A DNA stretch of 64,000 nt from Acidobacteriaceae bacterium (GTDB lineage Bacteria > Acidobacteriota > Terriglobia > Terriglobales > Acidobacteriaceae). This document shows positions 1-64,000 of the stretch, one piece after another (the first letter of the stretch is position 1; the number at the start of each line of letters is the position of its first letter). The stretch covers positions 1 through 64,000 of the forward strand of contig PLSM01000182.1 of assembly GCA_003165075.1 (NCBI GenBank), written 5' to 3'. Position numbers and translations under genes: made by a program. The notes beneath the pieces are model-generated. The model did no database searches, was not told where the DNA came from, and was given only the letters and a program-made list of their open reading frames with translations.

Positions 1-23
1 CTTAGATCTGAAAATATAGCCAC

Positions 24-803
24 TTACATATCGCCCCGCGCAGCGGGTGGCTTGCCGCGCGTTGGCCGCCTTGGGTTGCTGCGTTGAGGAGCCGAAATGG
101 AAGGCCTCTCGGAGTTATCGCCGGCGAACTGATCGTGCAGAACCAGGTCAAGCAGGGCTTTGTGGACGCGGATACGGCCGTTGTATTCGATCAAGCCGAG
201 CTTGCGAAAGCGATTCATGAAGAAGCTCACCCGCGACCGGGTGGTGCCGACCATCTCTGCCAGGGTTGCCTGCGTGATGGCCGGAATCAGAGGCTCGGGC
301 TCCCCGGGCTCGCCAAATTCGGCCATCAGGACGAGAATTCTCGCCAAACGCCTTTCGCTCGAGTTAAAGAGCTGGTCGACAAGATCGGCCTGGGTTCGCA
401 TGCTTCGAATCAGGAGAAACTTCACGAAGAGATCCGCGAGGGCACGCTCCTGGTGCATCACGCGGATCATCTCCTCTCTCTCGATCTTGAGCGCCGTGCA
501 GTCGGTAATGGCGGAGGCAGTGGCCAGGTGCAGCCTGCCCACGCTGGCCAGCGCCTCCTCTCCCACAAATTCTCCGGCAGAGAGAAGGGTGATGGTGGCC
601 TCTTTGCCGTCCGGCGAAACGACGGTGAGTCTTGCGCGGCCCGATTGAAGATAGAAGATGGAGTCAGCCGCATCTCCCTGCGAGAAGAAGACTTGTTTGG
701 GCCTTAACTTGATAATCCTCCGTCCCACTCCTGCCTTGGCTAGAAACGTGGCTACGTCAAAATGTTCTCCGTTTGGCCCAGCCAGTGGAAGCTGAAAATG
801 CAT
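24..803 (-). CDS. Crp/Fnr family transcriptional regulator
   Basis: This is a DNA-binding regulator of the Crp/Fnr family. A cyclic-nucleotide-binding-like beta barrel covers about residues 30-135, including the segment FFSQGDAADSIFYLQSG. A winged helix follows at about 155-225, with the recognition helix TTRSRVSFFMNRFRKLG. The single cysteine (in ITDCTAL) rules out an FNR-type iron-sulfur cluster, so an oxygen-sensing cluster is not supported. The last ~30 residues form an Arg/Pro-rich tail with no recognised domain. It is transcribed away from the HEAT-like gene across a ~200 base gap. The effector and targets cannot be read from the sequence. Confidence 0.9.
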   Translation of the reverse strand: MHFQLPLAGPNGEHFDVATFLAKAGVGRRIIKLRPKQVFFSQGDAADSIFYLQSGRARLTVVSPDGKEATITLLSAGEFVGEEALASVGRLHLATASAITDCTALKIEREEMIRVMHQERALADLFVKFLLIRSMRTQADLVDQLFNSSERRLARILVLMAEFGEPGEPEPLIPAITQATLAEMVGTTRSRVSFFMNRFRKLGLIEYNGRIRVHKALLDLVLHDQFAGDNSERPSISAPQRSNPRRPTRGKPPAARGDM

Positions 804-1002
804 CTGCCCCTATCCCCCTGCCAACTTGCGAAAAAATTATACCTTGGTCCCTTTTGCCGGAGACAGTTTCGCACAACAGTCCCAGGCATCTGGGTAGATC
901 TTTGCGGCTTGCAGTCTGCACAGCCGCGGCCTATCGTTTCGTGAGGGATAGCCGGAACCGGATGGTCCGAATGACCTTGAATGCACAGACCGAGACAAGC
1001 AA

Positions 1003-1599
1003 ATGAGTATTGAGTTGGAACCGCCCCAATCCATCCTTGCCGACCTGCACTCGAAAGACCATGAGCGGCGAAACAAGGCCCACCAATACTTTCATGAAGC
1101 GACCAGGGAGCCGGTCGAATGGGCCTACAGTGTGTGGGATGACCTGCTGGAAACACTGCGCACTGGAGACAACAGGCAAAGGGCAATCGCCGCACAGGCT
1201 TTGTGCGGTCTGGCCAAGAGCGATTCCCAAAATCGTATGAAGAAAGACCTCGCCGCACTGCTGGCCGTGACGAAAGATGAGAGATTTGTGACCGTGCGCC
1301 ACTGCATGCAATCTCTGTGGAAGATCGGAGTGGCGGGCGAGAGCCAGCGCAAGGCGCTTGCCGAAGGGCTTACCGTACGCTTCAAGGAGTGCGCTACAGA
1401 GAAGAACTGCACCCTGATTCGCTATGACATTCTGGAATGCTTGCGGCGCATTTACGACGTGGCCGGAGACGAAACGCTTCGAGCCACGGCGGCCCAGTTA
1501 ACGGAACTCGAAAAGGATCCGAAGTACAAGAAGAAGTATGCGACGCTGTGGGCAAAGAAGGCGTGCGGCGGGATGCTTCATCGAGTGTTTTCGATCTGA
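1003..1599 (+). CDS. HEAT-repeat-like hypothetical protein
   Basis: This is a soluble, all-helical 198-residue protein. Repeated paired helices such as NRQRAIAAQALCGLAK and VRHCMQSLWKIG look like HEAT/armadillo-type repeats, which usually act as protein-binding scaffolds. There is no signal peptide, membrane segment or catalytic motif. It stands alone, divergent from the Crp/Fnr gene and convergent with the DUF4914 gene. The family assignment is by eye only and no specific function is proposed. Confidence 0.7.
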   Translation: MSIELEPPQSILADLHSKDHERRNKAHQYFHEATREPVEWAYSVWDDLLETLRTGDNRQRAIAAQALCGLAKSDSQNRMKKDLAALLAVTKDERFVTVRHCMQSLWKIGVAGESQRKALAEGLTVRFKECATEKNCTLIRYDILECLRRIYDVAGDETLRATAAQLTELEKDPKYKKKYATLWAKKACGGMLHRVFSI

Positions 1600-1679
1600 C
1601 TGATTGCGGTCGAGTCGGACATTTGTGGCCTCCCACCCAAATTCGTGGGAAGTTGAGGGGTACCGGGGCGGCTGCCGGA

Positions 1680-3668
1680 TTAACCCGCGTCGTCGCGGAA
1701 CATGGGGTGGAGAATCAGCTTGCGGTAGTCCTCCTGGTGCGCGTTGTCGAGGCATGCCTCGATGATGCGGTGGCCGAGCGGGTCGAGCTCCGGCACCTGG
1801 AATTGCTTGAGCTCGCGGGCAAAGAACTCCCGCCACTGGCGCGCGCCTTCTTCATACACATCCAGGCCCCCCTGAATCTGCTCTTCAACGCGGAGGAAGA
1901 CACGCGGAATCATCGAACCCTCAACGCGTAACTGGTTGGGAATGTAGCCGAGGAGCGGGAAAACCGCTTCGCTCACCTGTTCGCGGCCAAACTTTGCGCT
2001 GCCCCGGCGAGCGAGGTATTCGCGCGCAATCCACTCTGCCATGAAGCCTACGTGCCAAGCACCGATGTGCTGGTTGGGAATCAACACGTAGCGGGTCTCA
2101 GGCGTCTCTACAATCTGGCGCAGCAGCAGGTTGGCCTGGTCCACGCGCCGGCCGGTAGCGAAGGCCCAATAGGAACCCACGCCCTCGGACTGCATCTCCT
2201 GGCTTTCCTGCGCCTGGATGCTGGGGTTGGCCTGGCCGCGCGGGGCCACCAGCCTCCACAGCCATGCAAGCGCCGGACTGAGCACGTGCATCATGGCCAG
2301 GATGCCGTAGAGCTGGCTGTCGCGATGGGTCGCCGGACAGCGCACGCCAAAGCTGCGCACGTCTACCGCCCTGGGTCCGTCGGCAATGTCGTCAAGCATC
2401 CGCCGCGGCAGAATTACGCGCGGGTTGGGGCATAGCTGGCCCGGTGCGTCTTCAACGTGTTCCCACGTAAGGCAGGTGCCGCCGGGAACGATGTAGTGAT
2501 TGAGAAAGATGAGCGGTTCCGGAGGGTCGATGCACAACCGCTCAAGATTGGGCGCGGTGCCGTAGCTGTGGATGTGGTCGACGCGCACAAACCACGCATT
2601 CTCCGCATCGGCTACGACGAGCCGCTTGCTCGCGCCCTGATACTTGGGATGCGCACAGGCCATGTCGTCGGCGATGGGCCGCAGGTGGCAAGCCTCGGGC
2701 AGGTTGAGGGTACGCTCTTCCCTGGTGACCACGTTGCGCCCGATCAAGAGGCGCCCATCCTCCATGCGGTGGATGTGTTCGGTCATCTCGCTTTTGCCGC
2801 CGCCGCTGGCGCCCTCGTGCATCAGCACCAGTTGATTTTCATACGGCGTGACAACAGCCACCGCGGCACAGTGGTTGGTGGTCCAGCCCTCGCGCTCGCC
2901 GATGTCGAGCAGCATGGAGTAGACGCCCTTTTTCGCGCTTGGCCCCGGATAAAGGTTGTAGGCAAAGACCTCCTGGTGCGTAGCCGTGCGGTCGTGCACC
3001 ACTACCTGGCGGCCATCAAAGTGCGTGTGGCGAAACGGCGGAGCCACGAACAGTACACCGCCCGTGATCTTGAAATCTGCGGGCACCTGGCTGCGCGGGA
3101 TCATTCCTTGCAGGTCAGCCAGAGCCGCCGCGAAAAAAGCTGCCTGGCGGGGCACAATCAGCAGTGAGCCATAGCCCAGCGCGTCTGTGCCCGCATAAAA
3201 CGGCATCGCCACCAGCTCCTGCGTCTTGAGCCAGTCCAGCGTCTGCTGCCGGGTTTTGTCGAATGGCTCGCCGAAGCGCTGCGCATAGGTGGGCTTGTCA
3301 GTGGGCAACGAGTCGCCAATAACCATCGCGTCGGGGTCGCGCCGCCGCATGGCGGGATCAGGAAAGTTGATGGCCAACCCGTTGCGGGCCTTGGTCACCT
3401 CCGCTTCAACCACGCGCGCCGCACCGTTGGCCTGGCCCGGCACATGAAACACGGCCTCAAACACTCCGTGGTCGTCCCGGTTGCCCAGCCGCCAGTCAGT
3501 GGTGCCGGTGGCCCGGCCCAGCGCCCAATCCAGCAGTTGCGGGCGGTTCTCAGGGGTTTGCACCAGCGGCGCCGCGCCAAGGACTTCACGCACATGAGCG
3601 GGCAGGTCAACCTCTGCCCAATTGGACTGAAAGTCAACGAAGGGTTCGCGCGCTATGGCGGGGTCCAT
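1680..3668 (-). CDS. DUF4914 family protein with P-loop (PEPCK-like)
   Basis: This 662-residue cytosolic protein resembles the DUF4914 family, as far as I recognise it. A Walker A-like loop, EGASGGGKSE, lies at about residues 285-294 and is followed by acidic and histidine-rich segments. The loop is of the kind seen in PEP carboxykinase and HPr kinase folds, so nucleotide binding is likely. The substrate and reaction are unknown. No membrane segments or signal peptide are visible. The gene stands alone, with 116 bases between its start and the end of cca. The ATP-dependent role is inferred from the motif only. Confidence 0.75.
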   Translation of the reverse strand: MDPAIAREPFVDFQSNWAEVDLPAHVREVLGAAPLVQTPENRPQLLDWALGRATGTTDWRLGNRDDHGVFEAVFHVPGQANGAARVVEAEVTKARNGLAINFPDPAMRRRDPDAMVIGDSLPTDKPTYAQRFGEPFDKTRQQTLDWLKTQELVAMPFYAGTDALGYGSLLIVPRQAAFFAAALADLQGMIPRSQVPADFKITGGVLFVAPPFRHTHFDGRQVVVHDRTATHQEVFAYNLYPGPSAKKGVYSMLLDIGEREGWTTNHCAAVAVVTPYENQLVLMHEGASGGGKSEMTEHIHRMEDGRLLIGRNVVTREERTLNLPEACHLRPIADDMACAHPKYQGASKRLVVADAENAWFVRVDHIHSYGTAPNLERLCIDPPEPLIFLNHYIVPGGTCLTWEHVEDAPGQLCPNPRVILPRRMLDDIADGPRAVDVRSFGVRCPATHRDSQLYGILAMMHVLSPALAWLWRLVAPRGQANPSIQAQESQEMQSEGVGSYWAFATGRRVDQANLLLRQIVETPETRYVLIPNQHIGAWHVGFMAEWIAREYLARRGSAKFGREQVSEAVFPLLGYIPNQLRVEGSMIPRVFLRVEEQIQGGLDVYEEGARQWREFFARELKQFQVPELDPLGHRIIEACLDNAHQEDYRKLILHPMFRDDAG

Positions 3669-3784
3669 GGTGGCTCACTTTCCGGGGAGGAAGCATACGA
3701 CAAACCGCTCAGGGCCAAAGAGCCCATATCTTTTTATCTCATCCACCACCACACCTGGCGGTGAGCCGCATCACATTTGGCCGT

Positions 3785-5176
3785 TCAGCCCAAGGGAAAC
3801 CGCTCCCCTACCAGATTCATCGCCTCGTCCGGTGTGGCAATAACTCCTTCCAACTGAGCATCCTCGACCATGCGGAGCATCTCCTTGAACCGCGGTCCGG
3901 GTGTGTATCCCGCCGCAATCAGTTCCCGCCCGGTAACCAGAGGACGTGGACGCACCGCCTCCTCCGGCATCGCCTCGTAGCCCTGGCGCACAAAGTCCCA
4001 GTGGTCGAGATTCCCGCTGGCCGCAAGGCAATCCATGCGGTGCAGCGCAAGGTGCTGGTCAAAGCTTTCAAGGCGGAAGAACCGCTTCAGCGTGGAGGCT
4101 TTCATGCGCCCCGCGTCGGCAAAGCGCATGTGGTTCTGGATGAGTGCCAGAATCTGCCGTGTCTCGTCATTGGAGAAGCGGAAACGGCGGCAAATCTCCG
4201 CACCCATGGCCACGCCTACCTCGACGTGCCCGTCAAAGCGGATGCGCTCGGCGCGCCGGAAGGTGGGCGGCTTGCCCACATCGTGGAGGAGCGCACCCCA
4301 GGCTAGGGTGAGCGGACAACCGGCTTGCAACTGCTCCAACAGGAGCAAAGTATGAATCCAGACGTCGCCCTCGGGATGGAACTGCGGAGGCTGCTCCACA
4401 CCCTTCATGGCCGCCACCTCGGGCAACACCTGCGCCAGCAGGCCGGTCTGGTCGAGCAACTCGAACGCCCTGCGCGCATGGCCCTCGGTGAGCATTTTGG
4501 TCAGCTCGTCGCGCACCCGCTCCCGGCTCACAGCGTGAATGCGCGCTGCGTGGCGGCGGATGGCGGCGTGGGTCGCGGGCTCAATGCTGAAGCCAAACCG
4601 AGCCGCGAAGCGCACCGCCCGGAGAAGGCGCAACTGGTCTTCTTCAAACCGGCGCTCGGGCTGGCCAATGGCGCGAATCACACCGGCATCGAGATCGGCC
4701 AGGCCACCGACATGGTCGATTACGGCAGATCGCAGCGCCTCGGGTGTTGCAAAAGAGTCTGCGGCCCGCAGGGCGTCGAGCAGCAGGCCGTTGATGGTGA
4801 AGTCCCGGCGCCGTACATCCTCTTCGGCGAGTGTGGTGTAGCGAACTTCATCGGGATGGCGGCCGTCGGAGTACACGCCATCGGACCGGAATGTCGCCAC
4901 CTCCGTGGGGTGCTCGGGACCTCTTGAATCTTCTGGCCCTGCAACCTCATCGGCGACCAGCACCACGCCAAAATGCGCGCCCACGGCAATGGTGCGCGGA
5001 AACAGCCCGAGTACCACGTCCGGCGTAGCGGAAGTGGCCACGTCGTAGTCCTCCGGCTCGCGGTCCAGCAGCAGATCGCGCACACAGCCGCCGGCAAGAT
5101 AGGCCTCATAGCCCGAAACGCGCAGGGTAGCGAGGATTTCTAACGCCGACTCGAATTGGGGTGTGTGCGGCAACAT
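3785..5176 (-). CDS. cca: CCA tRNA nucleotidyltransferase / poly(A) polymerase family, with HD domain
   Basis: This enzyme would add or repair the 3' CCA end of tRNAs. The class II nucleotidyltransferase head has GGCVRD (residues 29-34) and the metal-binding DYD (43-45), followed by RRDFTINGL and the ERRFEEDQLRLLRAVRF motif. A C-terminal HD domain has HDVGKPP near residue 300. The reading frame extends upstream to 5242, but that would overlap the divergent tsaD start, so the ATG at 5176 is chosen (463 residues). Related poly(A) polymerases share this fold, and the tRNA head motifs alone do not fully separate them. Confidence 0.88.
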   Translation of the reverse strand: MLPHTPQFESALEILATLRVSGYEAYLAGGCVRDLLLDREPEDYDVATSATPDVVLGLFPRTIAVGAHFGVVLVADEVAGPEDSRGPEHPTEVATFRSDGVYSDGRHPDEVRYTTLAEEDVRRRDFTINGLLLDALRAADSFATPEALRSAVIDHVGGLADLDAGVIRAIGQPERRFEEDQLRLLRAVRFAARFGFSIEPATHAAIRRHAARIHAVSRERVRDELTKMLTEGHARRAFELLDQTGLLAQVLPEVAAMKGVEQPPQFHPEGDVWIHTLLLLEQLQAGCPLTLAWGALLHDVGKPPTFRRAERIRFDGHVEVGVAMGAEICRRFRFSNDETRQILALIQNHMRFADAGRMKASTLKRFFRLESFDQHLALHRMDCLAASGNLDHWDFVRQGYEAMPEEAVRPRPLVTGRELIAAGYTPGPRFKEMLRMVEDAQLEGVIATPDEAMNLVGERFPLG

Positions 5177-5235
5177 GGCTTGGTTTGAGACTAATCCGTT
5201 TCTGCGGGGAGATTCGAGACCGCTAAACTGAAAGC

Positions 5236-6519
5236 ATGGCACCCGGGCTCATCCTCGGCATTGAGAGTTCTTGCGACGAAACTGCGGCGGCCGTGGTGGA
5301 GCGCGGCGCGCGCACGCTTTCCTCCGTCGTGGCGTCGCAGATCGCGACCCACGCCCGCTATGGGGGGGTGGTGCCGGAGCTGGCCAGCCGCGAACATCTT
5401 CGCGCAGTCGTCCCTGTGGTCCGGGCCGCACTGGCCGAGGCGAGCTGCACCCTCGCCGACCTGGACGCCATCGCAGTGACCTCCGGGCCAGGACTGGCGG
5501 GGGCGCTGCTGGTGGGGATTACTTATGCCAAGGCCCTCGCCTTTGCGCAGGGCTTGCCCGTGATCGCCGTTAACCACCTCGAAGGCCACATCCACGCGGT
5601 GCTGCTGGAGGAGAGGCAGAAGAAGCTGGCCAAGAAAGGTCCCGAACCGCACGTCCATCGACTCGCTCCACTCGCCCAGGACGAAAACAATATGGGGAGC
5701 ATGGGTGAAGACGGTATTGGCCATCTTGAGGACGAAGCGGCGCTGGCCCTGGTGGTCTCCGGAGGCCACACTCACCTTTATTTGGCCCGGCCGAGCAACG
5801 GTACCTGGAACTACACACTTATTGGGCGCACCGTGGACGATGCCGCCGGCGAAGCTTACGACAAGGTGGCCAAACTGCTGGGCCTCGGCTACCCGGGCGG
5901 ACCATGGATCGACAACCTCGCCCAATTCGGCAACCCGGTTGCGGTGCCCTTCGCCTTCGCACAAATCAAGGCAAAACTTCATCTGGGCGGCAAGCCCCCT
6001 CGTACCAAGGCGGCAAAGACAGCCCCCATCGCCGCCCTCGATACGCACTTCCTCTTCTCGTTTTCAGGAATCAAGACCGCGGTGCTGCGCTACGTGGAGT
6101 TGCACAACCTGCGCCCAGAAGCGGAAGCGCGGCGTGATGCGCTCTTTACCGGCCCTGACGCACCCACGCACCCCACCGTCGAACAGGCGCTGGCGACCTG
6201 CGACAATCTGACCCTGGACCTGATCGCCAGCTTTCAGCATGCCGTTGTCGGCGACCTGATGAAGAAGACCCTTGCCGCCGCCGAAGCACTGGGCGCTAGC
6301 CGCATCCTGATCACCGGCGGAGTGGCCGCCAACCGCGAGCTTCGCGCACGGTTCACCGCCGAAGCCGCCCGCCGCGGACTTCAGGTAGCTTTTCCTACAC
6401 TGGCGCTCTCCACGGATAACGCCGCCATGATCGCCGCTGCTGCCTGGCCCCGCTTCCGGGCGGGCGAATTCGCTACCCCAGACCTGACTGGCGACCCATC
6501 GCTGCCTTTGGGGAGGTGA
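5236..6519 (+). CDS. tsaD: tRNA N6-adenosine threonylcarbamoyltransferase TsaD
   Basis: TsaD transfers the threonylcarbamoyl group to A37 of ANN-decoding tRNAs (t6A). The N-terminal [14 protein letters not shown], the metal-binding [28 protein letters not shown] and [10 protein letters not shown] motifs are all present. At 427 residues it is longer than the usual ~340. The extra length lies mainly between [13 protein letters not shown] and the SGGHTH motif (about residues 125-172), with further small insertions at about 250-265 and 295-315. Only 59 bases separate its start from that of cca, so the two tRNA-maturation genes probably share a divergent promoter region. Confidence 0.95.
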
Positions 6520-6657
6520 GAGCCGGGTCGTACCGAGATTCAGGGGCAGGCTGGCGGCCCCAATATGGTTGAAGAAGAAGTGAAACGGGGGCTGGAGCGA
6601 AAGAGCAACCGCGGGTCCTTCGACTCCCCTTCGCGTCGCTACGGGTCGCTCAGGATG

Positions 6658-6695
6658 ACAACTCCTTTATTCTTGATTACAACTCCTTTATTCTT
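6658..6695. repeat. Short tandem repeat between tsaD and methyltransferase
   Basis: The 17-base unit ACAACTCCTTTATTCTT occurs exactly at 6658-6674 and 6679-6695, a period of 21. It directly follows a segment at about 6615-6657 (gggtccttcgactcc ... ctcaggatga). From memory, similar segments are scattered between genes in acidobacterial genomes; that recollection is unchecked. No promoter or gene is evident in the 246-base gap. Confidence 0.75.
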
Positions 6696-6765
6696 ATGGA
6701 GATAACAACCACATCTATCTATCAACTACTTAACTGGACTTTATTTTGGTGTGACATACGAGAAC

Positions 6766-7575
6766 TCAGATTGCATAGTGAGAATCAGCTTGGGGATCCG
6801 CTGTCTGCGGCGCACCCGGCTTGCGGAAGGTGAGGCAGAAGAGCTTGCCGTGGCAGATTTCCTTTGCCTTGATCTCCTGCATCTCGTTTGGAATCAAGTT
6901 GAGAAGGCAATCAACGGCGTTGGCGCCGGGATCGATAAACTGGCGCGTTGCCGGGTTGCGCTGATAGTCCACGCGGACCTTCTTCTCCGCCCTGTCGACA
7001 ATCACGATCTTGGCGCCCGGCTTCGCCACCCAGATCATCTCTCTGATGGCATGGGTTTTATCAGTGAAGTGGTTGATGCCGCCCACATGAAAAACGCAGT
7101 CGAAGACGTCGCGGCTGAAGGGAAGCCTCTCTGCCACGCTGTGAAAGAGGTACGCGCGTCGCCGCCAGCGTTCCAGGTTGCGCTGGCACCTGCGCAGCAT
7201 CCCCCACGAAATATCGATCCCATAGAGTTCAATGTCTTGAGGTAAATGGCGCAAATTGGCCCCAGTACCGACTGCCACTTCGAGCACTCGATCCCCAGGC
7301 TGAATCTCAAGTTCATTCAAGTACTCCCGCCGGCAGTCAGGCCTGCGGAAGATCGAGCGTGAAAGCAGTTGGGCCAGGTCGTAGACCGGGGCAAACATGT
7401 TGTAGAGGATCTGGCGTTTCAGGTTCGGTCCGCTCACCGTGCTGACGAATAGCGGGATGCCGTCGTAGATGGGGTAGGTGCGCCGGGTAACGGTATTGCG
7501 CAGATTATGGCCGACTAATTCAAGCGAAAAACGCGAATCCGGGTCACAGAGCAAGGACACTACTTCGCGCTCCAT
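6766..7575 (-). CDS. SAM-dependent methyltransferase (class I, type 11-like)
   Basis: This 269-residue cytosolic enzyme has a Rossmann-type methyltransferase domain. The SAM loop is VLEVAVGTGA (residues 97-106), followed by YGIDISWGML and the PFSRDVFDCVFHVG segment. The first ~45 residues look like a short Trm112-type substrate domain (LLCDPDSRFSL ... YPIYDGIPLF) but have only one cysteine. The substrate is not identifiable; menaquinone/ubiquinone or small-molecule methylation are possibilities from the family alone. It is divergent from cysS, with 176 bases between the preferred starts. Confidence 0.85.
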   Translation of the reverse strand: MEREVVSLLCDPDSRFSLELVGHNLRNTVTRRTYPIYDGIPLFVSTVSGPNLKRQILYNMFAPVYDLAQLLSRSIFRRPDCRREYLNELEIQPGDRVLEVAVGTGANLRHLPQDIELYGIDISWGMLRRCQRNLERWRRRAYLFHSVAERLPFSRDVFDCVFHVGGINHFTDKTHAIREMIWVAKPGAKIVIVDRAEKKVRVDYQRNPATRQFIDPGANAVDCLLNLIPNEMQEIKAKEICHGKLFCLTFRKPGAPQTADPQADSHYAI

Positions 7576-7751
7576 TGTCCCCCTCCCCGGCCTCTAACAA
7601 GAATTACATCCGACTGCATTGTTGCTTCAATACCCAAACCGTTCGCTCAGTACCCAATCTGTACCATGCGACGCCCACTGCTACAATCGGAAGGGCCAAA
7701 AAACAGGCCCGTTTGACCTTGAATGTGAGCAAGCCGACCGACCTACGACCG

Positions 7752-9230
7752 ATGCCCCTCCGCCTTTTCAATACCCTCACGGGACAACTGGACACGCTCG
7801 TCCCCATGGACGGCGCGACACTGCGCATGTACGCCTGCGGGCCGACGGTCTACGACTATGGACATATCGGCAATTTTCGAACGTTTCTGCAGATCGACGT
7901 GCTGCGCCGCTTCCTGGAGCTGACCGGCATGCGGATACACCACGTTATGAATATTACCGACGTGGACGACAAAATTATCCGCAACGCCGCGGAAGCCGGT
8001 ATTCCTATAAGCGAATATACGCCGCGCTACGTGGAAGCATTTTTTGAGGATATGGATGCGCTGCGCATCGAGCGGCCAGAGCAGATTGCTCGCGCCACCG
8101 GGCACATTCCGCGGATGGTGGAACTGGTGCAAAAGCTGGCCGCAGCCGGCGCCGCCTATCGGGCCGAGGACGGGAGCTGGTATTTCCGGCTGTCGGCTTT
8201 TCCGGCGTACGGCAAGCTGAGCAAGAAAGACTTGAGCGGCATGGAAGACGGCGCCCGCGTGGACGTGGACGAGTACGAGAAGGATTCGGCACGCGACTTT
8301 GCGCTGTGGAAGGCCGCCAAGCCCGGCGAAACAGCCTGGGACACGCCGATCGGGCGCGGCCGGCCGGGCTGGCACATTGAGTGCTCCGCGATGGCGATGG
8401 AGTACCTGGGCGAGAGTTTCGACCTGCACGCGGGCGGCGAAGACCTGATGTTTCCGCACCACGAGAACGAGATTGCACAGAGCGAGAGCGTGACCCACAA
8501 ACAGTTTGCGCGCCACTGGATGCACGTGCGTTTCCTGCTGGTGGACGGGCGCAAGATGTCAAAAAGCGAGGGGAACTTCTACACCCTGCGCGACCTGCTG
8601 CTGAAGGGCTACAAGGCGTCGGCGATCCGGCTGGCGCTGATTTCAGTGCCCTACCGGCACCAGTTGAACTTCACCTTCGACGGGCTGATGGAGGCCACCA
8701 ACGCAATCGAGCGTCTGAGGACCTTTCACCAGCGGCTGGTGAAAGGGGCCTTCGCTGCCGGCGAAAGCCCTCAAATCCAAGAGGCTGCACAGAGGGCGCA
8801 GGCCGATTACCTGGCAGCGCTGGGCAACGACCTGAACACCGCCGAGGCCCGCGCGCCCATCTTTGAGTTGATCCGCTCCGCCAATACGGCCATCGACCAG
8901 GGAGAGTTTCTGGCCGGGGACCGGGATGCGATTCTGGCCGTGCTGGCCAGCTTTGACGCCGTCTTTGACGTGATAGAGGACCACGACGCCGAGCCCACAC
9001 GGAAGGCGCTGGCATGGGCGGAGCAGGCCGGCAGGATGGCGGAAGTGGCTCCTGAACTGGTGGCCCGGCAATCGTTAAGTGACGAAGCCATCGACGCGCT
9101 GGTGGCCGAGCGCACCCTGGCCAAGAAGCAGCGCAACTTTGCGCGCGCCGACCAGATTCGCAACGAGCTGGCGGAGAAGGGTATCGTGATTGAGGACGCG
9201 AAAGACGGTGTACGCTGGAAGCGGAAGTAG
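7752..9230 (+). CDS. cysS: Cysteine--tRNA ligase
   Basis: CysS charges tRNA-Cys. The zinc-binding CGPTVYD and the HIGH-type GHIGNFRTF motif are near the N-terminus. HIECSAMAM and GGEDLMFPHHENE supply the other zinc ligands, and KMSKSEGNF is the KMSKS loop. The open frame continues upstream to a TTG at 7575, but that extension has no homology-like character. The ATG at 7752 (MPLRLFNTL) gives 492 residues, the normal family size. No strong ribosome binding site is visible at either start. The DUF4337 gene follows 41 bases downstream. Confidence 0.95.
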   Translation: MPLRLFNTLTGQLDTLVPMDGATLRMYACGPTVYDYGHIGNFRTFLQIDVLRRFLELTGMRIHHVMNITDVDDKIIRNAAEAGIPISEYTPRYVEAFFEDMDALRIERPEQIARATGHIPRMVELVQKLAAAGAAYRAEDGSWYFRLSAFPAYGKLSKKDLSGMEDGARVDVDEYEKDSARDFALWKAAKPGETAWDTPIGRGRPGWHIECSAMAMEYLGESFDLHAGGEDLMFPHHENEIAQSESVTHKQFARHWMHVRFLLVDGRKMSKSEGNFYTLRDLLLKGYKASAIRLALISVPYRHQLNFTFDGLMEATNAIERLRTFHQRLVKGAFAAGESPQIQEAAQRAQADYLAALGNDLNTAEARAPIFELIRSANTAIDQGEFLAGDRDAILAVLASFDAVFDVIEDHDAEPTRKALAWAEQAGRMAEVAPELVARQSLSDEAIDALVAERTLAKKQRNFARADQIRNELAEKGIVIEDAKDGVRWKRK

Positions 9231-9271
9231 CCGTCCGGAGCAGAGCCATGAAGGTTTGAGAGGTCATCCCC

Positions 9272-9817
9272 ATGGAAGCCAACGAAGCACAGGAGTTGCA
9301 GGAGAACGCCGAACACGGAGCACACGAGTCGTCACTGCGTCCGGTTGCGTTTACCATGAGCGTGCTGGCCGTGCTGGTGGCTGTGACCACAGTGCTGGGC
9401 CACCGCACCCACACGGAGGCGGTGCTGGACCAGAACAAGGCCACCGACCAGTGGAACGAATACCAGGCCCACAAAATCCGCTCCAACGACACGGCGCTGG
9501 CCGCCGACATGCTGAGCGTGGTGACCATTGGCGACCAGAATGCGGCGCACAAGATCGCCAAGAGCTATGCCGATCACCAAGCCAAGTGGGCCGATGAGAC
9601 CAAAGAGGACAAGGAGAAGGCCGAAGCCCTGGAAACCAAGGTGGAGCAGGCCGAGGCCCGCGCGGACCGCTTCGACCTGGCTGAGGCCCTGCTGGAGATC
9701 GGGCTGGTGATCACTTCAGTTACGCTGCTCACGCGCAGCCGGATTTACTGGTACCTGGGCATGGTGTTTGCGGCGGGCGGAATTGCGGCAGGGATCACGG
9801 GGCTGCTTCTGAGGTAG
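9272..9817 (+). CDS. DUF4337 domain-containing membrane protein
   Basis: This 181-residue protein has one membrane helix near residues 26-44. A hydrophilic, charged, probably coiled-coil middle follows (KEDKEKAEALETKVEQAEAR). Two closely spaced helices end the protein (about 137-180). This architecture matches the DUF4337 family, whose function is unknown. It begins 41 bases after cysS and may be co-transcribed with it. No catalytic or ligand-binding motif is visible. Confidence 0.8.
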   Translation: MEANEAQELQENAEHGAHESSLRPVAFTMSVLAVLVAVTTVLGHRTHTEAVLDQNKATDQWNEYQAHKIRSNDTALAADMLSVVTIGDQNAAHKIAKSYADHQAKWADETKEDKEKAEALETKVEQAEARADRFDLAEALLEIGLVITSVTLLTRSRIYWYLGMVFAAGGIAAGITGLLLR

Positions 9818-9913
9818 ACTACTGCGCCGCTCGACGGGGAGACTGCACCCGCACTGGTTCCGGCCACTGCGTTGGACAAGAAACCGGCCCAGTGAGCAGC
9901 CCTGGCCCTTACT

Positions 9914-10891
9914 CTACCGGCATTTGTTCAGTTCCTCGACGGGCCGTGGCGTGCCCTTGGAACGCACATGTGCCGTAGTGAGAAGGAAAACAGCCATGAT
10001 GATGGCTGCCATGCCCGCGAACTCCGCCGGCCCGGGCCGCTCATGGAGAAGGAAGATACCCAACAGCACCGCGACCACCGGGTTGATGTAGGTATAGGAC
10101 ATGACCTTGGCTACCGGCACATGTTCGAGCAGATAGATGAAACTGGTGTATCCGAGCAGAGACCCGCCAGTGACAAGATAAGCGAGCGATCCAACAGACG
10201 CGGCATTGACGTGGAACCGAGGCCAATTGCCCAGCGCCGTACCCAGCAGAGTGTTGAAGGCCCCGGCGGCAACCATCTGCCACGCCGACGCCACAAAGAC
10301 GTTCACCTTGAGCCTGGCGTGGCGGGACAAGATGCTTCCCGCAGACCAGAAGAGCGCCCCGGCGAGCAGAGCGGCGATGGCCCACAGAAGCGTTCGGTCA
10401 CCACTGAGACCCGCGCGTAACGAGGGCCATAACAACGCGCCGAGTCCGGCAAAGCCAAGCAACAATCCAAGCCAGCCCCGCCGGGGCAGCGGCTCTCCCT
10501 TGGGCAACGCCATCTCGATCAGCGCCACATAGAGCGGAGCCACCGCAAACACCAGCGAGGAGAGCCCGCTGGGTATGGTCTCTTCCGCGTAGACCAGAGA
10601 CACGTTGCCTCCGCCCAGCAGCAGCAAGCCGATGAGTCCCAAAATCAGCATGGTCCTGGGCGGCCCCACCAAACGCAGTCCACGCCAGCGGCACCAGGCA
10701 AGCAGAATTGCGCCCGCGATAAGGAAGCGCGTACCGGCTAACAACAGCGCAGGCATCTCCGCGGCTCCAACGCGAATGGCAGTGTAGGTCGATCCCCAAA
10801 AGAAGTAGACGCTGGCAAAGGCCAACACGATGCTGGCCGTGGTGGCGGATCTCTTTTCGAAGAGGGCTGGCTGGGCTGTGGGACGGAGCAT
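9914..10891 (-). CDS. DMT superfamily (EamA) transporter
   Basis: This inner-membrane transporter is predicted to have ten helices made of two EamA repeats. The conserved FFWGSTYTAIRVG segment is near the start, and repeat boundaries such as PLYVALIEMALPKGEPL and SYTYINPVVAVLLGIFLLHE are visible. The family exports amino acids or other small metabolites; YedA/RhaT-like members are closest in appearance. The frame extends to 10939, but the ATG at 10891 has GGAAG nine bases upstream and is preferred (325 residues). The substrate is unknown. Confidence 0.88.
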   Translation of the reverse strand: MLRPTAQPALFEKRSATTASIVLAFASVYFFWGSTYTAIRVGAAEMPALLLAGTRFLIAGAILLAWCRWRGLRLVGPPRTMLILGLIGLLLLGGGNVSLVYAEETIPSGLSSLVFAVAPLYVALIEMALPKGEPLPRRGWLGLLLGFAGLGALLWPSLRAGLSGDRTLLWAIAALLAGALFWSAGSILSRHARLKVNVFVASAWQMVAAGAFNTLLGTALGNWPRFHVNAASVGSLAYLVTGGSLLGYTSFIYLLEHVPVAKVMSYTYINPVVAVLLGIFLLHERPGPAEFAGMAAIIMAVFLLTTAHVRSKGTPRPVEELNKCR

Positions 10892-11318
10892 GAAGATACT
10901 TCCATCGTAGTCCGCGGAACGCTCTTGCGCACTCCGCATCTTGTGCGCACGCTGGCCCCGGCGATGGAAATGTCGTATTGCCGCGTGCTATCCTCATGGC
11001 CAGCGGGGCTTCAATGCATTTGCGTGCGGCCAAAGGATCGATGCTGCTGCCGGCCACCAGGCGCTGGTCGCGGTCGCGCGCGCGCTGCATTTGCCCTCGG
11101 AAGCACCTGCGCGTGCTGCCCACCCGCACTCGACCTAGCCTCTTCGGCGGCGATTAGTACCGCTCCGCCGAAGACCCTCGCCTGCTTTTCCGGACCTGAC
11201 CAGGGTCCGCAGAATTTGATGATCCCGCATCGCAGGGGTCGCTGGCCGCGCTCCATCCATCGCTGCTGCAACTGGGGAGCCGGGACTGCATAACCCGATC
11301 TGCCGAGGAGCTAAGAAG
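10892..11318. other. Intergenic region without a supported gene
   Basis: These 427 bases separate the divergent DMT transporter and aminotransferase genes. The open frames here are short, disagree between strands and have an arginine/cysteine-rich composition typical of GC-rich non-coding DNA. The promoters of both genes should lie here, but no convincing -35/-10 pair or riboswitch was recognised. A GAGGAG ribosome binding site precedes the aminotransferase ATG. Confidence 0.6.
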
Positions 11319-12713
11319 ATGACCAAGCATGAATTGCACGCACAATACGGACCCAAACTGGTTTGTCCGCTGCCCGGGCCCAAGGCACGGGCAGCCGTTG
11401 AAGCGGACACCCGCCTGATCTCACCCAGCTACACGCGCTCGTATCCGCTGGTGGCCAAGCGTGGCCGGGGAATCCGCGTGGAAGACGTGGATGGGAACGA
11501 GTTTCTCGACTTCGCGGCGGGCATCGCCGTGGTTTCGACCGGCCACTGCCACCCCGAAGTTGTTGCTGCCATTCAGAAGCAAGCTGCCGAGCTGATCCAT
11601 ATCTCAAGCACGGACTTTTACGACGAACATATCACTGCGTTAGGCGATCGGCTCTCCGCCGTGGCACCGATGCCCGGACCGCATAAGTTTTTTTACGGCA
11701 ACTCCGGGGCTGAAGCGATCGAGTGCGCGCTGAAGCTGGCGCGCTACCACACCGGCCGGCAACAGATCATCTCCTTCCTGGGCGCCTTCCACGGCCGCAC
11801 CATGGGCGCGCTTTCGCTCACCGGTTCGAAGCCGCAGCAGAAGCGCCGCTTTTCGCCGCTGATTCCGGGCGTGACCCACATCCGCTATCCCTATGCGTAT
11901 CGGGGCTGCACGGGCGGAGCACAGGAGGAAGAAGCCTTCACGATGGGCTGCGCACGATACATTGAGGAAAAACTTTTCAAGACCATCCTCGCACCCGAAG
12001 AAGTGGCTGCCATTTTTATTGAACCTATCCAAGGCGAAGGCGGCTACGTAGTGGCGCCGGACAACTTTATGCACGAATTGCGCGCTATTTGCGACCGGCA
12101 CGGCATTCTGCTGGTGGTGGACGAGGTGCAGTGCGGAGCGGGGCGTACGGGCAAATGGTGGGCCATCGAGCACTCCGGCGTGGAGCCGGATATGGTGTGC
12201 ATGGCCAAGGGCATCGCCAGCGGCATGCCTCTGGGCATCTGCATGACGCGCGCGGAGATTATGGACTGGGTTCCCGGCTCGCATGCATCCACATTCGGCG
12301 GCAATCCGGTTTCCATCGCCGCCGCACTGGCCACCATGGACATTATCGAACGCGAAGCCATGGCCAACGCCACCCGGGTTGGCGGGTTGATGCAGGAGCG
12401 GCTGCGCGGCTGGGTCAAGACGCATCCGATGGTGGGCGATGTGCGCGGACGGGGCCTGATGATCGGCATCGAGCTGGTGAAAGATAAAACGACGCGCGAA
12501 CCGGCGGCGGCGGTGCGCAATCGCGTGGAGACTCTGGCTTTTGAACGTGGGCTGATGGTGCTGGGTTGCGGCGAAACTACGCTGCGGCTGTGCCCTCCGC
12601 TCATTCTCAACGAGCACGAAGCCACCGTGGCCCTGGACATACTGGAAGAAGCGATCACCCTGGCGGAAGCAGAACACGCGCAGGCTTCCACGCTGGCGGT
12701 GGCAACGGCCTGA
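11319..12713 (+). CDS. Class III PLP-dependent aminotransferase (4-aminobutyrate / acetylornithine type)
   Basis: This is a cytosolic pyridoxal-phosphate aminotransferase of 464 residues. The cofactor pocket NSGAEAIECALKLAR, the LVVDEVQCGAGRTG motif and the PLP lysine in MAKGIASG are present, as is the STFGGNPVS segment. The family moves an omega-amino group (GABA, acetylornithine, ornithine, diaminobutyrate) to 2-oxoglutarate. Its length and the YPLVAKRGRG N-terminus fit GabT-like members better than the shorter ArgD, but the substrate is not settled. It has a good GAGGAG ribosome binding site. No pathway partner is adjacent. Confidence 0.88.
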   Translation: MTKHELHAQYGPKLVCPLPGPKARAAVEADTRLISPSYTRSYPLVAKRGRGIRVEDVDGNEFLDFAAGIAVVSTGHCHPEVVAAIQKQAAELIHISSTDFYDEHITALGDRLSAVAPMPGPHKFFYGNSGAEAIECALKLARYHTGRQQIISFLGAFHGRTMGALSLTGSKPQQKRRFSPLIPGVTHIRYPYAYRGCTGGAQEEEAFTMGCARYIEEKLFKTILAPEEVAAIFIEPIQGEGGYVVAPDNFMHELRAICDRHGILLVVDEVQCGAGRTGKWWAIEHSGVEPDMVCMAKGIASGMPLGICMTRAEIMDWVPGSHASTFGGNPVSIAAALATMDIIEREAMANATRVGGLMQERLRGWVKTHPMVGDVRGRGLMIGIELVKDKTTREPAAAVRNRVETLAFERGLMVLGCGETTLRLCPPLILNEHEATVALDILEEAITLAEAEHAQASTLAVATA

Positions 12714-12724
12714 ATCGCGCAACG

Positions 12725-12808
12725 GCATGGAGATAGCTACCGATCTTGCTTCAAAGAATCAAGGGTGTACTTTCCCGGGTCCCAAACACGGGACCTGGGG
12801 CACCCGGC
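12725..12808. repeat. Intergenic palindromic repeat, copy 1
   Basis: This copy begins with catggagatagctaccgatc and contains an inverted repeat: CCCGGGTCCC at 12774-12783 and GGGACCTGGG at 12790-12799, with a 6-base loop and one G-T pair. It ends in the motif CCTGGGGCACCC. The same layout recurs at 13556-13645. This copy sits in front of yraN and makes a false upstream extension of the yraN frame. Confidence 0.75.
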
Positions 12809-12849
12809 AGATTTGCGCCTTTGGCCGCGGAAGCCGAGAATGGTTTGCC

Positions 12850-13332
12850 ATGGAGTGGCCGGCGCAGATGCGGAGTGCGTGGCTTGAACGTACGCTCGCC
12901 CGGCTGGATTCAGTAGCACGGCGACGGGGCCGCGCGGCAAGCCTGCCTGCCCACCTGGCCACCGGAATCAGCGGCGAGGAAGCGGCGCTTTTCTATTTGC
13001 GGCGCAAGGGCTACACCGTGGTAGCAAGGCGGTGGTCGTCGGGCGACGTTCCCGGGGACGTCGACCTGATTGCATGGCAGGGACCGATGTTATGCTTTGT
13101 CGAGGTGAAGACGCGCACGGCCCGCGATACTTCTCCGGCGGAGATTGCCGTCGACTCACACAAACGCAACATCCTGCGCCGACTGGCGCGCCGCTACGTA
13201 CGCCAGCTACCCGGGCAGCCGGCGCCACAAATCCGCTTCGATGTGATCAGTGTGTATCTTGTGCCGGGTCAGGAAAAGGAATTCGTGCACTTTGAGAGCG
13301 CCTTCGGGTGGAGCGAATACCGGCGCGATTGA
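12850..13332 (+). CDS. yraN: YraN family (UPF0102) nuclease-like protein
   Basis: This is a small endonuclease-fold protein. GEEAALFYLRRKGYTVVARR and the PD-(D/E)xK-like core GDVDLIAW ... CFVEVKTR are characteristic of UPF0102. The family is probably a Holliday-junction-resolvase-like nuclease, but its cellular role is unproven. The frame is open back to 12727, where it runs through a palindromic repeat. The ATG at 12850 (MEWPAQMRSAW, 160 residues) is therefore preferred, although the exact start is uncertain. It is convergent with iscX, 8 bases away. Confidence 0.85.
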   Translation: MEWPAQMRSAWLERTLARLDSVARRRGRAASLPAHLATGISGEEAALFYLRRKGYTVVARRWSSGDVPGDVDLIAWQGPMLCFVEVKTRTARDTSPAEIAVDSHKRNILRRLARRYVRQLPGQPAPQIRFDVISVYLVPGQEKEFVHFESAFGWSEYRRD

Positions 13333-13340
13333 ACGATAAC

Positions 13341-13559
13341 TTATCCCTTCGCGTCCTCAAACTCCTCGTGCCAAGCCATCTGAATGGCCTCAAGCCGCGA
13401 CTCATTGGATTTAGTGGGGTCGTCGGCGAAGCCTTCCAACTCCGTGACGTAGCGGTGCAGGTCAGTGAAGCGGACCGTTAACGGGTCGAGTTCAGGGAAT
13501 TTCTCCTGTAGTTGAATGCCGATCTCTTCGGCGTCGGTCCAGTGAATCTCGCGCGGCAT
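13341..13559 (-). CDS. iscX: Fe-S cluster assembly protein IscX
   Basis: IscX is a small acidic partner of IscS that modulates iron supply and desulfurase activity. The 72-residue sequence has the family features: IHWTDAEEIGIQL, LDPLTVRFTDLHRYV, DDPTKSNESRLEAIQMAW and an acidic C-terminus. It is the last gene of the leftward ISC operon, 122 bases after fdx. That gap carries a palindromic repeat, which might terminate or process the transcript. Confidence 0.9.
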   Translation of the reverse strand: MPREIHWTDAEEIGIQLQEKFPELDPLTVRFTDLHRYVTELEGFADDPTKSNESRLEAIQMAWHEEFEDAKG

Positions 13560-13645
13560 GGGGATAGCTCCCGATCTTGATTTAGAGAATTAGATTAAGG
13601 ACATGCTTCCCAGGTGCCCAAAAGCGAGGCACCTGGGGCACCCAG
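13556..13645. repeat. Intergenic palindromic repeat, copy 2
   Basis: This copy shares catgg-gatagct-ccgatcttg with the first and has a perfect 10-base inverted repeat: CCCAGGTGCC at 13609-13618 and GGCACCTGGG at 13628-13637, with a 9-base loop. It continues into CCTGGGGCACCC. It lies between fdx and iscX, so the hairpin would form in the operon transcript. Confidence 0.8.
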
Positions 13646-13697
13646 TTCATTCCTTGTTTTCCGCCTGGGGCACTCGGTTTCTTACTTGTTTTCCGCC
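13632..13697. repeat. 32-base imperfect tandem duplication at the fdx 3' end
   Basis: CCTGGGGCAC and CTTGTTTTCCGCC each occur twice, 32 bases apart: 13632 and 13664 for the first, 13653 and 13685 for the second. The second unit covers the last codons and stop of fdx, so the first is a decayed copy fused to the palindromic repeat next to it. It looks like a slippage or insertion scar. Confidence 0.7.
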
Positions 13698-14095
13698 AGG
13701 GCCAGCGGCTTGCCTTCGGAAACGTAGTTGCGGTTCCACTTGGGAATCTCCACCACGTAGTTGCCGGGGCCGGTAATGATGGCCTGACAGCCGAGGCGGG
13801 AGTTCAACTGCTGATCAGCGGCCATGTCCATCCGGTCCAGTTCGTCGTCTTCCGCAGGGCTAATACCTTGCTGATCCTTGATCCAAAGATGGCAGGTGGT
13901 GCAGGCGCAGACGCCGCCACAGGCGTGGTCAAGGAAGACGCCGAAGTTCTCAGCCACGTCAAGAAACGACATGGGCCTTCCGTGATGTTCGTAGGGCATG
14001 GTGCCGAACTCGAACTCCACCGTTCTGCCCTCGGGAAGGAAGGTTACCCGCACAAGCTTTTCGGCGGGAATAGTCTTTTCGGTTGCTTCGCTCAT
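13682..14095 (-). CDS. fdx: ISC-type [2Fe-2S] ferredoxin
   Basis: This ferredoxin supplies electrons for cluster assembly by the ISC machinery. The adrenodoxin-type ligands are CGGVCACTTC (the C-x5-C-x2-C ligand spacing typical of Fdx) and the later cysteine in SRLGCQ. At 137 residues it is slightly longer than the ~110 of typical Fdx, with short charged ends. It follows hscA by 20 bases in the operon. Confidence 0.93.
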   Translation of the reverse strand: MSEATEKTIPAEKLVRVTFLPEGRTVEFEFGTMPYEHHGRPMSFLDVAENFGVFLDHACGGVCACTTCHLWIKDQQGISPAEDDELDRMDMAADQQLNSRLGCQAIITGPGNYVVEIPKWNRNYVSEGKPLALAENK

Positions 14096-14115
14096 ACGAT
14101 TCCGTCCTTCCTCAT

Positions 14116-16056
14116 CTATTTAAACTCCGCCTGGGCCATGGGGTGGGGCGCGGTGACGGCATCGCCCATCTCTTCGCCGGCATTCTCCATCGTCTTGCCG
14201 CGGATGGCCGTGGTGACCGCGGCATCCATCATCAATTCGGCAAAGCGACGCGTGGCCTGATCGAGCGCCAGGGTGGCATCGCGGATGGCGGCCGCGTCTT
14301 CACCCTGCTTGATCTGTGCCAGCCGGTCACGCGCCGCAGTGATGGCGCCCTGCTCCTCGCCGCGCAACTGCTGCCACGCAGGACTCTGCGGCGCACGCTC
14401 GACCGCGGAAAGAATGGTCTCAGCTTCGTTGCGGGCTTCGATCAGCAGGCGTTTGGCAAAGTCATCTTCGGCGTGATCGAAGGAGTCAAGAATCATGCTC
14501 TCGACCTGCTCATCGGTCAACCCATAGGTCGGCTTGACCTCAATGCGCGCTGCCTTCCCGCTGCGCTGCTCGCGGGCGGAAACCTTCAGAATGCCGTCAG
14601 CGTCGATGAGAAAGCGCACCTCGATGCGCGGCAGTCCGGCGCTCATGGGGGGAATGCCTTTCAGATCGAAGCGCGCCAGCGAGCGGCAGTCGGCAGCCAA
14701 TTCGCGCTCGCCCTGCACCACGTGGATAGCTACGTTGGTCTGCCCGTCCACGCCGGTGGTGAAGTGCTCCGTGGCTGAGGCGGGAATGGTGGAGTTGCGC
14801 TGGATAATGCGCGCGACGGTACCGCCCAGGGCCTCGATGCCCAGCGAGAGCGGCGTCACATCCAGGAGAAGCATCTCCTCAGTGGACTTCGAAGAGCCGG
14901 CCAAAATGTCTGCCTGCACGGCGGCACCCAGCGCCACCACCTCGTCAGGATTCAATTCAATGTGCGGCTTTTTGCCGCGTGCCGCGAGATGGAACAGATC
15001 GTCTACCAACTTGCGCACAGCGGGAATGCGCGTGGAGCCGCCCACCAGCACTACTTCATCAATTTGCTCCGGGGTGAGGCCCGCGTCGGCCAGCGCCTGT
15101 TTGCAGGGACCGGCGGTGCGTTCCAGAACCGGCTCAATCAACTGCTCGAAGACTTCGCGGGGAATCTCGCGCTGGTAGCGGTCGCCGTTGGGCAACTCAA
15201 TATCAAAGCGCGCCACGGCCTCAGTAGACAGCCGGATCTTGGCGTCGATGGCATCCTTGCGCAGGCCCTGCACGGCGCTCGGATGCTTGCGGAGGTCTAC
15301 GCCGTGTTCGGCGTGAATCTCATCCAGCGCGATGGCCAGCAGCAGGTTGTCAATGTCGTCGCCGCCCAGGTGTGTGTCGCCGTTGGTGGACTGCACCTCA
15401 AAGATGCCGTCGCGCAGCTTGAGAATGGAGATGTCGAAGGTGCCGCCACCGAGATCGTAGACGGCGATGGTCCCCACCTTGGCGCGATCCAGCCCATAGG
15501 CCAGAGCAGCCGCGGTGGGCTCGTTGACCAGGCGCAGCACTTCCAGGCCGGCCATGCGTCCCGCGTCCTTTGTGGCCTGGCGCTGCGCGTCGTTGAAATA
15601 AGCGGGCACGGTGATGACCGCCTGGGTGACCGGCTCGCTGAAAAAACGCTCCGCATTGCGTTTGAGCTGGCGCAGAATGTAAGCCGAAATTTCGGAGGGC
15701 GTAAAGCGCAGCTCGCCGAGTTGGATGCGCGGCACTTCGCCCACTTCCACATCGTCCGCCAGACGAAACGGAAAGAGCTTTAACTCGCTCTGCACTTCTT
15801 GCAGCCCGCGGCCCATGAGGCGCTTGACAGAATAGATGACGCGCTCGGGCGTTTCGATGAGCGACTTACGGGCGCTGTTGCCCACCGTGACCGTAGGCCG
15901 TCCACCACCGGCAGGCATGGGGTCCAGCGCCACCACCGACGGCACAAGGTTGGAGCCGTCCACGCCGGGAATGACCACCGGCGCCTCGCCTTGCATATAC
16001 GCAACCAGGGAATTTGTGGTCCCCAGATCAATTCCGACTACGCGTCCTTCCGCCAT
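14116..16056 (-). CDS. hscA: Fe-S assembly chaperone HscA (Hsp70 family)
   Basis: This specialised Hsp70 helps release clusters from IscU. The ATPase domain shows [26 protein letters not shown] and [11 protein letters not shown]. The interdomain linker [13 protein letters not shown] leads into the substrate-binding domain. The 646-residue length and its position between hscB and fdx separate it from DnaK. It begins 9 bases after hscB, consistent with tight co-expression. Confidence 0.93.
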
Positions 16057-16065
16057 GTCTTTTAA

Positions 16066-16758
16066 TTAAGCCCCCAGGGTCTCGGTTACATCGCGGACCA
16101 GGTTGTTGAGGTAGCGCCTGCGGTCAAGCAGGGCCACCATCGCTTTTTGCGCAGCCGCACGCGCGCCGGCATCGCCCTCGTCCCACGCCTTCCACTGCGC
16201 GCGCAAATCATGGTCTACCTCATCCATCAGGCCGTCGAATTTGCGCTTGGCCTGCTCGAGGCTGGCCTGCAACTCCGCGTCCGTCTCGCCCATCTTTCGA
16301 GCCGCGCGCATCTCTTCGAGCTGCATATTCAGCTCGAAGACCTCTTCAAGCAAATCGGCGGGAACGCGGGAAGGATCTTTGCGATCTTTGCCGCTATGTT
16401 CTTCGCCGATGGCCGCGCCGTGCAACTTGAGCAAATATTCGGTGCGGTGTATGGGCTCCCTAAGAGTGCGATAGGCGTCATTAAGCAGCGCCGTGTCAGC
16501 CAGGCTCCATTGCTTCTCATTGTCGGCGGCGCGGGCGAAGCGGTCAGGGTGCAGCTTGCGGCTGAGGCGATGAAACTCGTGCTCCAGCTCGCTTAGATCC
16601 AAGTCCAGGTGCGGCACCAATCCGAAGACAGAAAAATAATCGCCTCCCGGAGGAGGCTGAATCTTGCTGCAATGCGGGCAGAAGAGCGTGGCGTCATTGT
16701 GCGCCACGGCACAAGACCAGCACGCAACCGGAACTGCAGAATCGAGAACCTTTAACAT
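16066..16758 (-). CDS. hscB: Co-chaperone HscB with N-terminal Cys-pair motif
   Basis: HscB delivers IscU to HscA. A J-domain (YFSVFGLVPHLDLD ... FHRLSRKLHPDRF, with the HPD motif) and a C-terminal three-helix bundle are present. The N-terminus carries CWSC and CPHC pairs, suggesting a zinc or cluster-binding extension as in eukaryotic HSC20; E. coli HscB lacks this. 230 residues. It sits between iscA and hscA. Confidence 0.92.
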   Translation of the reverse strand: MLKVLDSAVPVACWSCAVAHNDATLFCPHCSKIQPPPGGDYFSVFGLVPHLDLDLSELEHEFHRLSRKLHPDRFARAADNEKQWSLADTALLNDAYRTLREPIHRTEYLLKLHGAAIGEEHSGKDRKDPSRVPADLLEEVFELNMQLEEMRAARKMGETDAELQASLEQAKRKFDGLMDEVDHDLRAQWKAWDEGDAGARAAAQKAMVALLDRRRYLNNLVRDVTETLGA

Positions 16759-16782
16759 GATTGAACTCCAATGCGACCAGAC

Positions 16783-17202
16783 CTACGACGAAAAGGACGA
16801 ACCGCAGCCGCAGGAGCGCGAGGAGTTCGGGTTGATGAAATTGAAGCCCTGCCGCATCAGCGTCTCTTCGTAGTCCAGCGTCATGCCGTGCAGGTAAAGG
16901 AACGACTTGGGATCGACGAAGACGCGCACACCGTCGAACTCGTAAATGCGGTCGCGCTCCCGCGGCCGAGTATCGAATTTAATGGAGTACGAAAGCCCCG
17001 AACATCCACCGCCCATGACGCCCAGGCGCAGTCCACCCTCTTCAGGCGAGACGCCTTCCTTGGCCATGGCCTTGCGAATGCGCTGTACAGCGCGCTCCGT
17101 CACCTGCAAGCCCTGTGCGGGCGCCTGCGCGGGAGCCTGCTGGGGCAGCACCGCGGAGGCGCCCTGCGCGGGCTTCGATTCAATTGTCACCATGTTCGAC
17201 AT
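16783..17202 (-). CDS. iscA: A-type Fe-S carrier IscA/ErpA
   Basis: This is an A-type carrier that receives clusters from IscU or delivers them to apoproteins. The three invariant cysteines are in GGGCSGLSY and SCGCGSSF, at the usual spacing. The N-terminus is unusually rich in alanine, proline and glutamine (about 30 residues before LQVTERAVQRIRKAM). The frame extends to 17244; the ATG at 17202 is chosen because it gives the shorter leader. It lies between iscU and hscB in the operon. Confidence 0.9.
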   Translation of the reverse strand: MSNMVTIESKPAQGASAVLPQQAPAQAPAQGLQVTERAVQRIRKAMAKEGVSPEEGGLRLGVMGGGCSGLSYSIKFDTRPRERDRIYEFDGVRVFVDPKSFLYLHGMTLDYEETLMRQGFNFINPNSSRSCGCGSSFSS

Positions 17203-17271
17203 CGTTCCCTGTCCCAATCGCCGTTCGGCTGGACTCCGAATCACTCGGAACTCCAGCCGGGCGGCACAAGC

Positions 17272-17691
17272 TTACTGCGCTGCGGCCGTCGATTCCACCG
17301 TTTCCGCAACGCCGTTCTTCTTTTTCCAGTCGCCAATGGCCGCGCGAATCGCATCCTCGGCCAGAACCGAACAATGAATCTTCACTGGCGGCAGCGAAAG
17401 TTCCTTCACGATATCCGTGTTCTTGATGGCGAGGGCGTCTTCTACCTTGCGGCCCTTGATCCATTCGGTGGCCAGCGACGAACTGGCAATCGCCGAGCCG
17501 CAGCCGAAGGTCTTGAACTTGGCCTCTTCGATCACCTGGGTCTCGGGGTTCACGCGGATCTGCAGGCGCATGACGTCGCCGCACTCCGGCGCGCCCACCA
17601 AGCCCGTGCCTACCTCGGTCGAGCTCTTGTCCAGCGTGCCCACGTTGCGGGGGTTATTGTAGTGGTCGATTACCCGGTCGCTATATGCCAT
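17272..17691 (-). CDS. iscU: Fe-S scaffold protein IscU
   Basis: IscU is the scaffold on which [2Fe-2S] clusters are built. The three cluster cysteines appear in APECGDVM, FGCGSAIAS and IHCSVLAE. The LPPVKIHC segment is the recognition motif for HscA. 139 residues, close to the family norm plus a short C-terminal tail. It lies 88 bases downstream of iscS. Confidence 0.96.
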   Translation of the reverse strand: MAYSDRVIDHYNNPRNVGTLDKSSTEVGTGLVGAPECGDVMRLQIRVNPETQVIEEAKFKTFGCGSAIASSSLATEWIKGRKVEDALAIKNTDIVKELSLPPVKIHCSVLAEDAIRAAIGDWKKKNGVAETVESTAAAQ

Positions 17692-17779
17692 TTTCCTAAA
17701 TCCTCCTGCGGGGAAGCCGCCGTTCTTGTGTTTGATTCGGCAGGCCTGCCCGCCGATGCCTTGAATTCGTCCCTCGCGC

Positions 17780-19033
17780 TTAATGCGCCGCCCACTGGAT
17801 CTTGGTCAGGTCAATACCTTCCTTCACCATCTCGTAAAGCGGTGAAAGCTCGCGCAGCTTCTTGACGATGTCGATTACCTTGGCAGCCACGTAATCCACC
17901 TCGGCCTGGGTGTTGAAGCGTCCCAACCCGAAGCGAATGGAGCTGTGCGCCACATCGTCGCCCAAGCCCAGCGCCTTGAGCACATACGAAGGTTCCAGCG
18001 TGGCCGAAGTGCAAGCGGAACCGCTGGAAACTGCTACATCGTTGATACCCATCAGCAGCGACTCACCCTCAACATAGACAAAACTCATGTTGAGGTTGCC
18101 GGGCAGCCGGTGCTCCATGGAGCCGTTGACGTGCACGTAGTCCAACTCCGATTCAAGCTTGTTCTTTAGACGATCACGCAGGCCGCGGAGATAGGCCGCT
18201 TCGTTGTCCATTTCCTCATATGCGATTTCGCAGGCCTTGCCCAGGCCCACGATGCCGGGCACATTCAGGGTGCCGGAACGCATGCCGCGCTCGTGGCCGC
18301 CGCCATCGATCTGCGCCGCGATCTGCACGCGGGGATTGCGCCGCCGCACATAGAGCGCGCCTACGCCCTTGGGACCATAGATCTTGTGTCCGGAGAGCGA
18401 CAGCACATCGATGTTGTCGGCAATCACGTTCACCGGGACCTTGCCCACTGCCTGTACTGCGTCCGTATGGAAGATGACGCCCTTCTCATGACAGAGCTTG
18501 CCGATTTCGCGGACAGGCTGCAACACTCCGATTTCGTTGTTGGCCGCCATGATGGTGACCAGGATTGTCTTGTCGTCCATGGCCCGCTTCAGGTCTTCCA
18601 GATCGATCAGGCCGTCGGCCTTGACCGGCAGATAGGTCACGCGGTAGCCATACTTTTCCAGGCGCTTGCAGGTGTCGAGCACCGCCTTGTGTTCCGTGAC
18701 CTGGGTGATGATGTGGTTGCCACGCTCGCGGTACATCTCCGCAATGCCCTTGATAGCCAGGTTGTTCGACTCGGTGGCGCCGGAGGTAAAAATGATCTCC
18801 TTGGCAGTGGCGCCGATCAGCTTGGCAATCTGCTCCCGCGCCTTCTCCACGGCCTGCTCCGCCTCCCAACCAAACGAGTGGTTGCGGCTGGCCGCGTTGC
18901 CGAACTTGGTGGTGAAGTAGGGCATCATCGCTTCCAGTACCCGCGGGTCCAGAGGGCTGGTGGCGTGATTGTCCATGTAAATCGGCAAACTCACGCCTGC
19001 CGGAACTTCTACTTGGCTGGCAACTGTGCTCAT
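17780..19033 (-). CDS. iscS: Cysteine desulfurase IscS
   Basis: IscS converts cysteine to alanine and delivers persulfide sulfur to IscU. The PLP lysine is in [12 protein letters not shown] and the mobile-loop cysteine is in [14 protein letters not shown], typical of group I (IscS-type) desulfurases. The open frame reaches a TTG at 19054, but the ATG at 19033 has a purine-rich GGAG upstream and is preferred (417 residues). It is the second gene of the operon, after iscR. Confidence 0.95.
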
Positions 19034-19088
19034 TCTCTTCGTCTCCATCCTCAATGCGGCTCCGCGGGGCGCGGAGGAAAAAATTGCG

Positions 19089-19547
19089 TTACAGCGTTAA
19101 TGAAACCAGTGCTTTGACCTCGTGACCTCTTCCGTGGGGATGCTCGTGCTCGGCCAGATCCTGAATGCTGATGCTTTTGAGCACCCCGGCGATGGTGTCG
19201 TTCACCCGTGCCAGCGGCTCCTTGATGGTGCAACTGGGCGTCAATTCGCATCCCTTGGCGCCCTTGGTGCAGGAAGTGATGAAAAATGGGCCGTCGATAG
19301 CGTGAATCACCTCGTACGCCGAGATTTCACGCGCCTCCCGAGACAACGCATAGCCGCCGTTCATTCCGGCGTGGGAGCGCAGCAGACCTGCCCGGGTGAG
19401 TTGCTGCAAGATCTTGGCCAGCAGTTGTGCAGGAATCCCGTAAGCATCGGCGATATCCTTGGCGCTGAGCGCGACTGTCTCGGGACGCTCGGCCAGATAC
19501 TTGAGCGCCATCAATCCGTAATCGGCCTTCTTTGTCAGCTTGAGCAT
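19089..19547 (-). CDS. iscR: Rrf2-family regulator IscR
   Basis: This is an Fe-S-sensing repressor/activator of the ISC operon. The Rrf2 winged helix begins [19 protein letters not shown]. The sensing cysteines follow in [15 protein letters not shown] (C-x6-C-x5-C). It heads the operon and faces two IscR type-1-like boxes immediately upstream, which supports autorepression when clusters are plentiful. 152 residues. Confidence 0.93.
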
Positions 19548-19550
19548 TGA

Positions 19551-19575
19551 ATATCCGACTGCTTCGGTCGGCTTT
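19551..19575 (-). promoter_or_regulatory. IscR type-1-like operator, proximal
   Basis: The window reads ATATCC-GAC-TGCTTCG-GTC-GGCTTT. It matches the enterobacterial type-1 layout (ATASYY GAC N7 GTC RRSTAT) at the core triplets, spacer length and most flanking positions. It lies 4-28 bases upstream of the iscR ATG, near the expected transcription start. Confidence 0.6.
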
Positions 19576-19576
19576 T

Positions 19577-19606
19577 AGTATACGACCAATTATGTCGGCG
19601 TTTCAA
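19577..19606 (-). promoter_or_regulatory. iscR promoter overlapped by a second IscR box
   Basis: On the minus strand TTGAAA (19601-19606) and TATACT (19577-19582) are separated by 18 bases, a good sigma70-like pair. A second GAC-N7-GTC box with GGC on the right flank covers 19578-19602, i.e. the spacer and both hexamer edges. A bound IscR would block polymerase. Transcription would start near 19570. Confidence 0.6.
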
Positions 19607-19750
19607 GTCCAAATCAACGGCGTCACTTTTGGTCCCAAATGGGCTCTGCAGCCAGGGAGGCGAAAGATTCAACAAATTGGCGCTTGAAAAAGCTGAAAAG
19701 GCCGCTACAATCTGCGGAAAGAGCACTAGATTCCAACCGATACCAAAGCG

Positions 19751-19912
19751 ATGGCGACCGCCTGCAAACACCCAAGGGTTCGAATTGTCTCCCGACACGA
19801 CGACGTCGAGTACGTTGAGTGCCTGGAGTGTGGAGAAGTCTTTGATTCCGAAGAATTTAACGACATGGCTATAGAGGAGTCCGACCCTGTGGCCAACGAC
19901 CTAGACGAATGA
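19751..19912 (+). CDS. Small Cys-rich (zinc-ribbon-like) acidic protein
   Basis: This 53-residue protein starts MATACKHPRV and ends in an acidic tail. It has CKH near the N-terminus and CLECG at about residues 24-28, followed by EVFDSEEF. A single zinc site formed by these cysteines/histidine is plausible. It is divergent from iscR and shares the ~200-base region holding the IscR boxes. Its length, compact composition and clean ATG-to-stop frame suggest a real gene, but no function is known. Confidence 0.6.
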   Translation: MATACKHPRVRIVSRHDDVEYVECLECGEVFDSEEFNDMAIEESDPVANDLDE

Positions 19913-19970
19913 GTGCCGACAATGTCACCGGGGCTGAGGTCCCGTGATGACGGCGTGCGGCTGAAGGTAG

Positions 19971-20573
19971 CTAAGGCTGGCCAGAAGGGCGTCCATTGGC
20001 TGGCGCGGTACCCATCCTGTGGGCCACCAGCCACGCATAATGCAGGCCGGAAACCACCGTCAGCACCATCGTGGCATCGAGCGCTGCTGTACGCATGACC
20101 ACCACCCAGGGCGCCTGGGAGAGCTGGTGCAGCAGCACCACCGCCACGGCGACCACCTGGGCCACAGTGTTGGCCTTGCCAAAGATGCTGGGATGGAACT
20201 CCCGCCGGCCAGCTGCGGCATAGAGGAGTGCTGAAACAAGGAGAATTCCAACGTCCCGGCCGAAGACCAGCACTGTGACCCGGGTTGGCATGAGTCCCTT
20301 GTGCATGAGCGTCAGAAAGAGCGTGCTCAGCAGAAGTTTGTCTGCGACTGGGTCAAGGTACTGGCCAAGCATGGTGCGCTGCTTAAGCAGGCGGGCCACC
20401 AAGCCGTCCAGCGCATCGGTGAGACCGGCGACAATGAACAGGACGAAGCTCAGCGCATACCGGTCCTCAAGAATGGCAGAGACCAGGATCGGCGCCAAGC
20501 AGATGCGCAACAGCGTAAGCAGGTTGGGAGCGGCGCGGAACGGGTTAGGTCGCGGTTTCGAGACGTCCGTCAT
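19971..20573 (-). CDS. pgsA: CDP-alcohol phosphatidyltransferase (PgsA-like)
   Basis: This inner-membrane enzyme joins CDP-diacylglycerol to an alcohol, most likely glycerol-3-phosphate, for phosphatidylglycerol synthesis. The signature DALDGLVAR ... GQYLDPVADK (D-x2-DG-x2-AR-x8-G-x3-D-x3-D) is complete. Several hydrophobic helices follow. The frame runs to 20642, but the ATG at 20573 (MTDVSKPRPNPF) gives the usual ~200 residues. Cardiolipin synthase of the same superfamily is an alternative. Confidence 0.85.
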   Translation of the reverse strand: MTDVSKPRPNPFRAAPNLLTLLRICLAPILVSAILEDRYALSFVLFIVAGLTDALDGLVARLLKQRTMLGQYLDPVADKLLLSTLFLTLMHKGLMPTRVTVLVFGRDVGILLVSALLYAAAGRREFHPSIFGKANTVAQVVAVAVVLLHQLSQAPWVVVMRTAALDATMVLTVVSGLHYAWLVAHRMGTAPANGRPSGQP

Positions 20574-20714
20574 GACTCGATCATTGAGCAGCCTGCTACG
20601 GCGGCATACGGGCGCGCTCGTGCGACATCGATGGTACAGCATGCCGGAATGCCCCGGAAAGCCCCAGCCTTTTCCCGCAGACTCGACCCTGATAGACTAG
20701 CAATTGTCGCACGC

Positions 20715-20791
20715 AGGCGCGTAGCTCAGTTGGTTAGAGCGCTTCCTTGACACGGAAGAGGTCGCTGGTTCGAATCCAGTCGTGCCTACCA
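20715..20791 (+). tRNA. tRNA-Val (anticodon GAC)
   Basis: A full cloverleaf can be drawn. The acceptor stem pairs AGGCGCG with CGTGCCT (one G-T pair), followed by the D arm GCTC-AGTTGGTTA-GAGC. The anticodon arm is CTTCC-TTGACAC-GGAAG with anticodon GAC. The T arm is GCTGG-TTCGAAT-CCAGT, and the CCA end is encoded. The 3' half is duplicated at 22462, marking it as an integration site. Confidence 0.95.
20760..20791. repeat. Putative attachment site at tRNA-Val 3' end (att copy 1)
   Basis: The last 32 bases of the tRNA gene (GGTCGCTGGTTCGAAT ... CTACCA) match 22462-22493 at 26 of 32 positions, in the same orientation. A decayed tyrosine integrase gene lies 85 bases downstream. Intact tRNA sequence on this side fits an element that regenerated the gene on integration. 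Confidence 0.65.
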
Positions 20792-20801
20792 TATTTATCA
20801 A

Positions 20802-20820
20802 TAGCTTACAGCTACTTTTT
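20802..20820 (+). terminator. Weak intrinsic terminator after tRNA-Val
   Basis: A 5-base stem TAGCT-TAC-AGCTA is followed by C and five T residues. It lies 10 bases after the tRNA gene in the right orientation, but the stem is short and AT-rich. Confidence 0.35.
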
Positions 20821-20876
20821 AGATTCCGCCCACCCCAGAATGGGTCCACTAAGGTCCAAGTGAAGGAAAACCCGTA

Positions 20877-21490
20877 TCACCCCGCCTTTGCCAGAGGCGG
20901 AGTGGCTTTGGGCAGCATCATCTGCACAACCTTGGTTTGGGCTGTGCGTTTGTCCTGAGAGAGTGCCTGCGCGTACATCTCCATCGTGATTCTCGCGTTT
21001 GCATGGCGAAGTGAATCCTGTACGACCTTCACATCTGCCCCACTGGACTTGAGCAGTGTTGCGTAGGTGTGCCAGAAGCTGTGCCAGCCGATTCGCTTTG
21101 TGATTCCCAGCTTGGTAGCGGCTGGGCGCACATGGCGATTCAGAGCCATATCAGGCCAGTACGGTTTCTTACCGCCTGATGCGGGGCTGGCAAATACCCA
21201 ATCTCCCGGTTGGTTGAACGGAGAGGTTGCCTGGAGTTTTGCCAGAGCAACCACCAAGTCTGGGTCCAGTGCTACCGGCTTACCGGATGCCACTGTCTTC
21301 AGCTTGCCAACGTTCTGGTTGATCACTGAGCGACACTGGAGAATCTTCTTTGCCTCAAAGTCTATGTCTGCCCATTTGAGACCGATGAACTCACCACGTC
21401 GTAACCCATTGCCGCCGCTACGAATACCATCGTGCGATAGGGTTCCGGCAGTTCATCCAGAAGACCGGTCAGTTCCCCAACATCGAGAAT
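20877..21490 (-). pseudogene. Tyrosine recombinase/integrase remnant
   Basis: The C-terminal catalytic half of a phage/island-type tyrosine integrase is recognisable: DSLRHANARITMEMYAQAL and the tail after the catalytic tyrosine. The arm normally reading H-x-x-R-H is GWHSFWHTYATLL, so the second catalytic arginine is replaced by tryptophan. Upstream of 21326 the protein continues in another frame (LTGLLDELPEPYRTMVF, then GEFIGLKWADIDFE), which shows a frameshift near 21410. The N-terminal half is missing. The gene is decayed and probably inactive. Its position beside tRNA-Val shows how the element entered. Confidence 0.85.
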
Positions 21491-21755
21491 GTCCGGTTCT
21501 TTCTCCCGTTGTGCGCTTTACTACCGGGATAAGTTTCTCGGTCTTGAGGCGCTTTTCGGCATGGGAGTATTCCCGGTTGACCTGGCTGCACGCGAATGGA
21601 CTGCGACGCTGCTTAGACAAGCCGAAACCGCCTGGGAGGTTGCACCCTCGATCCGGAAACCGCTGATGAAGACAGTCGACCGGCAGATTGAACTTGGGCG
21701 CAACGCGTACGCACATCTTGGCAGGCTGATGAAGGATCGAAGTGGCAGAAACTGA
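21489..21755 (+). pseudogene. 5'-truncated protein remnant of unknown family
   Basis: An open frame gives ~88 residues, including ALYYRDKFLGLEALFGMG and RKPLMKTVDRQIELGRNAY. It butts directly against the broken integrase and has no ribosome binding site. It reads like the C-terminus of a larger enzyme; a polysaccharide pyruvyl transferase tail is one guess, unproven. It ends 34 bases before the methyltransferase remnant and points the same way. Confidence 0.4.
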
Positions 21756-21788
21756 CGGAACTCGCAATCTTCAAGCCGGGCGACTAGC

Positions 21789-22398
21789 GTGACCGGTCTT
21801 CTATCGCAATGTGCGAAGCTGGCCCGGACGGCTGTGTTCCATGCTTTGCGGACTAGTGACCGCAGTACATGGGAACGATACGAGTTTTCGGACCAATGGA
21901 AATTTCGCCTGCAGCGAATCGCTGAGATCATACCAAGTGGTTCAGATGTTTTTGAATTCGGCACCGGCCCTGTCGGACTGGAACCTTTTCTGAATCCAAG
22001 TTGCCGGCTGACCTCTTCAGATATCGTCGAGCGGAAACCGGGCATGATGACCATCGATTTGAATCGCCACCCCCTCCACCCTGACCGGAACGCAGACGCA
22101 AATCGCAGTGTTCTCAGGCGTGCTGGAGTATGTATCCGATGTCCGCTCACTTATTCCATGGATTGCCAGTCACTTTAAGACTTGCATCGTGACTTATGAG
22201 TGCGCCCAACCAAGGACGGGCATCCTGGGCAGGATGCGCGAAAAGCTGGGTCGTGGTCAGTTGGGGTGGGTCAATCACTTCACTGAGTCCGAGTTCATGG
22301 CACTCTTCGCTGCCGGAGGCTTTCAAGTTACCGACCGAGCAACATGGGGAGATGACGATCCCGGACAGATATTTGTATTCCGACTCCGTTCTTCCTGA
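21789..22398 (+). pseudogene. Frameshifted SAM methyltransferase remnant
   Basis: Two overlapping frames make one methyltransferase-like protein of about 200 residues. The first (21789 to about 22090) has VFEFGTGPVGLEPFL, the SAM-binding loop. The second (to 22398) continues from about 22090 with TQIAVFSGVLEYVSD and ends GWVNHFTESEFMALFAAGGF. A one-base shift near 22090 separates them. It looks like a sugar or surface-polysaccharide methyltransferase cargo gene that has decayed. A sequencing error would have the same appearance. Confidence 0.65.
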
Positions 22399-22461
22399 TT
22401 TCAACAGGTTCCACCCCGTAGTAATTGCACGGCCGGTAGCAATGAGAGCCGCCGTGGAACT

Positions 22462-22493
22462 GGTCACTGGTTCGAATTCAGCCGCGTCTACAA
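22462..22493. repeat. Degenerate copy of tRNA-Val 3' end (att copy 2)
   Basis: GGTCACTGGTTCGAAT followed by TCAGCCGCGTCTACAA matches the tRNA 3' end at 26 of 32 bases. Five of the six differences are transitions, as expected of slow decay. Together with 20760-20791 it brackets about 1.7 kb that holds only broken genes. Confidence 0.65.
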
Positions 22494-22732
22494 TGATTCT
22501 CAATAATTTGCGGTGAGCCTGTTGGACTCACACCCACTTTTTAAGAGCACTCGGGAACAATAGGCTCATTCTGCATTCCACTCTGCTGCCTGACTCGGCC
22601 AAATAGCAGGTGCGTGGGCCAAAAGGGTTGAGGTGACACTCTCTCGAGTGAGGTTTGAGAATCCGTGTATGCCCCATCCATTTATGATTTCCCAATGCAC
22701 CACGCCTGCCTTCCCGCACGTCAGGGGACACT
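22494..22732. other. Non-coding stretch before the amino-acid permease
   Basis: With the bases just after the methyltransferase remnant, this makes a ~330-base stretch (22399-22732) without an intact gene. Apart from the att copy at 22462-22493, no gene, RNA fold or clear promoter was recognised. The permease ribosome binding site AGGGGA ends six bases before its ATG. Confidence 0.5.
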
Positions 22733-24160
22733 ATGACTATTGCTGCGCCCACCTCGCTCGATTCCAAATCGCAGTTGCGCAAAACGATGGGCTTTTGGGA
22801 TGTGCTGTTGTTCAACATCGCCACTGTTCTTGGGCCTCGCTGGATCGCGGCCGCGGGACACAACGGCACCTCATCCATCAGCTTGTGGGTCCTGGCCGCG
22901 GTGTTCTTTTTTGTGCCTGGCGCGCTGGTCATCAATGAACTCTCCTCGCGATTTCCTGAAGAGGGTGGGCTGTACGCATGGTCCAGAGAAGCCTTTGGAC
23001 CTTTTCACGGATTCATCGCCGGGTGGACCTACTGGATTTATACGGTCTTCTATTTCCCCGGCCTGCTTTTGGCCAGCGCCTCCATGTCCGCATACATTAT
23101 GGGCAGCCGCGGCGCCGCGCTGGCGCAGAACCGGACATTTCTGCTGTCAGTTTCCCTTGCCATGCTTCTGGTTGCAGTGCTCCTGAACATCGTCGGGTTG
23201 AACATTGGCAAGTGGCTGCAGAATGCCGGCGGCGTGGGAACGTACGTTCCTCTGCTGATGCTGGCGGGAATCGCGGCGCTGGTGTGCGCGCGGCACGGAT
23301 CCGCAACGCACTTTACCGTCCACAACATGATGCCCGCATGGAACTGGGACACGGTAAACTTCTGGTCCCAGATCGCCTTTGCATTCACCGGGCTGGAGCT
23401 TGTCTCCGCCATGAGCGAAGAGGTGCGCAACCCGCGGCGGACGCTACCGCGGGCCGTGTTTGGCGCCGGGGCGCTGATTGCCCTGATGTACATTGCCGGG
23501 ACGTTTGCAATTCTGGCCCTCGTGCCCGCTGCCGGCATTGACCCCCAGAGCGGCGTGTTCAACGCCATCACAGTTGGATCCGTGGCCCTGCGCATCGGCT
23601 TTCTGGGAGTGCTGGCGGCCATCCTAGTTACGGTGGGCAACTCCGGCGGCGTGGGCAGCACCGTGGCCGGCATTGCGCGCGTCCCATTCGTAGTGGGAAT
23701 CGACCGCTACCTGCCCGCCGCCTTTGGGAAGATTCATCCGCGCTGGAAGACGCCTTATATCTCCATCCTTGTGCAGGCGGTTGTGTCCGGCACAATTCTG
23801 CTGGGGAGCCAGGTGAATGAAACCACACGCGGCGCCTATCAGTTTCTTATTGACGCCGCCATTATTCTCTACTTCATTCCATTTCTTTACATGTTCGCAG
23901 CCGTCATCAAGCTGGCACGCCGCCGCGATCGCAACGAGAATCCTCACGCCGTACTGGTTCCCGGAGGGATTACAGGGGTGTGGATTTCCGGCAGCCTGGG
24001 ATTCATCGTCGTACTGATCGGCATTGCGGTTTCTCTCGTGCCTCCCGGCGACTCGTCAAACAAGTTGGGCTTTGAACTGAAACTGGTTGCAGGCACGGCA
24101 GCCTCCATCCTGCTGGGCCTCATCTTGTATTGGCGAGGCGCGCGGGCAAAAAAGGCTTGA
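22733..24160 (+). CDS. APC family amino-acid permease
   Basis: This is an inner-membrane permease of 475 residues with about twelve predicted helices. The APC signature near TM1 (GFWDVLLFNIATVLGPRWI), the EEGGLYAWSREAFGPF loop and the conserved TGLELVSAMSEEVRNPRRTLPRA motif are clear. The substrate is an amino acid or a relative. It is convergent with the secreted glutaminase-like gene (12 bases between stops). The pairing could link extracellular glutamine/peptide breakdown to uptake, which is inference. Confidence 0.9.
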   Translation: MTIAAPTSLDSKSQLRKTMGFWDVLLFNIATVLGPRWIAAAGHNGTSSISLWVLAAVFFFVPGALVINELSSRFPEEGGLYAWSREAFGPFHGFIAGWTYWIYTVFYFPGLLLASASMSAYIMGSRGAALAQNRTFLLSVSLAMLLVAVLLNIVGLNIGKWLQNAGGVGTYVPLLMLAGIAALVCARHGSATHFTVHNMMPAWNWDTVNFWSQIAFAFTGLELVSAMSEEVRNPRRTLPRAVFGAGALIALMYIAGTFAILALVPAAGIDPQSGVFNAITVGSVALRIGFLGVLAAILVTVGNSGGVGSTVAGIARVPFVVGIDRYLPAAFGKIHPRWKTPYISILVQAVVSGTILLGSQVNETTRGAYQFLIDAAIILYFIPFLYMFAAVIKLARRRDRNENPHAVLVPGGITGVWISGSLGFIVVLIGIAVSLVPPGDSSNKLGFELKLVAGTAASILLGLILYWRGARAKKA

Positions 24161-24172
24161 ATGCCCATGCGA

Positions 24173-26248
24173 TTACTGCTGAGCAGCCTGGGCGCGCCAC
24201 TTGGCTGTGAGTTGCTTGTCCGAGAGGGCCTTGATGAATACACCTCCCACTACGCTGCGCGCTTGAAAGCCGATCTGCTTTCCTGTCTTAGTGTCATACC
24301 AATCGGTGAGAGGAACGCGGGTGGGTGTTTCGTTTATCCAGCGATAGATGGGATCGATGATGGCGTTAAACTGCGCGGGGTCTGACGCCAGCGTGGCCGT
24401 CCAGAGCGACCAGTCGAGTTTGGTGTAGTCTGCGCGAATGTCGAGCGGGAGACCGTACCGGTTTATCTTCCCCATGTAATAAGTCATTTCAGTTTCGCGC
24501 ACAGCTTTGGGAAACAGGTCGTAGCCGAGTAACTGGTCCCATATCAGGTTGTATTTCTGGCTCCAGGTGCCGGGACTGTTGAACGCCAGTTTATAGTGGT
24601 CACCCTCAACTGCCATGGCGACCCACTTACCTGCCATGGTCTTCGCGGTCGCGCTGTACTCATTGGCCTCCGCGTCGTGCCTCAGCAGGTGGGCCAGGTC
24701 AGCATAGGCAGCCAAGGCGTCAATTGCCTTGATGGATAGATTGGCATTATGGGCAACGTGGCCGGCAAAGTCATCAGTGGTCAGTTGGTTCTCCGGGTCG
24801 AGGCCCTTTTCCTTCAGATATTGGGCCCACTTGGTGAGTTGAGGCCAGTAGCGCTCTGCCAACTTGGCGTTGCCTTCAGCGCGCGCCACCGCGTCGACGA
24901 GAATGAGCATGTTGCCGCTCTCTTCCACCGGCATCTGGTCTTCTTCGGTCAGTTCTCCGCCACCGTAAACCTGCCCATTGGCCAGGGGATACTGACCGAG
25001 GTCGTGAGGTGAGAACGGGAACCGCCAACGCGCCAGCGATGCGTATTCGAGGACAGGAAGAAGTTGAGCCTCAAGCAATTTTGGCTGAAAGAACAGAAAA
25101 AATGGAGCGGAGGGGTAGAGCACATCCACCGTGGCGATGCAGCCGTTGGAGAAATTCTCCTTGGCGAAGAGCATTGGATCGCCATTCGCATCGGCTACGA
25201 GCTTGTGCGCGGCCAGGGTTTGCCGATAGGCCAGGATGGCAAGCGCGGCGTAGTGTTCTCCACCGACCTTGGTCAAGTCAGCAGTCAACTCCGCATCCAG
25301 CGTTTTACCGCGTGGTTCGAGGGCTGCATATTGCCCCTCGGCGGAATCGAGCATTTCCTCGACTGTCTTATTGTTGCGTTGCCAGTACGGCCGCAGATTC
25401 CGCTGCAGATATTGGATGGCATAGTCTTCGGTGTAGGAAAGGAGCAGGTGACGCGTCACGGGCTGTGTGCCGACTGAACCAAAATCCAGGATCGTGGCCA
25501 GGTGGGGGCTCTCCTGCAAGGCAGATTCGGGCATGCCGATTGAGTCGCTCACCGGGAGTTTGCCCAGGGCCGCAAAAGTTTCGGCAGGATGAGGCGTGAT
25601 CGCCAGAGTCGCGTCTTCGTCCTTCGGAACTCCCAAGTGGAAATAACCCCAGTCGATGCGGAGATTGTCTCCGGAGCGGTTCAGAATTTCCTGATCTCGC
25701 GATCCCACCGAGAGAACATTGAGCAACGAGGTCTGGTTACGAAATGAGAGCACCTTCTGGCTGCGATCATTGACTGCAATCACGGGATCGACATCGAGAA
25801 GAACCGAGACCTGATGCCTGGCCGCATCCGTAGCTTGGATGCTCCACGCCAAGTAGGTAACCGGGCGCGAAAGCAAATCCAGGTCACTTGTGATTGCAGG
25901 AGTGAAGAAGCTGAGTTCCAGCGCGACGCCGTTCTGACGAAACTGGTAACGCGTATGCGTAGGCGTGATCGATCGGCCGGTTTGCTCCATTGCCGGAACG
26001 GCGTCGGGATGGTGACCCAAGAAGCGAAACGGACTACCGTCAATGCGCACGATCCCGCTGATGGGCTGAGGGCTGCCGGTCCAATGGCTGGTGTCGGAGT
26101 CGGTGAGGCGATCGGTGGTAGACCAGACGCTGAAATACGGGTCGTGCGTAATGAGCGGTGTCGCCGGCGCTCTCTCCTGTGAAATGACGGGGCAAACGCC
26201 CAGGCAGAAAGCGAAGCAAAAAGTCAGAAGTGACGCTGCAGTCTTCAT
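24173..26248 (-). CDS. Secreted glutaminase-like protein (DUF4965/DUF5127/DUF1793 type)
   Basis: This 691-residue protein resembles the GtaA-type secreted glutaminase family. It begins with a signal peptide (MKTAASLLTFCFAFCLGVCPVISQ). Family-like segments include PLITHDPYFSVWS, the middle FSNGCIATVDVLYPSAPFFLF, and the C-terminal alpha/alpha toroid with DDFAGHVAHNANLSIKAI and WSQKYNLIWDQLLG. An ATG at 26248 with an AGAGGA site is chosen over the longer frame to 26332. Catalysis on glutamine is family-based; some members may act on glycans. Confidence 0.8.
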   Translation of the reverse strand: MKTAASLLTFCFAFCLGVCPVISQERAPATPLITHDPYFSVWSTTDRLTDSDTSHWTGSPQPISGIVRIDGSPFRFLGHHPDAVPAMEQTGRSITPTHTRYQFRQNGVALELSFFTPAITSDLDLLSRPVTYLAWSIQATDAARHQVSVLLDVDPVIAVNDRSQKVLSFRNQTSLLNVLSVGSRDQEILNRSGDNLRIDWGYFHLGVPKDEDATLAITPHPAETFAALGKLPVSDSIGMPESALQESPHLATILDFGSVGTQPVTRHLLLSYTEDYAIQYLQRNLRPYWQRNNKTVEEMLDSAEGQYAALEPRGKTLDAELTADLTKVGGEHYAALAILAYRQTLAAHKLVADANGDPMLFAKENFSNGCIATVDVLYPSAPFFLFFQPKLLEAQLLPVLEYASLARWRFPFSPHDLGQYPLANGQVYGGGELTEEDQMPVEESGNMLILVDAVARAEGNAKLAERYWPQLTKWAQYLKEKGLDPENQLTTDDFAGHVAHNANLSIKAIDALAAYADLAHLLRHDAEANEYSATAKTMAGKWVAMAVEGDHYKLAFNSPGTWSQKYNLIWDQLLGYDLFPKAVRETEMTYYMGKINRYGLPLDIRADYTKLDWSLWTATLASDPAQFNAIIDPIYRWINETPTRVPLTDWYDTKTGKQIGFQARSVVGGVFIKALSDKQLTAKWRAQAAQQ

Positions 26249-26401
26249 CCGATCCTCTTCATTTCGAGATGACTTGAACTCCGATATGAATTCTCTCACT
26301 GCGCACCCTGGTCTGTTTCTGCACAGCAGCATTTACTCCAAAGCGCCGGCAAGCGTAAGCTCCAGGGTGGCGTGCCCCAGCGCTCGGTTCCACCTGTCCC
26401 G

Positions 26402-28774
26402 ATGGCAGAACCCTTGCAACCCAACTCCAATTCGTGGGTGACACAACCACCGTACGCCGCAAAAGCGGTTCTTGCCCTGGTTGGGTTCACGGCGGTGGTT
26501 GGACAGATCGTTCTGATGAGGGAACTGATCGTTCTATTCAACGGCAACGAACTCTCCCTGGGAGTCGTGCTGGCAACCTGGCTGATGTGGACCGCGGCGG
26601 GGAGCGCGCTGACGGACCGGCTGGCAAGAAATGTCGCCGACACCCGCTACGCAATCGCAACCGTCGAATGCCTGTGCGGCCTGAGCTTGCCGCTGACGGT
26701 CTGGGTTCTTCGCGGAGCCAGGGTCCTGTTCCAGGCCGTGCCTGGCGAGTTGCTTGGTCCGGTGCCCATGGCGCTGGTTTCTGTGGCTTGCGTCAGCGTA
26801 TTTTGCGGCCTCTTAGGATGCCTCTTCGTACTTGCTGCGCAGTGGGTTCAGCAGACATGCGCCGTCTCCGGACAGCTGGCAACCAGTTATGCCTATCTGC
26901 TTGAGACGTCCGGCTCCGCATTGGGCGGAATCCTGACCAGCATTCTGTTGCTGCGTTTTTTCTCGTCATTCCAGATCGCGGCGATTGTCGTCCTGCTGAA
27001 TGCGTGCGTGGCATTGAGCCTGCTCTTCAAGATGCGTTGCAAGCGGATGGTGGCCGTGGTTGCTATGGCTTTGGTTGTGGCCGTCCCGCTCGTGACCTAC
27101 GTTGCGCCACATTTGGAAGAGTCTTCGCAACAGCATCTGTGGACCGGATTCCATGTGCTGGGCTCTCGCGACACGATTTACGGCAGGCTCACGGTGGTGG
27201 AAGCAGGTGGAATGCGGAGCATATATGACAACGGCTCCATCCTGGCCAATGTGCCCGACCCAGCCGCGGCCGAAGAAAGTGTGCACTACGCGCTACTGGA
27301 ACACCCCGCTCCGCGAAGGGTTCTGCTCATAGGAGGCGCCGTGAACGGCGGCATTGCAGAAGCGCTGAAACATCCAACGCTTGAGCGGCTCGACTACGTT
27401 GAACTGGACCCGGCGCTCACAGCCATGTTCCGGCAGTTCTTCCCCACGGAATCTGCGCAGGCTTTTTCCGATCCTCGCGTGCACCTGCACCATACGGATG
27501 GCAGGCTCTATCTGAAGACGGCCAACGACCGCTTCGACGTTCTGATTGTCAACGTTCCCGATCCCCAAACGGCGCAATTGAACCGCTACTACACAGCGGA
27601 GTTCTTTCGTTCCGCTCGCGATCACCTGGCCCCGGGAGGGCTGCTCGCGCTTCAATTGCATTCGTCGGAGGACGCCATCGCGCCGGAGCTGGCGCAGCTT
27701 CTTCGCAGCATTCATCACACGCTGCAAGGAGAGTTTCCCCATGTCGCCGTCATCCCCGGCGACACAATCCACATGTTCGCCGCCGTCGATTCCAACGTGA
27801 TCACGGAGGATCCACAAGTCCTGATCTCCAGGCTACAGAGCCGCAACCTCCACACACTTTATGTGCGCGAATACTTCATTCCCTATCGCATGGCGCCTGA
27901 CCGTATGAAGCAGGTTGACGATCTTCTGAGGCCGCTTGAAAAGACGCCCGTAAATCGAGATTTCCAGCCTATTGCGTATTACTTTGGCGCGGTGCTTTGG
28001 AGCGCCCAGTTCAAGGGGAACTATGCGCGACTACTGGTGAGTGCGGAGCAGATTCCCTTTTCGTGGATCGTCATCGGCGTGGCCGTGCTCTCTTTGTTGC
28101 TGGTTCTGATTCTTGCCTGGCTGCCCAAGCCGCCCGTGCGAGCCCGCGCCGCAGCGGTGTGGTCCGTGGCCGCCACGGGCTACACGCTGATGGCGCTTCA
28201 GATTCTTCTGCTGCTCGCATTCCAGTCTGTCTACGGCTATGTCTACAAGGAAATGGCAATGCTGATCGGGATGTTCATGGCCGGTATTGCGCTGGGCAGT
28301 TGGCTCAGAATTCTGCGCATGCGCAAAGGTCGTGAGGAATTGCTGCTGCGGGCCGTGGCAATGAATCAGTTGCTGCTGGCCATCTCCGCGCCGTTGCTGC
28401 TCGTCGCGGTGAGTCTGCTCGCGCGCAGTTCTGCCGGCGGTGCGGTGTCGATTGCCCCGTTTGTCTTCCCCGGACTGGCGCTACTGTGTGCGATGCCGGG
28501 AGGGTACCAATTCCCGCTTGCGGCGAAGATATATCTTCGCGAGTACGAGGCGTCGTCAGGCGCCGGCACTCTCTATGCCCTCGATCTGGTGGGGGGCTGC
28601 GGCGGCGCATTGTTGCTCGCCGGATTCCTCATCCCGCTGTTTGGCTTTTGGCCGGTTGCGTGTCTGGCTGCCGCGGTGAGTCTTGCGCCGGCGCTCCTGG
28701 CCGCACGGGCAAGCTTCGATCCCAGTTCTAGTTTTGAACCGATGCTCGATGTTCGCCAAATACGACCGCGGTAA
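26402..28774 (+). CDS. Spermidine-synthase-like domain flanked by membrane helices
   Basis: This ~790-residue integral membrane protein has about six helices before and six after a soluble SAM-type Rossmann domain. The central domain (about residues 260-470) has VLLIGGAVNGGI, YVELDPALTAMFRQF, HHTDGRLYLK, FDVLIVNVPDP and NRYYTAEFFRSAR. These match the aminopropyltransferase/spermidine synthase core. The acidic substrate residues are only partly kept, so polyamine synthesis is not assured. The start is uncertain: GTG at 26372 or ATG at 26402. Its 3' end overlaps the MEMO-AMMECR1 gene by 47 bases on the opposite strand. Confidence 0.8.
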   Translation: MAEPLQPNSNSWVTQPPYAAKAVLALVGFTAVVGQIVLMRELIVLFNGNELSLGVVLATWLMWTAAGSALTDRLARNVADTRYAIATVECLCGLSLPLTVWVLRGARVLFQAVPGELLGPVPMALVSVACVSVFCGLLGCLFVLAAQWVQQTCAVSGQLATSYAYLLETSGSALGGILTSILLLRFFSSFQIAAIVVLLNACVALSLLFKMRCKRMVAVVAMALVVAVPLVTYVAPHLEESSQQHLWTGFHVLGSRDTIYGRLTVVEAGGMRSIYDNGSILANVPDPAAAEESVHYALLEHPAPRRVLLIGGAVNGGIAEALKHPTLERLDYVELDPALTAMFRQFFPTESAQAFSDPRVHLHHTDGRLYLKTANDRFDVLIVNVPDPQTAQLNRYYTAEFFRSARDHLAPGGLLALQLHSSEDAIAPELAQLLRSIHHTLQGEFPHVAVIPGDTIHMFAAVDSNVITEDPQVLISRLQSRNLHTLYVREYFIPYRMAPDRMKQVDDLLRPLEKTPVNRDFQPIAYYFGAVLWSAQFKGNYARLLVSAEQIPFSWIVIGVAVLSLLLVLILAWLPKPPVRARAAAVWSVAATGYTLMALQILLLLAFQSVYGYVYKEMAMLIGMFMAGIALGSWLRILRMRKGREELLLRAVAMNQLLLAISAPLLLVAVSLLARSSAGGAVSIAPFVFPGLALLCAMPGGYQFPLAAKIYLREYEASSGAGTLYALDLVGGCGGALLLAGFLIPLFGFWPVACLAAAVSLAPALLAARASFDPSSSFEPMLDVRQIRPR

Positions 28775-30254
28775 ACCGGAAGATGTCGGTATTCTCGTCC
28801 TTCCAGCAATCCGGCGGCATCTCCGCCTTGATGCAGGTTTCTTCAAGAAACTTCATTCGATCCCAGTGCTGCTCCACGGGAACTTGGGGAAGCAGAAGTC
28901 CTTCGTGGTCGCCGTTTTTCATCAGCAACCCATGTTGACCGACCTCTATTTCATGCACGTCGAGCACGCGTCGCAAAGGCGATAACACTGAGATTTCATA
29001 CTCCAGCTTTGACAACTCCTCAGCCGTTACCGGACCGAACCGCGGATCGCGCAAAGCAGCCAGCGTGGCAGTGTCGCGCACCGTCAAATAGAGAGGCTTT
29101 ACCGCAGAGGTGTAACCAATGCAACCGCGCAGATCTCCACCTTCTTTCAGGGTGACAAAGGCACCGTGCTCCTGATTCAGTGCGTCGCTCGCACTCGCTC
29201 CAGGTTCCAGCGCGTGCCTGTCCTGCACCGCGTGCTCCACCGACTTGCGGGCCAGGGCTAGCAACTCGCTTTCGTCGCGGTCGCTCAGCGAGAATGAAGG
29301 TTCCTTCGTCTTTGCGTCCTGGGCTTTGAAAAAGACGTCCGCACTGTAGCCGACCACGCGAGAGCGATCGCCGGTGACATCGCCTGAATTCGCATACTTG
29401 AGCACTCGTGCCCGATTTGCTCCCATCCGTTCTGCTGCAATCATTGCGGCTACAATCGGCGCGCCTCCGCAGGCTTCCCATATTCGCGACTGAAAGTTGC
29501 GCGACATGCTCAGGTAGTCCCAGGACTCAAGGGCGCTCAACGTCTTGTGATCGATCTTTTCGGCGTCGTCATAGGTGTGATAGTGCGACAGGTCAGAACT
29601 GGCCACGATCAAGGTATCACCGCCCCGGATCAGTTTGGCCAGCGCCACTCCCAGTGCACGGCTGCTCTCGTAGCTTTGATCTCCCATGACAATCGGCACC
29701 AGCGTGAAGTTGCCCAGCACGCGCTGCAGCCACGGCAATTGCACTTCAAGCGCGTGCTCCGTGCCCTGCGAGGTGGGAAGATGACCGCGCCCGGAAAACC
29801 TGATTGACGAATTCTGCCTGATCAGTTGCTGCGCGAAGGCCTTGTCTACGGAGACTGTGCCGAGCGGAGTCGCGTAGGCGTCACCATCGTAGACCGACGT
29901 GAAATCAAATCCTTCGAAGTGTGAGGGAGCGATCACTACTACGCGTGAGTATTTGTGCCCTTTCAAGGCTGCGTAGGTGAAGGCTGCCACAGGGCCGGAG
30001 TACTGATACCCCGCGTGCGGCGCAACCACTGCGAGAATGGGTCCATTGACTGCGGGGGTTGAGGCATTTGCCAGCATGCCGTCGATCATGGCTGTCAGGG
30101 CGGCGGGATCGGAGGGATAGAAGCTGCCCGCCACTCCCGCTGCGCGCACCTTCTGCTGGTCAGCGCCATGCACATCCTGGTGGGTCACAATCGCTGCAAT
30201 TCCAATGAGCAATGCGGACATCACGTACCTTCCAAAGCGCGTTTTACGATTCAT
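28728..30254 (-). CDS. Exported MEMO1-AMMECR1 fusion (AmmeMemoRadiSam protein)
   Basis: Two domains are fused. A MEMO1-like domain (about residues 35-300) has GVAGSFYPSDPAALT, VVAPHAGYQYSGPVA and IAPSHFEGFDFTSVY. An AMMECR1 domain (about 330-505) has the hallmark LRGCIGYTSAVKPLYLTV. The N-terminus is a hydrophobic signal peptide (SALLIGIAAIVTHQDVHGA), so the protein is probably exported. The biochemical role is unknown; co-occurrence of these two families with a radical SAM enzyme is established. The radical SAM gene lies 23 bases upstream on the same strand. The ATG at 30254 is chosen because AGGA precedes it. Confidence 0.88.
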   Translation of the reverse strand: MNRKTRFGRYVMSALLIGIAAIVTHQDVHGADQQKVRAAGVAGSFYPSDPAALTAMIDGMLANASTPAVNGPILAVVAPHAGYQYSGPVAAFTYAALKGHKYSRVVVIAPSHFEGFDFTSVYDGDAYATPLGTVSVDKAFAQQLIRQNSSIRFSGRGHLPTSQGTEHALEVQLPWLQRVLGNFTLVPIVMGDQSYESSRALGVALAKLIRGGDTLIVASSDLSHYHTYDDAEKIDHKTLSALESWDYLSMSRNFQSRIWEACGGAPIVAAMIAAERMGANRARVLKYANSGDVTGDRSRVVGYSADVFFKAQDAKTKEPSFSLSDRDESELLALARKSVEHAVQDRHALEPGASASDALNQEHGAFVTLKEGGDLRGCIGYTSAVKPLYLTVRDTATLAALRDPRFGPVTAEELSKLEYEISVLSPLRRVLDVHEIEVGQHGLLMKNGDHEGLLLPQVPVEQHWDRMKFLEETCIKAEMPPDCWKDENTDIFRFTAVVFGEHRASVQN

Positions 30255-30277
30255 GCGCAAATCCTGTTCTTCTGCGA

Positions 30278-31501
30278 TCAAACGTGCCAGACTCCTGGAA
30301 TCGTGTGCTTGCAGAATGGGCACTCGCCCTTGTGAATAAGCATTTGCCGGATTTCAAGACCGACGCGCTCTACCAACATGCGCCGGCATTGCGGACAGTA
30401 GGTGTTCTCTGCGGGGTGACCAGGCACGTTGCCGATGTAGACATAATGCAAACCCTCGGCAAGGGCTATATCCCGGGCGCGTTCCAGGGTGGGAATGGGC
30501 GTGATAGGCAGATTCTTCAACAGGTAGTCGGGGTGAAACTGCGTGAAATGTAAGGGAACGTCCGCACCAACATTCTGCTTTACCCACCGCGCCAGGCCAC
30601 GAAACTCCACATCGCTATCATTGAGAGTCGGCACCACGAGGTAGACAATCTCGGTCCACTTATCCAACTTGCGTAAGGTCACAATCGAGTCCAACACCGG
30701 CTTGAGCTGACCCGTGACGACGTTCCGGTAGTAGGACTCGGAAAATGACTTCAGATCGATCTTTACCGCGTCCATCTTGCCGTAAGCTGCCCGCAACGCC
30801 TCTTCCTGCATGTAACCGTTGGAGACCACGATGCTTCGGATTCCGGCCTCATGACCCGCATCCGCAGCGTCCATCAGGAACTCGCTGAATACCACCGGCT
30901 CGCTGTAGGTGTAAGCGATGGTTGGGCACCGGTACTGCACGGCGAGTTCAGCCACCCTCTTCGGTGGGACATACTGTGCCGGAGCCTGCTCCGGACGCGC
31001 CTGCGAAATATTCCAGTTCTGGCAAAATTTGCAATTCACATTGCACCCGGCCGTGGCCAGCGAAAACGCCATTGTCCCGGGAAGATAATGGAAGAGCGGC
31101 TTTTTCTCGATGGGATCGACATGCGCGGCGCATACGCGCGAGTGCACCAGCGAGTAGTACGTGCCGTTGCGATTTTCGCGAACACCGCAGTACCCGCGCT
31201 CCCGGTCTCCCACCGCACACTCGCGTGGGCAAAGTTTACATTTCACCTTTTTATTCGGCAGCTTCTGGTAGAACTGTGCTTCGACGGTGAACTGCGCATC
31301 GTCCTGCTTCTGCTCGTTATTCCATACGGGCATTGCCTTGAGCGGCCGGGCGAGCTGATGAATGCTGCCTGCCGCACCGGCGGACATTGCACACATCAAG
31401 AAGGAACGGCGGTCGAGCGCAGAGAATGCAGGATCCCGCTTCACTGCTGAAATTGGAACTCGCGGTTCTTCAGTATGCGGTAACGAGTAATCGGATTGCA
31501 T
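30278..31501 (-). CDS. AmmeMemoRadiSam radical SAM enzyme with Tat-like leader
   Basis: This is a 407-residue radical SAM protein. The SAM-cluster motif CNVNCKFC is preceded by a second cysteine-rich site (CKLCPRECAVGDRERGYC). Two CxxC pairs lie at the C-terminus (YCPQCRR, ECPFCKH). The N-terminus contains DRRSFLMCAMSAGAAGS, which looks like a twin-arginine signal. It has a strong GAGGAGG ribosome binding site and starts 12 bases after the DUF362 gene. Family members occur with MEMO1 and AMMECR1 partners, as here. The substrate is unknown. Confidence 0.9.
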   Translation of the reverse strand: MQSDYSLPHTEEPRVPISAVKRDPAFSALDRRSFLMCAMSAGAAGSIHQLARPLKAMPVWNNEQKQDDAQFTVEAQFYQKLPNKKVKCKLCPRECAVGDRERGYCGVRENRNGTYYSLVHSRVCAAHVDPIEKKPLFHYLPGTMAFSLATAGCNVNCKFCQNWNISQARPEQAPAQYVPPKRVAELAVQYRCPTIAYTYSEPVVFSEFLMDAADAGHEAGIRSIVVSNGYMQEEALRAAYGKMDAVKIDLKSFSESYYRNVVTGQLKPVLDSIVTLRKLDKWTEIVYLVVPTLNDSDVEFRGLARWVKQNVGADVPLHFTQFHPDYLLKNLPITPIPTLERARDIALAEGLHYVYIGNVPGHPAENTYCPQCRRMLVERVGLEIRQMLIHKGECPFCKHTIPGVWHV

Positions 31502-31513
31502 TGCGCGCCTCCT

Positions 31514-32533
31514 CTAGGACCCACGCGTCTCAACCAGTTCGATGCGCCGTGGATCGTTCGTTCCCAGCTGGTGATCCGCATCGGCCGCGGTGGCAATGTA
31601 GCGCGGCGTTCTGTCTTCGGCTGCGAGCGTCTTCAGGCCCTTTTCAGCCCGCTTTCGCTCAATGGTCTGCCAGCCGATGGTGTCGAGCGCCACCGGGTCT
31701 TGGGAAATGATCAGGGCGTTCTGCTGCCAGGCGAACTGGGGCTTGAATGCGGGTCCACCTTCAAAGCAGGCTGTCGTCGCGTCGCAAATGTGCAAGCGCA
31801 GCCTGGACCGGATCTCCGGGAGCATATTCACGTCCGCAACATAGGGATCGCAACCGTTGGGATGGTACTTGTTCGGATTGTGGATGACGCCATACATGTT
31901 CTTGAGAGCAATCGATACTCCGGCACCGTCATGATCTTTGAGCACCGGCACGTTGATCAGCACATCGCACCGCTGGGTGAGAATCTTCGACAAGCGGCTC
32001 CCGACGCTGCCATACGACACCAGATCCTCTTCAAATCCCACCCGGTCCGTGCCGAAGCATTGCACTTGACTGGCGCCGGTGCGGACGCGGAATCCGGCGC
32101 GCTCCAACTCGGCGCTGTCCCTATCCCAGATCACGATGTCCTGCGCACGGATTCCCGCGGCCTGCAGCCTCTCGCAAATTGCCTCCACTAGCTGGACGTT
32201 GGTGCTCAGCCCGCGTCCGCCAAGGGTGTTCACTTTCACTGCGACCATTTGCCCCGGGCGGACCATCCTGATCCAGGGTTGGATTGGATCGCGAGCGTTG
32301 AAGAGCCTTTGCATTGCGTGATCGAGCAGGCTCAGCACACGGCCCCCATCCACGCCCGTTCCTGCACCGCGCATTTGCGCATCCTGCGCGATCACCACCC
32401 TGGACTTACCCAGCGAAGTGACGGGTTCGGCAGCGTCGAGCGCAACCGGCTGATCAGCGACTGCCAGACCCACGGCTCCCGCAAGGCAATTCCTCAGGAA
32501 ATCCCGCCGGCTCGCGGTGCGCTCGTTGCGCAT
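31514..32533 (-). CDS. DUF362 family protein with Tat signal
   Basis: This 339-residue protein of the DUF362 family has characteristic segments VAVKVNTLGGRGLSTNVQLV, DRDSAELERAGFRV and MYGVIHNPNKYHPN. The N-terminal ASRRDFLRNCLAGAVGLAVA is a Tat-type leader, so it is probably exported folded. Some DUF362 proteins bind an Fe-S cluster; no ferredoxin motif is seen here. An AGGA site precedes the ATG at 32533. It leads a three-gene run with the radical SAM and MEMO-AMMECR1 genes. Function unknown. Confidence 0.85.
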   Translation of the reverse strand: MRNERTASRRDFLRNCLAGAVGLAVADQPVALDAAEPVTSLGKSRVVIAQDAQMRGAGTGVDGGRVLSLLDHAMQRLFNARDPIQPWIRMVRPGQMVAVKVNTLGGRGLSTNVQLVEAICERLQAAGIRAQDIVIWDRDSAELERAGFRVRTGASQVQCFGTDRVGFEEDLVSYGSVGSRLSKILTQRCDVLINVPVLKDHDGAGVSIALKNMYGVIHNPNKYHPNGCDPYVADVNMLPEIRSRLRLHICDATTACFEGGPAFKPQFAWQQNALIISQDPVALDTIGWQTIERKRAEKGLKTLAAEDRTPRYIATAADADHQLGTNDPRRIELVETRGS

Positions 32534-32764
32534 GGTTCCTACCCCTTGGACCCCGAATACGGGTGGCCACAATCGGTCAACCTTGATATACCGCACATGG
32601 ACCCGCCCGTCAGTGATAGGCAGCACGGGATCGCTGCTGCGGAGGTGGGTTGTCTCCCCTGCCGATTTTCACCATTCCCGGCTTCACAAGCAGCTTGCGT
32701 ATGCCTATGAATTCAAATCAGATCGCGCGGCGCCGCTCTGAGGATCCTCACCCTTAGCGAGCGG

Positions 32765-34942
32765 CTATCTTGAGGGTGCTGCCAGTTCCAGTCCACGCTC
32801 TTTCAGCAGCGGCTCAACGCTGGGTTCAGCACCGCGCCATTGCGCATACATCCTGGCAGGATCCTCAGTGAAGCCGCGAGAGAGCACCATCTTGCGGAGG
32901 CGATCGCCGTTGGCCCGCGTCAGACCGCCATGATCCTCGAACCATCGGAAAGCGTCATCATCCAGCATTTCGCACCACAGATAGGCGTAGTAGCCGGCGG
33001 CGTAGCCATTGCCCCAGATGTGCAAGAAGTAGCTGGAGCGGTAGCGCGTCGGCACTGCGCTAAGCCATAGGTGCGTCTTCTTCAACGCTTCCACTTCAAA
33101 GGTGTCGGGATTTTGGAGCGCAGCGTCGGGAGCCAGGCTGTGCCACTGCATGTCCAGTTCCGCGGCGGCCAGCAGTTCGGTAAATTCGTAACCCTGGTTA
33201 AATACCTTTGCCTTCCTGATTTTAGCGGCCAGTTCCGCCGGCATCGGTGCGCCGGTTTTATAGTGCCTCGCGTAGTGGTCGAAGACCGCCGGATAACTCG
33301 CCCAATGCTCATTGAACTGGGAAGGAAACTCAACGAAATCCCGGGGCACTGAGGTTCCGGAAAGGCTGGGGTATTCGGTATTGGCAAAGATGCCGTGCAG
33401 TGCGTGGCCAAATTCGTGGAACATCCCAGTCACATCATTGAAGCTGATCAACGCCGGCTGACCCGCCGGGGGCTTGGTGATGTTGGCCACGTTGTACACC
33501 ACGGGCAACAGGCCCAACAGCCGGGATTGGTTCACAAAGTTGCTCATCCACGCGCCGCCGTTCTTGTTGTCGCGCTTGTAGTAGTCGCAGTACCACAAGG
33601 CCAGCGGCTTGCCGTCGGCGTCAATAACCTCATATACCTGCACGTCTGGGTTGTAGACCGGAATGTCGTTGCGCTGCTTGAAACTGATGCCATAAAGCAG
33701 GTGGGCCGCATAGAACACGCCGTTGTGGAGTACGTTATTCAACTCGAAGTAGGGCCTGGTTTGCGCCTCGTCCAGATCGTATTTCGCCTTTCTTACCTGC
33801 TCGGAATAAAAGTTCCAGTCCCATGGTTCCAGGGCAAACCCACCCTGCTGCACATCGATAAGCGCCTGGATCTCCTTGGCTTCACCCACGGCCCTGGCAG
33901 TTGCCGCGGGCACCAGCGCATCCATGAATTTGAGCGCCGCTGCGGGCGTGTGCGCCATCTGATCCTCAAGGTTCCATGCCGCGTAATTCGGGTAGCCGAG
34001 CAGTTTGGCCTTCAGGGCACGCAACTGAGCCAGGCGGGCGATGGCGTCGCGCGTGTCGTTTGAGCCCCCGCGCTCGGCACGATTCCAGGACACCTGGAAC
34101 AGAGCCTGGCGGGTTGCGCGATTGCTCAGAGACAACAAACTCGGCTGTTGCGTTGTGTTCTGCAGGGAAATCACCCAGCCATCGACATTGCGGTCCTTGG
34201 CGGCCTGCGCGGCGGCAGCCAACTCGGCCTCGCTCAATCCCGCCAGCGCGGCTTTGTCCTTCGTCACATAGGCCCCATCCCTGGTGGCGGCCAGCAGCTT
34301 GGAGATAAAGGCAGTGGAGAGATTGGCTTCCTCTTCATTGAGCTTTTTCAACTCGGCTTTGTCGGCGTCAGAAAGCCGCGCGCCGGAGTGCACAAATTGC
34401 TCGTAGTCATATTCCACCAGGCGCAGAGATTCGGCATCGAGATGCAGCGAATGGCGCTGTTCGTAAATCCTGGACACCCGCTTGAATAATTTGGAATTCA
34501 GGTAAGTGGCATCCTGCAAGGCGGACAGCTTTGGCGCCTCGGTCTCCTGGATCTTTTGCAGCACCGGATTCATATTGGCGCCGGTAACTCCGCTGAAAGC
34601 GCCCATCACACGACTGAGTAACTGCCCGGACCTTTCCATGGCCACGATGGTGTTCTCAAACGTGGGCTCCGCCGGATTGTCGGCAATCGCGATGGTCTCC
34701 TGGAACTGCTGGGCAATACCGGCTTCGATTGCAGGCTGATAGTCGGCATCCTTGATCTTGTCGAAAGGCGGAGCATGGAAAGGCAAAGAACTGGGAGCGT
34801 AAAACGGGTTGGCGGGGCCGAAGCCCACATCGGCAGGCTCGGCGCGCAGTGAACCTGAAGTGAGCGCAATGGCGCCTGTGGTGACCAAAGTTGATATCTG
34901 TGACATTAGAATCCTCATTCTGCGTTGCCCAATTCTATTCAT
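32765..34942 (-). CDS. M3 family metallopeptidase (peptidyl-dipeptidase Dcp-like)
   Basis: This is a zinc oligopeptidase with the HExxH motif in FHEFGHALHG and the downstream zinc ligand region in the FPSQFNEHWAS segment. The length (725 residues) and order of features match Dcp/OpdA. Residues 1-40 include a hydrophobic signal-like stretch ending near SGSLRAEP, so the enzyme may be periplasmic. The frame runs upstream to 35143 without coding character; the ATG at 34942 with GGGAG upstream is preferred. It is divergent from the rhamnosidase gene. Confidence 0.9.
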   Translation of the reverse strand: MNRIGQRRMRILMSQISTLVTTGAIALTSGSLRAEPADVGFGPANPFYAPSSLPFHAPPFDKIKDADYQPAIEAGIAQQFQETIAIADNPAEPTFENTIVAMERSGQLLSRVMGAFSGVTGANMNPVLQKIQETEAPKLSALQDATYLNSKLFKRVSRIYEQRHSLHLDAESLRLVEYDYEQFVHSGARLSDADKAELKKLNEEEANLSTAFISKLLAATRDGAYVTKDKAALAGLSEAELAAAAQAAKDRNVDGWVISLQNTTQQPSLLSLSNRATRQALFQVSWNRAERGGSNDTRDAIARLAQLRALKAKLLGYPNYAAWNLEDQMAHTPAAALKFMDALVPAATARAVGEAKEIQALIDVQQGGFALEPWDWNFYSEQVRKAKYDLDEAQTRPYFELNNVLHNGVFYAAHLLYGISFKQRNDIPVYNPDVQVYEVIDADGKPLALWYCDYYKRDNKNGGAWMSNFVNQSRLLGLLPVVYNVANITKPPAGQPALISFNDVTGMFHEFGHALHGIFANTEYPSLSGTSVPRDFVEFPSQFNEHWASYPAVFDHYARHYKTGAPMPAELAAKIRKAKVFNQGYEFTELLAAAELDMQWHSLAPDAALQNPDTFEVEALKKTHLWLSAVPTRYRSSYFLHIWGNGYAAGYYAYLWCEMLDDDAFRWFEDHGGLTRANGDRLRKMVLSRGFTEDPARMYAQWRGAEPSVEPLLKERGLELAAPSR

Positions 34943-35242
34943 GACTGCGTATGCTCCCCGCCCTCGCTGCTGCACCGGAACCTCCCCACCAAGGATGATC
35001 CAGCAGTTTACTCCTCGGGGCGAAAGCGGCGGGAGAGCCTCACTTCGCGATTGTGGATTTGGCATACATCTCGTGACACACGTGGAGAGCGGTATAATTC
35101 GGGCGAATTCGTTCTGAAAAATGAGATTCACATCAACCAGCATCCTTGTCTGCGTCTGGCAGAGTCCCGACCTTCCGCTTGACTGTCCGCCTCAGTTTGA
35201 GGCCGATCCACTTTCTCAATGTCCAATCCAGAGGAATCGTTC

Positions 35243-37972
35243 ATGTCTAAAGTCCGCGCCTCATTTACTTCGCTATTCCTGATTGCAGCTCTCACCGTCA
35301 GTTGTGGTCTTCGTTCATCGCGTGCACAGGCGCCGGCCGGGCCCGGATCGCCTCTGAACCTGCGTTGCGAGTACCTGCCGGACCCGTTGGGGGTCGACAC
35401 TGCCCAGCCCCGTTTCTCCTGGGTGCTGCAAGATTCGCAGCGCGCGGAAAAGCAAATTGCATACCAGGTGCTGGTGGCGACCAAGCCCGACCTGCTGGGC
35501 CACGACAGTGGCGACCAATGGGACAGCGGGAAGGTGGCCTCAGAGGAATCGACCCAGGTTATCTACGCCGGCAAGGTGCTCCAAAGCGGCAAAACCTACT
35601 ACTGGAAGGTTCGCGCCTGGGATAAAGAAGGAAAGTCCAGCGAGTATAGCCGGACGGCGCACTTCGGTATGGGGTTGTTGTCACAGGCGGAGTGGAAGGG
35701 TTCCTGGATCGGCGGCGGCAGCACCGGCGGCAACGAGTTTCGCAAAGAATTTACCCTGAACGGCAAGGTTGCCGATGCCCGCGTTTACATCACTGCTCTG
35801 GGGTATTACGAGTTACGGGTGAATGGAAAGAGGATCGGTCACAATGTGCTCGATCCGGGATGGACCACGTATCCCAAGCGAGTGCTCTACTCCACCTATG
35901 ACATCTCCTCCGCCCTGCAGGAAGGGCCGAATGTGATTGCGGTTATGCTCGGCGGCGGTTGGGCGACTCAAAAGGTGAATGGTTCGGATGTTTATTACAA
36001 TTCGCCTGCGCTACTGGTGCAGATGAATGCCGAACTCGCCGGGGGCCGGCAGGTGAGCGTAGCCAGCGACGCCTCCTGGAAGACAACTGCGGGGCCGATC
36101 GCGGACGCCAGCGTCTACGACGGAGAAGTATACGACGCACGCCGCGAAACACCGGGTTGGGATATGCCGGGGTTTGCGGACGCCGGATGGAGCGCGGCGC
36201 AGGTGGTGGAAGGCTCCGCAGGCATTCGTTCCTCGCAGATGATGCAACCCATTCGCGTGGTCGACACCATCGTCCCGGTGAAGCTCACCAGTCCTGAGCC
36301 GGGAGTGTATGTCTACGATATGGGCCAGAACATGAGCGGCTGGGGCCGCCTGCAAGTGGAAGGACCGACGGGCGCCAAGGTAACGCTCCGCTACGCTGAG
36401 CTACTGTATGACAACGGGATGATCAACCGCGAAAACATCCGCGAAGCGAAATCCCGCGACATTTACATTCTTCGCGGTGGCGAGCAGGAAAGTTACGAGG
36501 CGCGCTTCACCTACCACGGATTCCGCTACGTTGAGGTAACGGGCTTCCCGGGAACGCCCAGCCTTGATTCGGTGCGCGGGCGCGTGGCCCACTCGGCGGT
36601 CAACACCGTGGGCAGCTTTATGGCCTCAAAGCAGATTCTCAACGATATCCAAAAGCTGATTCGCTGGTCTCAACTCACCAACCTCTTCAGTGTTCCCACC
36701 GATTGCGACCAGCGCGATGAACGCCAAGGCTGGATGGGCGATGCGCAGGCTACCGCGGAAGAAGCCATGATGAACTTCGATATGGCGGCCTTCTACACCA
36801 ACTTTATCCGCGACATCGCTGACGCCCAGGGAGCCGACGGCGCGTTGCCTTCCACGGTGCCGCGCAAGTATGGCATGTACCCCGCCGATCTCGGCTGGGA
36901 GACAGCCTATCCGCTGCTGGTGAAGTACATGTGGGAGCAGTACGGCGATCGCCGCATTCTGGAGCAGAACGAGAGCGGCTTGAAGAAGTACGTTGAGTTC
37001 CTGCGCAGCCATGCGGTCGACAATGTCATGCGCGACAAACTTGGTCACGAAGGCGACTGGGTGGAGTTGGCCCACACTCCCAACGATTACGTTGCCGACT
37101 TCTGGTACTACTACGACGTCCAGACACTGGCCGGAATTGAAAAGACGCTGGGGAACTCGACCAGCGCGGAATCCTATGCCCGGCTTGCCACGGATATCCG
37201 CGATGCCTTCAACCGCACCTATTTCCACGCCGACACGGGCCAGTACGCCAATGGCACGCAGGCAGCCAACGCCATGGCGCTTTTCCTGGACATGGTGCCA
37301 AAGGACCAGCGCGACGCAGTTACAGACAATCTGACGAATGATGTTCTCTATTTCCACGACACTCACGTCACCACCGGGTTTATTGGCGTCAAGTTCCTTC
37401 TGCCGGCGCTGACGTCGACGGGACACTCTGACCTGGCCTATGACCTCGCGGTGCAAACAACCTATCCTAGTTGGGGTTACATGGTTTCACGCGGCGCCAC
37501 CACGCTGTGGGAACTGTGGGAGGAAAAATCCGGACGGAGCATGAACTCCCAGGATCACATTATGTTCGGCAGCGTGGGAGCGTGGTTCTACCAGGGGCTG
37601 GCGGGCATTAACCAGAGCGAAGGCGGAGCTGGATACCGCCATCTCCGCATCCAGCCCCAGATCGTGCGCGACCTGCATTGGGCCAGCGGCACGGTGGACA
37701 CAATTCGCGGCACAGTCACTTCATCGTGGAATCACCAGCCCGGCGCCGTGACGCTGCAGGTCACAATTCCGGTCGGTTCCGATGCTCACGTGGTTATCCC
37801 CAAGGCAGACGAGATGTCGGGAGTTGTGGTGGAGGAAAATGGCCACGTGGTTTGGGAGAAAGGCCACTTCGTTCCCGGAGATCCGGGCGTTACCAGTGCG
37901 ACGGAGGAAGACGGTAACTTTGCCTTTGAGGTGGGATCTGGAGAGTATTCCTTCCGCCTTACTGGAAAGTAA
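35243..37972 (+). CDS. Secreted alpha-L-rhamnosidase (GH78)
   Basis: This enzyme releases L-rhamnose from plant glycosides, pectin or other polymers. Fibronectin-like and Bac_rhamnosid N-terminal modules lead into the (alpha/alpha)6 catalytic barrel. The barrel signatures are PTDCDQRDERQGWMGDAQ and YPADLGWETAYP; the acid residue in DERQGW is the expected general acid. A signal peptide (ASFTSLFLIAALTVSCGL) could also be a lipoprotein leader with the cysteine as anchor. The ATG at 35243 has GAGGAA upstream (909 residues). The gene ends at a strong hairpin. Confidence 0.92.
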   Translation: MSKVRASFTSLFLIAALTVSCGLRSSRAQAPAGPGSPLNLRCEYLPDPLGVDTAQPRFSWVLQDSQRAEKQIAYQVLVATKPDLLGHDSGDQWDSGKVASEESTQVIYAGKVLQSGKTYYWKVRAWDKEGKSSEYSRTAHFGMGLLSQAEWKGSWIGGGSTGGNEFRKEFTLNGKVADARVYITALGYYELRVNGKRIGHNVLDPGWTTYPKRVLYSTYDISSALQEGPNVIAVMLGGGWATQKVNGSDVYYNSPALLVQMNAELAGGRQVSVASDASWKTTAGPIADASVYDGEVYDARRETPGWDMPGFADAGWSAAQVVEGSAGIRSSQMMQPIRVVDTIVPVKLTSPEPGVYVYDMGQNMSGWGRLQVEGPTGAKVTLRYAELLYDNGMINRENIREAKSRDIYILRGGEQESYEARFTYHGFRYVEVTGFPGTPSLDSVRGRVAHSAVNTVGSFMASKQILNDIQKLIRWSQLTNLFSVPTDCDQRDERQGWMGDAQATAEEAMMNFDMAAFYTNFIRDIADAQGADGALPSTVPRKYGMYPADLGWETAYPLLVKYMWEQYGDRRILEQNESGLKKYVEFLRSHAVDNVMRDKLGHEGDWVELAHTPNDYVADFWYYYDVQTLAGIEKTLGNSTSAESYARLATDIRDAFNRTYFHADTGQYANGTQAANAMALFLDMVPKDQRDAVTDNLTNDVLYFHDTHVTTGFIGVKFLLPALTSTGHSDLAYDLAVQTTYPSWGYMVSRGATTLWELWEEKSGRSMNSQDHIMFGSVGAWFYQGLAGINQSEGGAGYRHLRIQPQIVRDLHWASGTVDTIRGTVTSSWNHQPGAVTLQVTIPVGSDAHVVIPKADEMSGVVVEENGHVVWEKGHFVPGDPGVTSATEEDGNFAFEVGSGEYSFRLTGK

Positions 37973-37990
37973 GACCGCTGGAACAATATC

Positions 37991-38020
37991 GGGGGCCGAT
38001 CACTCCTGTGGTCGGCCCCC
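37991..38020 (+). terminator. Hairpin terminator after the rhamnosidase gene
   Basis: GGGGGCCGATCAC pairs with GTGGTCGGCCCCC across a TCCT loop, a 13-base stem with one wobble. It starts 18 bases after the rhamnosidase stop. A run of T residues is lacking (caatatttcc follows), so it may act as a stabilising or bidirectional end. Confidence 0.7.
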
Positions 38021-38131
38021 CAATATTTCCGATCCCGTCTTCAGCCCGCCTCCCGATCTAGTTCGCCAACGCAGCGAGCTGGCTACCGCGGCTCGACACT
38101 TGCGATCTATTCATCGTTGGTCCCGCGACTG

Positions 38132-38605
38132 CTAGTCCACCGTCGACGAATTGAGTTCAAGATGATACGGAGAAGGAGCTGCGGCTTGTAGGGCCAAATC
38201 AGCTATTGTGGCTCCGTCCAGCACATCGAGCATGGCCCTTTGGGCCTTAACCCAGACAGGATGCGCCGGGCACCACGATTTCCGATTGCAGGATTGCCCA
38301 TGTGTCAGGCAGACGTTGAGCATGATTGGCCCATCGATGGCCTCAATCACTTCGCGAACTGATGCCTGCCGGCCGCGAGCGAGAATCTCGAATCCGCCCA
38401 GCGGCCCCCGCCGGGAAGAGATCAGCTCCGCACGGGTCAGTGCCTGCAGAACCTTGGAAAGGAAGCTGTGGGGAGCACCCGTGGCATCCGCCAGCGCCGG
38501 CAGCATTGCGCGCTCGTTGTCGGTCAGAGTGGCGAGGTGAATCATTACTCGCACGGCGTAATCGGCCGCACGCGTCAACTGCATTGATGAACTGAACTTT
38601 TCCAT
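38132..38605 (-). CDS. Rrf2-family regulator with three cysteines
   Basis: This is a second Rrf2-type winged-helix regulator. The N-terminus reads MQLTRAADYAVRVMIHLA and the sensing cysteines lie in CLTHGQSCNRKSWC (C-x6-C-x5-C), so a nitric-oxide- or redox-sensitive Fe-S cluster is likely. Members of this type include NsrR and IscR. It lies just downstream of the respiratory operon on the same strand, separated by 95 bases from ccoI. Regulation of that operon is a reasonable inference. An AGGTGG site precedes the ATG at 38605. Confidence 0.88.
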   Translation of the reverse strand: MEKFSSSMQLTRAADYAVRVMIHLATLTDNERAMLPALADATGAPHSFLSKVLQALTRAELISSRRGPLGGFEILARGRQASVREVIEAIDGPIMLNVCLTHGQSCNRKSWCPAHPVWVKAQRAMLDVLDGATIADLALQAAAPSPYHLELNSSTVD

Positions 38606-38700
38606 ATTGTTGCCACCTATAGCATAAATTGCGGACCGAAACACCGAACACCGTTATAGTGGGAACTCGCATCGCTGGGTCTGCGCTGCATGCATCGCGC

Positions 38701-41217
38701 TTACCTTCCTTCCTGGCGCGTGAGTCGCATGGAGTTGGCCACCACCGATGTGCTGGACAGCAACATGGCGACCGCAGCGAAGATGGGCGTCAACACCCCG
38801 GTAAAGGCCAGGGTAATGCCCAGGCCGTTGTAAATGAACGCCCAAAACAGGTTCTGCCGCACCACGCGCGTGGTCTTGGCAGCGAGTCGAAAAGCGTCTT
38901 CCACCCTGGCCAGCGATCCACTGACCAACACCACGGGGGCAGCGCTCATGGCAATGTCGGCACCGGTTCCCAGGGCAATGCCTAAGTCAGCCTGGGCCAG
39001 CGCGGGCGCATCATTCACCCCATCGCCAATCAGTACAACTCGTTTCCCGGATTGCTGCAATTCCTGGATGATGCGTACCTTAGCGGCGGGAGTGGCTTCG
39101 GCGGTGAAGTCGTCCACACCGATCTGGCGCGCTACCGCGGCGGCTGTCGGCCAGGAATCCCCTGTCACCATCTTCACGCGAATGCCACGCCCGCACAAGC
39201 GCTCCACCATTTCAACCGCGCCGGGCTTGATCTCGTCGCCGAAACCAAGCATTCCGCGAACCGCTCCATCCCAACCAAAAAACGCAACTGTCCGGCTGGC
39301 TTTCTGCAACTCCCGGGCGCGCAGTTCCACGTCGGCGTCCATCTCGCAGCAAGCCGTCGACATCATTTGCCGATTCCCGATAAATACGCGGCGCCCACCG
39401 GCAGTTCCGCTGATCCCCTCCCCTTTGCAAATCTCAACGGACTCTGCATCCAGAGATTGAACATGGTGCGCACAGGCGTACTCGACAACAGCGCGGCCCA
39501 ACAGGTGCTCGGAATAGGCTTCAATTCCCGCCAGCATCGGCAGCCACTCCGCAAGAAGCAGCTCTTCATTATTGCTCTCAGCATGGAGCGGCTCCGCGCC
39601 GCCGCCGCCCGCCGCCATCGCCAGCGCTTCAACCTTTGATTCCAGCAGGGCAAACTCAACCAGACGAAAGTCTCCGCGGGTTACGGTTCCGGTCTTGTCC
39701 AGCACCGCTACGTCGATCTTGCCCAGGGTTTCAAGCACCCGGCTGTCGCTGATCAGCAGGCCCTCTTGCGATGCGCGGCCCACAGCCGCAGTAATTGCCA
39801 ATGGAGTGGCGAGGCCAAGTGCACAGGGGCAGGCAATGACCAGGATCGTGGTGGCGCGCAGCATGGCAGCGACGATGCCGGCGTGCATTCCAGCCAGTAC
39901 GGCAAAATCCAACGCGGCCAGCAGCACTACCACAGGCACAAAGACGCGAGCCACACGATCCACTGTGCGCTCGATGGGAGCACGACTGGCCAATGCCCGC
40001 TCTACCAGCCGGATGATCTGGGCCAGCGCACTTTCGTTTCCGGTTCTGGTTGCGCGCACCTGGATGACTCCCCCGGCATTCAGGCTCCCGGAGACCACCA
40101 CGTCACCGGTCCGCTTGGCCACTGGTGTGGCCTCTCCGCTGAGGAGCGATTCATCGGCGTAGGTCTCGCCTTCGACCACAATTCCATCTGCGGGCACGCG
40201 CTCGCCGGCCTTGACCACAAAGACTTGTCCCGGCGCCAGGGCATCGATGGAGACAAAGCGCTCGCCTGCACGGCTGAGGATGCGCACCTTCTTCGGCATC
40301 AGCCGGTAAAGCAGAGCGATGCTGCGCGAGGCCCTGTCCTTGGCCGTGCGTTCGATCAGTTTGCCCGCCAAAACCAGCGTGACGATGGCGGCTGCAGTGT
40401 CGAAATAGACGTGAGTCTGGCCGCGCATGGTTTGCACGGCGCTGAGGAAATAGGCAGCAAGAATGCCCATTGCCAGCAACGTCTCCATGCGAATCTGACG
40501 GTTATAGAATCCCAGAGCAGCGGCACGCAGGATGGGCCAGGCGCAGTAAAACACCAGCGGAGTGGACAACGACAAAAGGAAGAATGGCAGAATGCGGCTG
40601 GCGCTGGCGGAGATCTGTTCGAAATAGCCTACATAGAGGATGGTGCTGAAACCCATGATATTGGCCCATAGAAAGGCGGCCACACCCAGGCGCAACAGCA
40701 GATCGCGAGCCTCCGATTTACCGATAGTGTTTTCCCCGCCATACTCTGCCGCCTGGTAGCCGAGCCTGGTAATGCGCGCCGTGATACTGTCCGGGGGAAG
40801 ATACTGCGGACAATACTTCACCTTGGCCAGATCGGAAGCAAAGAACACATCTGCCTCAACCACGCCGGGCATCGTGCGCAATGCACGCTCGATGAGCCAC
40901 CCGCACGCGGAACACCACATCCCGCTTACCTGCAACAGCACTTCCTGCGTGGGGGCGCGGGGATCGATTGCGGCTGGCGGCGTGGGCTCATTCTCGCCCG
41001 TCGGATTGGAGATGAGCCCCAACTCCAGGCTGCGGCGAAAGACTTCGGTGTCACGAATATTCTGGCCGCTAGCGACTACTCCGCTCTCAAGCAGTATGGC
41101 GTAGACGTTGGCGCAACCCATACAGCAGAACGGAATCTCTCGTGCATTGTAGGTGCGCACCAAGGGCTGCTTCCCGCAGGGAAGCTCGCATAGCCCGCAG
41201 GTTGCGCTCGTTTCCAC
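38701..41217 (-). CDS. ccoI: CcoI-type copper P-ATPase
   Basis: This inner-membrane copper pump is required for cbb3 oxidase assembly. An N-terminal cysteine module (TCGLCELPCG ... CCMGC) precedes a heavy-metal domain with GMWCSACGW (residues 99-107). The ion site ACPCALGLATP, the phosphorylation motif DKTGTVTRG and the GDGVNDAPAL hinge follow. 838 residues with eight predicted helices. It has a GTG start just after the small upstream membrane protein gene. It ends the respiratory operon. Confidence 0.92.
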   Translation of the reverse strand: METSATCGLCELPCGKQPLVRTYNAREIPFCCMGCANVYAILLESGVVASGQNIRDTEVFRRSLELGLISNPTGENEPTPPAAIDPRAPTQEVLLQVSGMWCSACGWLIERALRTMPGVVEADVFFASDLAKVKYCPQYLPPDSITARITRLGYQAAEYGGENTIGKSEARDLLLRLGVAAFLWANIMGFSTILYVGYFEQISASASRILPFFLLSLSTPLVFYCAWPILRAAALGFYNRQIRMETLLAMGILAAYFLSAVQTMRGQTHVYFDTAAAIVTLVLAGKLIERTAKDRASRSIALLYRLMPKKVRILSRAGERFVSIDALAPGQVFVVKAGERVPADGIVVEGETYADESLLSGEATPVAKRTGDVVVSGSLNAGGVIQVRATRTGNESALAQIIRLVERALASRAPIERTVDRVARVFVPVVVLLAALDFAVLAGMHAGIVAAMLRATTILVIACPCALGLATPLAITAAVGRASQEGLLISDSRVLETLGKIDVAVLDKTGTVTRGDFRLVEFALLESKVEALAMAAGGGGAEPLHAESNNEELLLAEWLPMLAGIEAYSEHLLGRAVVEYACAHHVQSLDAESVEICKGEGISGTAGGRRVFIGNRQMMSTACCEMDADVELRARELQKASRTVAFFGWDGAVRGMLGFGDEIKPGAVEMVERLCGRGIRVKMVTGDSWPTAAAVARQIGVDDFTAEATPAAKVRIIQELQQSGKRVVLIGDGVNDAPALAQADLGIALGTGADIAMSAAPVVLVSGSLARVEDAFRLAAKTTRVVRQNLFWAFIYNGLGITLAFTGVLTPIFAAVAMLLSSTSVVANSMRLTRQEGR

Positions 41218-41219
41218 GG

Positions 41220-41429
41220 TCAGTGGCTTCCGCCTCCACCCAATTCAGAACTCTGGCCGATCGGTCTGCCCTGCTGATCGAGCATCACTGGATTGGCGCG
41301 CTTGGTGGCCACGAAGACAAAAATAAGAATTCCGCAAAAGGCCACAAACACCACCGCCAGCACCACGGTGAGCGGCGCAATGGGACGGCGCGTTGAAGGC
41401 GTTGTCGCCTGGCGTTGGTTCAAATCCAT
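41220..41429 (-). CDS. Small single-helix membrane protein in cbb3 operon
   Basis: This 69-residue protein has one membrane helix (APLTVVLAVVFVAFCGILIF) and a glycine/serine-rich end (ELGGGGSH). It lies between ccoG and ccoI, the slot held by ccoH in proteobacterial ccoGHIS clusters. It is shorter than CcoH and the sequence match is not convincing. It ends 2 bases before the ccoI GTG. A role in oxidase assembly is inferred from position. Confidence 0.65.
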   Translation of the reverse strand: MDLNQRQATTPSTRRPIAPLTVVLAVVFVAFCGILIFVFVATKRANPVMLDQQGRPIGQSSELGGGGSH

Positions 41430-41522
41430 CAGTGCTCCTTCTACGGGCCAAGGTCGTACGTGACGGCATCAGACAACTCATGAAATCTCAGGGCTGCAGC
41501 AGATAGCCCAGCATCCGCACAA

Positions 41523-42869
41523 CTATTGCTTGTTCTCAGGCCCACCCGGTGGATGCGTTTCCATGGGTGCGATAAAGGTCTCCGCGAACAAGCCGTCTTT
41601 CTGCGCCGGCTCCACGTGCGTCAAAATGCTCAGGTGGTTTACTCCGGGGCTGACAGCCGCGGCGGCTGCGGCGATATCGAACTCGCGCTGCAATGTTTCG
41701 CCTGGTTGCAACGTAACCCCATCTTCCACGCCTAGAATCTTGCATGCAGGCAAGCCGGCGAGGGAGAGAGTCACCCTGGCTTGACTCTTGCCGCGATTGG
41801 ACACCAGCAGGCGGAACCGGTTATGGATCAGGCCATCCGGTCCCTTGGTGTAGAGGGTGATGCGGTCGGGCATGATGCGCACCATCACCGGCTGCCGCAT
41901 GCTGATGGCGACGGAGAGCCCCGACGCGTAGATCAGCAGCAACGCCAGCACCGCGACTCGTTTGCCGTCGCGCAGTCCGATGCGGCGATACCACCGCTCC
42001 TCCGCCGCGCTTTTACCCGCGTCGCCCCACGCGTAATGGATCAGCGGTTCTCTTCCCATCCGGCCCAGGACCGTGGAGCAGCCATCAATGCACTCGGCGC
42101 AATGAGTGCACTCCAACTGGTGGGAAGAAAGACGAATATCGATGCCCATGGGACAGGCAAGCACGCATTTCTCGCAGTGGATGCACTTGCCTTCTTCGTC
42201 CTGGTAATGCACCTGCAATGTGTGCTTGTCGGCCAGCATGTTCTGCAAATAGCCATAAGGGCAGATCGCGGTGCAGAAGCGCTGGCGCAGAAATGCGAAA
42301 TCGAGCAGCGTAACCAGGGTCACGCTGGCCCCCACAATTCCGCCCGCGGTGCGAATGTCCAGCGTCAGCAGGCGATGAAGAAGATCCGCGGGCGGAACAA
42401 AATAAGAGACAAAGACGAATGTTACGAAAACCGAGGCGGGCAGCAGCACGACTGAAAAGAGCGCGATGGCAAGCATGCGCCGCAAGCCGGGTCCGCGCTT
42501 CGACAACTTCCGGTTGACCAGACGAGTGATGCGCTTTTCAAGCGTGTTCGCAGCCTCGCTGAAGATCATTTGCGGGCAGAGATAGCCGCAATAGAAGCGT
42601 CCGTAGATCATGGCCATGGCGGCCACCAGGATCCACAGAAACATCATGGACAGAAAGATGATGGAAAACTCACTGATCCAGAGCTCCGCGCCGAAAAAGT
42701 AGAAGCGCTGGCGGGGCAGGTCGAAGCGTACCACGTCGAACAGCGGCAGCAGGATAAAGACGATGAAGCAGATCAGCTGCACCGTCTTGCGCACGCGATG
42801 AAACTTAGTGCCCAGAAGGATCATCCGCGTGCGCTCCGGTGCGCCGTTGATCTTTGCGTCAGTCGCCAT
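41523..42869 (-). CDS. ccoG: Cytochrome oxidase accessory ferredoxin CcoG
   Basis: This inner-membrane Fe-S protein is associated with cbb3 maturation, probably through copper reduction. Five membrane helices surround a polyferredoxin part: CIHCEKCVLACPMGID and CTHCAECIDGCS supply the [4Fe-4S] ligands. A C-terminal Ig-like periplasmic domain has the family FRLLVSNRGKSQ segment. 448 residues. It follows the TauE/SafE-like gene by 13 bases. Confidence 0.92.
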   Translation of the reverse strand: MATDAKINGAPERTRMILLGTKFHRVRKTVQLICFIVFILLPLFDVVRFDLPRQRFYFFGAELWISEFSIIFLSMMFLWILVAAMAMIYGRFYCGYLCPQMIFSEAANTLEKRITRLVNRKLSKRGPGLRRMLAIALFSVVLLPASVFVTFVFVSYFVPPADLLHRLLTLDIRTAGGIVGASVTLVTLLDFAFLRQRFCTAICPYGYLQNMLADKHTLQVHYQDEEGKCIHCEKCVLACPMGIDIRLSSHQLECTHCAECIDGCSTVLGRMGREPLIHYAWGDAGKSAAEERWYRRIGLRDGKRVAVLALLLIYASGLSVAISMRQPVMVRIMPDRITLYTKGPDGLIHNRFRLLVSNRGKSQARVTLSLAGLPACKILGVEDGVTLQPGETLQREFDIAAAAAAVSPGVNHLSILTHVEPAQKDGLFAETFIAPMETHPPGGPENKQ

Positions 42870-42882
42870 CGTATGCTAACCC

Positions 42883-43593
42883 CTACATCGACCCCATGTG
42901 CTGCATGTGACAGTGCATCGCAGGACCGGCCATGGCTCCCCGCGCAATCAGGAGAGCCCCCATTACCAGAACCGTAACTGCGGAAATGGTCGTTCCCCAG
43001 CGCGCTAGTTTCCGCGTCGCCGCCGACGATCCCAGTCCCACTACCACCAGAGCCACACTTGTGCCCATGCCGAATGCCAGCAGTGTCAACGCCCCGCCCA
43101 GGGGTGTGGCCGCGCCCAGCGCCTTCATCAGCGCCGCATATACCAGCCCGCAGGGCAAAAAGCCCATCAGCGTACCCAGTGTGAATTTGCTGCCCGCGGA
43201 CGGCGACGACATTAGCTTTCCTGCCGGGCGCAAGAGCCGCGAGGGCAGCGCGAATCCGCGCCACTCTTTCATGCCCGGCGACAACCCCAGCAAAACCAAG
43301 CCGGCAATTACCATGGCCACGCCGGCCACAATCGCGGCTAAATTTTCCACTCCAGCCAGGCGGCCCACAAATCCCATGGTCCCCCCTGCCAGCCCGGCAA
43401 TCGCGCCTAGCAACATGTACGTGAGTGTGCGGCCGGAGTTATACGCCAGATGCAGCCCCAACAAGGACCGCCTCGCGGCTCCAGTGTTGACGGCCACGCT
43501 GTATGTAAGCACAATAGGTCCGCACATCTGCATACAGTGCAGGCTGCTGACGAATCCGAAAGCCAATACGAGATAGAAGTCGCTGGGAGTCAT
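42883..43593 (-). CDS. TauE/SafE-like (UreH_2) membrane protein, possible copper handling
   Basis: This 236-residue, six-helix membrane protein has GFVSSLHCMQMCGPIV and GTLMGFLPCGLVYAAL, typical of the sulfite-exporter/UreH_2 group often found with cbb3 maturation genes. Metal-binding character comes from HCMQMCG near the start and HCHMQHMGSM at the very end. The substrate is not proven; copper delivery to the oxidase is inferred from residues and context. The ATGA at 43590-43593 overlaps the flavoprotein stop. Confidence 0.82.
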   Translation of the reverse strand: MTPSDFYLVLAFGFVSSLHCMQMCGPIVLTYSVAVNTGAARRSLLGLHLAYNSGRTLTYMLLGAIAGLAGGTMGFVGRLAGVENLAAIVAGVAMVIAGLVLLGLSPGMKEWRGFALPSRLLRPAGKLMSSPSAGSKFTLGTLMGFLPCGLVYAALMKALGAATPLGGALTLLAFGMGTSVALVVVGLGSSAATRKLARWGTTISAVTVLVMGALLIARGAMAGPAMHCHMQHMGSM

Positions 43594-45596
43594 GGCCTTT
43601 CCTGGGCATGGCTCTTTTGTTTGACTTGGCCGTTCCCTTCCTCGGATCTAACCTCGAGCGCATTCGATCCGTGCTTTAACTTCGGGTTGAGCCCCGGGAA
43701 CGTCACACACATGCGATGGAAATCGAAACGCTGCATGGTGATGGCATGAGACGGACAACGTGCGGCGCATAGGCCGCAGCGGATGCAGGTGGTCTCGTCC
43801 TTCATCATCACCCCGCCCAGGCTGTCGAGCTGCGCCTTGTCATACTTGTCCAGATCTGCCGGCGCCACTGCCAACATGCTTGCCACCCAGTCGCGTCCCT
43901 CACTCGTGCGGCAGACTTCTGCCATGCCGGTCAAGCGGATCAGGTTCTCGGGACAGATGTCCACGCAACCGGTACAAGCCAGGCACATTGCCGTGTCAAA
44001 CACGGTGTTGACGTTGCAGCGAAGGCAGCGCGACGCCTGTGCGCGTGCCACATCTGCCGGGTATGTATCCTCGATCACCTGGAGAGAAGACGCGCGCTCC
44101 GCCGCGTCGACCACTGGAGGATGATGACGGCGCAACTGGTCCCAGCCCTCCCGCATGGTATAAACAGCCGGGGACCAGGACGAGCGCACCGTCTCTTCGC
44201 TGCGCGTGCCGCGGAGAAAGTCGTGCATCGAACGGGCCGCGATCTGCGCAGACCGAATCGCGTTGATGAACAGGCGCGGACCGTGCGCGATGTCGCCACA
44301 AGCAAAGACGTCGGGAGCGCTGGTCTGGTAGGTCTCCGGATCCACCTTGATCAGTCCGCGGTTCGACTCCACACCGTCTCCCGGCTGCAGGAATGAAAGG
44401 TCAGAAGATTGGCCGATGGAAAAGATAATTGTGTCGGCAGGAATTTCTTCGACGTTGGCCTCATTGAAGCTGGGGTTGAAACGGCCGTTGGCATCGAAGA
44501 CCGCGGAGCACTCCACGGTGCGCAACCCCGCCACCTTGCCGTCACGGCCTACAATCTCACGAGGGCCTCGCGAATTGTGCAGCACCAGTCCCTCTTCGGC
44601 GCCCTCGGTCACCTCGATCTCGTCGGCCGGCATCTCCGAACGCTTTTCCAGGCAGACTACGTGCACTTCCTTGTCGCCGCTCATTCGCATCGCGGAACGG
44701 GCTACGTCGTAGGCCACAGATTCGCCGCGCTCAATGTCTGCCATGGTGTCGGTGTGTCCCAGGAGTTCCAGGGGGCGTACCGCGGAGCGTGCCACGTCGT
44801 AGGCGACGTTGCCGCCGCCGATGACGATGATGCGCTTGCCCACCGGCAGTGGATTGCCTTCGTTGAAGGCGCGCAGAAAATCCATCCCGTCGTACACGCC
44901 GCTGAGATTGGCTCCGGGCAGATCCAGCTTGCGCCCCTTGGGCAGTCCGACGCCAAGAAAGACGGCCTTGAAGCCCTGGGCGCGTAGGCTCTCAATCGTG
45001 AAATCGCGGCCCAGGCGCTGATTGCACTTCAGTTCGATTCCCAGCGACAGGATGGCGTTGATCTCCGCCATCACCAGGTCGCGAGGCAAGCGGAAGACGG
45101 GCACTCCCGCGGTCAGCATGCCTCCCGGCGCCGAGTAAGCTTCAAATACCGTGACCTTGTATCCCACTTGCGCCAGGTCATGTGCCACGGTCAGGCCGGC
45201 CACTCCCGCACCGACCACCGCAACCGGTTCATAGTCGCCGCGATTCTGGGGCAGCATCTGCTGATTGCAGCCCTCGCGGTAGGATTTGAAATCTCCGTTC
45301 TCCGGACCAAACCGATCAGTCGCAAATCGCTTCAGAGCACGAATCGAGACCGGACTATCCAGGGAGCCTCGGCGGCAATTCGCTTCGCAAGGTGCGCCGC
45401 ACACTCGCCCGCAGATTGAGGCAAACGGATTGGTGGCGCGCGCCATGCGGTATGCGTCCTCGTCGCGACCTTCCGCGATAGCGTTCACATACCCGCATGC
45501 GTCGGTGTGCACGGGACAGGCATCCTGGCACTTGACCATCTCCATCCAATAGCCTGCCCCGCCGATCACGTCGAAGTGTCCGCCTGTTTGCGCCAT
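43590..45596 (-). CDS. NAD(P)-linked Fe-S flavoprotein (GltD-like) with C-terminal ferredoxin
   Basis: This 668-residue protein resembles the small subunit of glutamate synthase. The N-terminal Fe-S domain shows CQDACPVHTDACGY and SICGRVCGAPCEANC. The FAD site is VAVVGAGVAGLTVAHDLAQ, followed by a second GGGNVAYD nucleotide motif. Two [4Fe-4S] sites lie at the end: CLACTGCVDICPENLI and CIRCGLCAARCPSHA. It would pass electrons between NAD(P)H and another carrier. Placement between the oxidase genes and ccoG is unusual. The ATG at 45596 is taken over the longer frame to 45644. Confidence 0.88.
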   Translation of the reverse strand: MAQTGGHFDVIGGAGYWMEMVKCQDACPVHTDACGYVNAIAEGRDEDAYRMARATNPFASICGRVCGAPCEANCRRGSLDSPVSIRALKRFATDRFGPENGDFKSYREGCNQQMLPQNRGDYEPVAVVGAGVAGLTVAHDLAQVGYKVTVFEAYSAPGGMLTAGVPVFRLPRDLVMAEINAILSLGIELKCNQRLGRDFTIESLRAQGFKAVFLGVGLPKGRKLDLPGANLSGVYDGMDFLRAFNEGNPLPVGKRIIVIGGGNVAYDVARSAVRPLELLGHTDTMADIERGESVAYDVARSAMRMSGDKEVHVVCLEKRSEMPADEIEVTEGAEEGLVLHNSRGPREIVGRDGKVAGLRTVECSAVFDANGRFNPSFNEANVEEIPADTIIFSIGQSSDLSFLQPGDGVESNRGLIKVDPETYQTSAPDVFACGDIAHGPRLFINAIRSAQIAARSMHDFLRGTRSEETVRSSWSPAVYTMREGWDQLRRHHPPVVDAAERASSLQVIEDTYPADVARAQASRCLRCNVNTVFDTAMCLACTGCVDICPENLIRLTGMAEVCRTSEGRDWVASMLAVAPADLDKYDKAQLDSLGGVMMKDETTCIRCGLCAARCPSHAITMQRFDFHRMCVTFPGLNPKLKHGSNALEVRSEEGNGQVKQKSHAQERP

Positions 45597-45606
45597 GTTC
45601 CGTCCG

Positions 45607-45918
45607 CTATTCCTCGTGCCCGGGCTTCTTGAATAGGAAGGCAAGGAGAATGACCAGGTAAGTCACGATCAGAGCTCCCACCACGTACATGAAGCCGTTG
45701 GCGGTTCCGGTTACCGCGTTGAGTTGCTGCACCAGCGGGCCGCGGGTTGAATGATGAATTTCGCCATTCGTGAAAACGGCGAGGTAAATCACGACCGCTG
45801 CACCGATGATGGGAAACGCGAGTTTCAGGAATCCGGGAACTCCGGTTCCCTTTCGCTCCGTGATCCATCCGTCGGCATATTCCTTCAATTCGGGCTTGGA
45901 ACCTTCAGTGCTCATCAA
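45607..45918 (-). CDS. Two-helix membrane protein in respiratory operon
   Basis: This is a 103-residue protein with two membrane helices (FPIIGAAVVIYLAVF and VVGALIVTYLVILLAFLF) around a short loop containing IHHSTRG. It overlaps the CcoQ-like gene by an ATGA. No family is recognised. A position between small oxidase subunits and the flavoprotein suggests an accessory subunit, inferred only from context. Confidence 0.65.
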   Translation of the reverse strand: MMSTEGSKPELKEYADGWITERKGTGVPGFLKLAFPIIGAAVVIYLAVFTNGEIHHSTRGPLVQQLNAVTGTANGFMYVVGALIVTYLVILLAFLFKKPGHEE

Positions 45919-46121
45919 GGCCTCCGCGGCGCGCCGGCGCCGGTTGGTTGCGTTTCAACATCGTCAGGATCGTCCTTGAGCATGCGATACTTCGGCTCCT
46001 CGCTGTTGGGGCCAAGGTACCCGTCCTTAAGCGAGCGGACGAAGAAGAACACTGCCCCACCCGCCAGCAGCACGAACAGGAAGTAGGAAAAGTACACGCT
46101 CGGATAGGTGAAATCAGTCAT
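45915..46121 (-). CDS. ccoQ: CcoQ-like small subunit
   Basis: This 68-residue protein has one helix (YFSYFLFVLLAGGAVFFFV) and then SLKDGYLGPNSEEPKYRML. Size and placement after ccoO match the CcoQ/FixQ stabiliser of cbb3 oxidase. The C-terminal part also recalls CcoS, but a better CcoS exists at 51756-51971. The symbol is tentative. Confidence 0.6.
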   Translation of the reverse strand: MTDFTYPSVYFSYFLFVLLAGGAVFFFVRSLKDGYLGPNSEEPKYRMLKDDPDDVETQPTGAGAPRRP

Positions 46122-46130
46122 AGCCGCGCC

Positions 46131-46700
46131 TCACTTCTCATAGTCGTTGTCGGGCCGCCAGTCCTTGGCGCGGCCGCGCGTTTGCAGGTAGGCGACCAGG
46201 TCGTCGAGTTCCTGCGCATTGTCGGCTATCCACGGGAACGGCGGCATGATCGAACCCGGCACCAAGTCCCGCGGATTGCGGAAGTGTGCACGATGCCACT
46301 CCTTGTTGTACTTGCCTCCGATGCGCGAAAGATCCGGCCCGGTGCGCTTGGTGCCGAAGGTCTGGCGATAATCGTAGACAAATTCGTCTGGGGTGGAGAC
46401 CGGGGAAGGAACGCCCTTCCATCCGGATCGAATCACGTCCGAGGCCAGGGTGCGCGTCTGCTGGGTGTGGCAATACTTGCAGCCTTCGCGAATGTAGATT
46501 GCGTAACCGCGCTTCTCCTGCTCGGTGTAATCCACCAGCTTGCCGGTCGGCCCCTTGGATGGGTCGGCGTTGGCAAAGGGCTTGCCCCAGCTCTTATCGA
46601 TCAAGGGTGGCACCACCGTGGTGAGCAGCCCGCCGATGAAAAACAGGCCCAGAGCGGCCACCACAAACCAGGTTGCATTTGAATCGGTCTTGTGCAGCAT
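46131..46700 (-). CDS. ccoO: cbb3 oxidase monoheme subunit CcoO
   Basis: CcoO carries one c-type heme and feeds electrons to CcoN. An N-terminal membrane anchor is followed by the heme site CKYCH. The axial methionine is probably in SIMPPFPW. 189 residues, close to family size. It starts 15 bases after the ccoN stop. Confidence 0.93.
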   Translation of the reverse strand: MLHKTDSNATWFVVAALGLFFIGGLLTTVVPPLIDKSWGKPFANADPSKGPTGKLVDYTEQEKRGYAIYIREGCKYCHTQQTRTLASDVIRSGWKGVPSPVSTPDEFVYDYRQTFGTKRTGPDLSRIGGKYNKEWHRAHFRNPRDLVPGSIMPPFPWIADNAQELDDLVAYLQTRGRAKDWRPDNDYEK

Positions 46701-46715
46701 ACGATCTCCCTTCGC

Positions 46716-48140
46716 CTACGAGCGCACAGGCTCGGCCTGGGCTTTGCCGCTTCCCAGTGCGGTGGACCAAATGTTGTATAGGAACAGCACGATTCCGGAA
46801 AAGATCAGGATTCCGGAGAAGAATCGCACCATCCACACTGGCTTGAGAGCAACTACCGTGTCGATGAACGGGATCGAGGGATTGTTCCACTGCCAGCCCT
46901 GCCAGAACCCGCCCAACCACAGCGCCGTAAACATGCCGAGCCCACCGACGAGAAAGAGCCAGAAGCTCCAGTTGGCCGCGGCTTCAGAGTGAAGCGTGGT
47001 CTTGAAGACCCGCGGTATCACGTAATACACGCCCGCCATGGCGATGAAGGAAAAGGTTCCCAGAACCGCCATGTGCGCGTGGCCGGGAATCCAATCCGTC
47101 TTGGAAACGATCGCGTTTACCGAGCGCAGGCTGTGCATCGGCCCCTGGAAGCAGGTGAGCAGATAGAACACCGTGCCCGACATCAGGAACTTCAATGAAA
47201 CATTGTCGCTAAGTTGGTGCCACTCGCCCTTCATGGTGGCGATGAAGTTGTAAACTACCGCCCACACCGGGATAAGCAGCATGATTGAGAAGACGATGGA
47301 GATGGTCTGCAACCACTGCGAGATGGGCCCGTGGATCATGTGGTGGGCACCCGTCCACACATAGACAAAGGCCAACGACCAGAAGCCGACCATGGACAGC
47401 TTATGGCTGAACAGTGGTGTGTTCGAGGCGCGGGGGATGAAGTAGTAGGCCACCGCAAGGCCGGCAGGTGTGAAGATCAGTCCCACCGCATTGTGGGTGT
47501 ACATCCAGGTCAGGTTGGCCTGGTTCACGCCGGTGATGCCGGGCAGCAATGTGGCAAAGTTGCCGGTCAGGTAAACAAAGGCCGTCCATAGGATAGTGCC
47601 CATCAGATACCAGGTTGATACGTACATCTGGTTGTATTTGCGCGTGGCGATGGTGGCGAAGATGTTCACGCCAAACATCACCCAGGCAATCACCACCAGC
47701 ACCGCGACCGGTGTCGGCAGGTCGGCGTATTCCAGGCCTTTCTGGTATCCGCCCAGCAGGGTCACGATGGCGCTGAGGATGATGATGTTCCACAAAATCG
47801 AGGTGGCTATGCCCAGCTTTTCACTCCACAGCTTCACTCCGCAGAGGCGCGGAACAATGTAATACGCCAGGCCCATATCCGCCGCCAGCAGCCATCCGAA
47901 CAACATGCCGTTGACGTGCAGGGGACGCATGCGCCCGTAGGTGAAGTACGGAATCGTGCCCAGGAATTGCGGCCATACGAATTTTGCCGCGATGATGAGG
48001 GCGATGATGCCAACGATGGCGAAGTACCCGACCGCGCCCAGCAGAAACCATTTCACCGTGGTGTCGTGGTGGATTTCCGGCGAGGCAACCGCGGCGGTGG
48101 AACTAATGCCTGGTTGTATAGCCTTTACTGCCTCTGCCAT
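46716..48140 (-). CDS. ccoN: cbb3 oxidase catalytic subunit CcoN
   Basis: This is the heme-copper oxygen reductase core with about twelve membrane helices. The copper and heme histidines are in HVNGMLFGW, MYTHNAVGL, HHMIHGPISQW and IPGHAHMAVLGTFSF. 474 residues, the usual length. High-affinity oxygen reduction is expected from the family, suited to low oxygen. Confidence 0.95.
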   Translation of the reverse strand: MAEAVKAIQPGISSTAAVASPEIHHDTTVKWFLLGAVGYFAIVGIIALIIAAKFVWPQFLGTIPYFTYGRMRPLHVNGMLFGWLLAADMGLAYYIVPRLCGVKLWSEKLGIATSILWNIIILSAIVTLLGGYQKGLEYADLPTPVAVLVVIAWVMFGVNIFATIATRKYNQMYVSTWYLMGTILWTAFVYLTGNFATLLPGITGVNQANLTWMYTHNAVGLIFTPAGLAVAYYFIPRASNTPLFSHKLSMVGFWSLAFVYVWTGAHHMIHGPISQWLQTISIVFSIMLLIPVWAVVYNFIATMKGEWHQLSDNVSLKFLMSGTVFYLLTCFQGPMHSLRSVNAIVSKTDWIPGHAHMAVLGTFSFIAMAGVYYVIPRVFKTTLHSEAAANWSFWLFLVGGLGMFTALWLGGFWQGWQWNNPSIPFIDTVVALKPVWMVRFFSGILIFSGIVLFLYNIWSTALGSGKAQAEPVRS

Positions 48141-48179
48141 TACTGCCTCCTCTAGTGCTTCTCACTCTCAATTCACGTT

Positions 48180-49973
48180 TCACTTTCCGGTTTCGTTCAG
48201 ACTGCGAATGTAGTTCACAATGTCGCCAACATCGTTTTGCGAGAGCCCGTAATCCATCCATGAGGGCATGGCTGTTCCCTCCACGCCATACATCACCGAC
48301 TCGAACAGGCGGCGGTCCGGTGCGTTGTGAATGAAGGCGGAGTTCCTCAGATTGCGCGGACGCGGCGAGATATCCATCGAGTTCGGCCCTCTACCGTCGG
48401 CCTTGCGTCCGTGGCAACCAATGCAGCGCTGCATGAAGATTGCCTGGCCCCTGGTCGCCGAATCCGCCGACATGGGCACCGGGTTCTGCTCCGGAACCTT
48501 GCGCGGCTTCAACTGGCGTTGCGGCTCATGTACGAAGGTTGCCGATACGTAATCGAACACACCCTTGATTTGCGCGTCGTTCAGAGTCTTGCCCCAATCG
48601 GGCATCGAGGTTCCGGGCACGCCATCGTGAATCGAGGTAAGGAAGCGGGCTTCCGGCTTGGTGACCATGAACTCGGCCCTGGTGAGATCGCGCGGCGCGG
48701 GATCGAGATAGATGGCGTTGATGCCGTGGCCGTCACCTTTTTCGCCGTGGCAGCGAGCGCACAGGCTCTTGTAAGTCTCGGCCGGTGTCGCCGGCGTGGG
48801 CGGTCCGGTGCGCGTGAGCAGGTATGCGGTAATGTCCTGGAACTCGGCGTCCGGCAATCCAAACACCGGCATATTCGAATCTGGAACTCGCGAACGCGGA
48901 TTGCGGAAGTGGTCCATCATCCAGGGCTCGTCGCGCACCAGGCCCTCATAGGAAAGATCGGGCGAGATGCCGCCGTCGTGATCCCCGAGCTTGTGGCAGG
49001 AAAGGCATGCGTAGCCCTGAATCAACTGCTCACCACGTTCGGCCGCGGTCTTTGCGGGCACGGCATTGACTGCGGCTGCGCCCACACTCTCCGGAACCGG
49101 AGCTTCGGTTTTTGCCTGAAGTTGAAAACTGTCCATTGGCGATTGGGCCGGGTTGGCGCCGCGCCGGCTTTTCAGAAAGATCACCAGTGCCTTGCGGTCG
49201 TCGTCGCTAAGCTTGAATTGCGGCATGATCGAGGTGGGCGTGTAGGCGCGAGGATCGACGATATGTCCCCACAGGTAATCCAGCTTGCGCTCCTTACCTT
49301 CTTCGGTCAGATCGGGACCCAAAGTTCCTGCCGATAGACCCTCGATGCGATGGCATCCATAGCATCCCGTTTTGAAGAACAGCGCACGTCCGTGGGCTAC
49401 CAGCGGCGTTCCGGCAAAGTCTTTGCCGGTGTGACACTGGGCGCAGTTGGCCTGCATGTATTCCTTACCGTGAAGGTGAGCCGCGATCTCCCTGTTCCAG
49501 CCGGTTTGTATGGTGTAGCCCAGCATGGGGTCCGGCCAGAAGGAGTTCTCTCCATGCGCGTCGCCTGCCTCCAGGCCACGCCCCTGCCCGTCGTGACAGG
49601 TGGTGCAACCGAACTCTGAGAACTTGTGGCGCCGCTCCCAGCGGCCATTGCGGAAGACGTCGCCCATCTCCGCCGAGTAGGGGTGGGTACGCAACGGTTC
49701 CTTGGCGGAAGTGAAGCGCGGGTCGTCCGCAGCGATGTGGCAGCTCTCGCAGCGATCGATACGCGTGCCGCCAAACGCCGTCACAATGGTCTGCTCGATC
49801 TTCGGAGTTTGTCCCTCAAGCGAGGCTCGTTCAGCGGGGGTCTTCGCCTGTTCAAGCGCCTGATGGAAGTAAGCCCTTTGATTGTCCTCCCAGCGGCTCT
49901 GGAACTGGTCGTACACCACCACCCCCGACCCCACCAACACCGCAAGGCTCACCACGGCCAACGCCAGTCGCAT
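48180..49973 (-). CDS. Heptaheme c-type cytochrome
   Basis: This is a 597-residue membrane-anchored periplasmic cytochrome. A single N-terminal helix (ALAVVSLAVLVGSGVVVY) is followed by seven CxxCH sites: CESCH, CTTCH, CAQCH, CYGCH, CLSCH, CARCH and CIGCH. The first part (hemes 1-3) looks like a multiheme module. Hemes 4-5 and 6-7 look like repeated cytochrome c domains, the last pair recalling the diheme CcoP. The operon has no separate cytochrome c1 or ccoP, so this protein probably bridges cytochrome b/Rieske and CcoO. The bridging role is inference. Confidence 0.85.
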   Translation of the reverse strand: MRLALAVVSLAVLVGSGVVVYDQFQSRWEDNQRAYFHQALEQAKTPAERASLEGQTPKIEQTIVTAFGGTRIDRCESCHIAADDPRFTSAKEPLRTHPYSAEMGDVFRNGRWERRHKFSEFGCTTCHDGQGRGLEAGDAHGENSFWPDPMLGYTIQTGWNREIAAHLHGKEYMQANCAQCHTGKDFAGTPLVAHGRALFFKTGCYGCHRIEGLSAGTLGPDLTEEGKERKLDYLWGHIVDPRAYTPTSIMPQFKLSDDDRKALVIFLKSRRGANPAQSPMDSFQLQAKTEAPVPESVGAAAVNAVPAKTAAERGEQLIQGYACLSCHKLGDHDGGISPDLSYEGLVRDEPWMMDHFRNPRSRVPDSNMPVFGLPDAEFQDITAYLLTRTGPPTPATPAETYKSLCARCHGEKGDGHGINAIYLDPAPRDLTRAEFMVTKPEARFLTSIHDGVPGTSMPDWGKTLNDAQIKGVFDYVSATFVHEPQRQLKPRKVPEQNPVPMSADSATRGQAIFMQRCIGCHGRKADGRGPNSMDISPRPRNLRNSAFIHNAPDRRLFESVMYGVEGTAMPSWMDYGLSQNDVGDIVNYIRSLNETGK

Positions 49974-49985
49974 ACCTGAAACTCC

Positions 49986-51287
49986 TCAGAACGGTGACAC
50001 GAACTGCCAGTTCGCGCCGCGGAAAAAAGTGCCAATCACGATCAAGATCACGTTCGCAATCACGCAGATCAGAAAGAGCGAATTCGCCAGCAGCCGTTGC
50101 CGCGCAAACCACCGCCCCACGCCCGCCTTGCCGCGGTCAAAATAGGGCAGCAGCACCAGCAGCAGCAACTCGATTCCCGGCACGCCGATGCCGCCCCAGA
50201 AGGCCGAGTAACTCACCTGCTCCTGCAGACCCAGGAAGTACCACGGCGCCTTGGCCGGGTTGGGCGGATGCATTACGTTCACAGGCTGTTCCAGGGGCGC
50301 ATTGAAGAAGAGGGAAACGGCCATCACTCCCGCAATGGTCAGTAGCAGGACAAACAACTCGGCAATAAGCAGATTGGGCCAACTGAAGACCGTGTCCGGA
50401 TTCAGCTTGTCGACCTTTACAAACGTTCCACGCACGATCCCTTGCAGGCTGAATCTGCGGTCGGACCCGGCATGCGCGCTGCGGGCGGCAACCGCGAGCA
50501 CCGGTTCGGGTTCCACAACGACGACTTCCACTGGTGGTTCGGTCTCGACTTCCTCGGGCTTGGCCAGACCGCCGTCCTTGCGAATCCGCCAGAAGTGCAC
50601 CGCCACAAGCAGTGAGAGCGCCAGAGGCAACACCACCACGTGCAATACGTAGAAACGCAGCAGCGCTTCCTGGCCCACCGTCGCATCGCCCAGCAGGATG
50701 AACTTCACCGTTTTGCCCACCAGCGGCGCATATCCGGCAATCGATGTGCCCACCGTGATGGCCCAGAAGGCCAGCTGGTCCCATGGCAGCAGATAGCCGG
50801 TAAAGCTCGACAGCAGGGTGAGCAGAAACAACGCCACTCCGATCATCCAGTTGAACTCGCGCGGCGGCTTGTAAGAGCCGGTAAAAAACACCCGGCACAT
50901 GTGCAGAAACACGGTCGCCACCATGGCGTGGGCTGACCAGCGGTGCATGTTACGCAGAATCACGCCAAAGGCCACCGAGCTGCGCAGATCCAGCATCCTG
51001 TCATAGGCCTGTGTCGTCGATGGAACGTAATAGAACATCAACAGAACACCAGTTACCGTGAGGATTACAAACAGGAAAAAGCTGATGAGCCCCAGGCCCA
51101 TGGTGTAAGTGGGCCGCAACGCCTGGCGGCTGACCCTGACCGGCTGAATATGCAGGAAGAAGTTACTGAAACTGGTTGCAGCCCTCCCGCGATCCGACGA
51201 CGGCAAGGGATTGCGAAAGATGGACTTCCTCACGTTAGCCGGAAAATCCACCACGTTCTTCCACTTGGATTTGGCTTCGTTGCTCAT
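49986..51287 (-). CDS. Cytochrome b subunit of a bc complex
   Basis: This is a quinol-oxidising membrane subunit of 433 residues. The b-heme histidines lie in [18 protein letters not shown] and in [11 protein letters not shown] ... LVAVHFWR. The Qo loop has the PxWY-like [11 protein letters not shown]-terminal b6-type and C-terminal subunit-IV-type parts are in one chain, with a long charged insert between them (about residues 235-290). The ATGA at its start overlaps the Rieske stop. Confidence 0.92.
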
Positions 51288-51781
51288 ACGCTCAGGTACG
51301 TTCCCGTCTGGATTTCGTTGTCCTTGTCCACTTCAAGTTCGCCATTGGGGGTCAGCGTCACCTGGAACCAGGAGAGCGACTTGGGCGCCGGCCCGCCAGT
51401 CACATTGCCGTCCACGTCGAATTGCGAGCCATGGCAAGGGCACTGAAATCCGGTTGACGAAGGCGCCACAATGCAGCCTAGATGTGTGCACGTGGTGGAG
51501 ATGGCCGCCACCTTGTTGCCTTCACGCACAATGCACACTCGCTTGGGATCGATGGCGATCCGGGCCCCCGGAGGAAACTCCTCCGGCCGCCCGATGCGGA
51601 AGCGGTTGGGCTGCCCGTACGTGGCGCGCGGTTTCATGAACACAAAGGTTGAAAACACACCGGCCAGCGCCGATCCCACCAGGCCAACGCCGCTGAGCCA
51701 TGCCAGGAACCTGCGGCGGGGAATCTGCTCCTCTCCCGACCGATGCTCCCGGCCTTCAATTGTCCTTGGTGCTGCTCCCAT
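51284..51781 (-). CDS. Rieske [2Fe-2S] protein
   Basis: This is the Rieske subunit of the bc complex. The cluster ligands are in CTHLGC and CPCHGSQFD. The N-terminus has [10 protein letters not shown], a twin-arginine leader acting as a membrane anchor. It partners the cytochrome b encoded immediately downstream. The start is among several ATGs (51781, 51799, 51829), all overlapping ccoS. Confidence 0.92.
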
Positions 51782-51971
51782 GCTGCTGCTCCTCTTCATG
51801 TGCTTTCTTTGCGGGCTTTCCGGCCGCATCTTCCAGGTCGGACCAGAACACCTGGTATTTCACGTCTTCAAAACTCTTGAACTGGTGGCTGCGCACCGAC
51901 CAGATGAAGATCAGCAGACCGCCTCCGCCCATCAGCAAACTGGCCGCTATAGCAATCCAGGTCAGTTCCAT
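51756..51971 (-). CDS. ccoS: cbb3 oxidase assembly protein CcoS
   Basis: This 71-residue protein has one N-terminal helix ([19 protein letters not shown]) and then [22 protein letters not shown], which matches the CcoS/FixS layout. CcoS is needed for cofactor insertion into CcoN. An AGGGGA site lies just before the ATG. It is the first gene of the respiratory operon and overlaps the Rieske gene. The longer frame to 52241 has no coding character. Confidence 0.8.
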
Positions 51972-52262
51972 CACATCCCCTGCCGCGCGCAACTTTTGTC
52001 CCACGGGAATGGCTACACAGGCTGGATGACCCAGCCCCACGAAGTCGTCTCTGAATGCGTCGCCTTTGGTTCGACAGCGCACACAGCGCCACAGATGAAC
52101 CTCACGGTGGTCGCCGCTCGGATAATTTGTGGACTGCTTCTCTCCAATTTCATTGGAACGAAAGCTATCGTCGCGCAGTTTGGAGGGTCTGTGACGGCGA
52201 TTACATGCCTGTGTGACAACGCCTGGAGCACAAAACGTCATGACTCCGGGCTAACAGGATGC

Positions 52263-52291
52263 CTTTTATGGGACGAGTGTTTTGCTTTCAA
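52263..52291 (-). promoter_or_regulatory. Candidate promoter of the respiratory operon
   Basis: On the minus strand TTGAAA (52286-52291) and TAAAAG (52263-52268) are 17 bases apart. It reads toward ccoS, and transcription would begin near 52256. Confidence 0.4.
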
Positions 52292-52316
52292 GAACCATCT
52301 GTATTTCGATAGTAGA

Positions 52317-52331
52317 CAATATTAAATATTG
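52317..52331. promoter_or_regulatory. Perfect AT-rich palindrome upstream of the operon promoter
   Basis: CAATATT-A-AATATTG is a perfect 7-base inverted repeat with a one-base centre. It lies about 68 bases upstream of the proposed transcription start, a place suited to an activator site. An Rrf2 or Crp/Fnr protein is a candidate binder; neither is proven. Confidence 0.45.
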
Positions 52332-52455
52332 ATATGTAATGACTTACTCCTTACAGTAACTGGATTTAAATTCTGTCTACGGTCTCGGATGCCGATGCCT
52401 TCTTGCCATTCTTGGGCAGTGCGATCTCTTCGAGCCGATACAAGAACTCGTGCTT

Positions 52456-53109
52456 TTACTCCTGATCTGGACTGAATAAACCCAATTGCAAATCGGCTGC
52501 AGATGATTCTTCGATCCGCGTCACACGCATCTCTTCGGCCGGCAGGATACGGAGAAGATGGCAGGGAGGCCGTTCTACCAATGCCAGATATTCCTCGTAA
52601 TCTTGTGGCTCCAAGATGGTCGTCATTCGGTTATGGATGGGTTGCATGAGTTCGTTTGGCTCTCCGGTGATGACTGCAAAGGTTTGTTCCCATTGATTGG
52701 TCTTCGGGTTCTTCCACAGCTTCCAAACGCCGGCCATTCCGAAGGGTTCCCGGCCCCGGATCACAACCTCGTACTTGGGTTTCTTCCTTCCCTGTTCGAC
52801 CTTCTGCCATTCAAAAATGGCGTCGGCAGGGACGATGCAACGGCGCTGTTGAAATGAGTCCTTCCAGAACGCTGCTTGGTCAATGCGTTCTGAACGCGCC
52901 GTGAAGAGGTGGCGATCAGGCAGTTTGAAGCCCCAGCGCATGAGCGCGATCTCGTGCTCGCCGGATTCGCCGGTAAAAACGACTGGCTGGACGGAGCCGG
53001 GAGCGATGTCGTACTCGGGCTCCAGATAGATGTCCTCGAGGTCCATCCCTACATGAAAAACCTCGGCGATTCGCTGTTTATCGGAAAGTCTGCGGTAGCG
53101 GCCACACAT
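52456..53109 (-). CDS. yedK: SOS response-associated peptidase, YedK/HMCES type
   Basis: This protein forms a covalent link to abasic sites in single-stranded DNA, protecting replication forks. It begins MCGRYRRLSD with the catalytic Cys2. Family segments RCIVPADAIFEWQ and IHNRMTTILEPQDYEEYL follow. 217 residues. It is divergent from imuA-imuB-dnaE2 across 150 bases, fitting shared DNA-damage control. Confidence 0.9.
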   Translation of the reverse strand: MCGRYRRLSDKQRIAEVFHVGMDLEDIYLEPEYDIAPGSVQPVVFTGESGEHEIALMRWGFKLPDRHLFTARSERIDQAAFWKDSFQQRRCIVPADAIFEWQKVEQGRKKPKYEVVIRGREPFGMAGVWKLWKNPKTNQWEQTFAVITGEPNELMQPIHNRMTTILEPQDYEEYLALVERPPCHLLRILPAEEMRVTRIEESSAADLQLGLFSPDQE

Positions 53110-53259
53110 TCCAGCCAGTGTAGGGGATGGCTGGCTGATGCGCAGATATTTTTATCTTGCGGAGGCTCTAGCGTTTAGCGCAATCCTGCACAAAAATTGG
53201 TGCGACAGGGGATTGCCGGACGTCGGAAGAAGGGCGAATATAAGGCGAAGATATTCACC

Positions 53260-54291
53260 ATGCCTTCCGCATCCGCAATCCGGCTCCAAATTGAAACAGC
53301 ACTCGCGCACCGGATCCCCTCTGCTTTGACGCCGATGCCGCAGGTTGCGCGGCTTGTAGCGCCTACAGGCATTGCGGCGGTGGATAACCAGTTGGAAGGC
53401 GGTCTGCCCGTGGGGGCTACTACGGAGTTTGTGGGTCCGGAATGCAGCGGGCACACCTCGGTGGCGCTTGCGTTTCTTGCCCAGATGATGCGGATGGGGA
53501 ACGTATGCGCATGGATTGACGTTTGCGATGGGCTGGATCCCGAGTCGGCAGCGGCAACCGGTATCGACCTGTCGCGCCTGCTCTGGGTGAGATGTGGAGT
53601 TTCAGCAGAACCTGCGCGGTTGTCCCCGGGCTTACAGTTTCCTCAGAAATATCTTGTCCCTCCGCCGGTAATGAAAGGATTCCACGGCGGCGGGTTCGGT
53701 CCGCACCCACAGACGGAGGTCAAAGGGCTCTCGGAGGCCGCAAGCGATCTGCTGCGGCCAGAGGCCTTTGCGCCGCGCTGCGCGGAGCCGCAGCGAAGGA
53801 TGAAGCCGGAACGCGAAGTTTTTTTGCCGGTTTCGCCGATGCCTGCAGCGAAGTTGAACCCGCGCGTGAGGTCTGGAAAACCGTGGGCGCGGATCGAACA
53901 GGCGCTTCGTGTGGCCGATCTGCTGCTGCAAGCTGGTGGCTTTGCCGCGATTGTGCTGGACATGGCCAGCATTGCGCCGGAGTATTCTGCGCGCGTGCCG
54001 CTGGCGACGTGGTTTCGTTACCGGGCAGCGGCGGAACGGACGCAGACGAGCCTACTCTTGCTGACGCAGCATTCTTGCGCAAAGAGCAGCGCAGAACTGC
54101 TGCTGCGATTCCAGCATGGCAAGGCATGCGACGACGAGACCACGGTCTTTACAGGAATCGAATATCGGATGGAAGTGGAGCGACGGCGATTCACACAGGT
54201 TCACGCGAATATTGTTCCAATGCGCAAGCCCTCGCAGAGAGAGAACGGCGTGCACTGGCGCAGCCACTCTACATGGGCAGGTGTGCGATGA
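53260..54291 (+). CDS. imuA: ImuA-like protein of the mutagenesis cassette
   Basis: This RecA-like accessory protein is thought to support translesion synthesis by ImuB and DnaE2. GIAAVDNQLEGGLPVGATTE resembles the start of a RecA-type fold. The usual Walker loop is modified to GPECSGHTSVAL, without the GKT/S lysine. The ATG at 53260 is preferred over the frame opening at 53197 (343 residues). ATGA overlap with imuB. Confidence 0.8.
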   Translation: MPSASAIRLQIETALAHRIPSALTPMPQVARLVAPTGIAAVDNQLEGGLPVGATTEFVGPECSGHTSVALAFLAQMMRMGNVCAWIDVCDGLDPESAAATGIDLSRLLWVRCGVSAEPARLSPGLQFPQKYLVPPPVMKGFHGGGFGPHPQTEVKGLSEAASDLLRPEAFAPRCAEPQRRMKPEREVFLPVSPMPAAKLNPRVRSGKPWARIEQALRVADLLLQAGGFAAIVLDMASIAPEYSARVPLATWFRYRAAAERTQTSLLLLTQHSCAKSSAELLLRFQHGKACDDETTVFTGIEYRMEVERRRFTQVHANIVPMRKPSQRENGVHWRSHSTWAGVR

Positions 54292-55799
54292 ACCCCGGGG
54301 AGTGCTATGCCTGTGTTTGCGTCAAGGAATTTCCAGCACAGGCGTTGTTGCGGCTGCGGCCGAATTTGTGTGATCGCGCCTGCGTGGTGATGGAAGGCGA
54401 ACCGCCGCTGCAGCAAGTGTGTTCATTGACACGAAGAGCACGCGCTCTCGGTTTGGCTTGCGGCATGACGAAGGTGGAGATAGAGACGTTTTCGCATATC
54501 ACCGTGCTGGCACGCGCGGCCATCGAAGAGGAAGCGGCAAAGGCGGTGCTGCTCGAGTGTGCGGGAGGATTCTCTCCGCGAATAGAAGAGTGCAGCGAAG
54601 AGGGCATATTCCTGTGTGCAATTGACATCGCAGGAACTGAGAAGTTATTTGGACCCGCGGAGATACTGGCGAGCAACCTTCTTGCCCGTATCCGTGCGTT
54701 GGGCATCATGGCTTGCATTGCCATCAGCCACAACTTTCATGCCGCAGTAGCAACTGCAAAAGGGCTCACGGCACGCAGCCCGGTCCAAATAATTCCGGAA
54801 GGCGAGGAAAATGATGCGCTGGCATCGTTGCCGCTTGCTGTTCTAGGCTTGACGGAAGAACACGCAGAGACTTTCTCGCTATGGGGCATTCGCAGTTTGG
54901 GAATGCTGGCGGATTTGCCCGAGAAGGAATTAATTGCGCGTATGGGACAAGCGGGCAAGCATCTTAGACAACTTGCGCGCGGCGAGCGGACGCATCTGTT
55001 TCAGCCGGTGGAGCTTAAGTTCGCGCTCAGAGAATGCATGGAGCTTGAATCGCCTGTCGAAGTTCTCGATGCGCTGCTCTTTGTAGCAAACCTGATGTTG
55101 GAGCAACTCATCCTTCGGGCGACAGCGCACGTGCTGGCGCTAGCTGCGGTCACCGTCACACTGATGCTGGAGGGGGGCACTTCGCATGCTCGCACGATCA
55201 AGCCAGCGCTACCGATGAATGACCAACAGGTGTGGCTCAAGCTGCTGCATCTCGATCTTGAAGCACACCCTCCGCATGCCGCAATTGTGGCAGTCACGCT
55301 TGAAGCGGAGCCGGCCAGGACGAGCAAGGTTCAGCTTGGATTGTTTTCTCCGCAGTTCCCGGAACCGTCGCGATTCGATGTGACACTGGCGCGTATTCGT
55401 GCGATTGTGGGCGAGGAGAATGTAGGTCGCGCGGTGCTGAAGGATACGCACGCAGCGGATGGATTTGGCATGGAGCCGTTTCAAGTGCCTTCCATGGAAG
55501 TGGCGGAATTTTCACCTGCTACCGTGCGGCCTGCGCTGCGGCGGATTCGCCCATTCGAAACAATCTTCGTTGTGTTAAAGGCCGGACGGCCGGGTACATT
55601 TGCTTTTCGCGAGCAGCGTTATGTGGTGGAGCGCGCATACGGTCCATGGTTGAGCAGCGGAGATTGGTGGAATCAGACGCTTTGGGGATGCGAGCAATGG
55701 GACCTGGTGGCACGCACGCAAAGTGGCGCAATGCTCTGTTGCTGCCTGGTAAGGGATGTGCTTCAGGACCAATGGCAGATGGTTGCACTGTATGACTGA
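54288..55799 (+). CDS. imuB: ImuB, Y-family polymerase homologue
   Basis: ImuB is a Y-family polymerase relative that usually lacks catalytic residues and recruits DnaE2 to the clamp. The palm-like N-terminus (YACVCVKEFPAQALLRL) lacks the first catalytic aspartate, and later RARALGLACGMTK and FLCAIDIAGTEKLFGP are family segments. QLGLFSP near residue 350 recalls a beta-clamp-binding peptide. 503 residues starting at the overlapping ATGA. The frame extends upstream inside imuA, but that part is not a gene. Confidence 0.85.
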   Translation: MNPGECYACVCVKEFPAQALLRLRPNLCDRACVVMEGEPPLQQVCSLTRRARALGLACGMTKVEIETFSHITVLARAAIEEEAAKAVLLECAGGFSPRIEECSEEGIFLCAIDIAGTEKLFGPAEILASNLLARIRALGIMACIAISHNFHAAVATAKGLTARSPVQIIPEGEENDALASLPLAVLGLTEEHAETFSLWGIRSLGMLADLPEKELIARMGQAGKHLRQLARGERTHLFQPVELKFALRECMELESPVEVLDALLFVANLMLEQLILRATAHVLALAAVTVTLMLEGGTSHARTIKPALPMNDQQVWLKLLHLDLEAHPPHAAIVAVTLEAEPARTSKVQLGLFSPQFPEPSRFDVTLARIRAIVGEENVGRAVLKDTHAADGFGMEPFQVPSMEVAEFSPATVRPALRRIRPFETIFVVLKAGRPGTFAFREQRYVVERAYGPWLSSGDWWNQTLWGCEQWDLVARTQSGAMLCCCLVRDVLQDQWQMVALYD

Positions 55800-58700
55800 G
55801 CGGTACATCGAGTTGCACTCCGCCAGTGCGTTCAGCTTTCTTGAAGCTGCATCCCAGCCTGAAGATCTGATCGAGCGTGGAGTCGCACTCGAAATGCCGG
55901 CGATGGCACTGCTCGATCACAACGGTGTATACGGCTCGGCTCGCTTTCACACTAGCGCAAAACGCAGTGGTATTCGCGCGCATGTAGGAGCGGAGATTTC
56001 GGTCACGAGTTTTGGACCGCGATTGACACCTCCGCAATGGCTGCCGCATCAGTACAAGAACGAACCAGCGCGCCTTCCATTGCTCTGCGCGTCGCGCGAA
56101 GGCTACCAGAATCTTTGCCAGCTCATAACGCAGTTCAAGATGCATGAGACCTCGAAAGGCGACGGTGCAACGACCTTCGATGACCTAAGCCAATATGCGG
56201 CAGGCCTAATCTGTCTGACCGGAGGCGATGAAGGCCCTTTGGCAGCAGCACTGACTCGAGGCGGTGAAGCCGCGGGGCGCGAGACCGTGGAACGGCTGAT
56301 ACGCATCTTCGGGCGTAAGAGTGTTTACGTCGAATTGCAGCGACATCAGGAGCGAGAGGAAGAGTGGCGAAACCAGGCTGCAATTCGCATTGCACGCTCG
56401 CTGCGACTGCCGATGCTTGCAACAAACGGCGTACGATATGCGACCGCCAATGATCGCGAGATTCAGGACGTGTTTACTGCGATCCGTCATCATGTTGAGC
56501 TCGACCAGGCAGGACGTCTGCTGGCACTCAACAGCCAGCGTCATTTGCGGACGGCGCAGGAAATGGCTGCACTCTTTCACGATGTTCCAGGAGCTATCGA
56601 GAATACTGTCAACCTTTCCGCGCTCTTGAAGTTTGAACTGAACGATCTTGGCTACGAGTTTCCGCGGTATCCCGTGCCTAACGGAGAGACAATGGACAGC
56701 TTTTTGCACAAGCGTGTTGCAGAGGGTGTTCAGCGCCGCTACGGGTCTGCTAAGCGGGATTTGCTGGATCGCGCGAAAAAACAGGTAGAACATGAGTTGA
56801 CATTGATTGCGAAGCTGGGGTTTTCCGGATACTTCCTGATCGTTTGGGACATTATTCAGTTCTGCAAACAACACGACATCCTGGTGCAGGGGCGCGGTTC
56901 TGCGGCAAACTCCGCCGTTTGCTATGCTCTGGAAATTACAGCTGTCGATCCTGTCGGGATGGAACTGCTCTTCGAACGCTTTCTAAGCGAGAATCGCGGT
57001 GAATGGCCAGACATCGATTTGGATCTCCCTTCCAGCGACCATCGCGAACAGGTGATCCAGCACATCTATGAGCAGTATGGGGCACTGGGCGCGGCGATGA
57101 CAGCCAACGTCATCACCTATCGCGGACGCTCGGCTGCGCGTGAGGTAGGTAAGGCGCTGGGCTTTGACGGTGAGACGATTGAGCGCTTGTCCGGACTTAT
57201 CGGGCACTGGGAATGGCGCGGACCTAATGACACGATGGCCAAGCATTTTGAACAGGCTGGGTTCGATGTCCGGCATCCACGCATTGCGCGTTATTTCGAT
57301 CTGTGCCAGCGCATGCGAGATCTGCCGCGGCACCTTGGCCAGCACTCGGGCGGCATGGTCATCTGCGCGGGAATGCTGAACCGCGTTGTGCCCCTTGAGC
57401 GCGCATCAATGCCCGGCCGCACCGTCGTGCAATGGGATAAGGAAGACTGCGCCGATCTGGGCATTATCAAGGTGGACCTTCTGGGCCTGGGCATGATGGC
57501 CGTGCTCAAGGATTCAATCGAGTTGGTCCCGCGCCACTATGGAAAACAGATTGACCTGGCCACATTGCCTGAGGACACACTGGTTTACGAGACACTGCGG
57601 AAGGCCGATACAGTGGGCATGTTTCAGGTGGAGAGCCGGGCGCAGATGGCTTCGCTTCCACACAACGCTCCGGTGCGCTTCTACGACCTTGTCGTGCAGG
57701 TGGCGATTATCCGTCCCGGCCCTATCGTGGGCAAGATGATGCACCCGTACATGCGACGCCGGCAGGGGAAGGAAGCCGTAACTTATCCTCACCCCTCGTT
57801 GGAACCAGTGTTAAAGCGCACGCTCGGTGTGCCGCTCTTCCAGGAGCAGTTGCTGCGCATGGCAATGACTGTGGCCAGTTTCAGCGGCGCAGAGGCTGAG
57901 GAGTTACGCCGCGCCGTGGGAATGCGCCGCTCAATGCAACGCATGAAAGACCTCGAAGGCCGCTTGCGCCAGGGCATGACGCGCAATGGCATTGCCCCAG
58001 ATGCTCAGGACAGCATCGTGCAAGGCATCTCTTCGTTCGCAATGTATGGGTTCCCCGAAAGTCATGCGGCCAGCTTTGCGCTGATTGCCTACGCTTCGGC
58101 TTATCTCAAAGTCCATTACCTTGCGGCTTTCACCTGCGCCATGCTCAATAATCAGCCGATGGGCTTCTACTCACCTGCAGTTCTTGTCAAGGATGCGCAG
58201 CGCCATGGTTTGCGCGTGCGCCCTATTGATGTTCTGCGTTCCGATTGGCTCTGCACAGTTGAAACGGAGCCGGATGGCTCTCTCTCACTCCGCATCGGTC
58301 TTCACTATGCCAGGGGTCTTCGTCAATCGTCTGCAGATGCTTTGCTGAGGTCACGCAACAGCGAGTGCGCGTTTGCGTCTGTTGATGACATGACCACGCG
58401 CGTGCCGGAACTCAACCGCAAAGAGCTTGTCGCGTTGGCCCGCATCGGCGCGCTGAACTCACTGGATAAAATCCGGCACCGCCGCGACGCGCTGTGGCAG
58501 GTGGAAGAAGCAGGCCGCCCCGTTGGACCCTTGTTGCGTAATGTGGCGCCCCTGTCTGAGGATGCGACCCCACCAATGCCGCTGAAGCAAATGACGACGG
58601 ACGAACGGCTCTCCGCCGACTTTACAGGAACCGGCCTCACCACCGGTCCGCATCTGATGGCCTATCACCGTTCAACTTTGAGGCACGATGGCTTTCTCTC

Positions 58701-59007
58701 GGCGGAGGAATTGTCTAAAGGGAACAACCATCAAAGCGTGCGCGTCGCCGGTTGCGTCATTGCCCGCCAGCGTCCCGGCACCGCAAAGGGCTTTGTATTT
58801 CTCTCACTCGAAGACGAGACCGGCATTATAAATATCATTCTTACTCCCGATGTATTCGAGCAGAACCGCATCGTCGTTACGCGAGGCAGATTTCTGCGTA
58901 TCGAAGGTTCGCTCCAGATTCAGGATGGCGTCATCCACGTCAAGGCACAACGTATCTTGTTGCTCGACATCACCGCCGTGCCGATCCGTTCGCGTGATTT
59001 CCACTGA
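55792..59007 (+). CDS. dnaE2: Error-prone DNA polymerase DnaE2
   Basis: This is an alternative replicative polymerase alpha subunit used for damage-induced mutagenesis. The PHP domain (ELHSASAFSFLEAASQPEDL ... MALLDHNGVYG), the polymerase core (VQGRGSAANSAVCYALEIT and PDIDLDLPSSDHRE) and a C-terminal OB fold are present. 1071 residues, near DnaE2 size. It overlaps imuB by eight bases. Confidence 0.93.
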   Translation: MTERYIELHSASAFSFLEAASQPEDLIERGVALEMPAMALLDHNGVYGSARFHTSAKRSGIRAHVGAEISVTSFGPRLTPPQWLPHQYKNEPARLPLLCASREGYQNLCQLITQFKMHETSKGDGATTFDDLSQYAAGLICLTGGDEGPLAAALTRGGEAAGRETVERLIRIFGRKSVYVELQRHQEREEEWRNQAAIRIARSLRLPMLATNGVRYATANDREIQDVFTAIRHHVELDQAGRLLALNSQRHLRTAQEMAALFHDVPGAIENTVNLSALLKFELNDLGYEFPRYPVPNGETMDSFLHKRVAEGVQRRYGSAKRDLLDRAKKQVEHELTLIAKLGFSGYFLIVWDIIQFCKQHDILVQGRGSAANSAVCYALEITAVDPVGMELLFERFLSENRGEWPDIDLDLPSSDHREQVIQHIYEQYGALGAAMTANVITYRGRSAAREVGKALGFDGETIERLSGLIGHWEWRGPNDTMAKHFEQAGFDVRHPRIARYFDLCQRMRDLPRHLGQHSGGMVICAGMLNRVVPLERASMPGRTVVQWDKEDCADLGIIKVDLLGLGMMAVLKDSIELVPRHYGKQIDLATLPEDTLVYETLRKADTVGMFQVESRAQMASLPHNAPVRFYDLVVQVAIIRPGPIVGKMMHPYMRRRQGKEAVTYPHPSLEPVLKRTLGVPLFQEQLLRMAMTVASFSGAEAEELRRAVGMRRSMQRMKDLEGRLRQGMTRNGIAPDAQDSIVQGISSFAMYGFPESHAASFALIAYASAYLKVHYLAAFTCAMLNNQPMGFYSPAVLVKDAQRHGLRVRPIDVLRSDWLCTVETEPDGSLSLRIGLHYARGLRQSSADALLRSRNSECAFASVDDMTTRVPELNRKELVALARIGALNSLDKIRHRRDALWQVEEAGRPVGPLLRNVAPLSEDATPPMPLKQMTTDERLSADFTGTGLTTGPHLMAYHRSTLRHDGFLSAEELSKGNNHQSVRVAGCVIARQRPGTAKGFVFLSLEDETGIINIILTPDVFEQNRIVVTRGRFLRIEGSLQIQDGVIHVKAQRILLLDITAVPIRSRDFH

Positions 59008-59096
59008 CGGCCAGGAAGGGTGATTCCGCGGCGATGAGAGAAATTACGATACTTGCGGGCTTTGACATACCGGTCCGGTAACCCCAGATCGCAGGT

Positions 59097-60257
59097 GTGA
59101 CCAAAGTCGCTGACTGCCGGCTGCCCCTGCACTTACCTTTGAACCAGAAGGAAGCAACTGACACGGGTGCACAAGCAGTGGAAAGATACCCCTACAACAG
59201 AGAGAAGAACGTCCTGATTCGGCGGTCCACTCCAGACCGCTCGCAGCGCATCCGGCGGATTGTGCAGTTGTTGTTTGTCGCCCTGAACGGCTTGCTCGGT
59301 GTGCAGTTCCTTCTATGGGTCCGCTACTTTGAGAGCGGCGGGAATAGCATGTATGTTCCTCGACCGGCCGGCGTGGAGGGGTGGCTGCCCATTGCAGGCC
59401 TCATGAATTTGAAGTACTTTCTGCTCACAGGGCATGTTCCGTCCATCCATCCGGCCGCAATGTTTCTGTTTATTGCGTTCGTGCTGATGAGTCTCCTCCT
59501 GAAAAAAGCCTTCTGTGCCTGGCTGTGCCCGATCGGGACACTCTCTGAGGCTCTGTGGAGGCTGGGCCGCAAAGTCTTCGGGCGCAATCTGCGCCTTCAC
59601 AGGTGGGCCGACATTCCGCTTCGCGGCCTGAAGTATCTCCTGCTCGGCTTCTTTGTCTTTGTGATTGGAACCATGTCAGCCGAAGCGCTAGTGGGATTCA
59701 TGAATACCCCCTATGGGCTGGTGGCAGACGTTAAGATGTTGAATTTCTTCCGCAACATGGGGCAGACAGCAGCTATCGTTCTTGTTCTGCTGGCACTTGG
59801 CTCAATGTTGGTGCAGAACTTCTGGTGCCGGTATCTCTGTCCTTACGGCGCGCTGATAGGGCTGGTTTCTGTTCTGAGTCCGGTCAAGATTCGCCGGGAC
59901 GCCGAAGCTTGCATCGATTGCGCGAAGTGCGCACGAGCCTGTCCGGCCGGTTTGCCAGTTGACCACCTGGTGCAGATCCGGTCGGCAGAGTGCAGCGCGT
60001 GCATGGAGTGTGTCGCAGCTTGCCCGGCGCAGAATGCCCTGCAGTTCTCCCTGCCAGCGCGACACGCGGCTGCACCTGCGCAGCGTTGGTTTCGCCGTTC
60101 CGTTGGGCCATTGGCAATCGCCGGCATTGTCGCTTACATCTTTTTTGGACTCATACTCATCGCCAGGGCAACGGGCCATTGGCAGACAAACATGCCCCGC
60201 GACGCCTATATGAACCTGATGCCGCATGCGAACGAAGTGACCCACCCAGGCATATAG
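59097..60257 (+). CDS. NapH/CcoG-like membrane 4Fe-4S protein
   Basis: This is a 386-residue polyferredoxin with about five membrane helices. CAWLCPIGTLSE and CRYLCPYGALIG lie at membrane edges. Two [4Fe-4S] sites, CIDCAKCARACPAG and CSACMECVAACPAQ, follow. Relatives move electrons across the membrane (NapH, NosR C-terminal part). It has a GTG start 89 bases after dnaE2; a later start is possible. No partner oxidoreductase lies beside it, so its role is open. Confidence 0.85.
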   Translation: MTKVADCRLPLHLPLNQKEATDTGAQAVERYPYNREKNVLIRRSTPDRSQRIRRIVQLLFVALNGLLGVQFLLWVRYFESGGNSMYVPRPAGVEGWLPIAGLMNLKYFLLTGHVPSIHPAAMFLFIAFVLMSLLLKKAFCAWLCPIGTLSEALWRLGRKVFGRNLRLHRWADIPLRGLKYLLLGFFVFVIGTMSAEALVGFMNTPYGLVADVKMLNFFRNMGQTAAIVLVLLALGSMLVQNFWCRYLCPYGALIGLVSVLSPVKIRRDAEACIDCAKCARACPAGLPVDHLVQIRSAECSACMECVAACPAQNALQFSLPARHAAAPAQRWFRRSVGPLAIAGIVAYIFFGLILIARATGHWQTNMPRDAYMNLMPHANEVTHPGI

Positions 60258-60807
60258 GAACCGACCACGCGGAGTGTTGATTTTTCGGTTCTCTATAAGC
60301 CTCTCCAAGAACTTGGCGGCGCCCGCGTGGGAACAGATGGCGGCATCCGGGGGAGAGCGCCGGGAAGTACGGCGACGTCGCCGTTTAACCGATGAGTAAC
60401 CCTACCCCCCCCCTATTCTGTAGATAAATTCTCTCTTTTCATGCGTTTACGATAGAGATTTCGCTGCAAAATATTGATTCTGCAGACGTTAGCTGCAGAA
60501 TATAGATATCAAAAAAGTTAGGCCGCTTTTCGGGTGTGAGGGGGATAGATTACATTGCGCATTCACGAAGACAAGGCACTCCGCACCTGTCCGTGCGCAA
60601 CTTCAGGACCGTGATTCGACTGGCAATGCTCCCCGCCCCGTGATCGACCTATCGATACTCAACTCAAATTCAATTATGCGCCGCACGCACATAATTCTAT
60701 GCAAGAGTGAAGTGCCGTCTCCGGCCTTGTTGGTTTCTGGACAGGCGCTATAAAGCCCACGAAGAAATCCAACGCAATCGCACGCTGCCGCTCCGGAAGC
60801 GGCCAGT
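60258..60807. other. 550-base non-coding region with repeats
   Basis: No supported gene lies between these convergent genes. It contains a C-rich run (ccctaccccccccctatt at about 60400), a TA-rich middle and the repeats at 60463-60507. Open frames here are short and unlike proteins. Confidence 0.6.
60463..60507. repeat. Nested direct and inverted repeat
   Basis: GCTGCAAAATATTGAT (60463-60478) recurs as GCTGCAGAATATAGAT (60492-60507), 14 of 16 identical and 29 bases apart. Between them ATTCTGCAG (60477-60485) and CTGCAGAAT (60493-60501) form a perfect 9-base inverted repeat with a 7-base loop. Confidence 0.8.
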
Positions 60808-62124
60808 TCAGCTCCACCAAGTCTCGCCGGGAGCCAGGTGTGCGCGCACATGGTCCGGGTTCGGCTCGACGCCAAGGCCAGGCTTATCCGGAATGAGGAT
60901 CCTGCCGTCCTTCACAAGCGGTCCGTCGTGGATCACGAAGTCTTCCCAGCCTTTCACCGGGTCTCCGACGATATGACCCCAAGGCGTATCGGCGGATTTT
61001 CCATTCAGTCGGCCGATACTGAGCTCATGAGCTTTGAAATCGCGCATGGCAGCCGCGCTGTGCGCCGAAGCGACAGCTCCGAGCGGACCAGACGCGTTGT
61101 GGGAACATACCGGCATGTCGAAAACGTCGGCCAGGTCTGAGATTTTCCTGGCCTCCAGCAAACCTCCAGCTTTGGGAATATCAATTTGCACGATGTGACA
61201 GCCCTGGTGAACGATGAAGGGCATAAAACCGCGCCTGGTATAGAGGTTTTCACCGGTGAGGATGGGTATGGGAGATTCTTCGGTAAGCTTGACCCAGGAA
61301 TCACAAAAGTCGGGCGGCAGGAGATCCTCGATCCACATCGGTCGAATAGGTGCAACCGCGCGCGCAAGGTTCAGAGCATCGGCTACGTCCAGCTCCCAAT
61401 GCGTATGCACTGCAATTCCGAAATCCGGCCCCAACGCCTGGCGCACATTTGCAAAACCTTTGGCATTTTTGTCCAGGTCTTCATTCGTCAACTGCCGGTT
61501 ATAACCGCGTGGATTGTCGAAGACCGTGTTGTAAAGATTCTCTTTCGGATATCCTACGCGCAGGATGTCAGTCTTCACCGCAGTGAGGCCGAAGGGATGC
61601 TCTTTGATCGCAGCCGCCCATTCGGTGCAAGATGCTGAATCAAGGAAATTCTCCGGGCTACTGGTCAGATAGACGCGCACGCCGGTGCGATATTGGCCGC
61701 CAAGCAGTTTGCATACCGGTTGGCCAAGAAGCCGGCCCGCAAGATCCCAGAGCGCTATCTCCACTCCGCTGATTGCGGTGACGGTCACGCCGGCAATGGC
61801 ACCCGCTCCACCAGCGCGAAGAATCATCTTCGTATACAAAGGATCGATATCCAGCGGATCTTCGCCGAGGATGACTTCCCGCAAATACCCCATCATCACA
61901 TCCTTCACGCCGAATCCCCAATAGGCCTCACCATATCCGCTGATTCCCGCATCCGTATCGATGCGCACCAAGGTGTTGCCGCCGGGTATGCCTATCACCA
62001 TGGCCTTCAGGTCCGTAATTTTGACCTTCTTTCGCAGAGGCTCAGCCATGGCTGAATAGTGTTGCAACGCGAACGAGGCGGGAATCACCGCCGCAAGTCC
62101 TTGCAGAACATTCCGTCTCTTCAT
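60808..62124 (-). CDS. Exported enolase-superfamily (mandelate racemase-like) enzyme
   Basis: This 438-residue protein has the mandelate racemase/muconate lactonising fold. Residues AVKTDIL, then AVHTHWELD, WIEDLLPP and TGENLYTR line the metal site, with SHNASGPLG carrying the late histidine. Sugar-acid dehydration is typical, but the substrate is not deduced. The N-terminus MKRRNVLQGLAAVIPASFAL looks like a twin-arginine leader, so the enzyme seems exported, unusual for this superfamily. The ATG at 62124 is preferred over the frame to 62358. Confidence 0.85.
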   Translation of the reverse strand: MKRRNVLQGLAAVIPASFALQHYSAMAEPLRKKVKITDLKAMVIGIPGGNTLVRIDTDAGISGYGEAYWGFGVKDVMMGYLREVILGEDPLDIDPLYTKMILRAGGAGAIAGVTVTAISGVEIALWDLAGRLLGQPVCKLLGGQYRTGVRVYLTSSPENFLDSASCTEWAAAIKEHPFGLTAVKTDILRVGYPKENLYNTVFDNPRGYNRQLTNEDLDKNAKGFANVRQALGPDFGIAVHTHWELDVADALNLARAVAPIRPMWIEDLLPPDFCDSWVKLTEESPIPILTGENLYTRRGFMPFIVHQGCHIVQIDIPKAGGLLEARKISDLADVFDMPVCSHNASGPLGAVASAHSAAAMRDFKAHELSIGRLNGKSADTPWGHIVGDPVKGWEDFVIHDGPLVKDGRILIPDKPGLGVEPNPDHVRAHLAPGETWWS

Positions 62125-62356
62125 GAAACACCTCACTTCGGCAAAGTTAACGTGAAATGGAAACACGAATACAGAGCAACAATCCAGTATGCTGGACAAG
62201 ATCGTCAGGCGGCTGCTGGAATGTGACCGGAGTTGCTTCCAATGGTACGCCGGATTCATTTGCCCCCGGCGTCGTATGTACCAATTGATGTGAGAGAAAA
62301 TGGCGCCCGGGACAGAACCAGAAGATAGGCAGAAGAGTAAGTCGGGGTGGAGGAAC

Positions 62357-63295
62357 ATGAAAAAGACAATTGGTATAGCATTGGCCGTTTGTGCACTGCT
62401 GGGAACGCTGCCTGCCTTCAGCCAGGTGAAGATGACACGGGATCAAATGCTCTTTTACACCTCGGAGTGGAAGGGCGACCGTTTCCCTGATGGACGCCCG
62501 AAGGTGCCAGACTCGCTGCTGAAGCGGGCAGTGGACATGACCATCGAAGACGTGTGGGAGTATTTGCGCAACCACGGCTACCGCAATCAGTTTGAGTCTG
62601 GCTGGCAGGCGCTGCACATCGAAAAGCCCTTTGCCGGACGTGCGCTCACGGCACAATACATGCCGACCCGGCCGGATATGGCCAAGGCCATTGCTGCCGA
62701 AGGCAAGGCGGAAGGAAGGGTGAGTGGAACGAATATGTGGCCCATCAACGAACTGCAGGTGGGCGATGTGTACGTGGCTGACGGCTTTGGAAAGGTCATT
62801 GAGGGCACGCTGATCGGTTCCAATCTGGGGAATGCTGTGGCCGCGCACACTCACACTGGCTTCGTATTCGACGGCGGCATACGCGATCAGGCAGAGAATC
62901 GGGAAATTCCCGATTTCAACGGATTCTACCGGGGCTATGATCCCTCCGCCTGGGCAGACATGGAATTGACCGCGATCAATGCTCCGGTTCGTATTGGAAG
63001 AGCAATCGTGTTGCCGGGGGACCTGGTATTGGCCAAGCCGGAAGGAGTCCTTTTTATTCCTGCAATCCTGGCAGAGGATGCGATCAGTTCAGCGGAGTTC
63101 ACTGCTCTTACCGATGCCTATAACTTTGAGTTGAATCGCCAAGGAAAAAACGGCGCGCAATTTGAGGGGGGGTGGACGCAGGAGAAATATGACGGCTTTG
63201 CAAAGTGGATCGACTCTCACCCTGACATGTTGAAAATGCCGCGGGGTGAATTCGACGCACTGCTTGCCAAGGCAAAGAAGCAGAATTCCGACTAG
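62357..63295 (+). CDS. Exported RraA-like protein
   Basis: This 312-residue protein has a signal peptide (KTIGIALAVCALLGTLPAFS) and an RraA/HMG-aldolase-like domain. VAAHTHTGFVFDGGIRD carries the GGIRD signature. Cytosolic relatives are oxaloacetate decarboxylase/4-hydroxy-4-methyl-2-oxoglutarate aldolases or RNase E inhibitors. With a signal peptide, an RNase role is unlikely. It is divergent from the exported enolase-superfamily gene (232 bases between starts). Confidence 0.82.
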   Translation: MKKTIGIALAVCALLGTLPAFSQVKMTRDQMLFYTSEWKGDRFPDGRPKVPDSLLKRAVDMTIEDVWEYLRNHGYRNQFESGWQALHIEKPFAGRALTAQYMPTRPDMAKAIAAEGKAEGRVSGTNMWPINELQVGDVYVADGFGKVIEGTLIGSNLGNAVAAHTHTGFVFDGGIRDQAENREIPDFNGFYRGYDPSAWADMELTAINAPVRIGRAIVLPGDLVLAKPEGVLFIPAILAEDAISSAEFTALTDAYNFELNRQGKNGAQFEGGWTQEKYDGFAKWIDSHPDMLKMPRGEFDALLAKAKKQNSD

Positions 63296-63415
63296 AACAA
63301 TGTCTCCGCGTCCATCGGTATGAAGGCTGACGCAGCCAGTGGATGACCCACCTGATACTTTTGCTGCTTGACCGTCTCATCCACTCGGGCTCGACGAAGG
63401 CGATCGTACCGCGCC

Positions 63416-64000
63416 TCAATTCTTGCCTCTTTCTACGACCAGGGCAGCCTGGAGCATGGCTTTTGCATAGGCAATGTCGTACACATCTCCGGTGTAGCCG
63501 CCGCCACCCGGATAGCCGGGGATAGGTCCGCGCGCCCGGTCGTAATCGATGGCCCGTGGATGTTCCGGGTAAAGCTCCCGGGAATACTTGACCTTGATCA
63601 ACTCGCGCATCACTGCAAACATGTTGACGTCACCTTCATCGATAAAGCCCTCGTCATATTCCAGGTAGGGCTTCAAGATGTGTGGATTTCTGTAATGCAT
63701 GTGGTTGATACGATCGCGGCTGCCAAAGTAGCGACACACAGCTACCGGATCTTCTCCGATCTCCTGCGTCACCCCACAGTCAAAGGTGATTCCGTTCGAT
63801 GGGCTGTCCACGATTTCGATCAGGTGCTTCCAGCCGGCGAGTGTGGACATGATTTGCTGCGATCCACGACTTTGAGGAAAGGGTGGATCGTTGGGATGGA
63901 GCGCCAGCCGCACATTGGCCTTCTCCGCAACCGGGATGACGGCCTTTAGAAAATAAGTGATGTTGTCCCACATCTCATCAAGCGTGTGTGTCCCCTCTTC
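63416..64000 (-). CDS. uxuA: Mannonate dehydratase, 3' part (runs off window)
   Basis: This is the C-terminal ~195 residues of a UxuA-like enzyme, which dehydrates D-mannonate to 2-keto-3-deoxygluconate. LALHPNDPPFPQSRG and GITFDCGVTQEIGEDP are family segments, as is NHMHYRNPHILKP. The frame is open to the window edge and the start lies beyond it. It suggests a uronate-use cluster with the neighbouring enolase-superfamily and RraA-like genes. Confidence 0.85.
   Translation of the reverse strand, partial: EEGTHTLDEMWDNITYFLKAVIPVAEKANVRLALHPNDPPFPQSRGSQQIMSTLAGWKHLIEIVDSPSNGITFDCGVTQEIGEDPVAVCRYFGSRDRINHMHYRNPHILKPYLEYDEGFIDEGDVNMFAVMRELIKVKYSRELYPEHPRAIDYDRARGPIPGYPGGGGYTGDVYDIAYAKAMLQAALVVERGKN

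Follow-up and report, generated by a model that had tools for sequence, protein, structure and literature searches.

The AmmeMemoRadiSam system is widespread and is defined by three curated protein families, namely, AMMECR1 (TIGR04335), MEMO (TIGR04336) and a radical SAM enzyme (TIGR04337). SAM and strong reductants are cytoplasmic, and radical SAM enzymes normally reside inside the cell, as do those of the PFL-activase type. AMMECR1 is linked to human disease, we know of no molecular function for it, and the MEMO superfamily has reportedly been studied by Burroughs et al. in 2019. Human MEMO1 carries a metal site of His, His and Cys, and its molecular function is described as not settled (PMC11081632). 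LarA, a nickel-pincer nucleotide (NPN) racemase, contains an NPN-tethering lysine ten residues past a catalytic histidine (PMC12611868, PMC9283937), and DUF362 and DUF2088 share one Pfam clan (PMC11770544).

The window analysed here, i.e., the whole stretch of 64,000 nucleotides (positions 1 to 64,000 of contig PLSM01000182.1, assembly GCA_003165075.1, from an Acidobacteriaceae bacterium), contains three genes on the minus strand in the order DUF362, radical SAM enzyme and MEMO-AMMECR1, with intergenic gaps of 12 and 23 bases, just as an initial annotation had described them. The first encodes a DUF362 protein of 339 aa (31514..32533; PF04015, 83.8 bits against a cut-off of 24) with a predicted LarA-like fold, and its ATG is preceded by GGGGTAGGA. 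The second encodes the AmmeMemoRadiSam radical SAM enzyme of 407 aa (hereafter rSAM; 30278..31501; TIGR04337, 377.6 bits against 220), which also exceeds the Pfam Radical_SAM cut-off (63.8 vs 29.5 bits). The third encodes a MEMO-AMMECR1 fusion of 508 aa (28728..30254), scoring 213.8 bits for PF01875 (cut-off 27), 184.6 for PF01871 (cut-off 25), 265.6 for TIGR04336 (cut-off 26) and 178.2 for TIGR04335 (cut-off 99). While the adjacency of these genes is borne out, their description as a trio is too narrow, because an apparent fourth component that had been missed, a fused MFS/spermidine-synthase-like membrane protein (MFS/SpdSyn; 26372..28774, plus strand), accompanies exported rSAM in most genomes (rSAMs of the leader-bearing clade described below are termed exported on the basis of their predicted leaders). 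Its gene is convergent with that of MEMO-AMMECR1, and the two 3' ends overlap by 47 bases. When the neighbours at 49 loci were clustered, rSAM was found at 46, the DUF362 cluster at 35, MFS/SpdSyn at 33, MEMO-AMMECR1 at 24 (a count of neighbourhoods only) and the next cluster at 11; 12 duplicate loci were removed ahead of counting, and the genomes compared are relatives that are not independent of one another.

The N-terminus of rSAM in the window (DRRSFLMCAMSAGAAGSI; about residues 1-56, 31334..31501, minus strand) has a Tat-like appearance, with an n-region of 30 residues, an RR pair at residues 31-32 and a modest hydrophobic stretch. Tat leaders were called by our own rules (an RRxFL-type motif, then a hydrophobic stretch); laxer rules were used, as stricter ones demanding 13 or 12 uncharged residues miss true RR leaders. 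One rSAM clade, which spans MAGs of Acidobacteriota, Latescibacterota and Calditrichota, keeps the RR in 122 of the 128 copies that could be assessed; this number derives from a rule count of 123/129, from which L109 was subtracted (a chance RRVVC lies upstream) and L083 excluded (contig end). Inspection by eye found such an RR leader in none of the 67 rSAM copies outside the clade, in three of which (L030, L181 and L210) the bare RR pattern arises by chance; together with L109, these indicate that single cases can mislead. The conserved combination of an RRxFL-type motif and a hydrophobic stretch is the sequence pattern of a Tat substrate. In a tree calculated without the leader columns, the RR-leader rSAMs fall on one side of a branch, and the RR label requires 5 changes, against a mean of 50.6 for shuffled labels (0/500 as low). 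Support for the clade branch is weak (53.8, or 92 without L139), and the leaderless orthologues within the clade correspond to three losses on the tree. For this tree, visual inspection led us to score L131 and L194 as RR; L012 and L171, copies outside the clade with an RR upstream of the likely start, were scored as leaderless, and L090 was left as "none" though it reads MDRRRFV; counting it as RR would cut the 5 changes by one. Leader conservation, which the initial annotation had proposed to check, is thus found across the clade. A downstream start that removes the RR, raised there as well, is unlikely, since the rSAM ATG follows a strong ribosome site (AGGAGG) and relatives conserve the RR.

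The catalytic residues of rSAM are conserved. The radical SAM motif CxxxCxxC (Cys153, 157 and 160; 31022..31045, minus strand) is present in 129/129 copies of the exported clade and in 67/67 other copies. Eleven family cysteines are kept in the clade, seven of these in 129/129, and Thr198, Tyr199, Pro202, Asp249, Lys251 and Glu284 are conserved equally to the other copies. A clade-specific substitution is seen at Lys247, where 54/67 other copies have Asn. Several relatives have a Cys within the leader (LPCLAAC-like), and two (L155 and L157) contain a CxxCH, i.e., a heme-c-type motif, between the leader and the first cluster; since 25 clade loci also have CxxCH downstream of the first cluster (27 motifs in all), the motif alone is weak proof. 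A sequence search for a relative of rSAM with a solved structure gave none at E 0.01.

In the MEMO-AMMECR1 fusion, a Sec-like signal peptide is predicted at about residues 1-31 (30162..30254, minus strand; MNRKTRFGRYVMSALLIGIAAIVTHQDVHG), and a hydrophobic leader occurs in 93/94 such fusions at exported loci. By comparison, 11/12 MEMO N-termini at cytosolic-type loci are without a leader, and MEMO retains its signal peptide next to 4/6 leaderless rSAMs. His, His and Cys matching the metal site of human MEMO1 are conserved in the MEMO alignment. The AMMECR1 part carries the motif LRGCIG (fusion residues 375-380; 29115..29132, minus strand), and LRGC[IVL]G is found in 94/95 AMMECR1 parts from clade loci, the remaining one having VRGCIG.

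MFS/SpdSyn belongs to the fused MFS/spermidine synthase family, as its score exceeds the cut-off (NF037959, 48.9 bits against 40) and it combines an MFS fold with the corresponding domain. Its distribution follows that of exported rSAM, i.e., within Acidobacteriota it is present in 73/77 exported-rSAM genomes vs 7/220 others, and in 17/20 vs 4/28 genomes of the phylum to which the Latescibacterota locus L107 belongs. Among the seven exceptions in the latter phylum, G339 has an MFS/SpdSyn fragment, while G314, G342 and G346 have rSAM fragments on the same contig. An ortholog was found in 0/5 leaderless-rSAM genomes vs 8/8 leader-bearing ones, the genome of the window included. The spermidine-synthase-like domain (residues 261-547; 27152..28012, plus strand) is flanked by 7 + 7 helices and predicted to be periplasmic; the K+R count puts it outside in 76/76 homologues (1433 in vs 362 out). 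It shares with spermidine synthases the fold (SpeE 3anx/1uir (VIA), Z 31.3) and the nucleoside-binding residues, which we take to play the same roles here, namely, a ribose Glu kept in 75/76 homologues and an adenine Asp kept in 74/76. It differs in its location between two 7-helix halves and in the position of the catalytic Asp, which is Asn in 42/76 homologues, among them the one in the window, and Asp in 22; as this residue is not kept in most, spermidine synthase activity is doubtful. Nor does MFS/SpdSyn reach a SpeE-level score (92.1 vs 249.55 bits). Alignment of the membrane part with MFS folds covers most of the protein (SV2A, Z 24.5 over 348 residues; POT 6ei3, Z 20.3 over 387). Like MFS/SpdSyn, SV2A has an extracytoplasmic domain inserted after helix 7, whereas the insert of MFS/SpdSyn has a spermidine-synthase fold.

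The DUF362 protein in the window starts with a Tat-like leader of about 36 residues containing SRRDFLR (SRRDFLRNCLAGAVGLAVA; 32426..32533, minus strand). The claim that all three proteins bear export signals is thus correct for the window (two Tat-like, one Sec-like) but does not extend across lineages, since in 80 exported loci the DUF362 leader has an RR by rule in 58 and by eye in 8 more, is cut by the contig end in 1, and is absent in 13. DUF362 adjoins rSAM in 71/89 leader-bearing copies, being missing near 18/89, vs 0/5 leaderless ones. The match of leaders with partners is imperfect. The structure model (pLDDT 90.1) resembles LarA 9eid (VIA) with Z 15.6 over 203 residues at an rmsd of 3.0 A, the first unrelated fold reaching 4.9. 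The likeness comprises the fold and, apparently, a Lys ten residues after a His, as for the NPN-tethering Lys of LarA: DUF362 His201-Lys211 (HDGAGVSIALK; 31901..31933, minus strand) aligns with HxxxGxSGGxK, and both end residues are invariant across a 46-row alignment. A local hhalign comparison (E 9.6e-5, probability only 58.6) aligned the His and Lys and did not place the nickel-ligand His, and the global one failed (E 0.93, 28 columns). DUF362 differs from LarA in having about 16 percent identity, alignments that mostly stop near residue 295-305, a Tat leader and no Lar_N domain, the Pfam scan of the window protein yielding PF04015 only; a sequence search for a relative with a solved structure gave nothing credible. 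Among hand-sorted fetched loci, LarC was found in 30/30 exported-rSAM genomes that have DUF362 at the locus, 13 of these with leaderless DUF362, vs 4/9 without it, and this split of 30 and 9 genomes is suggestive. LarC was rejected as a marker for the whole system (58/77 exported-rSAM genomes vs 153/220 others, p 0.38). The proposal that DUF362 bears the nickel-pincer nucleotide, as a cofactor loaded beforehand, is tentative and less likely than not to be right.

The initial annotation also proposed to look for co-occurring periplasmic electron carriers. In some lineages, a NapGH-like membrane polyferredoxin was found (18/129 clade loci, in 13 of these upstream on the same strand; 16/94 among clade loci having at least 4 kb of upstream sequence), whereas most clade loci lack it. 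It was found in 0/67 comparison loci, of which only 10 have 4 kb upstream. The first half of this protein matches NapH and the second half NapG; unlike these, it is one fused chain, scoring below their cut-offs (96.8 vs 269 and 76.4 vs 234), and occurs at few of the clade loci. Together with DUF6599 proteins, it forms the 11-locus neighbour cluster, which rules out that rSAM lacks any recurring electron carrier nearby. It is absent from the neighbourhood of rSAM in the window. As it is located among other DUF362 genes in the same genome, it may belong to DUF362 rather than to rSAM. As an electron donor, it is a possible candidate, and being so infrequent it does not shift the likelihood of the readings given below. 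Multi-heme ORFs, when counted, were few and scattered.

The sequence evidence consists of leaders and catalytic residues that are conserved, of gene linkage and of co-occurrence, and it probably reflects an AmmeMemoRadiSam module that was moved to the periplasm and consists of four parts, including a nucleoside-handling transporter. In such a module, rSAM is predicted to exit by Tat once it has folded, Fe-S clusters included, in the cytoplasm; DUF362 would also use Tat in most lineages, while MEMO-AMMECR1 would exit unfolded by Sec and take up its metal outside. MFS/SpdSyn would be an inner-membrane protein whose SAM-type nucleoside-binding domain faces outward, and it would supply SAM or clear 5'-deoxyadenosine-type products. 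As MEMO-AMMECR1 would fold and take metal only after Sec export, rSAM would have to act outside; it may act on AMMECR1, our bet being the LRGCIG motif, as PFL-activase-like enzymes do on a partner protein. Electrons could come in some lineages from quinol via the upstream polyferredoxin, and a cofactor loaded onto DUF362 beforehand, perhaps the nickel-pincer nucleotide, could serve a hydride transfer. This detailed scheme, in which exported rSAM matures MEMO-AMMECR1, is speculative, and we consider it rather unlikely. A complete radical SAM pathway outside the membrane, with SAM or a nucleoside derived from it bound by the periplasmic domain of the MFS protein and delivered by that protein, an rSAM that receives electrons from the NapGH-like polyferredoxin in some lineages, an rSAM-modified AMMECR1-MEMO metalloenzyme and a LarA-like DUF362, perhaps with the nickel-pincer nucleotide, alongside, is slightly less doubtful, and would be, to our knowledge, the first case of a bacterial SAM economy outside the cytoplasm.

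Alternatively, rSAM may work in the cytoplasm and be exported afterwards or in a complex, e.g., with DUF362, the leader then serving sorting or quality control, with no radical chemistry taking place outside. The cytoplasmic location of SAM and strong reductants is in line with this, as is the folding of Tat passengers inside the cell. So is the lineage in which the neighbouring DUF362 is leaderless (13/80), four loci of which (L126, L129, L131 and L150) lie near oxidoreductase genes of cytoplasmic type (pyruvate:ferredoxin oxidoreductase-like, HdrB-like and ferredoxin-like). However, the partner MEMO-AMMECR1 has its own Sec-like leader in 93/94 cases, and since Sec carries unfolded chains, an rSAM acting in the cytoplasm could encounter only the not yet folded protein; the outward nucleoside-binding domain of the co-occurring MFS/SpdSyn would also be left unexplained. 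Cytoplasmic action is thus considered unlikely. Somewhat less probable still is an exported rSAM devoid of radical SAM catalysis and serving instead as a scaffold (Fe-S or nucleoside-binding), a sensor or an electron carrier. We know of no periplasmic SAM pool, which would favour such a role, as would substitutions like Lys247 (Asn in 54/67 other copies) and the CxxCH insert of two relatives, which would suit electron transfer; yet the cluster cysteines and Thr198, Tyr199, Pro202, Asp249, Lys251 and Glu284 are conserved, which is unexpected in a retired enzyme.

The two remaining explanations question export itself. The RR leaders could be membrane tethers or remnants that leave the proteins on the cytoplasmic face, which would be compatible with the modest hydrophobic stretch of the rSAM in the window, with the leader Cys of several relatives as a potential anchor, and with the persistence of leaderless orthologues in 3 lineages. 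A tether requires hydrophobicity and not an RR, however, and the RR is kept in 122/128 copies, while MEMO-AMMECR1 and MFS/SpdSyn likewise point outward; a cytoplasmic-face location is thus very improbable. Chance or wrong starts do produce bare RR patterns, as in L030, L181, L210 and L109 of the clade, but the RR is conserved throughout the clade and, in the window, a ribosome site precedes the start, which argues against them as the general cause, and coincidence is hardly conceivable. Export of the module to the periplasm thus remains the preferred reading.

If this holds true, radical SAM chemistry outside the cytoplasm would overturn the working rule that such chemistry depends on SAM and reductant of the cytoplasm, and candidates for such chemistry are at hand, namely, MFS/SpdSyn for SAM-type nucleosides and the NapGH-like polyferredoxin for electrons. 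The statement that an exported radical SAM enzyme would be unusual agrees with the literature searched, in which titles and abstracts contained no description of such an enzyme. In addition, the LarA-like fold offers a concrete cofactor hypothesis for the DUF362 family, and a bacterial module that singles out MEMO1 and AMMECR1 homologues with a short partner list makes their function testable.

Compared with known systems, rSAM has as its next best family TIGR02493 (58.8 bits), followed by TIGR02494 (46.3 bits), which relates it to PFL-activase type enzymes; it lies far under their cut-offs (231.75 and 174.35), and of ten recurrent neighbour proteins that were scanned, none is a glycyl-radical enzyme. 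With the AmmeMemoRadiSam system, the locus shares three clustered families that score over the curated cut-offs, the 11 cysteines and many invariant residues. It differs in its export signals, in the fusion of MEMO with AMMECR1, and in the addition of DUF362 and MFS/SpdSyn; at cytosolic-type loci, MEMO and AMMECR1 are separate genes where found nearby, and 11/12 MEMO are leaderless. The AmmeMemoRadiSam families themselves are known, and what is added here are the predicted export leaders and the four-part composition.

The genome containing the window is acidobacterial and 5.68 Mb in size. Its minus strand carries, by family profile matches, a DUF362 gene (32533-31514), a TIGR04337 AmmeMemoRadiSam radical SAM enzyme gene (31501-30278), and a MEMO-AMMECR1 fusion gene (30254-28728), and these coordinates agree with the intervals of 12 and 23 bases claimed in the initial annotation. 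All three start codons are plausible, and AGGAGG precedes the ATG of the radical SAM gene. A fused MFS/spermidine-synthase-like gene (NF037959; 26372-28774, plus strand) lies convergent to the MEMO-AMMECR1 gene and overlaps its end by 47 bases. Elsewhere in the window, a heavy-metal P-type ATPase gene (38701-41217), a strong DUF4914 match (1680-3668; 937 bits), and a cytochrome c/cbb3-type oxidase subunit gene (48180-49973) were observed; given the latter, respiration on oxygen is possible in the host, and how Fe-S clusters would survive outside becomes a more pressing question.

TIGR04337 copies were taken from the 30 top-scoring matches among 297 Acidobacteriota genomes, 80 loci retained from 340 relatives in a genome collection, and additional copies from the same and other genomes, including the Latescibacterota phylum. 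After removal of 12 duplicates, 196 distinct copies remained, i.e., 129 in the clade of the window copy and 67 outside it. An RR-x-hydrophobic-hydrophobic motif follows an in-frame start in 122 of the 128 assessable clade copies; a bare RR pattern occurs in 3 of the 67 others, and none of the 67 has a Tat-like leader upon inspection by eye. The radical SAM export signal noticed initially is thus conserved, with export itself being predicted. For 151 of the 196 copies, a tree was computed on the sequence starting at the first cluster Cys, which excludes the leader; explaining the RR label on it takes 5 changes (shuffled mean 50.6; 0 of 500 shuffles as low). One branch separates 84 clade rows from the other 67 with a support of only 53.8, rising to 92 for the 83 clade rows without locus L139, and both kinds of enzyme are found together in single genomes (e.g., G297, G298, G299, G035, and G093). 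Judged by these sequence patterns, the leaders are real and old. The enzyme core is intact as well, with seven Cys present in 129/129 clade copies and four in about 99%, the same as in the other copies. In L096-L108 and relatives, n-regions are long, an acidic-Leu-Pro (IDALP-like) patch recurs before the RR in several loci, and there are Cys-rich leaders (LPCLAAC) that could be candidate lipoboxes or chaperone sites.

That all three proteins bear export signals, as originally proposed, holds for nearly all MEMO-AMMECR1 fusions and for most DUF362 proteins. A hydrophobic leader is present in 93 of 94 fusions of exported loci (the exception being L139) and absent from 11 of 12 MEMO N-termini of cytosolic-type loci, the hydrophobic stretch of the twelfth (L182) lying upstream of the likely start. 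Among 80 DUF362 proteins, 66 have an RR leader (58 by rule and 8 by eye), one is truncated at a contig end, and the remaining 13, which fall inside one 17-row clade of the tree, lack a leader. The leaderless forms stand beside leader-bearing radical SAM enzymes (L126, L129, L130, L131, L136, L141, L143, L144, L145, L147, L148, L150, and L151). In this lineage the membrane-protein gene comes next on the same strand, and downstream of it in L126, L129, L131, and L150, pyruvate:ferredoxin-oxidoreductase-like, TPP-enzyme, HdrB-like (CCG), and ferredoxin-like genes recur.

The MFS/spermidine-synthase-like protein appears to be a fourth partner. Its gene is convergent in the window lineage, and in deep lineages it follows the radical SAM gene on the same strand with zero room (stop-to-stop frames overlap). 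Using profiles that separate the exported enzyme from its paralogues by a narrow gap (458 against 447 bits) and the membrane protein from its own by 262 against 195 bits, both were found in 73 of 297 Acidobacteriota genomes, the enzyme only in 4, the membrane protein only in 7, and neither in 213. The corresponding counts for 48 genomes from the phylum of Latescibacterota locus L107 are 17, 3, 4, and 24. The co-occurrence p values (8e-56 and 1e-6, respectively) overstate independence, as the genomes are related. Four of the seven exceptions in the latter phylum look like contig breaks, with a partner fragment on the radical SAM contig in G339 and radical SAM fragments on the partner contig in G314, G342, and G346. 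The module genes are linked, conserved, and co-occurring. The modelled membrane protein comprises 7 helices, a domain (261-547), and 7 further helices (mean pLDDT 90.7); the membrane part aligns with SV2A (Z 24.5) and POT 6ei3 (Z 20.3), both of the MFS type, the domain aligns with SpeE (Z 31.3), and K+R counts favor an inside N-terminus and outside domain in 76/76 homologues (1433 vs. 362). Of these 76, 75 keep the ribose Glu and 74 the adenine Asp, through which the protein should bind a SAM-like nucleoside, and the transferase Asp position holds Asn in 42 and Asp in 22. Since the binding residues are kept and the transferase Asp is often lost, we favor a role in transporting or exchanging SAM or its by-products over a polyamine-enzyme function.

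Six clade enzymes (L082, L085, L087, L092, L093, and L109) have lost the leader, in three losses on the tree, and serve as natural knockouts. Flanks permitting, DUF362 is adjacent to 0 of 5 leaderless vs. 71 of 89 leader-bearing enzymes, and the membrane protein to 0 of 5 vs. 77 of 89. Whole-genome searches found no membrane-protein ortholog in any of the 5 leaderless genomes (with a weak paralogue, at 7e-9, in one), two of these MAGs being small (2.6-2.7 Mb) and possibly incomplete, and found it in 8/8 leader-bearing genomes, namely the window's own and seven picked for comparison, four of which have no ortholog within 4.5 kb. The MEMO signal peptide is retained beside 4 of the 6 leaderless enzymes, which counts against strict coupling.

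Co-occurring electron carriers, which the initial annotation suggested looking for, were found in part: a membrane polyferredoxin that fuses NapH-like and NapG-like halves (Fer4_5 and Fer4 domains in Pfam; NapH and NapG profile scores below cut-off) is present in 18 of 129 clade loci vs. 0 of 67 other loci, only 10 of which have 4 kb upstream, and offers a possible route for electrons. It is upstream on the same strand in 13 loci, usually separated from DUF362 by a DUF6599 gene; DUF6599 is present in 19 clade loci by similarity search and in 7 more of the leaderless-DUF362 lineage (7/7 scanned). Nap-type proteins transfer electrons from quinol to the periplasm; as a reductant of a radical SAM cluster, quinol is weak. 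Alternatively, the relay may work for DUF362, as in the window's genome polyferredoxin and DUF6599 adjoin tandem DUF362 genes away from any radical SAM gene found. In L155 (CQSCH) and L157 (CAACH), whose genomes belong to two different families, an insert carrying a heme-c-type CxxCH separates the Tat leader from the first cluster motif, a hint of haem in a further lineage.

DUF362 itself may be a LarA-like nickel-pincer nucleotide protein, a hypothesis to which several weak supports point. All 18 Foldseek matches of its model (pLDDT 90.1) at E 0.001 or better are to LarA-type enzymes, 17 being titled LarA-like or racemase and 4nar naming no function, and VIA Z scores are 13.9 to 15.6 over the first 12 rows and 4.9 for the next. 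In a local profile alignment (E 9.6e-5, probability 58.6), His201 and Lys211, both invariant, fall on the His and Lys of LarA HxxxGxSGGxK, a motif found in 16/20 LarA sequences, with the strict form of the DUF362 motif in 38/46 DUF362 sequences. In LarA, the lysine serves as the tether of the nickel-pincer nucleotide, and the histidine acts in catalysis (PMC12611868, PMC9283937). LarC is encoded in 30/30 examined exported-enzyme genomes with DUF362 at the locus (leaderless in 13) vs. 4/9 without DUF362 found there, and a Lar_N match is missing in 8 of the 30. In L215 of the window's genome (G000:C122:15000-34000; 7585-15270, minus strand), a single same-strand run holds LarE and LarC and, downstream of them, a NapG/NapH-like polyferredoxin, DUF6599, and tandem DUF362 genes with Tat leaders, so that nickel-pincer cofactor genes adjoin predicted-exported DUF362.

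From leaders and models, the module is predicted to point outward. The radical SAM enzyme, as an Fe-S enzyme, would need Tat for export, and MEMO-AMMECR1, as a mononuclear-metal protein, could use Sec and fold outside. Should activation of MEMO-AMMECR1 have to wait until it has folded, the activase would have to be exported as well; the radical SAM enzyme would be that activase, with AMMECR1 LRGC[IVL]G, present in 94/95 AMMECR1 parts, as candidate target. The protein families themselves are known; searches limited to open-access papers turned up no account of an arrangement that is exported and fused and has its own membrane partner.
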